From a virus: a stretch of DNA of 29,911 nt. Made by a program: the position numbers and the translations under genes. The stretch spans positions 7,381-37,291 of the IMG/VR virus record IMGVR_UViG_3300002123_000018. One strand, given 5' to 3'. Within the stretch, counting starts at the first letter, position 1. Every line of letters starts with the position of its first letter. Below are positions 1 to 29,911 of the stretch, piece after piece. Under the pieces are notes generated by a model, which worked only from the letters and a program-made list of their open reading frames with translations, had not been told where the DNA came from and made no database searches.

Positions 1-339
1 TACATCGTTCAGATGATCTGAATTAATAACTATTAGCCTCACTACAGACCCTATTCCGCCTGAGAACTGCTCAAGATAGGTCTGAAGTGTTCTTGTCACA
101 TTACTCATCTTTAAATTGACTTGTGGGATTTGTCCTCTTGATTGATTATCAATGGGATCAATTTCAAAAGGCAGTTTATAGTAAGTGTCACTGTCAAAAA
201 TAACATCCTCATTATTCCGAGCAAATCTTAATACCGTAATTGCATCAGGAAGAGTTATTTCAACTAATAATATCCAAGCAGACTTAGTTGCTATCTGATT
301 TTTTTCAATAACAAGAACTGAGGGCAAAGATAAAGGCAT
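1..339 (-). CDS. Tail-tip protein, DUF1833-like (partial, runs off the window start)
   Basis: The reading frame starts at ATG 339 and stays open for 113 codons to the window edge, so the C-terminus is missing. The start has a GAGGTG ribosome binding site and lies 3 nt after the stop of the previous gene. The visible protein has a beta-rich start, then a segment around residues 40-75 (DSDTYYKLPFEIDPI, followed by QVNLKMSNVTRTLQTYL) typical of the DUF1833 group of phage minor tail proteins, which sit just after tape measure and gpM-like genes. Such proteins help build the tail tip. The position two genes after the tape measure fits lambda gpL in gene order. Family assignment is by eye; the tail-tip role is inferred mainly from position. 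Confidence 0.7.
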   Translation of the reverse strand, partial: MPLSLPSVLVIEKNQIATKSAWILLVEITLPDAITVLRFARNNEDVIFDSDTYYKLPFEIDPIDNQSRGQIPQVNLKMSNVTRTLQTYLEQFSGGIGSVVRLIVINSDHLNDV

Positions 340-342
340 TTT

Positions 343-708
343 CTACACCTCTGCAACTCTGATTGTGATTTCCCAATACACTGTTCCTTTGTTTGGTTTA
401 TATTCTACAGGCTCCTCAAATCTTACAGTGTAATAATTTCCATCAATAGGATTAAGCCAAGTAAAAGAACTTGTTCCCATAACTACAGTTGTCCGTTCAA
501 ATGTAAACAATGTTGCTTTGTCTGCTGCTGAGTAATAAGGAAAAGAGTATTTAAAGAATCTCGGAATCCTTGTAAACTTTGCCCGTGTCGTAACATACCC
601 TCCTTCTTTTGGGTCTTTTAAAGTAGGATCAGTCACAACACCTTCCTCCCAAGAATCAAGAACATCTTCAGTTAGTGTAAAACTTGTTAAACTAGGAAAA
701 CTAGGCAT
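343..708 (-). CDS. Minor tail protein, gpM-like position
   Basis: A 121-residue protein whose ATG follows directly on the tape measure stop (TAA then ATG), with GAGGG as ribosome binding site, so it is translationally coupled to it. The protein is beta-rich and has no signal peptide or membrane segment. The pattern of an N-terminal region with short loops, a central FKYSFPYYSAADKATLFTFE stretch and a C-terminal YWEITIRVAEV strand resembles the small minor tail proteins that follow the tape measure in lambda-type phages (gpM family), which cap the tail tip during assembly. The function is inferred mainly from gene order; sequence similarity to gpM is only suggestive. Confidence 0.6.
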   Translation of the reverse strand: MPSFPSLTSFTLTEDVLDSWEEGVVTDPTLKDPKEGGYVTTRAKFTRIPRFFKYSFPYYSAADKATLFTFERTTVVMGTSSFTWLNPIDGNYYTVRFEEPVEYKPNKGTVYWEITIRVAEV

Positions 709-3700
709 TTATGCAGCCCTCCCATTCATTAATCCTCTCAAAGGACCGTTCTGAGCAATGTTTTTCAGAATAATTCCAACAACCATTTTATCAAGATTAA
801 AGTCGATCTTTACATCACCTTTTCCTACCGGAGTTCCCGTTTCATTTTGAATATTTACTTCTATATTCGGAGAAGCTGATCTTCCTTTAGGAATTACTGT
901 TTCTCCTGATTGGAGGATTGCAGGAAACTCATCTGCTTTCAATCCCCCGTGTAATCTAGGAGCATTAGCAAATAGCCAAGAAGGAACATTCACCCTTGTA
1001 TCATTACTTCCTACAACACCTCCTGAATGTTTTTGTATGGCAGACATAGGAACATCTTGCCCCATTTGTTGCCCCATCATCATACTAATTCCTGATTTAA
1101 AAGCTTTCAAAAAATACATCGTTGTTTCTTCTGCTAAAAACCTTGCCATTGCTTTCTGAATACTGCCAATAAACAAATTGAAGTAATCACCTAAACTTTG
1201 TAATTGCAATTTCATTGAATCAGTAAAAAATGTTTCAAAAGCATCTGACATTCCTGTTGCAATTGTTTCAGCAAAGGTTTTCCATCTATTCCCATATTGT
1301 TCAAATTCCCTTGTTATATTCCCAAGACTTCTTTGAACAACCCCTACTATTCCCTCATCAGCATAGAGCTTTTCAAAATCTTCATATTCTTTCTGTCGAA
1401 GTTGCTCTTGTACTCTTGAATAATCAAATCCTGCTATCTTTAAATCAGCATAATACTGAGTAGTTCTCTGGCGTAAATCATCTTGTAATGCTTTCTTCCT
1501 TGTACTCCCCTCAGCTTCCTCTTTCTGTAAAGAGTCATTAGCTGTTTTAAAATTCTCATACTCTTTTGTAATATTAATTTTTGTGGCTTCATGATTTTTA
1601 TCAGAAAGTTTTTTCGCTTCAGAATAGTAATCAGAAGCTTTAATCAACAATTGAGAATACATCCATTCATTAAGACTCTGTTTATCCTCAATTGACATTT
1701 TCTCTTGAGTAGTATCAAATTGTCGAATGATTTCAAGGATTTTGTAATCATTTTCAATCATCCTTCTTTTCTGTTCCAAAGTATTTGAAGAATCAGTTAA
1801 AGTAATCTGATTTGTTTCTTGATTTGCTTTACGCTCTGCACTTGCTATATCAGCAGGTAACTGAGCATCCTTTTCACGAATATCTCGACGTATCTCTAAT
1901 ATTCGTTTGTCCATTGTGCCTTTAGCATCAATTTCAGCATAGGCTTTTTTCGTAAATGCAGCATGAGCATCCTCCAACGCCTTAATTTCAGTGTTTTTAT
2001 TTTCTTCAATCAAAACCTTACTATCAGCATAAAAATCTTTCTCATTCTTTAACCCATTCTGAAATCTCCATTCATTAAGAGTTTGACGCTGATCAATTGT
2101 AAATTTCTCTTTATCAACATCCTTTTTTCTTAGAATTTCAGAAACTTTATAAGCTGCTTCAGAATCCAATTTTACTCGTTCAATATTATCTATTTTTCTC
2201 TGGGTTATAGTATCATCTTTAGCAGCCTCTAATTGATAATCAAGGGATTTCTTCTTCAAAAGCATCCGAGCGTAATCAGCATCTTTAGCTGCGTTTGCTT
2301 TTATCAAATTAGCATTCCCCTCAGCTTTTGAAATTGCTTCATCATGCACTTTCTCAGTTACAGCCCATTCATTTGCAAGTATAGCTTTTTCTTTTTTAAG
2401 AGAAGATTCCAATAAAGACAATTTACGGGTGTAGTACTTTTCATCAGATATTAATCCAAGTTTATGAACATTTTCAAGTAATTTTAGTTGAAGAGAATCA
2501 TACTGCTTTTGAATCTCTAGCCTTGCATTTGCTATAGCCTTTTGAGAAGCTATTAAAGCAGGATAAGAATTCTTGTCCTTAGAAAGTTCATTAGGAACAA
2601 ATAAATCTTCCTTTCCTGCTTTACTCTTTCTTCCTGCTAATCTTGCAGCAGCAGGAGTTAAAACAGTTGGTTGAGTTGGTCTGCCTTCAGGAGTTTCCCC
2701 AAACAACAACGCTCTTGTTTGTAAAAATCTTTCAATTTCTCCGAATTTCTTTTTTTCAATCCAATCAGACCAATCCTGAAGAGGCTTCATACTTAATTCA
2801 GATATGGCTTTTCCAATAGCATAAACTAAAGTAATACTTGATATTAATCCAAAATTAAATTGTTTAAGCACTTCAGAAATTACAAAAAAAGCTTTTCCTA
2901 ATCCTAGAACAACTAACTTCAAAGCAAACATTACCTCTCCCAGTAGTTCAGAATTGTATAATGCTGCTCCTATTTCCTTAATCAATTCAACAAATACTTT
3001 CCATTGTGCTCCAAATGTACTATTCATCTCTTTTGAAGCTCTATCATTTGCTCCTGTTGATTTTTGTACTTGGTCAAGTATCTCTTTATAAGATTCCATA
3101 TCACGAATTAAAGCGATCAAAGGCCCAACTCGTTCAACAGATGTTAATTTTCCAAGTATTGTCTGAGCACCAACTGAAATTCCCTGTTCCCCAGAACCTG
3201 TTACTTTTGCTCTTATCTGATCAAGGACACTAATTAGCTGCCGTCCAAGAGGAATATTTCTGTTAATCTCAATTCCTAATTCTTTAAATAATTTCATTTT
3301 ATCTTCTTGTACAAGACTTGAAGATAGCCCACGTAAAGCTCTAGCAGCAGTAGAAGCATTGCTTCCCAAGTTTGTAACAAGAACTGAAAGAGCCATCATT
3401 TCATCAACAGAAAGACCTATTGACTGTGCCATCTGCCCAAAATGTTGCATAACTTTAGGCAAATCTCTAGGTTCCATAACACCCACACCCATTGCAACCG
3501 TTACTTTATCAAGGATTGCTTTGTAGCGTTCAAGGTCTGAGCTTAACTCTTTCATTCCAGGCATATTCTTGAATGTATTTTCCATTCCCACTACAGCCTT
3601 AGTAAACTTATCCATCTCAACTTCAGGCCAAGCAGTTTGAAACTTTACAAACTCCTCTAACAATCCCCCCATGACAAGTGTAGCCTCCACACCAGCAGCA

Positions 3701-4170
3701 ATAAGCCTATCAGCTCCTTTAACAATATCTTCAAAAGGGGTTGCATACTTGAGGTTCAATTGACGAGCAAGGAGAATTAATTCATGAGCAGCTCCTTTTG
3801 ATGATTCATTCAACTCTTCCAACATTACACTATAACGTCTTATCTTTGCTTCAGCCTGATCAACTTGCACAAAAAAATCTAAGCCCTTCTTCATTGTTTC
3901 AAAAGGAAGACTAACAGCAGTAAACAAAATCATCTTTGCTCCATACCATCTTGCTTGAATCTGAAGAAGTTTTTCTACATCTTTTATGTAGCTCTTCAAT
4001 CCGTTTTGCATAGATAAAGTTTGAGATTGCTGTTGTTTCTGAGCAGCAGTTACTTTTGCTGTTGCTCCCTGAAGTTGTCCAAGACTTGTTTGAATCTTCT
4101 TCAAAACAGCATCAAAACTGCTGTCAATTTTACCTGTGAAAAGTACACCAAGATTTAATTCCGACTTCAT
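709..4170 (-). CDS. Tail tape measure protein
   Basis: A 1153-residue protein, the longest in the window, at the expected place after the tail assembly chaperones. Residues about 100-330 look like the TP901-type tape measure core, with a helical region and GLSVDEMMALSVLVTNLG followed by an ARALRGL segment. Residues about 400-455 are hydrophobic, as is usual for tape measures that insert into the host membrane at DNA ejection. Residues about 540-930 are charged coiled coil with three related units (see findings). Residues 1048-1097 carry a lambda gpH-like C-terminal motif (HSGGVVGSNDT, then GGLKADEFPAILQSGETVIP). The protein sets tail length and occupies the tube lumen. The ribosome binding site is GGGGTAAAGT before ATG. 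By the usual 1.5 angstrom per residue rule the tail would be about 170 nm long; this is an inference. Confidence 0.93.
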   Translation of the reverse strand: MKSELNLGVLFTGKIDSSFDAVLKKIQTSLGQLQGATAKVTAAQKQQQSQTLSMQNGLKSYIKDVEKLLQIQARWYGAKMILFTAVSLPFETMKKGLDFFVQVDQAEAKIRRYSVMLEELNESSKGAAHELILLARQLNLKYATPFEDIVKGADRLIAAGVEATLVMGGLLEEFVKFQTAWPEVEMDKFTKAVVGMENTFKNMPGMKELSSDLERYKAILDKVTVAMGVGVMEPRDLPKVMQHFGQMAQSIGLSVDEMMALSVLVTNLGSNASTAARALRGLSSSLVQEDKMKLFKELGIEINRNIPLGRQLISVLDQIRAKVTGSGEQGISVGAQTILGKLTSVERVGPLIALIRDMESYKEILDQVQKSTGANDRASKEMNSTFGAQWKVFVELIKEIGAALYNSELLGEVMFALKLVVLGLGKAFFVISEVLKQFNFGLISSITLVYAIGKAISELSMKPLQDWSDWIEKKKFGEIERFLQTRALLFGETPEGRPTQPTVLTPAAARLAGRKSKAGKEDLFVPNELSKDKNSYPALIASQKAIANARLEIQKQYDSLQLKLLENVHKLGLISDEKYYTRKLSLLESSLKKEKAILANEWAVTEKVHDEAISKAEGNANLIKANAAKDADYARMLLKKKSLDYQLEAAKDDTITQRKIDNIERVKLDSEAAYKVSEILRKKDVDKEKFTIDQRQTLNEWRFQNGLKNEKDFYADSKVLIEENKNTEIKALEDAHAAFTKKAYAEIDAKGTMDKRILEIRRDIREKDAQLPADIASAERKANQETNQITLTDSSNTLEQKRRMIENDYKILEIIRQFDTTQEKMSIEDKQSLNEWMYSQLLIKASDYYSEAKKLSDKNHEATKINITKEYENFKTANDSLQKEEAEGSTRKKALQDDLRQRTTQYYADLKIAGFDYSRVQEQLRQKEYEDFEKLYADEGIVGVVQRSLGNITREFEQYGNRWKTFAETIATGMSDAFETFFTDSMKLQLQSLGDYFNLFIGSIQKAMARFLAEETTMYFLKAFKSGISMMMGQQMGQDVPMSAIQKHSGGVVGSNDTRVNVPSWLFANAPRLHGGLKADEFPAILQSGETVIPKGRSASPNIEVNIQNETGTPVGKGDVKIDFNLDKMVVGIILKNIAQNGPLRGLMNGRAA

Positions 4171-4173
4171 ACT

Positions 4174-4563
4174 TTACCCCTTAGCAAGTTTTCCTTCTGC
4201 CCATCTCTTATGGACTCCTGTCATTTTCTCTGTTAATTCCTTTTTCTCTTCTTCTGAGTAACCTTCATACTCTTTTGGATCTTTAAACATAAACAAATCC
4301 TCTTTCTTCATGTCCTTCACTTCTTTTTTTACTTCCTTATCAATATCAACTCCAAAGAATGCGGCCTGTATTTTTAACTTATCAAATTCAGCCTGATAAA
4401 GATGATCACAAAGCACCATAAATTGCCCAATCGTTACTCCTCCCTCTCTGTACCCTCTTTTATAGAGGTGCTCAAGGTTGTATTGGGGGTATCCTCTGAG
4501 GACTGCTGTTGTGACTTTGGCAAGTGAAATGCTGTCTTTATTTTCTCGATCAGGCTCCGTACT
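4174..4563 (-). CDS. Tail assembly chaperone, T-part made by -1 frameshift (G-T fusion)
   Basis: This frame is open from the slippery A run at 4563 to the stop at 4174 and has a TGA immediately upstream of the slippery run. Read from the shift it encodes STEPDREN, then RGYPQYNLEHLYKRGYREGG and QFMVLCDHLYQAEF, a T-like chaperone domain, and a very charged C-terminal tail. An ATG at 4419 lies inside the frame but has no convincing ribosome binding site and would remove the best conserved-looking part, so I treat it as internal. The full product would be 115 residues of the G frame plus 129 residues here, 244 in total. In lambda the gpGT fusion recruits tail tube subunits to the tape measure. 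The position just before the tape measure fits exactly. Confidence 0.8.
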   Translation of the reverse strand, partial: STEPDRENKDSISLAKVTTAVLRGYPQYNLEHLYKRGYREGGVTIGQFMVLCDHLYQAEFDKLKIQAAFFGVDIDKEVKKEVKDMKKEDLFMFKDPKEYEGYSEEEKKELTEKMTGVHKRWAEGKLAKG

Positions 4564-4907
4564 TTTTTTTCAAGTGCTCCATAATTTGTATCATAAATCA
4601 ATTCCGCAATATCACATGCTTGAACATTACTTATATCCTTCAGTAAACTCTCTCCTTCATCAGTTACAAAGGACATGATCTTTCCAATATTAGCAGAAAG
4701 TGTTTTCCGAATAACTTCAGCAAACAGTAAATTGTTTTCTTCCTTCTTTGAAAATAGTTCTTGCAAAGTTGTAACAATCAAAGAAGTCATTTGTAGTTGA
4801 TCTGCCATAGATAAAGGGTAGATTTTGATTTTTCTAAGGTTACGAACTCCTATTATAACCTCAGAAATTTGTGGGTTAAGCATTTTCAATTCATCTTTGT
4901 CTTCCAT
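4434..4907 (-). CDS. Tail assembly chaperone, G-type
   Basis: A 157-residue, mainly helical protein with ATG at 4907 and AAAGGAGAAATACA as ribosome binding site. It begins with a beta-rich segment (ISEVIIGVRNLRKIKIYPLS) typical of tail assembly chaperones, then helices to about residue 115. After the slippery run (codons 114-115, AAA AAA) the zero frame reads a low-complexity Ser/Gln/Thr/Glu tail up to the stop, as expected where the real conserved coding potential lies in the other frame. It would bind the tape measure protein and keep it soluble until the tail tube polymerises around it. It sits between the tail tube and tape measure genes, as gene G does in lambda. Confidence 0.82.
   Translation of the reverse strand: MEDKDELKMLNPQISEVIIGVRNLRKIKIYPLSMADQLQMTSLIVTTLQELFSKKEENNLLFAEVIRKTLSANIGKIMSFVTDEGESLLKDISNVQACDIAELIYDTNYGALEKKVRSLIEKIKTAFHLPKSQQQSSEDTPNTTLSTSIKEGTEREE
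4563..4570 (-). promoter_or_regulatory. Programmed -1 ribosomal frameshift site (A AAA AAA)
   Basis: On the minus strand the zero frame reads GAA AAA AAA GTA, so both tRNAs can re-pair perfectly after slipping back one base on A-AAA-AAA. In the -1 frame the codon just before the run is TGA, and there is no stop from the run through 4174. No clear pseudoknot was identified by eye downstream. Confidence 0.82.
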
Positions 4908-4944
4908 TGTATTTCTCCTTTTGTGTTTTGATTGTTTTTCTAAA

Positions 4945-4970
4945 CTGCTCCCCTGTTTCCAGAGGAGCAG
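4945..4970 (-). terminator. GAAA-loop hairpin after the tail tube gene (attenuator-like)
   Basis: In minus-strand RNA two 11-nt arms (CUGCUCCUCUG and CAGGGGAGCAG) enclose a GAAA tetraloop. All positions pair if one U-G wobble is allowed; in plus-strand RNA the same position is a C-A mismatch, so the hairpin is better formed in the leftward transcript. Only a short U stretch (UUUAG) follows, so it is more likely a partial terminator or RNA-stability element than a strong terminator. It lies between the highly expressed tail tube gene and the low-copy chaperone gene. Confidence 0.55.
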
Positions 4971-4991
4971 CAGATTAAGTTTTTCTAAAGA

Positions 4992-5585
4992 TTAGGGTTT
5001 GGGTCTAAATAAAATTCTGCCTAAAGGCTTAGAATCCCAAATAGAACTTCCACCTGAAACATTTGAATCAGCATTTTTTGCTTCAATAGTGATAGGAACA
5101 GCAACAGCATCACTATCTTTCAAGTCAATGTCAACATTGGACACAACTTGCGCTCTTGGGAAGATAATAACCATCTCATTAACTCCATCAGGATAAGTAT
5201 AAAAAGCCTCCATTCTGATAAAATCAGGAGAATCAATATTCCCCAAAGGAATTTCGCCTGAGTGTACAGTTGTGTACCCTGATGTAGCATCAATGCCTTT
5301 TGCAAAGGCTACATTCATCGGGGTTATTTCTTTAAATGCACACTCAAGTTGGGCTTTCTCCCTAAGAGGAATTGAAGTATCCTCTACAAGAGGGAAGCCT
5401 GATTCTAACCTCCAAAATTCAACAGCAGATGTGAATTTTGTGTTAGCAAGAGCTCCGATTGACGATGTAGAAGTCAATACAGGAGCTAGACTTGTCACAT
5501 TAGCAGCAGAAGCACCTATTCTTACTTGTGCTAATCCTAATGCAACTGTTGAAACATCTTTCGTAATGGGCCCGCTTCTTGGCAT
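4992..5585 (-). CDS. Major tail (tube) protein
   Basis: A 197-residue protein with a strong ribosome binding site (AAGGAGG, 8 nt before ATG). It has the usual tail tube pattern: an N-terminal region (MPRSGPITKDVSTVALGLAQ), a FWRLESGFPLVEDTSIP loop that resembles the long loop of tube proteins, central strands, and a C-terminal VPITIEAKNAD segment ending in a short strand. No membrane segment or signal peptide. It forms the hexameric rings of the tail tube. Size, codon quality, position before the chaperone pair and the hairpin behind it all support this. The exact family was not verified. Confidence 0.83.
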   Translation of the reverse strand: MPRSGPITKDVSTVALGLAQVRIGASAANVTSLAPVLTSTSSIGALANTKFTSAVEFWRLESGFPLVEDTSIPLREKAQLECAFKEITPMNVAFAKGIDATSGYTTVHSGEIPLGNIDSPDFIRMEAFYTYPDGVNEMVIIFPRAQVVSNVDIDLKDSDAVAVPITIEAKNADSNVSGGSSIWDSKPLGRILFRPKP

Positions 5586-5600
5586 CTTTATTTCCTCCTT

Positions 5601-5891
5601 CTAAAATGTTTTATTTGTTTCCAATGATTGATTATTCGCATTGCGATTGATTTTATCCTCAAAAGAAAAATAGTTAAATACATTCCAATATCCACATTCT
5701 CTTGCAATACACCTCATTCTTATTGATCCATGAATCATAATCTCAACAGGACAAAATTCATATAATCTTCCGTTTCCATCTTTCTTCTTTCCAAATATGA
5801 AATGAAATAACCCGTTAGGTTTTCTCTCAATCAATTTTTTCCCGCATTTTTCACAAACAAGGAATATTTTAGGTTCTGTTTCATTTATCAT
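5601..5891 (-). CDS. Small zinc-ribbon-like protein, possibly Com-like
   Basis: A 96-residue protein with ATG at 5891 and AAGGA as ribosome binding site. Cysteines at residues 13 and 16 (CEKC), 47, 61 and 66 could bind one zinc ion. The segment GSIRMRCIARECGYWN is like that of short phage zinc-ribbon proteins found among tail genes, and Com-like translational regulators (phage Mu) have a comparable ribbon. It lies between the tail terminator and the tail tube genes, 10 nt after the former. Function unknown: a nucleic-acid-binding regulator or a small structural zinc protein are both possible. Confidence 0.55.
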   Translation of the reverse strand: MINETEPKIFLVCEKCGKKLIERKPNGLFHFIFGKKKDGNGRLYEFCPVEIMIHGSIRMRCIARECGYWNVFNYFSFEDKINRNANNQSLETNKTF

Positions 5892-5900
5892 AACAATTCC

Positions 5901-6413
5901 TTAGACTTTGGCGGCCCATAACAATCTAACAGTAATTACTTTAAATTTACTATTGTCCTCAGCTTTCATTTGTCTTGATTCTGATTGAATTTGAACAATC
6001 ATTGTTCCTATATTTCCCCAAGCAAGCGTTGCAGAAGACCTATATAAAGTAATTCTTGCAAACCCGTCTGTTTGTGTTGTATCAATAAGGTAATTCATAA
6101 CCTTATCTCTTACCTGAGCAAGTTTAAATCCTTCCGAATCCTTTTTTGTACAACAATATATTTCTAAAGTAATATCTGATAGAGTTCCGAGATCAATTTC
6201 CCCCATCATCACTGCAACCCATTTATCAACTTCTATTCCCTGCACTTTAGGAGTTGTAAGATACTCATCAAACAATAAAGCTATTCCTTCAATTCTGCTG
6301 ATATTATCAACAAAATATTTTTTTATGCTGTCTCTAATATTACTTTCTCTTGCCGTAGAATCAAGTCCTGATGCTTCAATTACACTTGTTCCATATCCTG
6401 TTGCTCCGCTCAT
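5901..6413 (-). CDS. Tail terminator / tail completion protein
   Basis: A 170-residue protein with ATG at 6413 overlapping the previous stop (ATGA). Helical N-terminus (SIKKYFVDNISRIEGIALLF), a central strand region, then LAQVRDKVMNYLIDTT and a C-terminal strand ending KVITVRLLWAAKV. This layout of a helix, a sheet, and a DxV-type helix followed by strands is that of the gpU-type tail terminators, which form a hexamer on top of the finished tail tube and connect it to the head. It precedes the tail tube gene by two genes, as expected. Assigned from fold pattern and position, not from a strong motif. Confidence 0.7.
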   Translation of the reverse strand: MSGATGYGTSVIEASGLDSTARESNIRDSIKKYFVDNISRIEGIALLFDEYLTTPKVQGIEVDKWVAVMMGEIDLGTLSDITLEIYCCTKKDSEGFKLAQVRDKVMNYLIDTTQTDGFARITLYRSSATLAWGNIGTMIVQIQSESRQMKAEDNSKFKVITVRLLWAAKV

Positions 6414-6739
6414 GCAATTACCTCACTTTGCGGATTAGAAAAACTGTACCCATATTTAAAACACCAAATATATACAGTTCCTCTATTTAATTGAAAAGAA
6501 GCAATTCCCTGTTGATTCGTTGTTGATGTAGCAATCATATTCGCTCCGAGAATATCAGTTGTTATTTTTACTGTTACATCTTGAATCGGATTGCTTGAAA
6601 CAGAATCAAGGACTGTATATGTCCAATTTACAACATCATCAATTAAAGTACCACAATGAATAGCCTCAACTAATTCCCAAGTTAATCCTTCTTCAAGATC
6701 GGAATCGTTATATACTTGTCCTCGGTACTCCCAAGTCAT
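6410..6739 (-). CDS. Small protein with a carboxypeptidase-regulatory-like beta domain
   Basis: A 109-residue protein overlapping both neighbours by 4 nt. Residues about 39-109 look like a transthyretin/CarboxypepD_reg-type beta sandwich: a strand YTVLDSVSSNPIQDVTVKI, then a T-x-x-x-G-I-A-S-F turn and a strand with RGTVYIWCFKYGYSF. In other phages such domains decorate capsids or tails and may bind host glycans. The first 38 residues (MTWEYRGQVYNDSDLEEGLT) do not look like a signal peptide. Probably a virion-associated accessory protein; function not known. The domain call is by pattern only. Confidence 0.6.
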   Translation of the reverse strand: MTWEYRGQVYNDSDLEEGLTWELVEAIHCGTLIDDVVNWTYTVLDSVSSNPIQDVTVKITTDILGANMIATSTTNQQGIASFQLNRGTVYIWCFKYGYSFSNPQSEVIA

Positions 6740-6945
6740 TTTTCTTCCTTTCCTTTAATGCCTTCTAACGTCTGTAGTATAAAAGGATACACAACCATAG
6801 TCAAGTAAGATATGGCTTCTTTCTCTTCATCTGTTGAAGATTTCAATACGGCACAATCAAGTGCAGATTTAATTTTCTCAAGCCCTTCAATAGTTTCTTC
6901 AAAAATCACAACTACTGATCTTGCCTGTACCTCTAAAATTTTCAT
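6736..6945 (-). CDS. Hypothetical small helical protein
   Basis: A 69-residue protein if started at ATG 6945, which overlaps the stop of the upstream gene (ATGA) and is therefore preferred over a GTG three codons upstream. The sequence is mostly helical and charged (EETIEGLEKIKSALD, then DEEKEAISYLTMVVYP) and ends in KGKEEK. No family recognised. It belongs to the coupled chain of tail-completion genes; a small structural or chaperone role is possible. Confidence 0.6.
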   Translation of the reverse strand: MKILEVQARSVVVIFEETIEGLEKIKSALDCAVLKSSTDEEKEAISYLTMVVYPFILQTLEGIKGKEEK

Positions 6946-7517
6946 TTTGTCCACCCGTCTGCAATTTTCATCATAGCATTATCAGCAAGCCTCCAAGCAA
7001 GTCCTGAATTCCCTCTTGAAGCAGAAAAAACAAATTTCCTAAAAGAAGGTTCAAATAATGGACGCTTAGAATGAACCCCTGAACCTCTTATGCTTTTAGG
7101 AATGCCTTCTTCCATCACATTAGTGTACATAACTATACTCTTAGAAGGCCCACTTCCTGTCCAATTCTTTCCTCCTGAATCCCTTGATCCAAAAGGAATG
7201 CCCCCATAAAAACCGTCTGCTACTCTAAATCCCCCTCTTATACTCATAAGCAAATCTCCCATCAACTGCCAAAAACCCCCTCCTTTTCCGTGCTCTGCTT
7301 TCCATTCTGCATATTTAGCATTATATGCTTTATATTTTCCCACAAATTCTTGTCTTGTAAGAGAAATTCTTACTTCCTCAGCATATTTGATTGATAACTG
7401 TCTTGGTAATTCACCTGGGCCTGCAATTTGATACCGAACTTCCTTATCAACAGCCTTGATCTTGTCAAGTATGTTTTGAAGTTCTTTTTTATCGTACTGA
7501 GCATCTATTTCTATCAT
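6942..7517 (-). CDS. HK97 gp10-type tail completion / neck protein
   Basis: A 191-residue protein with ATG at 7517. It has an N-terminal helix (KKELQNILDKIKAVDKEVRY), a basic central part rich in Gly (GGGFWQLMGDLLMSIRGGF), and the C-terminal segment SKRPLFEPSFRKFVFSASRG, with R-P-L-F-x-P-S-F close to the R-P-x-x-x-P-A motif of gp10-like minor tail proteins. These proteins join the head connector to the tail. It is the last morphogenesis gene before the enzyme cassette and overlaps the following gene by 4 nt. The family is probable rather than proven. Confidence 0.65.
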   Translation of the reverse strand: MIEIDAQYDKKELQNILDKIKAVDKEVRYQIAGPGELPRQLSIKYAEEVRISLTRQEFVGKYKAYNAKYAEWKAEHGKGGGFWQLMGDLLMSIRGGFRVADGFYGGIPFGSRDSGGKNWTGSGPSKSIVMYTNVMEEGIPKSIRGSGVHSKRPLFEPSFRKFVFSASRGNSGLAWRLADNAMMKIADGWTK

Positions 7518-7544
7518 ACTTTATTCCGTTAGAGAAAATACACT

Positions 7545-7913
7545 TCAATTTATAAACCCATTTAGTATTGTTTCAATTTTATATTTCTCAATTCCTTTAA
7601 CAGGAAGAAGACAATCTTTTTTTAATTCAATTTCTGATTTAAACAGCCTTGGTGCAATTGTTATTTCCTTCCCTTTCTGTTTATAAATCTTATAAATATC
7701 TGCTGTCCCTTCTTTAAGAAAGATTGGGATTGCTACATTTAATTCCTCAGTAAGAACTTCATTGTTAAACATAAACATTTTCCATTTAGTTTTTGCTACT
7801 TCATTAAAATTTCTATCTTCCAATACTTTCACATCACACTCAATTCCAACAAATGATTCTATTGTTTTTTCAGTCCTACTATCAGCTAAAGGAATAATAA
7901 ACACAGTCAGCAT
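7545..7913 (-). CDS. Small glycosyltransferase-derived protein lacking the DxD motif
   Basis: A 122-residue protein whose ATG shares one base with the upstream stop (TAATG). It reads like a shortened GT-A (family 2) domain: a first strand VFIIPLADSRTEKTIESF, then KTKWKMFMFNNEVLTEEL in place of the usual TxWxxxxDADE-x-L motif, and IYKIYKQKGKEITIAPRLFK like the Y-R-I-P-R...R-L-F segment of GT2 enzymes. The DAD metal-binding residues are replaced by FNN (residues 49-51), and most of the N-terminal nucleotide-binding half is missing. It is unlikely to be an active transferase; it could be a relic or a regulatory/binding partner. Last gene of the cassette, 27 nt before the neck gene. Confidence 0.5.
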   Translation of the reverse strand: MLTVFIIPLADSRTEKTIESFVGIECDVKVLEDRNFNEVAKTKWKMFMFNNEVLTEELNVAIPIFLKEGTADIYKIYKQKGKEITIAPRLFKSEIELKKDCLLPVKGIEKYKIETILNGFIN

Positions 7914-8530
7914 TATCTTTTCTCCAATGTGAAGAACCCATGAGCTTTAGGAATATGAATATAACTTTCTTTAATTCCATCTACATGATATGAAAAATTT
8001 ATCACTTGCCATCCTACTGTAGAAAAAAATGTCCCCCAAAATGCTGCACTTTCACAAATCAAATGGGATTTATCAAGGTTGTTTACTTCTGCATTATACT
8101 TCCCATTTTCTCCTAAAGGAATAACAGCAAACAAAGTGCTTGTGTGTAACTTCTGTAAAACCTCTGCTAAATCCCTCAAAGGAATGTGTTCAAAAACATC
8201 CTTTGCTATACAGAAATCAAAAGAAGAAGTTTCCAATAAACTAGGAGGGCGGCAGAAAGCTTTAACATCTTCAGGCACACACTTTAACGCATAGTCTGAA
8301 ATATCAATTCCCCATGCCTCTCTACGCAAAATTCGTAATGCTTTAACTAAGTATCCTTTTGAACAGCCAAAATCTAAAATTGTTTGTTCCTTTTTAATCT
8401 GAAGATAATCAATCAAAGTCATTGCAAGAGGAATTGTAAGCTCAGGCACCCAGCGATATTGCTGATAAGCACTCTTACCCGACTCCAAACCTTCTTCATA
8501 ATATTCACGATCATAAAAACTTGAGTTCAT
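7913..8530 (-). CDS. Class I SAM-dependent methyltransferase
   Basis: A 205-residue protein. The chosen start is ATG 8530 (TAATG overlap with the upstream stop, AGGAG ribosome binding site); an upstream TTG would put the ribosome binding site inside the gene. Motif I is ILDFGCSKG (residues 51-59), the acidic residue binding the ribose follows in GIDISDYA, and FDFCIAKDVFEHIPLRDLAEVL is the usual motif after the 4th strand. This is the Methyltransf_11/23-type fold that modifies small molecules, sugars or peptides. Target unknown; its place between a radical-SAM gene and a GT-like gene points to the cassette product. Confidence 0.85.
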   Translation of the reverse strand: MNSSFYDREYYEEGLESGKSAYQQYRWVPELTIPLAMTLIDYLQIKKEQTILDFGCSKGYLVKALRILRREAWGIDISDYALKCVPEDVKAFCRPPSLLETSSFDFCIAKDVFEHIPLRDLAEVLQKLHTSTLFAVIPLGENGKYNAEVNNLDKSHLICESAAFWGTFFSTVGWQVINFSYHVDGIKESYIHIPKAHGFFTLEKR

Positions 8531-9369
8531 TATTTCACTCCTAAACAATTCTTACAAAGATCATGGGGCAAATCCTTTTCTCTTAAACGAGTATAAAAAT
8601 CATTTGCTTTTGAATAAATATCTTCAGGAACATCAGTCATAATATTCCCAAATATAATATCTTCTTCAAGGCACATACAACACGGGAGTACATTGCCTGT
8701 CACACCTATAAACAAATGACCAAAATCAGCATAAGGACACCCATCAAACTTGACACAGTTAGGTTCATCAATTAAACCTGTCCAAGGGTTAATACAATCG
8801 TTGATTCCAATTGTTAACCTGTCTTCAGGAACTTTTGTTTTCCAAATTGTTCCCCACATATTCAAATCATCTTTTGTGATAAATCTTGTGACATGAGAAG
8901 TAAAAACAAACTTGATGTGCTCATACTTCTTTTCTCTACTATTCAATGCCTTGATAATCAATTCATCAAGTTTTGAATAATCATTTCTTTCTCCATTAAA
9001 ATTAAAAAAATGATAAGAAATGAAAAGCCAAGTTAGATTAGGAAGTCTATTCAAAAAATCAAGGAAGTCCTCTGTCAGTAATAACCCGTTTGTATATAGA
9101 TTAAATCTGAATTCAGGCTTTCTCATTGCAACCTTAATCATAAAATCCTTTAAATTACAATTAGTTAGCGGCTCCCCGTCTTTGTGCCATATGACAGTCG
9201 GAGGATAGCCTAATCTATCTTCTTCATTCTTTAAAGGAGCAATGTATTTATCAAGGACAACATCAAAAACTTCTTTTGACATTACTTGTCTCTTGCGTTT
9301 CATTAAATGTTGTGGGCATTCACTACATGCTAAATTACAGCAGTTGGAAGACTCGATTTGAATATTCAT
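8530..9369 (-). CDS. Radical SAM protein with C-terminal SPASM-like cysteine region
   Basis: A 279-residue protein. The Fe-S motif CX3CX2C is at Cys11, Cys15, Cys18 (CNLACSEC). A KDGEP segment around residue 85 is the GGEP-type SAM-binding motif. The C-terminal part has more cysteines (CPYADFGHLFIGVTGNVLPC, then CMC and CKNC), as in SPASM/twitch domains that bind extra Fe-S clusters. Such enzymes use SAM radical chemistry on peptides or sugars (for example RiPP maturation or dehydrogenation). No precursor peptide gene was found nearby. The ATG overlaps the preceding stop (TAATG) with GAGG as ribosome binding site. Oxygen-sensitive cofactors suggest an anaerobic host. Confidence 0.85.
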   Translation of the reverse strand: MNIQIESSNCCNLACSECPQHLMKRKRQVMSKEVFDVVLDKYIAPLKNEEDRLGYPPTVIWHKDGEPLTNCNLKDFMIKVAMRKPEFRFNLYTNGLLLTEDFLDFLNRLPNLTWLFISYHFFNFNGERNDYSKLDELIIKALNSREKKYEHIKFVFTSHVTRFITKDDLNMWGTIWKTKVPEDRLTIGINDCINPWTGLIDEPNCVKFDGCPYADFGHLFIGVTGNVLPCCMCLEEDIIFGNIMTDVPEDIYSKANDFYTRLREKDLPHDLCKNCLGVK

Positions 9370-10373
9370 TATAACGCCTCTGGAATAATAAAACCTAAGT
9401 TATCATTCATAAGTTTCAATATGTCCTCTTCCTGATTCAATTCATGTACTATTCCTCTATAACTTTCTGGAACAAATTCTTTCCAAAGTTTATCTTCTCG
9501 TGCAATCCACATTGGAGCACATGATTTAACAAAATGGTCATCCACTCTATGTTTTTTCCAATCGTAGGCACGGGTTCCACCCCACCGATGGATAAACTGA
9601 GGATCAGCTTTACTTCCATAATAAGTACCTTCAGGAGCAGTGTGCCCAGGAAACTGCATATAAATATGATCTACAGGCACTCTCGCTTCTTTCCATTCTC
9701 CCTGCAATCTACAATATAACCATTGTCCAGGTTCAAACCATGCTGCTTCAGGAACTCCTCTTACTATAGCATCTTTCTGAACATCTGTCGGATTTTTAAT
9801 TCCTCTTGTTTCAGCAAAACACCCCACAACATCTTTAATTGTATTATCCATCCCAGGAGTATTATCAGGTTTATTTCCTCTAGGATGCCAAAACATTCCT
9901 TCATTATTTGCCCTTGCTTCTTTATGGTATTGTTGAAGCATATCTACTCGATAAAGAGTAGCAGAAGGATTGATATTATAATGATGATCTCCCTCATGCC
10001 AAAAGAAACCCGCAAGCCCTATTGTTGGTTCATCTTTCATAAAATTAACATACCAATCAAGCCATCCCACCTTCATAGCTTGTGTATCCGTTTCCATTGC
10101 AAATAAAAAATCATACCCTTTGCCTTCAATTGCTTCTAATATCTCCTCAAGAGCTGTAGCATGACTATGTTTTCGTCTCACACAAGGAATTACTGTTATA
10201 TTATGACCCAAATCAGATTCAGTAACAGCTTTTATTGAAGGATGTCCAGGCCAAGTTTCTGCAATATAAATATCAGGCTCAATTATATTCTCTAGTGTCT
10301 GTAAACTATGAACTGCTATCTGCAAATATTTTGCTGTGTGCCCATGTGCGATTGCAATTGCCACCTTTGTCAT
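9369..10373 (-). CDS. GT-A-like glycosyltransferase
   Basis: A 334-residue protein. Start chosen at ATG 10373, which has a perfect AAGGAGG 8 nt upstream and follows the previous stop by one base; a longer reading (to 10424) is not needed. The N-terminus VAIAIAHGHTAKYLQIAVHS is the first strand and helix of a GT-A fold, METDTQ (residues 93-98) is a likely DxD-type metal/nucleotide site, and SATLYRVDMLQQY corresponds to the acceptor-side segment of family 2 enzymes. The sugar donor and acceptor are unknown. The C-terminal 150 residues are aromatic- and His-rich and not recognised. Confidence 0.72.
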   Translation of the reverse strand: MTKVAIAIAHGHTAKYLQIAVHSLQTLENIIEPDIYIAETWPGHPSIKAVTESDLGHNITVIPCVRRKHSHATALEEILEAIEGKGYDFLFAMETDTQAMKVGWLDWYVNFMKDEPTIGLAGFFWHEGDHHYNINPSATLYRVDMLQQYHKEARANNEGMFWHPRGNKPDNTPGMDNTIKDVVGCFAETRGIKNPTDVQKDAIVRGVPEAAWFEPGQWLYCRLQGEWKEARVPVDHIYMQFPGHTAPEGTYYGSKADPQFIHRWGGTRAYDWKKHRVDDHFVKSCAPMWIAREDKLWKEFVPESYRGIVHELNQEEDILKLMNDNLGFIIPEAL

Positions 10374-10374
10374 T

Positions 10375-11046
10375 TCAATTTCCTCCTTCGGATTGAATGT
10401 TAGAAAGTTCATCTTCAGACACAATTTTTGTGCCTATCCAATACCAACTGCCTATTTTTTGTAAAGGCATTCCAACTTCCTCTACAAATTTATTCACTGT
10501 ATTAAAAACATCAGGATTATTCTCATGATAGTCATCCCAAGCAATACACCAATCCCCTTTTGTGTTTCTATTTTCCCAAGCTCTCCAAGTATCTAACTCA
10601 ACTTCAGGCAAAAAATGACAAGCATCTATAAAGCATAAATCAACTTGATTGGGCATAACACACTCATAAGAATTAACAATTGTTAAAGAATAATTTTGGC
10701 AATTGTGCATAAATGGAGTATACCCTGTCGGAAGATAAGAAAAATCTCCGTTCTGAAATACCCCTGAAATATCAACCCCGTATATCCTTGCTTCAGGATT
10801 CAATTTGCACAAAAGTAAGGAAGTCCACCCTACATTAACACCCATCTCAACAATGACTTTCGGTTTGAATAGCATACTTAAAGTTGCAGCAGCAATACAT
10901 CCGCATCGTTCTACAGTATCCCAAACAAATCTTTCATAAGTACGATACCGTTGAAATGCAGTATCTTCAGCACTTATGAAAGCAGGAAACTCATAAAACT
11001 TTTCTTTATCAAAACTCTCAATTGCGAATTTTTGCCAGTCTTTCAT
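10375..11046 (-). CDS. Class I SAM-dependent methyltransferase (Methyltransf_24 type)
   Basis: A 223-residue protein with ATGA overlap to the upstream gene. Motif I is VIVEMGVNVGWTSLLL (from about residue 64), GVDISG follows as the SAM-ribose acidic motif, and VDLCFIDACHFLPEVELDTW is the D-x-x-H motif typical of the CmcI/Methyltransf_24 group (sugar and antibiotic O-methyltransferases). Probably a paralogue, or at least the same subfamily, as the next gene upstream. A methyl-transferring step on a sugar chain is the most economical role. Confidence 0.82.
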   Translation of the reverse strand: MKDWQKFAIESFDKEKFYEFPAFISAEDTAFQRYRTYERFVWDTVERCGCIAAATLSMLFKPKVIVEMGVNVGWTSLLLCKLNPEARIYGVDISGVFQNGDFSYLPTGYTPFMHNCQNYSLTIVNSYECVMPNQVDLCFIDACHFLPEVELDTWRAWENRNTKGDWCIAWDDYHENNPDVFNTVNKFVEEVGMPLQKIGSWYWIGTKIVSEDELSNIQSEGGN

Positions 11047-11840
11047 TTTACAGCCTTAACTTTCTTTGCTTTCAATTCATTTTCTTTTCTCAATAAAACT
11101 GTATTCCCTTGCCAAAAATCAATCTTTTCCCAATTCTTATTTACTTCTACCCACTCAGCAATTGCTCGTTTTACCCCTCCTTGAATTTTGTCTGTTTCAT
11201 TTCCTTCAAACAAAGCATCATCCATCAGCATATTACTTGTTATTAAAGAAGCTGATTTCATTTCCGACATCGTATGCTCATAGGTATGAGAAGTATCAAT
11301 GAAAATCATATCATATCTCTGATCCTTTGCCACCTTCTCATTAAGAAAAGTCACACTGTCATCATATTTAAATCTCCAAATAGTGTTCATATACTGTTCA
11401 TATCTCACTCCTGTCATTCCAAGAGGATTTATTTCTACTGATTGTAAATAATTCCCGCTCTTCTCAATATATGCAAGGAACACAGAGGTCGAAATTCCTG
11501 AATCTCCTCCTACACCTAACTCAAGCATGATTTTAGGCTGAACTACGTCTAAAGCCCCCTCATAACTCGCGGAAAGGGGAACTCTAAGCATATTTACAAA
11601 CCTATGTGCTTGAAGTTCAGTTTCAAACTCAAAACAGCCTATCACCTTATCAACACATTGTTGAACAATATCATTGGTGTTGGGTTGATATTCTGCAAGG
11701 TGTTTATAGTTTTTCCATTCCTCAATTTGTCGAACAGTCACATTATGCCCGTATTGTAAAAGCCATTCTTTTGTTTGCTGAATTTGATTTTCTTTGCTTC
11801 CATAATATTTCAGCAACCATTCTTTAGGCATTATAAACAT
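11043..11840 (-). CDS. Class I SAM-dependent methyltransferase (Methyltransf_24 type)
   Basis: A 265-residue protein. Two ATG codons lie 6 bases apart; the second (11840) is 8 nt after AAGGAGG and is preferred, since the first is only 2 nt away from it. A helical N-terminal 100 residues precede motif I, IMLELGVGGDSGISTSVF. QSVEINPLG is the second motif and YDMIFIDTSHTYEHTMSEMK the D-x-x-H motif. It thus has the same core as the 10375-11046 enzyme, with an extra N-terminal extension. Lys-rich C-terminus (KENELKAKKVKAVK). Target unknown. Confidence 0.82.
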   Translation of the reverse strand: MFIMPKEWLLKYYGSKENQIQQTKEWLLQYGHNVTVRQIEEWKNYKHLAEYQPNTNDIVQQCVDKVIGCFEFETELQAHRFVNMLRVPLSASYEGALDVVQPKIMLELGVGGDSGISTSVFLAYIEKSGNYLQSVEINPLGMTGVRYEQYMNTIWRFKYDDSVTFLNEKVAKDQRYDMIFIDTSHTYEHTMSEMKSASLITSNMLMDDALFEGNETDKIQGGVKRAIAEWVEVNKNWEKIDFWQGNTVLLRKENELKAKKVKAVK

Positions 11841-11853
11841 TATCATTTCCTCC

Positions 11854-12795
11854 TTAAATAAAATTCTTCATTGCTGAAGGATTTATAATTTCATGCACTA
11901 AATCATTTTGTTTTGTAAAAACACAATGTTCACAGTTGTTTGTTTTAAAAGGAACAATCTCTGTTTTATATTCATCTTTTAACTCTTCCATCTTACACCA
12001 TCTATATTTTTCATGAAAACTTCTTTCAGCATCATTATTCAACACAACAGAGGAACATCTGTAAACAAACTCATCGTGAAGAAGGAAGGGTTTTACCATT
12101 CCCCAATAACATAATTTTGGTTTCTCAAATATCTTTGCTTGGTAAAAAAAAGGTTCCCCCCACTTTTCAACCCATCTTACATATAGTTTATTATTTTTCT
12201 GTTGCTGCTCCTCAGTTGTTTGGCAATCAGGGACAACACGCACATAGGCAGGGGAATATTTTTTAACATGAGTTTTCAATTTGAGCATACTTTTTAAAGT
12301 AGATTTAGCATTAATAACATAGCTAAAACCAAGTGTTGTGTCTTTAGGCAGTTCAGGGATTTCTACTTCCTCAACATAATCTAAACAATTCATCGAAATG
12401 CGAATCCACTTCAGGAAATTAAGTGCATTTTTCTCTATCTTATCAAAGCCTAAACCATTAGTAATAAAGCCCTGTTCAAATCCTGCTATTCCTGATGCAA
12501 TTATTACTTGATTTATGTTGGAATATAAAGAAGGATCACCTCCTCCTGTCCACTCAACTGTTTTTGCTCCTAAAGACTTCATATCAGCAAGAAAATCTAT
12601 AAGTTTTATATACTCCAACTCTTCTTGTTTGTCTCTGTTTGTATTAGAGCAAAAACAACAATTCAACTGACATCTTGAAGTAGGTGCTATTTGAATGGAA
12701 ATAGGAGAAACTCTATTATGTTGAAGTAACTCAACAATATTGGGATGATGTATAAGCTTATTTCCCATTGAAGTAAATTCTGCCTCTTTGTTCAT
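11854..12795 (-). CDS. Radical SAM protein (second copy type)
   Basis: A 313-residue protein. CX3CX2C is at Cys42, Cys46, Cys49 (CQLNCCFC). TVEWTGGGDPSLY is a GGEP-like motif. In the C-terminal part the cysteines in KLCYWG, YRCSSV, RWCKM and NCEHC could hold an auxiliary Fe-S cluster (SPASM-like). The start ATG 12795 has GGGGAAAGT in front and overlaps the previous gene by 38 nt. It is more like the MoaA/SPASM branch than the other radical-SAM gene here, and the two are clearly not recent duplicates. A modifying reaction on a peptide or sugar substrate of the cassette is likely, but the substrate is unknown. Confidence 0.85.
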   Translation of the reverse strand: MNKEAEFTSMGNKLIHHPNIVELLQHNRVSPISIQIAPTSRCQLNCCFCSNTNRDKQEELEYIKLIDFLADMKSLGAKTVEWTGGGDPSLYSNINQVIIASGIAGFEQGFITNGLGFDKIEKNALNFLKWIRISMNCLDYVEEVEIPELPKDTTLGFSYVINAKSTLKSMLKLKTHVKKYSPAYVRVVPDCQTTEEQQQKNNKLYVRWVEKWGEPFFYQAKIFEKPKLCYWGMVKPFLLHDEFVYRCSSVVLNNDAERSFHEKYRWCKMEELKDEYKTEIVPFKTNNCEHCVFTKQNDLVHEIINPSAMKNFI

Positions 12796-13489
12796 ACTTT
12801 CCCCTTTCAGCTTCTATAACAGATTGTATTTCTTGAAATAGTATAAAATGACCTTCAGGCGTTAAATGAGTTGTATCAACAACATATTGATCATATTTAT
12901 TCCAACAATCAATGTAAGTGATGTTGTTATATTGCTTTGCAAAACACTCAATTACATTCTTGTACTCTTCAGCTTGAATTCTCCAATGAGAATGAATTCT
13001 TTTACTTTCTACATTCGGTTTACTTAACCCAATAACAATAACTGAGAATCCCTCAAGCATAGGTAAAACAGATGCGAAGATTTCTCCAAATTGTTCTGCT
13101 GTAAGAGTTTGAAAATATTGATTATTTTGTTCATTCAAATCCTTTGCAGCTAACAGCATCTTCGGAAGAACATATGCTGTAAACAAAGAATCTAACCCAT
13201 AGAAATTAAGATATTGGCAACACCAGTAAATGAAATTCTTTGCTGGATGTGAATAACACTCAACAGCCCCTACATTTAGAATCACCCAGTTCTTTCTATG
13301 TCGTTCTTTAAGATAGTTCTGCAAAATATTTTTTACGTTCATAACAGTTAATCCGTTTATCCAATTTCCCTCAATAAGAAAAGGATACTTTTCTTGCAAA
13401 TAATCTAAAGTGCTTCCTTTGCCTAGAGTAATATCCTCATCAGGCATTGGAGTGTATAAAGTTGAGTTTGCAAAGACTGTTAAGTTCAT
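12758..13489 (-). CDS. SGNH/GDSL-like hydrolase or acyl-esterase
   Basis: A 243-residue protein, start ATG 13489 (ATGA overlap; GGAAGG ribosome binding site). It follows the SGNH block pattern: Ser9 in VFANSTLY (block I), a glycine in NWINGLTV (block II), LNVGAVECYSHP where block III normally has G-x-N-D, and DTTHLTPEGH (Asp205, His208) as block V. The block III Asn is not in the usual place, so activity is not certain. SGNH enzymes often add or remove O-acetyl or other acyl groups from sugars, which fits the glycosyltransferase neighbours. No signal peptide; cytoplasmic. Confidence 0.7.
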   Translation of the reverse strand: MNLTVFANSTLYTPMPDEDITLGKGSTLDYLQEKYPFLIEGNWINGLTVMNVKNILQNYLKERHRKNWVILNVGAVECYSHPAKNFIYWCCQYLNFYGLDSLFTAYVLPKMLLAAKDLNEQNNQYFQTLTAEQFGEIFASVLPMLEGFSVIVIGLSKPNVESKRIHSHWRIQAEEYKNVIECFAKQYNNITYIDCWNKYDQYVVDTTHLTPEGHFILFQEIQSVIEAERGKYEQRGRIYFNGK

Positions 13490-14172
13490 AAACCTTCCCG
13501 TAAATACTGTTCATAGTAATAATCTTCTTTGTGATGTTTTGGATAAGTTGCTCCTAAAGCAACATCCTCATAATGGAGCTTTGCACACAGTTTTCCAATT
13601 GTGTCTCTCTTATCTTTTACTGCTCTGTGGTAATGATTGAGCTTAGGAGTAGTTAAATTACAATAAATGTTTTTGTGTCCTGTTATTTGTTCATGAAGTT
13701 TTCGCACATACTTAATTGGACTTTCTATTCTTGTCATTCTAGCCTGCCAATCAGGAGCATTGCGAAAATCATTCTCTGCTTTTGTCTTCTCAAAATCATG
13801 CCAATCAATTCTAGGAAATGCAACAACATCATAAGCATCAATTAAAGAGTCCTTTATCCATCTTAATTGATGAAATTCTTTTTCATCTATAGTTTCATCC
13901 GCATCGAAGTAAACCATCCATTTGCTATCTGGATGAAATTCTTTCGTAAGTTCTCTCAACTGAGTTCTTGCAGGCCCATATCCTTCAGTCTGGATAATTT
14001 TACTCACGACAACTAAAGCTCCCTGATCTGTTGCATACTCTACTGATCCATCTGTACTACCAGAATCAACAATTATAATTCCTCCGTCAGCTACTTTTTT
14101 TACCCAATTAAACCACTTGGGGAGTTGTTTAATCTCATTAAAAATGTTTGAGCACACTGTTAATTTTCTCAT
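13486..14172 (-). CDS. Family 2 (GT-A) glycosyltransferase
   Basis: A 228-residue protein with complete GT2 hallmarks: LTVCSNIFNEIKQLPKWF (first strand and helix), IIIVDSGSTDGSVE (nucleotide-binding segment, residues 32-45), GPARTQLREL, and the metal-binding DxD in VYFDADETIDE (Asp90, Asp92). A basic segment and a His-rich end (LNHYHRAVKDKR) follow. It is like the compact WaaE-type and related enzymes that add sugars to lipopolysaccharide cores or proteins. TAATG start overlap with the gene upstream. Donor and acceptor unknown. Confidence 0.87.
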   Translation of the reverse strand: MRKLTVCSNIFNEIKQLPKWFNWVKKVADGGIIIVDSGSTDGSVEYATDQGALVVVSKIIQTEGYGPARTQLRELTKEFHPDSKWMVYFDADETIDEKEFHQLRWIKDSLIDAYDVVAFPRIDWHDFEKTKAENDFRNAPDWQARMTRIESPIKYVRKLHEQITGHKNIYCNLTTPKLNHYHRAVKDKRDTIGKLCAKLHYEDVALGATYPKHHKEDYYYEQYLREGL

Positions 14173-16229
14173 TAGATTGTTTCCTCCAACTTCTTAATAT
14201 TCTCTAAAATTGTGTTTGGGTTGTGTGACCCAGTGCACTTTATTGGACACTCCCTTACTCCTGCACTGCAAGGCCCCAAACCCATACAATTTTTTATATA
14301 GTCTGGAGACATCTCAATGAGTTTTCCCTTAACCTGCAAAGGTTTTACAACTGATGCATTTCCACTTCCAAATAAGCATACTTGTGATACTCCTAATGCC
14401 CCACAAAGATGTGATATAAAAGAATCAACTGTTACAGCAATAGCAGCTTTCGAGACTACCCAAGCACTTTCTCTAAAAGATAATTTACCTCTCAAATCAA
14501 GATCAGCTTTTGCAGGAAAATCATCTTTCCCTCCCACTTGAATAGTAAAATATCTGTCTCTCAAACCTTCAGCAACATCTCCCATATATTCGTAGGTGCG
14601 GAACTCAGCATCCCCGCCAGTTGTGTGGAGAATACAAATAGGGAGCTTTGTGTCTAAAATTTCATCAGCAATTGGATTCTCAGGAACTTTCAAATCAATA
14701 AAGAAATCATCAGGCTCATCAATCATTAATACTTTCCAATAGAAATCAGCAAGGATTGAATTGCTGTTTCTTCCCCAGTGTCCAGGAAGTATTCTCTCTC
14801 CGTGAGGATTATAAACAAACTTGTATTCCTGTAGTTTTGCTTCATCCCAATCAAATATCTCATCAATATAAGGATTGCCTACAATAATGTCCTGATACTT
14901 CTTTTGTGTCATGTAATAAAAAGGAATGTCAGGATTTCTTTTTTTAAGGTCTTTAAAGCAACGGGTAGTCATAATCACATCCCCTGCTGAAGAGTGTTGA
15001 GCAAAAAGAATAGCCTCCTTCCGTGCCTTCTCCTTGCGTACAGGAGACACATAATTACATGCTTTATCAAGAAGGTTCGTTATATCTGAAACTCTTTGTA
15101 ACCACTCAGTTGCTCTTCGTATCCCTCGATATTTTAAATCTTTTCTAAGAGTAACATCTTGTACTGATTTCATTGCTCTTACAAGATCAGGAAAAGAACA
15201 AGCTTTGCTTTCAATGAATGTAGAAGCTCCATTTGCTGCTAAGAGAGGAATATAAGCTAATTCTGTAGATGCAACACCTATTCCGGCCCCTTCTTCAATT
15301 AATTCTATGTGTGCTGTATTATTTGAAGCAATTACAGGTGTTCCACAAAGCATAGATTCAAGGACCGTCCAACTCAAACCTTCCTGCAAAGAAACATTCA
15401 CAACACAATCAACAGCATTATAGACTTCAATAAGAGTTTCCGTAGAATAGTAGTGCCCCTGTTTTTTAACGAGCACATCTCCTAGTTTTCCTCCACAATC
15501 CCTTATGTACTGTTCTATATTAAAAATTCCTCTTTGACTAGCAAGTTCAGTGTGCAAATATAAAGCTGAATTAGGAATTTCCTTTTTAACTTCAAAAAAT
15601 GCTTTTATTACTCGAAGAGGGTCTTTCCTAAATTGATTGTGACCAAAAAAACCAAAAAGCAAAGTGTCCTCATTCACATGTTCATGAAATAATTTTTCTC
15701 TTGTTTCTTTCTTTTTTGCATCAGAAAACAATTTAAATTTTTTTGCATCAAAAAGAGGGGGTCTAAAATAATAAAGATTTGGAACACTCTCTACTAACAT
15801 CTCATAGCCATATGCTGAATATACACACGGAATATCAATTGGATTAAAAAGAGATAGCCAATCCTGTCTAACAAAATGTGCATCATAAGGAAAAATTGAA
15901 GCCCAAATAAATTTATCTCTTCTTTTTAGTTCAAGTAACTGAGGATAGACTTTAGAATAGGTCCAAATATCTAATCCGATAAAACAAACAACATCAAATT
16001 TATTTTGATTCAAAAAAGAAACAAGCTGTGAAGCACCAAAATCATCATAAGGATTATTCCCTCCTTCAATGATTCTAACTTCAGAAGAAACAGGACACGA
16101 AACGGGAAAAGCAGCAAAAACTGTTATATCATACTTAGTTAAATCAATTTGTTGTAAACAAGCGTTAATCATATGGGAATTTCCTGAATGGCCATAAGGA
16201 TGATCCCCCACCAATAAAAGTTTCTTCAT
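14172..16229 (-). CDS. Two-domain glycosyltransferase (GT4 + GT9 heptosyltransferase-like)
   Basis: A 685-residue protein. ATG 16229 is chosen because AGGAG lies 10 nt upstream; a TTG further upstream (16250) precedes that site. Residues 1-395 are a GT-B GT4 domain: an N-terminal VGDHPYGHSGNS, FGFFGHNQFRKDPLRVIKAF, and the E-x7-E motif with Glu283 and Glu291 (QEGLSWTVLESMLCGTPVIA). Residues 405-685 are a GT9-type domain: ILFAQHSSAGDVIMTTRCFK, ICILHTTGGDAE, and AVTVDSFISHLCGALGVSQV, with Cys648, Cys654, Cys661 and Cys665 at the end, as in GT9-like enzymes. GT9 enzymes usually transfer heptose to lipopolysaccharide. Two transferases in one chain suggest two successive sugar additions. First gene of the cassette, 37 nt after the head stopper gene. 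Confidence 0.87.
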   Translation of the reverse strand: MKKLLLVGDHPYGHSGNSHMINACLQQIDLTKYDITVFAAFPVSCPVSSEVRIIEGGNNPYDDFGASQLVSFLNQNKFDVVCFIGLDIWTYSKVYPQLLELKRRDKFIWASIFPYDAHFVRQDWLSLFNPIDIPCVYSAYGYEMLVESVPNLYYFRPPLFDAKKFKLFSDAKKKETREKLFHEHVNEDTLLFGFFGHNQFRKDPLRVIKAFFEVKKEIPNSALYLHTELASQRGIFNIEQYIRDCGGKLGDVLVKKQGHYYSTETLIEVYNAVDCVVNVSLQEGLSWTVLESMLCGTPVIASNNTAHIELIEEGAGIGVASTELAYIPLLAANGASTFIESKACSFPDLVRAMKSVQDVTLRKDLKYRGIRRATEWLQRVSDITNLLDKACNYVSPVRKEKARKEAILFAQHSSAGDVIMTTRCFKDLKKRNPDIPFYYMTQKKYQDIIVGNPYIDEIFDWDEAKLQEYKFVYNPHGERILPGHWGRNSNSILADFYWKVLMIDEPDDFFIDLKVPENPIADEILDTKLPICILHTTGGDAEFRTYEYMGDVAEGLRDRYFTIQVGGKDDFPAKADLDLRGKLSFRESAWVVSKAAIAVTVDSFISHLCGALGVSQVCLFGSGNASVVKPLQVKGKLIEMSPDYIKNCMGLGPCSAGVRECPIKCTGSHNPNTILENIKKLEETI

Positions 16230-16266
16230 AGATTGTTTTCTCCTATTCAATTGTATTTAAAACATT

Positions 16267-16896
16267 TTATCTTGTATCTTGGCTCATCTCAATAACACTA
16301 ATTGCAGGATAGATGCTTTTCTTAATCACGTCAACTTGATAATATTCTCCAGAACGTGCTTGGAACCTATCTAACAATTTTATGTTCTCTCCGCTCGCTA
16401 TGTACATCTCTATTCTCGATACTGTCAGCAGGCCAAGCTCATCTCGGTCTGATAATTGATTGCCGGATACCTCAACCAACACACTATTAATTCCGGCTTT
16501 AATAGATTCCCATATTTGAACTTTATGATACGTCTGATCTTCCCAAACTTCACCTGATGATCGTAAAATCTCACCACTAACAATATTTGCTTTAAGAAAT
16601 TGTGTTTCGTAAATAACAATAGAATCCTGAAACATATCAGGAATTTTTGAAGCAACAAGAACCCTTTTACTATTGCTAAGTTCAAGAACATCCCCTTCTA
16701 CAACTATTGTATCATACGACAATGCCCCTTCAAGTATTGTCTCTTTTGCAAAAGCTGATGGATTTCCAATTCCTGAAGAAGCTTTTGGAATATCATAGAT
16801 TAAAAATTCCCCCGAGAAATTGCCTGTGTCTCTCCTTGTGATAAAAGAAACCCCAACATCTTCTAAGGCTTTTTTTACATCGGCTCCAACAGACAC
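16267..16896 (-). CDS. Head-closure / head stopper-type protein
   Basis: A 209-residue protein with a GTG start (GAGGA upstream, no in-frame ATG nearby). Mostly beta strand: EFLIYDIPKA, ETILEGALSYDTIVVEGDVL, KVQIWESIKAGINSVLVEVS and ARSGEYYQVDVIKKSIYPAI. The strand, loop and final G-x-Y-Y-x-V-x-x-I pattern fits head stopper proteins (SPP1 gp16-like, gpFII-like) that close the connector after DNA packaging. It lies directly after the helical adaptor-like gene and before the inserted cassette. No strong motif; assignment rests on position and fold pattern. Confidence 0.58.
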   Translation of the reverse strand: MSVGADVKKALEDVGVSFITRRDTGNFSGEFLIYDIPKASSGIGNPSAFAKETILEGALSYDTIVVEGDVLELSNSKRVLVASKIPDMFQDSIVIYETQFLKANIVSGEILRSSGEVWEDQTYHKVQIWESIKAGINSVLVEVSGNQLSDRDELGLLTVSRIEMYIASGENIKLLDRFQARSGEYYQVDVIKKSIYPAISVIEMSQDTR

Positions 16897-16901
16897 TTTT
16901 A

Positions 16902-17357
16902 TTAATCCTCTTCATTTGGATGTACACTTACTAAAATCTCAGAACAAGAAGAAACATCTCTTCCTAAAGCATCATAAGCAAATCCTGCTCCTACTACATG
17001 CGAAAACATTTGATATGCTGATACATTTGCAAATTTATAAGGATCATCATCCATTGCCTGTCTAAACTCATCATCCATTGCCTGAACAATGGATTGAAGA
17101 TTTTTAAACTTGTCTTGTAATGAAAGTTGCTTGAATTTAAAAGACAAAAGATTTTCTGCTAGAAGAGCAAAAAATAAAGCCCGCTTAGTTCGCTTAATCA
17201 GCCATAGGATTTGAAAGTCGTCAGATGTAGGGAAAATAAACGGGCTCAATTCCCTTTGAGCATTTGAAATTGCATCAGTATAATCATCCTCAACAAAATT
17301 GGAAGAAAGAGCTTTTAACTCTCTCTTAATCAATATAACAGCATCAGAAGAAGTCAT
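16902..17357 (-). CDS. Head-tail connector (adaptor) protein
   Basis: A 151-residue, almost fully helical protein: SSDAVILIKRELKALSSNF, then DDYTDAISNAQREL, TKRALFFALLAENLLSFKF and DKFKNLQSIVQAMDDEFRQA. This is the usual look of gp6/gp15-type connector proteins that bind the portal ring. Order (capsid, small genes, connector, stopper) agrees. The start ATG 17357 lies one base after the previous stop and has only a weak upstream AAGAAAG site, so it probably depends on coupling. Confidence 0.68.
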   Translation of the reverse strand: MTSSDAVILIKRELKALSSNFVEDDYTDAISNAQRELSPFIFPTSDDFQILWLIKRTKRALFFALLAENLLSFKFKQLSLQDKFKNLQSIVQAMDDEFRQAMDDDPYKFANVSAYQMFSHVVGAGFAYDALGRDVSSCSEILVSVHPNEED

Positions 17358-17358
17358 C

Positions 17359-17622
17359 TTACTTTACTTTCTTCTTTAATTTAACAGCAGATTTAACACT
17401 TACTTCTTCTTTGGCTTCTTGATTACTTCCTTCTTTGGCTTCTTCCCTGTTTTCTTCTGTCCCATTAACAACCTCCTTATCTATCTCAAGTATTCGCACA
17501 CAACGAACATCCTTCAATAAACCTTGCAGGTCAGCGGGAAAAGGAGCAGAATAAACTCCTCCTTTTTCCCACACCTGCCCACCTTTGACTGTCACCAGTA
17601 ATTGTATCTTTTTAATATTCAT
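17359..17622 (-). CDS. Hypothetical head-region protein
   Basis: An 87-residue protein with a strong AAGGAGG ribosome binding site. The first 50 residues are mixed strand and loop (IQLLVTVKGGQVWEKGGVYS), the rest is a highly charged Glu/Lys tail with two similar short units (EEAKEGSNQEAKEE) ending KLKKKVK. No family recognised. It sits between the capsid-associated protein and the connector gene, where many siphophages carry a small gene of unknown role. Confidence 0.6.
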   Translation of the reverse strand: MNIKKIQLLVTVKGGQVWEKGGVYSAPFPADLQGLLKDVRCVRILEIDKEVVNGTEENREEAKEGSNQEAKEEVSVKSAVKLKKKVK

Positions 17623-17641
17623 TTCTGATTGCCCTCCTTCT

Positions 17642-18133
17642 TTAAATATCAGGCTCTACTTCAACAACAATACCGGGACTCTGAATCTTTTCAGTAGGAC
17701 TTCCGCTGCCTGAATAGATAGCTGTCCAATCTAAAACATCCCCGATAACAAATGAAGCAGTTGCCTGATTTATAACAGGTTGAATTATCCCTGTATCCCC
17801 TGCTTCTGCCCACGTAGTCTTTTGACCTATTGTAGCAGACTCCCCTGAAACATGACCAATAGATGGCTTCGTTGTGAAAATTGAAACCTTATTAATAGTC
17901 ACTTCTCCAGAAAATCTAGGAGTATCAGCAACAGAAGCAGACGATCCGTCTTTAGCAACAGAAAGAATTACATTTGTAACTCTGCCCTTAAATCGAGCAA
18001 TTCCAAGAGGTCTGCTAACAGAAGCAGCAAACTCACCTGAAATTATATCAGTAAAAGGAGTTAAAACTTCCGTTGCCACCTGTTTTCTAAAATCAGAAGA
18101 AGGAAGTGGCCCTTGATAACCTTTTCTTGCCAT
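17642..18133 (-). CDS. Capsid-associated structural protein
   Basis: A 163-residue, beta-rich protein just after the major capsid gene, with AGAAGGAGGTAGATAA before ATG. Small residues and short strands dominate (VTNVILSVAKDGSS, GEVTINKVSIFTTKPS). The FVIGDVLDW segment (residues 128-136) recalls FVVGDDL and FVVGETL in the decoration and capsid genes nearby, which suggests a common small beta fold. No catalytic motif. A capsid decoration, cement or spike role is likely, but this is inferred from position and composition. Confidence 0.6.
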   Translation of the reverse strand: MARKGYQGPLPSSDFRKQVATEVLTPFTDIISGEFAASVSRPLGIARFKGRVTNVILSVAKDGSSASVADTPRFSGEVTINKVSIFTTKPSIGHVSGESATIGQKTTWAEAGDTGIIQPVINQATASFVIGDVLDWTAIYSGSGSPTEKIQSPGIVVEVEPDI

Positions 18134-18150
18134 TTATCTACCTCCTTCTA

Positions 18151-19374
18151 TTAAGTTACCGTCAGAACATAGATTGCATCCCTATTAAGCAGAACCGGCA
18201 AACCCTTATTCTGAACACGCAGCCAAATGCCATCTGGATCCCAAGTAGTCTCAGTATCAATTTGCATTCCCCTTAAACGATTAAGACCAAAAGGAGCCCG
18301 AATAAACTTAGCTATTTTCTGTCCTTCAACCGCAGAAGCAAACATACAAAACTTTGTTTTATCAAGGAATTTGCGAGTCATAGTGACCTTATCTTCCCCT
18401 GATTTGAAAGACGCTGTAGGAGCAGACGACACAGTAACCGTTCCAGCCTCAACATCTATAGAAGCAATCGTTTCATCTTCATATGTGCCTGCTGAAATGT
18501 CATGAAATCTCAAAGTTTCCCCTACAACAAAGTCCGTAGCATCATCTACACTTACAGACGTGGTAGAAGCTCCTGTAACTTTTGCAGTCAACCACGCAGA
18601 AATTACATACTGCTCATCATAGATCATTAGATTAGGAATATTCAGCAAAGAACCAAGAACTGCCACCGGACGGGTAAACAAATCCCCCTGACCGAAAGTA
18701 GATTTTGAGAGCAAGGTCTGAATTCCCTTATCCATAATCAACATCTGTAGAACTTCAGTCGTACACAAAGCATAATCAATCTTTGCCCCTATCGAATTCT
18801 GAAGAACTAACTGAGCATCCATGATGTCCTGAAGAACATTCACAGACGAACCCGTATCCCACTGATATGCAGCAGCAAGAGTCACAAGATTTGCAGAAGG
18901 AACACTATAATCAAGGGAGATTTTTACTCCGCCGGGAGCGGAATAAGTCATTGTTCCGCCTGAAAGCATTTGAGCAAACATCCACTCTTTACGACGATCA
19001 CAACGATTCCGCAACATCAAAGTCTCTCTTGCAAGACGAGCCTGAGAAGAAAAATACTGATCAACAGTTCCCTCTTTGCGAAGGTTATTCAGGAACACTT
19101 CATCAAAGTACATCTTCTCTTTCCAGTAAGCTGTCATAGCTGATTCCTGTTTCACCCCTATAGGAGCAACAGTTTGAGAAGGAGCACCAGGAGCAGCAAA
19201 TGGTGTCATCCCTCTATTCCCTACCTGACTTTCCCACTTAATTGTATCTGAATCTGCATCTTCTTCAGAAAACATATTCATCAAAACCAAATTGGGAGAA
19301 GTCGTGAACGCGGTTATTAGTCCCTGAAGTCGCTCAAGTCTTAGATCAGGAATATCACTTTTACCTGTCGGCAT
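18151..19374 (-). CDS. Major capsid protein, lambda gpE type
   Basis: A 407-residue protein with AAAAAGGAGGTGAATTC before ATG. The N-terminus (MPTGKSDIPDLRLERLQGLI) and the segments TIKWESQVGNRGMTPFAAPG, MTAYWKEKMYFDEVFLNNL, RRKEWMFAQMLSGG, and the C-terminal TTWDPDGIWLRVQNKGLPVL follow the lambda gpE (Phage_cap_E) family, an HK97-fold coat protein. The family normally has about 340-350 residues; the extra length is a clear insert at residues 262-334, a small beta-rich domain with DFVVGETLRFHD. It forms the icosahedral shell after scaffold-directed assembly and proteolysis. Confidence 0.9.
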   Translation of the reverse strand: MPTGKSDIPDLRLERLQGLITAFTTSPNLVLMNMFSEEDADSDTIKWESQVGNRGMTPFAAPGAPSQTVAPIGVKQESAMTAYWKEKMYFDEVFLNNLRKEGTVDQYFSSQARLARETLMLRNRCDRRKEWMFAQMLSGGTMTYSAPGGVKISLDYSVPSANLVTLAAAYQWDTGSSVNVLQDIMDAQLVLQNSIGAKIDYALCTTEVLQMLIMDKGIQTLLSKSTFGQGDLFTRPVAVLGSLLNIPNLMIYDEQYVISAWLTAKVTGASTTSVSVDDATDFVVGETLRFHDISAGTYEDETIASIDVEAGTVTVSSAPTASFKSGEDKVTMTRKFLDKTKFCMFASAVEGQKIAKFIRAPFGLNRLRGMQIDTETTWDPDGIWLRVQNKGLPVLLNRDAIYVLTVT

Positions 19375-19392
19375 GTAGAATTCACCTCCTTT

Positions 19393-20091
19393 TTATTTAA
19401 TTACAAGCAAATTACCGTTGCTAGTAGCAGAAATATCCGTCTTAGCAGCAGCATCAAGTCCTTCACAACTTCCCTCATACAAAATAGCATTGGACAACAG
19501 CATTGGAGCTAACGCCCCTTTAGCATTTACACCTGTTCCAGTATCAACTGAACTCATTAAAATGCCTGCACAGTCACTCCAACCATTCGTATTGTCAGCA
19601 CCCATTTCAACATGAACAGCACCGCTCAAAGCAACAGTGATGCCCGTCGTAATATTTGCTGTTGCAGTGATCTTTGCCATATGAACATGCGTTGTCCGGT
19701 CGATTGCAGTAATTGCACCCATGTTTACTGCACTTGACGTTGCTGAATCAGTATCATATGCAATCAGATCATCCCCAACAACAAATTTGTAGCTATCCTC
19801 CATCGTTACATAACAAAACAAAGCAGCAGTTCCATCAGAAACAATGAAAGCATTTGCTTTCTGAATCTCACTAGAAGAATCAGGAACAGAAGGAGCATAA
19901 GGAACATACTTCCCAACATTACCGGCAGCACTCACATTCTTTGCAAGAGGAGTACCTGCCCTTAATATACCATATCCCGCTGCAATAGTTACTTCTCTTA
20001 TCAAAGCGTTTTCGGGATTAGAATAAAAAAGTCTCTTGTAAGAGCCTTCTGCACCCTGAACCTGATAAGGAGTTTCTCCATGTATCGTCAT
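19393..20091 (-). CDS. Head decoration protein-like (gpD-type)
   Basis: A 232-residue protein between the protease/scaffold and the capsid genes, the usual place of lambda gene D. AAAAAGGAGGTGAGC precedes ATG. Residues 30-100 (IREVTIAAGYGILRAGTPLA, then GKYVPY and AFIVSDG) resemble the decoration protein fold, in which a G-x-x-L-x-x-G-T-x-L motif precedes the strand region. FVVGDDLIAY (103-112) begins a second small beta unit. Decoration proteins stabilise the expanded capsid shell. At 232 residues it is twice lambda gpD, so it probably has an extra beta domain. Confidence 0.65.
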   Translation of the reverse strand: MTIHGETPYQVQGAEGSYKRLFYSNPENALIREVTIAAGYGILRAGTPLAKNVSAAGNVGKYVPYAPSVPDSSSEIQKANAFIVSDGTAALFCYVTMEDSYKFVVGDDLIAYDTDSATSSAVNMGAITAIDRTTHVHMAKITATANITTGITVALSGAVHVEMGADNTNGWSDCAGILMSSVDTGTGVNAKGALAPMLLSNAILYEGSCEGLDAAAKTDISATSNGNLLVIK

Positions 20092-20114
20092 CTAAAGCTC
20101 ACCTCCTTTTTATA

Positions 20115-21257
20115 TTATTGAATTGTCTGACCAGCTAACTTAGCCATGTCCTTTATCCAAACATTATCAGCTACGAACTGAGCAGTTTGTCCCTCTACTT
20201 CTTTTTGAGTAAAGCCCATCCCAATGATAGATTTGCTCACTCCGCCCTTCGTCCAATCTGCAATCTCTGCATCAATAGCAGCAGCAAACGCAGTTTCATC
20301 AAAACCCGCCTCTGAAACAAATTTCACATAAGATACATGTGCCTGTACCTTAGCAAAAAGATGTTCAGGAATATCAGAAGAAGCAAGTTTGCTAGCCCAA
20401 ATAGAATCAGCCTTTGCTTTCCTCTCCCCCTCTTTCCGAATCAATTCAGTCTTTTCAAAAGAAAGAATCTTCTCGGACTGCTGAGAAACCACTGTGCTCA
20501 ATTCCGTCAATTTAGCAGTAAGAGGAGTTTCAATCTCCGTCTTAACTTCCAGCTTAACAGAATCTCTTGCTTCCTGCATCAATGCAGAGTAAGCAGCTAA
20601 ATCTTTTTCCTTCAACTCTTTTAAGTCCACTCTAGTCACCTCCTTTGATTTATTATTCTCCACTTCTTCCTCTTCTGAATCAAAGAGGTCTTCTTTTTTC
20701 AGAAAATCAACTTCAATCTCTTCCTGTTCATCAGAAAGAGCTTTCGATTTTGTATTAGGATCAGCTCCGAACACACAAACTGAAGTTTCCATATAAGACC
20801 ATTTACGCCAAACAGTACCCGGCCCCTTTAAAGTATGCCCATTTACCTCAACACTTTCCCCTTCTGCAATATCCTCCAGAATTGTAGGTCTTCCCTGAAT
20901 ACTTGCCTGGTAAGGAAAGCCCGCTTTACTATTTTCTTGAAAAGCTAAAGATTCAGGAGTGTTTAAAAAAGACATACTCTTAATAGAAAGTTGACCATTG
21001 TCGATCAAAGGCTTCGTTGAAAAACCAACCTTTGCCATTACACTGTGTTGCTCTAAAACAGGATAAAATTTTTGTGCAAACAGAGCTCCACTTACATCAA
21101 TTGCAAAATTTCCCCAGTACCAATGCTGAAAGGGCTTTCCCGAATAAGCAAGAATGTCAACATTCCCTTCAGCATCTACCTTAGCAAAGGCGTCTGAATC
21201 CGTAAAACTAAAAGCGGAAACAGGAACAGTTTGTTTTCCCTTTTTGTCTTTGTTCAT
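20115..21257 (-). CDS. Prohead protease fused to scaffold
   Basis: A 380-residue protein. Residues 1-175 are a head maturation serine protease of the Mu gpI/herpes assemblin fold: His71 in YPVLEQHSVM and Ser119 in GFPYQASIQG are the likely catalytic pair, and ETSVCVFGADPNTKS is the conserved segment after the last strand. Residues about 180-380 are charged and helical (EVTRVDLKELKEKDLAAYSA, then VVSQQSEKILSFEKTELIRK), as in a scaffold that guides capsid assembly and is then cut. A good sigma70 promoter (21281-21309) lies upstream, giving a separate transcript for protease, decoration and capsid genes. Confidence 0.88.
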   Translation of the reverse strand: MNKDKKGKQTVPVSAFSFTDSDAFAKVDAEGNVDILAYSGKPFQHWYWGNFAIDVSGALFAQKFYPVLEQHSVMAKVGFSTKPLIDNGQLSIKSMSFLNTPESLAFQENSKAGFPYQASIQGRPTILEDIAEGESVEVNGHTLKGPGTVWRKWSYMETSVCVFGADPNTKSKALSDEQEEIEVDFLKKEDLFDSEEEEVENNKSKEVTRVDLKELKEKDLAAYSALMQEARDSVKLEVKTEIETPLTAKLTELSTVVSQQSEKILSFEKTELIRKEGERKAKADSIWASKLASSDIPEHLFAKVQAHVSYVKFVSEAGFDETAFAAAIDAEIADWTKGGVSKSIIGMGFTQKEVEGQTAQFVADNVWIKDMAKLAGQTIQ

Positions 21258-21280
21258 GCTCTCTACCCCCGTTGATTATT

Positions 21281-21309
21281 CTATTACACTTATTTAAAAC
21301 CACTGTCAA
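21281..21309 (-). promoter_or_regulatory. Sigma70-type promoter before the protease/scaffold gene
   Basis: Minus-strand TTGACA at 21309-21304 and TAATAG at 21286-21281 are exactly 17 nt apart, in the gap before the ATG at 21257. Upstream an AAATAAAATTTTATTT palindrome (about 21307-21324) covers part of the -35 region; it may be a weak regulator or simply AT-rich. Confidence 0.65.
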
Positions 21310-21322
21310 ATAAAATTTTATT

Positions 21323-21655
21323 TTAAGACAATTCAGTAATAAACAAAGTTCCTATTTCTCCAGAAACAGAAGCCTGTGCTCCGATTCTAGTATGTTCCCC
21401 AACATTAAATAATTGAGGAACATTTGCAGCTAGGTAAAAACCTTCCCCGCTCTTTGCAACAATGGAAGCATCTCCTATATCAAAATTGCAAGCTACTGTA
21501 GGTGTTACCTCCACAATCATTGTTGTTAAGTCAACTGATGTTCTTGCGTTTGGAAGACCGCTAAGTGTCATTTTCTGTGCAACTGTGGGTTTTAACACTC
21601 CTTGAATTGCTTCCCCATGTCCATCAGCAACAAAACTAGGTCTTATCTTACTCAT
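21323..21655 (-). CDS. Hypothetical structural protein after portal
   Basis: A 110-residue protein whose ATG overlaps the end of the portal gene by 8 nt and has AAAGGAGGAGCAA in front. Beta-rich, without membrane segment: TTMIVEVTPTVACNFDIGDA, then FYLAANVPQLFNVGEHTRIG and a last strand IGTLFITELS. Proteins of this form (ending ITEL-S) are often found between portal and protease genes in siphophages, with no known role. A small virion component is the best guess. Confidence 0.6.
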   Translation of the reverse strand: MSKIRPSFVADGHGEAIQGVLKPTVAQKMTLSGLPNARTSVDLTTMIVEVTPTVACNFDIGDASIVAKSGEGFYLAANVPQLFNVGEHTRIGAQASVSGEIGTLFITELS

Positions 21656-23273
21656 TTGCTCCTCCTTTTGCTTTTTTCTTCAATGTGGGTTTTATTGCAT
21701 TTGGTTCTAATTGCTGATTACCTGCATCCACAGGAGGAGCAAGTTCAGGGTAGATTTCTTCTTCTGTCTGTTGTTCTAACCTCATTTTCTTATAATTGCC
21801 AAACCCAAGTTTCTTAGCAATCCTTTGATTAGGTATTCCTAGCGTATCATAAAGAGAACCGTGCTTAACTCCGAGCAATGCAGAAGCTTTATCAGCCGAA
21901 TCATTAATTTCAGAAGCAGGAAATTGAATCTCAATCAAAAATTCAGGCTTTTTCTTTACATTCTCAAATACCGGTTCCCCTCCTTTCTTAAAGTCAATTG
22001 CTTCTCTCCTCTTAAACTCAGAAGGAAAACTTCCAACTGCTGACTTCAAAAAGAAAATAGCACTAAATAAATCATGCTTCAAATATCGTTCAAAATAAGA
22101 TAATTCATCAGCAGTACGATCAGACATTGGCCCTCTGCTTGCTTTAACAGAAGCAAATGTGCCTTTTGATTGCCCGGTAGCAATATCTTCAGGTTCATTT
22201 AATCCTGAAGTTATCATATGAAGTATGTCTGTGTCTGAATCAGAAATCTTTGGCAGATTAGGATTAGAAGCTACCATTTTCATTCCAGGAGGAAGAATAA
22301 TAGTAGAGCCAGGAGACTTCTTCGCCATAATCCCCGTCTTCCGTCTATCCTCATCTGTCATGCCCAACCAAGTTCTAAATGCTTTTGGGTCTTCAATTGT
22401 TACAATCCATAAATAAGAACCAGAAGACTTCTTATGATCAATCTCATACTTCTTTAATTGCTCATAAAAATTCAACCATTCAATGACTGTTCTTAAATAA
22501 GGAATGTTTCGATCAGAAATAAAAGAACGATCCCAAGAAACAATAAACCTTTTAAATCCGCCTATTCCTTTAAACTTTGTTTTTGGGGTCTTGCTGTTCT
22601 GTAATAATTCTTCACTTATTGCTCCTGCTCCTACAGCTCCTTTTATTTCACTAAGAATATTAGGATACCGAGCAACATTTATAGAGGGAATTTGTTCATT
22701 AACTGCCAAACCATTAACATCCTGTCCATTTACATTATAAATAACAGGCATTAATGTTTTTGAAGGATGATAAAGAATACCGTCCTTACATCCTGTTCCC
22801 CCCGAAATAACACCGGGATCAACAAAATCTATTTCAATAAATGAATCATCATGGACGGTCAGATTAAGAAAAAGCTCCCCTTCAATGATTGCTCTTCCAA
22901 CATACTTAGGAAGAAAATTATAAAGCCTATTTCTCTGATCATAGTATTCTTCATCAATAACATCTTGAATCTCTCGTAACTCAGAAGTGATTTCAAATCC
23001 GAATCCTGCATGTCTTCCCACTTCTCCACGAACAGCCGTATTTAAATGAGGAGAAGTATTGAATTTGTTCCAACACTCTTCTTGTAATTGTTCTCTTGTG
23101 TATTTTATGTACTTATCTTTTCCGGAGATAGAAAAACCATCTGCATCTTTAGAACTATCCACTTCTACACCTGAACCATACTGTAAAGGCAAAGAAAAAG
23201 AAAGTAGAGCTAGATCATCATCAGAAAGCTTATTGAGAGCTTGTAAAGAAGAATTTACTTTTTGTTTAACCAT
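21648..23273 (-). CDS. Portal protein
   Basis: A 541-residue protein directly after the terminase block and before the protease. ATG 23273 is used, with GAGAGGAAACAAT as ribosome binding site; a TTG 15 nt upstream would place that site inside the gene. Features of lambda-type portals: an N-terminal acidic/polar part, ECWNKFNTSPHLNTAVRGEV, PKYVGRAIIEGELFLNLTVH, then VDPGVI, and a central INVARYPNILSEIKG segment followed by HMITSGLNEPEDIATGQSKG, the region that faces the clip and stem. It forms the dodecameric DNA channel at the head vertex. It has its own promoter. Confidence 0.85.
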   Translation of the reverse strand: MVKQKVNSSLQALNKLSDDDLALLSFSLPLQYGSGVEVDSSKDADGFSISGKDKYIKYTREQLQEECWNKFNTSPHLNTAVRGEVGRHAGFGFEITSELREIQDVIDEEYYDQRNRLYNFLPKYVGRAIIEGELFLNLTVHDDSFIEIDFVDPGVISGGTGCKDGILYHPSKTLMPVIYNVNGQDVNGLAVNEQIPSINVARYPNILSEIKGAVGAGAISEELLQNSKTPKTKFKGIGGFKRFIVSWDRSFISDRNIPYLRTVIEWLNFYEQLKKYEIDHKKSSGSYLWIVTIEDPKAFRTWLGMTDEDRRKTGIMAKKSPGSTIILPPGMKMVASNPNLPKISDSDTDILHMITSGLNEPEDIATGQSKGTFASVKASRGPMSDRTADELSYFERYLKHDLFSAIFFLKSAVGSFPSEFKRREAIDFKKGGEPVFENVKKKPEFLIEIQFPASEINDSADKASALLGVKHGSLYDTLGIPNQRIAKKLGFGNYKKMRLEQQTEEEIYPELAPPVDAGNQQLEPNAIKPTLKKKAKGGANE

Positions 23274-23302
23274 ATTGTTTCCTCTCAAAGTCTAGTGAGA
23301 AA

Positions 23303-23331
23303 ACAATAGTAGGGTTTGCTGCCAAAGTCAA
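23303..23331 (-). promoter_or_regulatory. Sigma70-type promoter before the portal gene
   Basis: Minus strand: TTGACT at 23331-23326, a 17-nt spacer, TATTGT at 23308-23303. The portal start codon is 30 nt downstream of the -10 end (23303 to 23273). This allows expression of the portal and downstream genes separately from the terminases. Confidence 0.55.
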
Positions 23332-23385
23332 GAAAAGATTGCTTTTTCTTAAAAAATCTTAGTTTTACCTATTTTCTAAGCCTTT

Positions 23386-23490
23386 TTACCTTAAAATAAA
23401 AGGAATTTTCTTTCTTTTAACAGGCCCGCGTTTCTTATACTGCCAATTGTAAATTAAGAAAAAACCTAACAATTTGATTAGAAAACCCAT
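23386..23490 (-). CDS. Small membrane-type protein, 34 residues
   Basis: A 34-residue frame beginning at ATG 23490 with AAAGGAGG 6 nt upstream, just 13 nt after the terminase stop, so the start signal is as strong as those of neighbouring genes. It encodes a short hydrophobic helix (MGFLIKLLGFFLIYN) and then a basic tail (KKRG, KRKK). Such small basic membrane proteins occur in phages, but no family is recognised. Because the frame is short, it may be spurious, yet ribosome binding site and spacing favour a gene. Confidence 0.6.
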   Translation of the reverse strand: MGFLIKLLGFFLIYNWQYKKRGPVKRKKIPFILR

Positions 23491-23503
23491 CTTGTGCCTC
23501 CTT

Positions 23504-25630
23504 TTACCATTTACCTAGTAATTGTTTGTTCTCTATCATACTTCCAAACCAAACATTCCCTTTTCGTACTCTAAAATTATCAACAAAGAGATTTCTCCCT
23601 CCATACACAGTCCAAGCAAGAGCAAACATTGTATCATCCTGCACACCATATTTTTCATTCTTCTCAGGACTTCCAAACCATCGTTTATCAGGATCATGGT
23701 AAAAAATAGTCATTTCTTCCCGCAGGATGTCTTCTTCTTTGCTTCCAGAAATATAAACTGTAGGTGCTTTGAATCTTCCTTTTGACACAGCAAGGAATAA
23801 ATCCGAAAAAGCTGATTTCTGTTTATCATAAACAGGAAAAATAATCTCAAGGGGAATATCCTCTTCCTTACACCAAGGATCAATGTCCCAAGAAGCCCAT
23901 CTTTCAGAACACATTGAATCAATCCCATCATACTCCTTATGGCAAGTTTCAATCACTGCTTTTAAATCTTCAGAAGAATGAGTTTCCACATTAACCAAAT
24001 GAATCAACAAATATATATAATTTGGTGTCACTCCCTGTTCATCATAAGGTCTATAATGAGTTCTGCTTCCCGGAAGCCCTTTAGCAACACAAGTAAACAT
24101 TGTTCTTGCCCCGTGTTTACTTCCCTTCATAGGATCAGCTCTATCAAATCCACATAATATAGCCCAGTTCGTATCAAATAGATCGCTCATTACTTGAAGA
24201 TCAGAAACAGAAGCAAAGCTAGGAGAGAACCCGTCTGTTAATTTATAATACTTTTCAATTGGAATAAGTCCTTGGGTTGTTTCCTCAATTACTTTTCTAT
24301 TGGAAAGTAAATAATCTTCTCCTGCAAAAGCACCTTGCGATTCCATAATAAGCATTTCCATCTGCTCTCTCGTTTTTGATCGAGTAGTAACAGCTTTATT
24401 GATTTCTTCAAAATTCCCGACTCGATTATTATACCCAGCATAAGCCATAGATTCAATTATCTCTTCAGAAAATATTTTATCAGCAACACTACCCCAGGTG
24501 TTCTTAAAGTACCTTTCAAAATCACCTAAAGGAAACTTTATCTTATAATCATCAAGCTGCTTCTGGGTCATATTGGGTGACCAATAGTCTTGATAATTTG
24601 CTTCCCGACTGTACCGATAACTAAAATACAATGTCTTGCTCTGCTTCTTAACAAAAGAGGTAAACAGAGAATAAAGGATATGAGTTTTAGTTGATACTGT
24701 AGAATCAATTACACCTAACGAGTTTGGGACGTTTCTCATTGACCCGTCAAGCTGTACAAAGAACTTTGGGTTCTTCATATCAAACATTTCCGAGAAGGTG
24801 TATCCTGTTATATTAGAAACAATACCCGAAAAGGAAGATATTGCCCGAATAACAGAAGATACATTTCCTTTGCTGTCTTTAAGACGAATTTCTTTTTCTA
24901 AGATATTTCGTTTCCCAATAACTCTCAAAAGAGGAGGACTGTTGAGAATAATATCTTTGATTATATCGTAATGGACAAATTTAGTTTGTTCCTTAGAATT
25001 AGCACCCAAAACAATCTGCTGTCTAGGCCAGTTACAAAACTTCCAGAGTTGAATTAAACAAGCAATGAGGGACTTCCCGTCCCCACGAGGCCAGCATAAG
25101 ATAATCAACTTATAAATAAACCTGCTATCAATCATTCGCAAAGCTTGACGGAAAACAGGTTTTTGTGAGTTCCAAAAGCCCCAATAGCTTCTGCCTGTCT
25201 CAGTACTAAGCTCTTTAGGCAAATCTTTCACAGGAGTCCAAACAGCAATGTCATTTCCTTCAGGATAAATAGGAATAGATACATTATCTTCAACCCAGCG
25301 AATAAATCCTTCAGGCCCATCTTTATAATTCTCAGGTTCATATATCTCATAAGGAGGAAGAGTATCAATATCAATCCCGTCAGCAACAACTGAATCAAGA
25401 ACGTCAAGAGAAGGAATATCATCAATAGGCAGGTCATCTACTGCATTTTCTTTTTCAAGAGCTTCCGTGTGCTTCACCTTTGATTCCAAGACCTCTTCAG
25501 CTACTCGTTGATCATGAAAAACATCTTCAATAGACTTACCTTTCAAAACCCGCTGTTCTTTAGTTCTTTTCTTAAGCACAGGTTTTCTTATACCTTCAGT
25601 GGGACTCCAAAGAGTCTTAGCAATTGTCAT
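23504..25630 (-). CDS. Terminase large subunit
   Basis: A 708-residue ATPase/nuclease that packages DNA into the prohead. The Walker A is LCWPRGDGKS (residues 179-187). The Walker B/catalytic carboxylate is probably in the GYTFSEMFDM segment, and STVSTKTHILYS may be the coupling motif. The C-terminal RNase-H-like nuclease part shows acidic positions in CGFDRADPMKG, SERWASWDIDPW and GVQDDTMFALAW. The protein is about 100-200 residues longer than typical terminases, mainly an acidic, low-complexity N-terminal 100 residues. ATG 25630 overlaps the preceding stop (ATGA), with GGAAAAGGAAG upstream. Confidence 0.92.
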   Translation of the reverse strand: MTIAKTLWSPTEGIRKPVLKKRTKEQRVLKGKSIEDVFHDQRVAEEVLESKVKHTEALEKENAVDDLPIDDIPSLDVLDSVVADGIDIDTLPPYEIYEPENYKDGPEGFIRWVEDNVSIPIYPEGNDIAVWTPVKDLPKELSTETGRSYWGFWNSQKPVFRQALRMIDSRFIYKLIILCWPRGDGKSLIACLIQLWKFCNWPRQQIVLGANSKEQTKFVHYDIIKDIILNSPPLLRVIGKRNILEKEIRLKDSKGNVSSVIRAISSFSGIVSNITGYTFSEMFDMKNPKFFVQLDGSMRNVPNSLGVIDSTVSTKTHILYSLFTSFVKKQSKTLYFSYRYSREANYQDYWSPNMTQKQLDDYKIKFPLGDFERYFKNTWGSVADKIFSEEIIESMAYAGYNNRVGNFEEINKAVTTRSKTREQMEMLIMESQGAFAGEDYLLSNRKVIEETTQGLIPIEKYYKLTDGFSPSFASVSDLQVMSDLFDTNWAILCGFDRADPMKGSKHGARTMFTCVAKGLPGSRTHYRPYDEQGVTPNYIYLLIHLVNVETHSSEDLKAVIETCHKEYDGIDSMCSERWASWDIDPWCKEEDIPLEIIFPVYDKQKSAFSDLFLAVSKGRFKAPTVYISGSKEEDILREEMTIFYHDPDKRWFGSPEKNEKYGVQDDTMFALAWTVYGGRNLFVDNFRVRKGNVWFGSMIENKQLLGKW

Positions 25631-26214
25631 CGAATCTTCCTTTTCCGCGTTCCGTCGGGATTAGTTTCACTTAATTGAGAAATCCGCTCATAATGTGTCC
25701 CGTCTCCATTCAACATCATATCCTCTTCGCTTTTCAGATGATCGGATTCCATCTTGCTAGAAGAAAGAGGAACTAATGAAGGGTCTGCTATGTGTGGAGT
25801 TATTTCCAAGTCTTTCCACATCATATGAATTGTGATTAACGTCTGCCTTATCTCTTTATACACAGGATGAATAAACTTAATCCCTTTATTATTCTCAAAC
25901 ACGATTTGAGATAAAGACATTTCGAGTAATTTCAATCTAAGCAAATGGGAATACAAAGGAACTATCTGCATCCCAATCTTAAAATACTGCATCTCATCAA
26001 GGTATTTATAAGAACAAGCAATTGTGTCTGTAAGTTGACGGATATAGTTTACATGCACTGCACACTTCCCGCGTTTCAGAAACAAACACTTATCAAAAAC
26101 ACAGCAGAGGACAGCAGAGCAATCTTGTATCCCATCCCAGGCAAACAACTTCATCCCTTCTCGGATGTCCCCTTTATTAAAATCAAAACTGTTTTTAGTT
26201 AAGTCCATTCCCAT
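25627..26214 (-). CDS. Small terminase subunit candidate, with a cysteine cluster
   Basis: A 195-residue protein if started at ATG 26214 (AAGGA, 9 nt spacing). Starts further upstream would run through a promoter with TTGACA at 26283-26278, so they are rejected. It lies before the large terminase with a 4-nt overlap, which is the usual small-terminase position. Cys32, Cys37, Cys38, Cys43 and Cys51 (CSAVLCCVFDKC, RGKC) look like a zinc site. A helical part follows (NYIRQLTDTIACSYKYLDEM). No helix-turn-helix is obvious. The role is inferred from order; an alternative is another DNA-binding packaging factor. Confidence 0.5.
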   Translation of the reverse strand: MGMDLTKNSFDFNKGDIREGMKLFAWDGIQDCSAVLCCVFDKCLFLKRGKCAVHVNYIRQLTDTIACSYKYLDEMQYFKIGMQIVPLYSHLLRLKLLEMSLSQIVFENNKGIKFIHPVYKEIRQTLITIHMMWKDLEITPHIADPSLVPLSSSKMESDHLKSEEDMMLNGDGTHYERISQLSETNPDGTRKRKIR

Positions 26215-26254
26215 AATCAAGATTCCTTTTCCAATAAAAAATTTATTCACGAGC

Positions 26255-26283
26255 AAGATAACACAACGGACACTTAATGTCAA
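26255..26283 (-). promoter_or_regulatory. Late promoter P1 (proximal to the terminase genes)
   Basis: Minus strand: TTGACA at 26283-26278, a 17-nt spacer, TATCTT at 26260-26255. It is 41 nt upstream of the ATG at 26214 and is the likely start of the head and tail operon. Confidence 0.75.
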
Positions 26284-26299
26284 ATCTTCCTGTAAAAGC

Positions 26300-26328
26300 A
26301 TTATATCATAAAACTGCATTTCCGTTAA
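26300..26328 (-). promoter_or_regulatory. Second promoter P2 with extended -10 and a palindrome at -35
   Basis: Minus strand: TTAACG at 26328-26323, a 17-nt spacer, TATAAT at 26305-26300 with TGA immediately before it (extended -10). It is tandem to P1, 45 nt upstream. The -35 element lies inside the inverted repeat of 26323-26336. Confidence 0.55.
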
Positions 26329-26336
26329 AATTAACG
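26323..26336. promoter_or_regulatory. Operator-like palindrome over the -35 of P2
   Basis: CGTTAA-AA-TTAACG: two 6-bp arms, perfectly inverted with 2 nt between them. Its placement across the -35 element suggests a repressor or activator site, but no second copy was seen in this window. Confidence 0.45.
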
Positions 26337-26695
26337 ATAGTGAAAAAGGATAACAGGTAAAAATGACCCGTTTGTAAGTGCTTGATTTAAAGAAATAAAA
26401 TTTTGCAAACTACAGAGGGGAAGGTTGAGTATTTTAAGCTCTTTTATTTTATTGTCTTTGGGTTTCATTTTTAAGTGTTCTATGCAATTGGAATATACAT
26501 TGTTCCAAACAGAGCAGTAGAGGAGATAGAAGCAATTGTTTCTTTTCTGTTCTGGGAATCTTATATTGAGTCGGGAATAGATGTATTGCTCTAGATAGTA
26601 GAGTATGGTTTTACTCCTTTTAATAGAACGGAATAGGTAAGAAGGGCTAGTAGTAATGGGAAATAAATTGTGGGGTGGTCCCTGTCTGAAAAAAC
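26329..26695. other. Non-coding stretch upstream of the late promoters
   Basis: No gene is supported here on either strand. The tract is A+T-rich and includes one copy of GGATAACAGG (about 26348) that resembles the core GATAACAG of the repeats further right. No tRNA or clear structured RNA was recognised. Confidence 0.5.
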
Positions 26696-26733
26696 TTCCG
26701 CCCCCATATCCAGATAGATCGAGGGGGGTGGAA
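26696..26733. repeat. GC-rich inverted repeat next to the iterons
   Basis: TTCCGCCCCC at 26696-26705 and GGGGGTGGAA at 26724-26733 pair over 10 bp, with one G-U wobble in plus-strand RNA and 18 nt between the arms. It is a G+C island in otherwise A+T-rich DNA, directly before three 29-bp direct repeats and about 500 nt upstream of the small terminase gene. Origin hairpin or packaging (cos) sequence are the main options. Confidence 0.6.
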
Positions 26734-26737
26734 AGCT

Positions 26738-26824
26738 AATGATAACAGATAGTTAGATACGAAGGGAATGATAACAGACAGTTAAACACTAAGGTAATGA
26801 TAACAGGGACTTAGATGTTGCGTC
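26738..26824. repeat. Three 29-bp direct repeats (iterons)
   Basis: Copies start at 26738, 26767 and 26796, each 29 bp apart. The core AATGATAACAG is identical in all; the following bases (A-T/C-AGTTA-G/A-A) are similar in the first two and weaker in the third. The 29-bp period puts each site on almost the same helix side only every 2.8 turns. They look like binding sites for a phage replication initiator, a terminase or a regulator. They are not CRISPR repeats, because they are joined without spacers. Confidence 0.75.
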
Positions 26825-27439
26825 CTATAAGATACATTATGTAAACTTCATTGATATTACTAGGTTTTTTGTTTTTTACCCTGCCTTGACTATCAAATAT
26901 ATATCATTATGCTATTCTGGAATGAAGAACAGGATAAAAGAAGGGGAAAAAGACTCTCAAGCATTTTGCTTAGTCATTTCTCTTTTACATTTATATTTTC
27001 TCTTTTACATTTCTCTTAGCATCACTTCTTCAAAAGCTTTTACGATCTTTCCTTTTCTTCTCAGTATCTATTCCCTTTTACTCTTATGCTTCCCCTTTTA
27101 CTCTTTTCCTTCTTTTAGACCTGAGCTTTTCTCTATTTTCTTTGCAGCTATCTATTAGCTATATTAGCCTATCCCGCGCCTTAAAAGTGCCTTTAAGAGG
27201 GTAGTTTACTGTTTTAGGCTGTTTTAGGCTGTTGATAACTCAAATTTACCTCGTTTTTTACCTTCTACAATCCTTGCTATCACTGCAATACAGAGGGCAA
27301 TCAATTCTAATGCCCCTTAAAGGCTTTATTTTTTCTTACCTTTGTCTTCTATCGTTTACCCTGTTTTATGCTTAGGTTTGTTGTCAAGAATTGCTAATTT
27401 TAGGTGTTTATGAGGTCTTCTTTTCCTGTTTTTTAGGCA
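26825..27439. other. Non-coding block with pyrimidine-rich direct repeats
   Basis: No supported gene. It contains a possible rightward promoter (TTGACT 26886-26891, 16 nt, TATGCT 26908-26913), a tract around 26976-27120 that is strongly T+C-rich with repeated TTTCTCTTTTACATTT (spacing 20 bp, about 26978 and 26998) and CCTTTTACTCTT (about 27073 and 27093), and a 10-bp tandem repeat CTGTTTTAGG (27209-27228, plus half a copy). A hydrophobic reading frame of about 80-90 codons on the plus strand here is best explained by the T+C-rich composition; it has no good ribosome binding site. Confidence 0.5.
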
Positions 27440-27440
27440 A

Positions 27441-27478
27441 AGAAAAAGGGCAATATCATTTATCTTTGATATTACCCT
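27441..27478 (-). terminator. Rho-independent terminator of the leftward single gene
   Basis: Arms AGGGCAATATCA (27447-27458) and TGATATTACCCT (27467-27478) pair over 12 bp with one wobble. In the minus-strand transcript the stem is followed by UUUUUCU. It ends the transcript of the 27487-27828 gene 8 nt after its stop. Confidence 0.82.
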
Positions 27479-27486
27479 AGTTTACT

Positions 27487-27828
27487 CTATGCTCTCAAAT
27501 CAATTCCCCTTGCTCTGCTTGCTGCTAAGTGCGTGTTGACTCTTTGCACGCAAGCTTTAAAAATCCTTGTTTCTTCCTGCCCTTCGTACTTTTCAGGATT
27601 AGCAGGGAATAACTTCATACTGATCAATTTTGTTGCAATCTCAGAAATTTTTTTCTCAGCCTTGATCATGTTATTAATGACACTGCATTGGCTCACTTTA
27701 GAGGTTTCTTTGAGTCTATAGTTAGTAACAGACGCTTTAGAAAAAAACGCTCTAATCGCATTATCACTAGCATCACCTGATACGACAATCAAATTCCCTT
27801 TTTCGCCTCTTTTTACGATTTTTGTCAT
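27487..27828 (-). CDS. Hypothetical protein, 113 residues, single-gene transcript
   Basis: ATG 27828 has AAAAGGGGAAAAATC upstream. The protein is soluble with a basic start (MTKIVKRGEKGNLIVVSGDA) and a helical rest (SVINNMIKAEKKISEIATKL). The end RVNTHLAASRARGIDLRA is basic. No motif, helix-turn-helix or membrane segment is convincing. It has its own promoter (-35 at 28016) and its own terminator, and faces away from the rightward early operon, as phage regulators or host-takeover proteins often do. Function unknown. Confidence 0.72.
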   Translation of the reverse strand: MTKIVKRGEKGNLIVVSGDASDNAIRAFFSKASVTNYRLKETSKVSQCSVINNMIKAEKKISEIATKLISMKLFPANPEKYEGQEETRIFKACVQRVNTHLAASRARGIDLRA

Positions 27829-27881
27829 GATTTTTCCCCTTTTCTCATAGTTTGTTTATACAGTATCGTAAAAAGGCTTTT

Positions 27882-27900
27882 GCAAGCATTTAGAGCTTGC
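27882..27900. promoter_or_regulatory. Operator-like inverted repeat
   Basis: GCAAGC (27882-27887) and GCTTGC (27895-27900) are perfect inverted 6-bp arms with 7 nt between. They lie in the leader of the 27487-27828 gene, overlapping a TTGCAA that could be a -35 element (with TGTATA 17 nt on). A site for a regulator is possible. Confidence 0.4.
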
Positions 27901-27988
27901 TTGTTTCCTTTCTCAATATATCGTTCTGAGTGCAGTTTCTTGCAATCAAAAGCTTATTGTCAAAGATCATTATTTTTTACGCTTTTCC
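27901..27988. other. Leader of the leftward gene; nothing further recognised
   Basis: This stretch is transcribed as the 5' leader if the promoter at 27989-28016 is used. It contains no supported gene and no obvious riboswitch. Confidence 0.4.
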
Positions 27989-28016
27989 TTTATCATGCTA
28001 TTATATAGGATGTCAA
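27989..28016 (-). promoter_or_regulatory. Leftward promoter sharing AAAACGCTTGACA with the rightward one
   Basis: Minus strand: TTGACA at 28016-28011, 16 nt, GATAAA at 27994-27989. The 13 bases AAAACGCTTGACA around the -35 are identical to those of the rightward promoter at 28344. The leader to the ATG at 27828 would be about 150 nt. Confidence 0.55.
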
Positions 28017-28067
28017 GCGTTTTCTTTGCATTTTGATATATTTTTTATAGCTAGGGGCTATACTGGA

Positions 28068-28164
28068 CATAAGCTGCTAACTTATTGATTTTATTCATAA
28101 GCTGCTAACTTATTGATTTTGCTATGCATTTTATATCTTAGCAAAATCAATAAGTTAGCAGCTT
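28068..28164. repeat. Direct plus inverted 25-bp repeats between divergent promoters
   Basis: CATAAGCTGCTAACTTATTG begins two direct copies of a 25-bp element (28068-28092 and 28096-28120, 28 bp apart). An inverted copy lies at 28139-28164: it pairs perfectly over 26 bp with 28099-28124, leaving a 14-nt loop. This would form a very long hairpin in DNA or RNA. It lies in the middle of the non-coding region between the two divergent promoters; a replication or recombination site or a protein-binding array is plausible. Confidence 0.78.
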
Positions 28165-28343
28165 GCATTTTCAGGTTTTGGAGCAGGAATTCAGGGCCGA
28201 GAAGTGGAGCAAAGGGTAAATTGTGTAATTTTGCTGGGGTTTTTACGAGTTCGGAATTTGTTATATTAGAAGCCCATAAACCTTGCTATGTATAGGAAAT
28301 AATTGAGCTCCAAAAGAAATACTAAGGAAAGTAAAAAAAACGC
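28165..28343. other. Non-coding stretch upstream of the rightward promoter
   Basis: No supported gene. A plus-strand reading frame of 60 codons (28113-28295) crosses the hairpin, starts with a non-ATG codon and has no ribosome binding site, so it is not called. The stretch ends in an A run that leads into AAAACGCTTGACA. Confidence 0.45.
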
Positions 28344-28372
28344 TTGACAACGAAATAGACTATATATATATA
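28344..28372 (+). promoter_or_regulatory. Rightward sigma70-type promoter (early operon)
   Basis: TTGACA at 28344-28349, a 17-nt spacer, TATATA at 28367-28372. An AT-rich run around the -10 (TATATATATATA) should help melting. The next genes on this strand start at 29025, so the leader is about 650 nt long and carries several hairpins. Confidence 0.72.
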
Positions 28373-28390
28373 GGGCGTATATTAGATAGG

Positions 28391-28474
28391 TAATTGATAG
28401 TCAATATTTTAAGAGGTTATCAATTATAGGACGTGCGATTGACACGTTCCTATGACACTTTATCCGTGTCATAG
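28391..28474. repeat. Three successive inverted repeats after the rightward promoter
   Basis: TAATTGATA/TATCAATTA (28391-28399 and 28418-28426), ACGTG/CACGT (28431-28435 and 28443-28447) and CTATGACAC/GTGTCATAG (28450-28458 and 28466-28474; 7-nt loop) are all perfect. They begin about 12 nt downstream of the predicted transcription start, so they could be operators or leader-RNA hairpins. The last one covers the C-terminus and stop of the leftward small frame. Confidence 0.6.
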
Positions 28475-28647
28475 TCAAGGCTCTTTAGATTATTATCAGC
28501 GCTCATGAAAACATGAGATACAGGATAACACTTTCCCATGTAAGTAAGGGTGAAACAGGTAATAATCGTGCTGCCCACTTCAATTGTCTTTCTCATTCTG
28601 TAAGTTGTCAATAAGGATTTTTTCCTGAATAAACAGCTTGCACCCAT
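28450..28647 (-). CDS. Possible small protein, 48-65 residues
   Basis: A minus-strand frame inside the leader of the rightward operon. The C-terminal 48 residues (from ATG 28596: RKTIEVGSTIITCFTLTYMG, then CYPVSHVFMSADNN and a Asp-rich end) look like real, mixed strand protein and not like random translation. But none of the possible starts (ATG 28647, TTG 28611, ATG 28596) has a good ribosome binding site, and it would be opposed by transcription from 28344. Possibly an antisense or degenerate gene. Not assigned to a family. Confidence 0.35.
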   Translation of the reverse strand: MGASCLFRKKSLLTTYRMRKTIEVGSTIITCFTLTYMGKCYPVSHVFMSADNNLKSLDYDTDKVS

Positions 28648-29006
28648 AAGGGGATGATGACATTGTTTCCCTTTTATGTCGTCAGGCAGTAGCCTCCAGT
28701 GAGCCTGAGTCCCGTCCTACAACAAAATTGATCCAAAGCAGGGAAGGGTAGTTTCCCGAGAATGCGCCTGAATTGACAGGATTTCCAAAGGTTTTCTTAA
28801 AGTTTTTGAGCTTGCAGCGAACCGGAAGGAAGGAACAACATGATGGGTAGGGTTTTCTCTCTCTTTTTTCTTTGGGGCTGAAGGGTATGAACTGCTTAGA
28901 TAGAGTTCATATCCCAAGTTCTTGAATATACATCTTTTCGGATGTCTATTGAGGTGCTTGAATCCCAAAAGGACAATTACAGTAATTGTCCTGGGAAACT
29001 TATGAA
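28648..29006 (+). other. Long leader of the rightward operon with hairpins
   Basis: No supported gene. Three hairpins follow one another near its end: GGGTATGAACT with AGTTCATATCCC (28883-28893 and 28904-28915, one bulged base), ACATC/GATGT (28930-28934 and 28941-28945), and AGGACAATTA/TAATTGTCCT (28970-28979 and 28983-28992, perfect, 3-nt loop). They are not followed by U runs, so they are not terminators. They may stabilise the leader RNA or control translation. Confidence 0.55.
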
Positions 29007-29024
29007 AAAGAAAAGGAGAGAAAA
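29007..29024 (+). promoter_or_regulatory. Leader ribosome binding site, copy 1
   Basis: AAAGAAAAGGAGAGAAAA is identical to 29384-29401 in front of the DUF2786-type gene. The AGGAG is 6 nt before the ATG at 29025. A perfect hairpin ends 14 nt upstream. Confidence 0.65.
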
Positions 29025-29204
29025 ATGGAATACAAAAGTAATAATCCAATGTTTCGTAGTTTGTCGAACAAAGAGGAAAAACAATTCAGAATGTGGGCTC
29101 ACAAGGAATATGTCGTTGGCTCAGAAATCAATCCTGTTTGGCACCCTGTTGTTCAAGAAGAGTGTCGGAAAATAAATGGCCTTGCACAGACCCTGGGAGA
29201 ATAG
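29025..29204 (+). CDS. Hypothetical small protein, 59 residues
   Basis: ATG 29025 follows AAGGAGAGAAAA; a longer reading from a TTG upstream would include the hairpin and the ribosome binding site. The sequence is charged and soluble: NNPMFRSLSNKEEKQFRMWA, then EINPVWHPVVQEECRKING. No family recognised. It is followed after 2 nt by a tiny membrane protein gene, so both may be translated together in the early operon. Confidence 0.68.
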   Translation: MEYKSNNPMFRSLSNKEEKQFRMWAHKEYVVGSEINPVWHPVVQEECRKINGLAQTLGE

Positions 29205-29206
29205 CA

Positions 29207-29323
29207 ATGGAAAACACAATGCTTTGCAGTAAAGTGATTATGGGCTACAGTCTTGCTTTTCTGGTTCTGTTTGGAATCAGCTATGTACTTGCATATTTCA
29301 TTTACAAAATCATCCAAAAGTAA
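29207..29323 (+). CDS. Small single-span membrane protein, 38 residues
   Basis: ATG 29207 is preceded by GGGAGAATAGCA and starts 2 nt after the previous stop. One transmembrane helix covers residues about 10-33 (VIMGYSLAFLVLFGISYVLA, then YFIYK). Nothing else can be seen. It may act on the host membrane, as small early phage membrane proteins often do. Confidence 0.55.
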   Translation: MENTMLCSKVIMGYSLAFLVLFGISYVLAYFIYKIIQK

Positions 29324-29334
29324 TCATTGCGGAG

Positions 29335-29381
29335 TTGTTTCATGCTAAGGTATGAAGCAATTCTGGAACGATTATGTTCCA
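29335..29381 (+). repeat. Two hairpins before the DUF2786-type gene
   Basis: TTGTTTCAT/ATGAAGCAA (29335-29343 and 29352-29360, one wobble) and TGGAAC/GTTCCA (29364-29369 and 29376-29381, 6-nt loop) lie in the 79-nt gap after the membrane protein. The arrangement of hairpin and then AAAGAAAAGGAGAGAAAA matches that before 29025. Confidence 0.5.
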
Positions 29382-29383
29382 CT

Positions 29384-29401
29384 AAAGAAAAGGAGAGAAA
29401 A
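29384..29401 (+). promoter_or_regulatory. Leader ribosome binding site, copy 2
   Basis: Same 18 bases as at 29007-29024; the next base is G and the ATG is at 29403. Both copies are followed by ATGGAA. Confidence 0.65.
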
Positions 29402-29402
29402 G

Positions 29403-29911
29403 ATGGAAAACAAGAAGCAAGAAATGATCCAAAAGGTTTTGAAGTTGTTGGAGCTTGGGAATGATGATAAGAATTCCAATAGCAATGAAGCTGAAAGCGC
29501 AAAAAGAATGGCAGCAAAGCTTATGGCTGATTATTCCCTGGAATTTGCTGATCTCAAAGCTAATATCAACAAATCGGAGAACTTTGTCAAAATTGATGTT
29601 GATGGAGCTGAGGGTGTCAGAGTGAATTGGGAATTCAATCTTGCAGGATGTATTGCAAAAGTTTTTGATTGTAAGATTGTTGGAAGAACTGAATGGGTAA
29701 AAAACATTTGGGGCTTCTCCTTTCTGGGAACGAAAGGTGATTTGGATGTTGCAATCTTCTTTTTCCAATACCTGAGAAGGACTGTTGGAAAAATGAGTGA
29801 AAGCAAATATTATTCCAACAAAAATTCTGCTAACACTTACGCTTTTGGGATGACTATGACTTTAAAGGATAGGTTGGATGATCTCTTTGCGCGTAGGGAA
29901 GAGTTTATCCC
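29403..29911 (+). CDS. DUF2786-type protein (partial, runs off the window end)
   Basis: ATG 29403 with AGGAG 8 nt upstream. The frame is open for 169 codons to the window edge; the C-terminus is missing. Residues 1-45 (MIQKVLKLLELGNDD, then NEAESAKRMAAKLMADYSL) match the DUF2786 pattern, a short helical domain often at the N-terminus of phage proteins. Residues about 60-160 (VNWEFNLAGCIAKVFDCKIV, then WGFSFLGTKGDLDVAIFFFQ) resemble the DUF7168-type domain that usually follows. These proteins are common in phage early regions, with unknown function; a DNA- or protein-binding role is assumed. It has two minus-strand shadow frames. Confidence 0.83.
   Translation, partial: MENKKQEMIQKVLKLLELGNDDKNSNSNEAESAKRMAAKLMADYSLEFADLKANINKSENFVKIDVDGAEGVRVNWEFNLAGCIAKVFDCKIVGRTEWVKNIWGFSFLGTKGDLDVAIFFFQYLRRTVGKMSESKYYSNKNSANTYAFGMTMTLKDRLDDLFARREEFI

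Follow-up and report, generated by a model that had tools for sequence, protein, structure and literature searches.

According to the parts of the work drawn on here (PMC12363180), mycobacteriophages such as Che8 (gp110), Corndog (gp38) and Myrna glycosylate their capsid and tail tube proteins with glycosyltransferases of their own, and phage-encoded enzymes of this type are what the locus described below shares with them. In contrast to those phages, the locus is a multi-enzyme, apparently exchangeable island that also encodes radical SAM enzymes, methyltransferases and enzymes for sugar precursors, and a tblastn search of 50,697 phage records with its first enzyme, c10, matched three records and no mycobacteriophage. 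Chloroviruses make their capsid glycan in the cytoplasm, using a glycosyltransferase-glycosyltransferase-methyltransferase fusion, A064R of PBCV-1 (PMC7019647), and so fused glycosyltransferase domains, a virus-made cytoplasmic capsid glycan and an O-methylated sugar would be held in common with the proposed island, although the chloroviral hosts are eukaryotic algae, the glycan is N-linked and the sections of that paper used here name no radical SAM gene. Pelagimyophages carry cassettes of glycosyltransferase and radical SAM genes in a hypervariable region with tail fibre genes, but are T4-like myophages, and the portion of the paper relied upon (PMC7029224) describes no bracket of a GT4-GT9 fusion and c1 as found here. 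Tetrasphaera phage TJE1 has a glycosyltransferase 26% identical over 36% of c10, with neighbours annotated as methyltransferase, epimerase and nucleotidyl transferase and with terL and the portal following a few genes later, but the GT9 half is unmatched and the gene lies ahead of the terminase and not between head and tail genes. Similarly Microcystis phage Mae-JY09 has an RfaG-like glycosyltransferase among unnamed genes between the major capsid protein and a head-tail adaptor, but the identity is 30% over 17% of c10 and the annotation there is of one glycosyltransferase and four unnamed genes.

The DNA analysed (the window, 29,911 nt) is positions 7,381-37,291 of IMG/VR virus record IMGVR_UViG_3300002123_000018, and with glycosyltransferase domains in a virus record the locus belongs with the virus-encoded glycosyltransferases. 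Ten open reading frames (c10 to c1, Table 1) are tightly packed on the minus strand between 7545 and 16250, and so the ten-gene same-strand block of a preliminary description is indeed in place; its end at 16229 is an internal ATG, the likely start of c10, within a somewhat longer frame. Adjacent genes overlap by 1-50 nt or are separated by 7-16 nt, the largest overlaps being those of c5/c4 (50 nt) and c3/c2 (19 nt), which, judging from the sequence, would be smaller with starts at the internal ATGs near 10373 and 8530. PHROG matches in the window to a major head protein, protease, terminase, tape measure and major tail protein place the block among virion genes. The genes on either side are conserved neighbours in relatives, but the names head stopper and gp10-like tail completion given to them earlier are positional only, the upstream one having no PHROG or Pfam match and the downstream one no PHROG match and no significant Pfam match. 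The island genes are probably co-expressed with the surrounding head and tail genes. Tight packing favours the single late operon proposed before, whereas a promoter-like 10-of-12 match directly ahead of c10 (minus strand, 16292-16264) makes a promoter of its own for c10 possible, and one operon is thus a deduction from packing. Across 6500-18200 on both strands promoter-like sites are about as frequent as expected by chance (46 against 41.1), and terminator-like sites number 11 against 5.3 (sd 2.2) in shuffles, all 11 inside coding sequence and none between genes.

Table 1. Genes of the island and its surroundings (positions in the window)
Feature	Position	Strand	Remarks
Upstream flank, positional head stopper	16267..16896	-	conserved flank in relatives
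c10, GT4-GT9 fusion glycosyltransferase, first island gene	14172..16250	-	692 aa; likely start ATG 16229
c9, GT2 glycosyltransferase	13486..14172	-	Pfam Glyco_tranf_2_4 and Glycos_transf_2 above cut-off; DAD motif
c8, possible SGNH-like hydrolase (weak)	12758..13489	-	GDSL E 0.093, below cut-off
c7, radical SAM enzyme	11854..12795	-	PF04055 E 2.5e-7; CQLNCCFC
c6, SAM-dependent methyltransferase, Methyltransf_24 type	11043..11846	-	above Methyltransf_24 cut-off
c5, SAM-dependent methyltransferase, CmcI/rhamnosyl O-methyltransferase type	10375..11046	-	Pfam
c4, conserved protein	9369..10424	-	homologues 53-64% identical in L120, L064, L073
c3, radical SAM and SPASM enzyme	8530..9369	-	PF04055, PF13186 above cut-off; CNLACSEC
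c2, methyltransferase (Methyltransf_23/11)	7913..8548	-	Pfam; phrog_27380 E 1.1e-30
c1, minimal GT-A-fold protein without DxD, last island gene	7545..7913	-	122 aa
Downstream flank, positional gp10-like gene	6942..7517	-	conserved flank in relatives
g17642, Ser/Thr-rich (20.9%) protein adjoining major head protein	17642..18133	-	candidate capsid decoration protein
Major head protein	18151..19374	-	phrog_29 E 2.3e-34

The fused enzyme c10 is relatively well understood at the level of its domains. Both exceed the curated Pfam cut-offs (GT4 47.5 against 27 bits; GT9, Glyco_transf_9, 29.4 against 22 bits), and the EX7E motif that marks the GT4 family is present as EGLSWTVLE at 290, with SSAGD and DSFISH as further motifs, and so the fusion label given before is sound. 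PDB profile matches link the GT9 half to 3tov and to the lipopolysaccharide heptosyltransferases 2gt1 and 1psw, and the GT4 half (1.2e-9) to the solved glycosyltransferase B736L (3oy2), a chlorella-virus protein. In contrast to the lipopolysaccharide enzymes, the GT9 domain here is phage-encoded and fused to a GT4 domain, and c10 scores well under the NCBIfam equivalog cut-offs for heptosyltransferases I (32.7 of 185.3 bits), II (31.3 of 134.6) and III (38.4 of 170.2). Amongst the other enzymes, the GT2 assignment of c9, the three methyltransferases (c2, c5 and c6, with c5 barely above cut-off for RMNT_CmcI PF04989 and barely below it for Methyltransf_24 PF13578) and the two radical SAM proteins all hold; c3 and c7 have CxxxCxxC and score 31.3 and 31.4 bits against a PF04055 cut-off of 29.5, and a SPASM domain (PF13186, 38.2 against 21.5 bits) is found in c3 and not in c7. 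Two labels are unconfirmed. The esterase-like c8 retains D..H at 205, but lacks the GDS block and its GDSL match is far under the cut-off (13.7 against 32.9 bits); c4, described as GT-A-like, has no DxD and gave no match in Pfam, PHROG or PDB sequence searches. The clusters of c8 and c7 hold three and 17 distinct sequences respectively.

The small last gene c1 had been taken for a glycosyltransferase relic, which is wrong, for it belongs to a conserved family with 41 distinct members of at least 110 aa, and an AF2 model (pLDDT 95.9) confidently gives it a GT-A fold. The model is closest to ThuS/SunS in the PDB (ThuS Z 12.6, rmsd 2.4 over 120 residues), then to WrtF (Z 11.4) and to nucleotidyltransferases of related fold at Z of about 9. 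The DxD motif of active GT2 enzymes is not found in c1, NNE standing at 50 instead, and perhaps c1 serves not as a transferase but as a scaffold or targeting subunit.

Profile scans find relatives of c10 at 78 viral loci, and the same arrangement recurs in them, which argues that the block is not a chance assembly. Among the 32 complete intervals, each distinct in its c10 DNA, c10 starts no more than 60 nt from the upstream gene in 31 and 82 nt from it in the remaining one; c9 is present in 27 and c1 in all 32, in 29 of them abutting or overlapping the gene downstream. c1 is also seen in 8 of 37 complete intervals that have no island. The smallest islands consist of c10 and c1 only (L008, L056, L127 and L174), and two of these, L008 and L056, have Q in place of the second E of EX7E, which may leave their GT4 half inactive. 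A survey of related phages between the same flanks therefore yields syntenic islands and not the scattered single genes that would have counted against the preliminary reading: L120 has all ten in the same order at 34-64% identity, and the order c7-c6-c4-c3-c2 is seen again in L064 and L073. What lies between c10/GT2 and c1 varies, and by its domains seems glycan-like: HldE-type domains, epimerase, DegT aminotransferase, carbamoyltransferase, pyruvyltransferase, B12-radical-SAM, GT8, GT4 and methyltransferases, although 9 of 29 cargo clusters checked had no Pfam match. HldE-type domains stay below their equivalog cut-offs in these relatives, as in L061 directly before c10 (rfaE_dom_II 1.7e-47, rfaE_dom_I 1.9e-64). 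With the major head protein as anchor, cargo similarity over 351 pairs tracks c10 (rho 0.56) more than the head protein (rho 0.14). GT9 occurs in 18/18 records with c10 and 1/12 without, whereas radical SAM genes occur in 14/18 records with the island and 9/12 without, and so the joining of glycosyltransferases with two radical SAM enzymes among morphogenesis genes, real as it is, is less unusual than had been claimed.

The preferred reading, with a probability of about 0.6, is an exchangeable island for virion glycosylation, kept at a fixed spot among particle-building genes. The constant c10 would act in the cytoplasm, starting or building a short glycan core on a virion protein, possibly with heptose given its heptosyltransferase-like GT9 half and the HldE-type kinase and adenylyltransferase genes adjoining it in some relatives; c9 would extend this core, and the variable cargo, which in this phage comprises the two radical SAM enzymes, the three methyltransferases, c8 and c4, would elongate and decorate it, presumably by O-methylating sugars and altering them through radical chemistry, c1 perhaps assisting in scaffolding or targeting. 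The purpose is probably to change the particle surface.

The favoured acceptor is the candidate g17642 beside the capsid gene, or else another head or tail protein. Its AF2 model (pLDDT 88.4) is mostly beta, with weak matches (Z up to 8.5) to fibre, TNF-like and cement proteins. By HMM g17642 is found in 48 of 61 island-bearing head-protein lineages and in 0 of 37 island-less ones, being missing from 13 of the 61. Two HMM-negative loci, L116 and L078, have a different protein starting GPWPS at that place. On the head-protein tree c10 changes five times, and the well supported branches give three independent pairs. Among these, g17642 changes with c10 in 2.1 on average and never oppositely, which is not significant; with so few independent events the link between g17642 and the island is weakly based.

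The preliminary description left it between virion decoration and surface remodelling, a system that still fits, and the lean is now to the virion because of the conserved head-tail place, the co-occurrence with a capsid-side gene and the lack of two polysaccharide families. The initiating sugar-phosphate transferase PF02397 and the flippase PF01943 were in 0 of 30 related records, which may be fragments (positive controls: 9/14 and 13/14 genomes, respectively), and so neither of these marks of O-antigen conversion or de novo surface polysaccharide synthesis was seen, in a search that set GtrA and polymerases aside. Remodelling of the host surface, whether lipopolysaccharide core or other glycan, for instance for blocking superinfection or keeping progeny off debris, is less likely but the main rival. 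Lipopolysaccharide cores typically involve heptosyltransferase-like GT9 enzymes and HldE-type genes, such as are seen in c10 and its relatives, and late genes can also act at the host surface. The absence of the two polysaccharide families is not decisive, since a core can be modified with neither. PHROGs place the island glycosyltransferase matches under moron, auxiliary metabolic and host takeover functions, and the pelagimyophage genes were read by their authors as serving host O-chain modification, as far as the sections used go (PMC7029224). Not only the conserved site among head-tail genes but also the cargo itself, poor in hydrophobic stretches (over 1.9 in 6/436 distinct cargo proteins against 71/1531 other ORFs; over 1.6 in 22/436 against 141/1531), speaks against this.

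A role in hypermodifying or glycosylating phage DNA bases has the slightest chance, even though DNA glucosylation by phage glycosyltransferases is known (PMC12619734), radical SAM enzymes occur outside the island in these phages too, and by eye a cluster in L186 resembles QueE, QueD and FolE genes. The island sits among virion genes, and cargo such as SPASM, O-methyltransferase, pyruvyltransferase and carbamoyltransferase enzymes is of a kind that suits glycans. PF00303, the typical hydroxymethylpyrimidine synthase family (thymidylate-synthase/hydroxymethylase) of DNA hypermodification systems, was in 0/18 island records and 1/12 others, again from records that may be fragments. Nor does it seem at all probable that host-derived metabolic genes were gathered at a tolerant site with no single common product; homing-endonuclease-like genes do lie within some islands, and cargo turns over strongly (mean Jaccard 0.11 even at head-protein identity above 75%, 26 pairs), but the first and last genes are constant and the second usual, and gene order is kept in L120, L064 and L073.

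Given virion glycosylation as the preferred reading, a rather doubtful but possible extension is that of a serotype locus for the virion, resembling the bacterial O-antigen locus, with c10 and the pseudo-GT-A c1 bracketing a cargo slot that is exchanged between lineages. Each cargo would make its own glycan, perhaps based on heptose and altered by radical SAM enzymes, on g17642 as the dedicated acceptor. Some relatives without the fusion have another glycosyltransferase cluster behind a large tail gene, and island-less relatives would use this second island, behind the tail fibre gene, for the same purpose.

The carriers form a family of uncultured microbial viruses. If the proposal is true, such phages would diversify the glycan of their own particles in a modular and horizontally exchanged manner, comparable to bacterial O-antigen diversity, and the place of sugar genes among head-tail genes would have a reason. 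The islands would be a source of many candidate sugar-modifying enzymes, radical SAM types included, and particle glycosylation in uncultured tailed phages would become testable and may be common.

Pfam places GT4 and GT9 domains in c10, the first of the ten island ORFs, GT2 in c9, radical SAM in c7, radical SAM plus SPASM in c3 and methyltransferases in c2, c5 and c6, and neighbouring ORFs overlap by 1-50 nt or are gapped by 7-16 nt. The ten-gene block of the preliminary description, with its packing, its GT4+GT9 and GT2 enzymes, two radical SAM proteins and three methyltransferases, is thus upheld as an observation. For c8, described as SGNH-like, the Pfam match to GDSL is sub-threshold and the GDS block is absent, and c4, labelled GT-A-like, matches nothing in Pfam, PHROGs or PDB sequences and has no DxD. 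PHROG matches in the window, which is bases 7381-37291 within a 37,345-base virus record, are to a head protein, protease, terminase, tape measure and major tail protein. Both genes flanking the island lack a PHROG match and have nothing significant in Pfam, and so the names stopper (upstream) and gp10-like (downstream) are positional. We infer from the tight packing that the island would be co-expressed with the virion genes, packing being the basis because the terminator-like sites (11 against 5.3 in shuffles) every one fall within coding sequence and a promoter-like site lies immediately upstream of c10.

Coordinates of the features discussed
Record or locus	Position	Strand	Feature
window	16250 to 7545	-	ten-gene island, c10 to c1
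window	16267-16896		stopper
window	6942-7517		gp10-like gene
window	17642-18133	-	g17642
window	18151-19374	-	major head protein
window	19393-20091		gpD-like ORF
L116	7911-8471		protein at g17642 position
L078	6400-7045		protein at g17642 position
L161	5330-7519		Ser/Thr ORF
L064	20840		c5 homologue
L094	12024-12872		homing-endonuclease-like ORF
L120	5869-6711		homing-endonuclease-like ORF
L186	2926-3570		homing-endonuclease-like ORF
L186	9526-10005		homing-endonuclease-like ORF
L186	5644-6294		radical SAM ORF
L186	8240-12045		FolE-, QueE-, QueD-like cluster
L179	6669-7934		GT4 of second cluster
L183	5423-7860		lone GT4 half of c10 and neighbours

A scan with the head protein yielded 56 viral loci, three of them identical to the window, a head-protein profile retained 80 of 206, and a c10 profile yielded 78 loci with a c10 relative, some matching c10 in part. 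In gene maps two states prevail, namely the stopper followed by the gp10-like gene with at most small ORFs between them, or the order stopper, c10, c9, variable genes (the cargo), c1, gp10-like. Thirty-two intervals are complete at both ends and differ from one another in their c10 DNA, near copies such as L008/L056 and L082/L085 included. In 31 of these 32 the start of c10 is no more than 60 nt from the stopper and in the remaining one it is at 82 nt; c9 is found in 27 and c1 in all, and in 29 c1 adjoins or overlaps the gp10-like gene. Counted by distinct head proteins, the stopper to gp10-like interval measures 2.4-11.2 kb in 29 lineages with c10, as against -27 to 671 nt in 36 c10-less lineages and 3061 nt in one. 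The smallest islands consist of c10 and c1 (L008, L056, L127, L174). In L120 all ten genes of the window's island recur in unchanged order at 34-64% identity; its c10 is truncated by the contig end, and an HNH ORF separates c4 from c3. The order c7-c6-c4-c3-c2 is common to L064 and L073. That homologues occur only as scattered single genes is ruled out, since they are syntenic; a c5 homologue in L064 lies downstream of the gp10-like gene and not within the island. Loci with an incomplete interval stand outside the 32; L061, L069, L071 and L081 have extra HldE-type genes between the flank and c10, L104 has one 201-aa ORF there, and in L060 the stopper was not found in the gene map.

The last island gene, c1, had been called a GT relic, a label contradicted by its family, in which 41 distinct sequences reach 110 aa or more, and by a high-confidence GT-A model (AlphaFold2 from 37 sequences, pLDDT 95.9). 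The model aligns with the GT-A enzymes ThuS (Z 12.6, rmsd 2.4 over 120 residues), WrtF (Z 11.4) and SunS (Z 11.3; Foldseek E 2.8e-4), and with nucleotidyltransferases at Z about 9; DxD is absent, with NNE at position 50. Since c1 occurs in 8 of 37 complete intervals lacking c10 it is not strictly a cassette gene. By a stricter count on a reduced gene map it is in 26 of 29 island lineages, and in the three missed (L062, L075, L117) c1 is matched by an ORF overlapping the gp10-like gene.

Cargo ORFs (622) were clustered, and one representative of each of 29 clusters was annotated together with L061:13788. Matches include B12-binding radical SAM, GT4, GT8, GT2, methyltransferases, CTP_transf-like, PfkB, DegT aminotransferase, NAD epimerase, carbamoyltransferase and pyruvyltransferase, and judged by such matches the cargo is glycan-like. 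Nine representatives have no Pfam match at E 0.01 (L125:6269, L098:16778, L137:13804, L089:18482, L061:19666, L105:13640, L130:14659, L125:8282, L078:11269) and L106:16918 has a DUF match only. Immediately ahead of c10 in L061 stand two genes matching rfaE_dom_II (1.7e-47) and rfaE_dom_I (1.9e-64), heptose-1-phosphate adenylyltransferase and heptose-7-phosphate kinase domains, both below equivalog cut-offs. The GT9 half of c10 aligns with the GT9 3tov and the LPS heptosyltransferases 2gt1 and 1psw, and a heptose-type donor is at best a reasonable guess. Its GT4 half aligns with B736L (3oy2), a chlorella-virus protein, and in the c10 of L008 and L056 Q replaces the second E of the GT4 EX7E motif.

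Similarity of cargo between islands follows c10 identity (rho 0.56) rather than head-protein identity (0.14) over 351 pairs, not independent of each other, from 27 of the 32 islands (28 listed, one without a head protein). The corresponding rho is 0.13 for c10 with head protein, 0.43 for stopper with head protein and 0.47 for stopper with c10. Even at head-protein identity above 75% (26 pairs) the cargo mean Jaccard is 0.11, and there c10 identity is also raised, with a mean of 61%. On these sequence comparisons the island appears to be exchanged between lineages. Homing-endonuclease-like ORFs (GIY-YIG/NUMOD3, HNH) lie within the islands of L094 and L120, and relatives of the HNH one stand elsewhere in L186, the record of L004, at two places; they are a possible means of island movement.

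What the island modifies could be the virion, the host surface or DNA. The initiating transferase PF02397 and the flippase PF01943 were found in none of 30 records, controls being positive in 9 of 14 and 13 of 14 genomes respectively, and mean hydropathy exceeds 1.9 in 6 of 436 distinct cargo proteins against 71 of 1531 other ORFs (above 1.6, 22 against 141). All 18 records with c10 contain GT9, as does 1 of the 12 others. Many DNA hypermodification systems would be expected to carry PF00303, which is absent from the 18 and present in 1 of the 12. Radical SAM was rejected as an island marker, because its genes, many of which lie outside the island, are in 14 of the 18 records with c10 and also in 9 of the 12 lacking it. 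Together these data favour a cytoplasmic protein acceptor. That the island modifies the lipopolysaccharide core, and so the host surface, is a less likely alternative. In pelagimyophages a hypervariable region contains GTs together with radical SAM cassettes, interpreted as host O-chain modification, according to excerpts of PMC7029224. For a virion target, excerpts of PMC12363180 and PMC12619734 describe mycobacteriophages whose own GTs glycosylate capsid and tail-tube proteins, and an excerpt of PMC7019647 a capsid glycan of chlorovirus PBCV-1 built in the cytoplasm, with A064R joining two rhamnosyltransferases and an O-methyltransferase.

Virion decoration also fits a second placement of GT clusters near virion genes in the group. 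Some c10-less phages (including L179, L180, L181 and L184) have, directly behind a large ORF that by size and position is a putative tail-tip or fibre gene, GT4s, GT2-like genes and a methyltransferase, joined in L179 and L180 by a radical SAM enzyme related to c7 and in L180 additionally by a PIG-L deacetylase and a hexapeptide protein. Of 21 records that lack c10 at the head-tail site, 7 contain a strong relative of one L179 GT4 (E 8.5e-139 or better); the count takes in the query's own record and the incompletely scored L057, and several of the records are short. None of 18 records with c10 contains such a relative, the c10 record G011 matching distantly (2.4e-32, 30%) and G023 trivially. 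Another GT4 of this cluster is present in 4 of the 39 records, each of them one of those seven; the seven fall within a single clade of the head-protein tree and may represent one event. In L183 a lone GT4 half of c10 lies outside the head-tail site beside a second GT4 and, by eye, epimerase-like and sulfotransferase-like ORFs. By eye, a cluster in L186 looks FolE-, QueE- and QueD-like, which would point to 7-deazaguanine chemistry; apart from it this record has a radical SAM ORF distantly related to c3.

A candidate glycan acceptor is g17642, a protein of 20.9% Ser+Thr whose gene adjoins that of the head protein. Of 61 lineages with c10, 48 have it, against none of 37 without (Fisher 2.8e-16); these counts come from 116 distinct head proteins, of which 18 were dropped as c10 was unscored (g17642 also unscored in 8). 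Mapped onto the head-protein tree, c10 requires 5 changes and g17642 requires 8, and in three independent pairs differing in c10 on well supported branches g17642 differs in the same direction in 2.1 on average and in the opposite never. The association, strong in raw form, is not significant after counting independent changes, and with three such pairs it cannot reach significance. L042 has both genes in a clade mostly without either, L117 of the same clade has c10 without g17642, and L136 lacks both among lineages having both. The g17642 model (AF2, pLDDT 88.4) consists largely of beta structure. It weakly resembles proteins of phage baseplates and fibres, TNF-like proteins and the cement proteins of KHP40 (Z 7.1) and KHP30 (Z 6.9), but Foldseek gave no match under E 0.001 and the Z values are near background, so the predicted fold is at most jelly-roll-like. 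Other proteins with a GPWPS-type start occupy the g17642 position in L116 and L078, as if different outer domains had been swapped onto one capsid anchor. The ORF on the other side of the major head protein matches the lambda decoration protein gpD below threshold (PF02924, E 7.1e-5), which would make g17642 a possible second decoration protein. In L161, and in L162 too, a 729-aa mostly Ser/Thr ORF lies between stopper and c1 where the GT island is absent; this mucin-like ORF could be a target of glycosylation or an artefact of repeats.

A scan of genome contigs yielded no host and returned three MAG contigs only, filed under unrelated taxa (Melioribacter, Desulfobacterales, Bacteriovoracaceae), which we infer to be mis-binned viral contigs. 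The terminase had no match in 50,697 phage records, and the 11 distant matches of the major head protein share 25-30% identity across no more than 51%. In the cultured phage TJE1 a GT stands ahead of the terminase together with genes for epimerase, nucleotidyl transferase and methyltransferase, and in Mae-JY09, also cultured, a GT lies between the genes for capsid and adaptor. Among the titles and abstracts that a literature search of open-licence PMC papers listed, none described this island. The virion-decorating or surface-remodelling system first proposed is partly supported, with the virion as the probable target and the donor sugar and acceptor as candidates. Overall the island is most likely an exchangeable virion-glycosylation island and would be a new variant of phage virion glycosylation.
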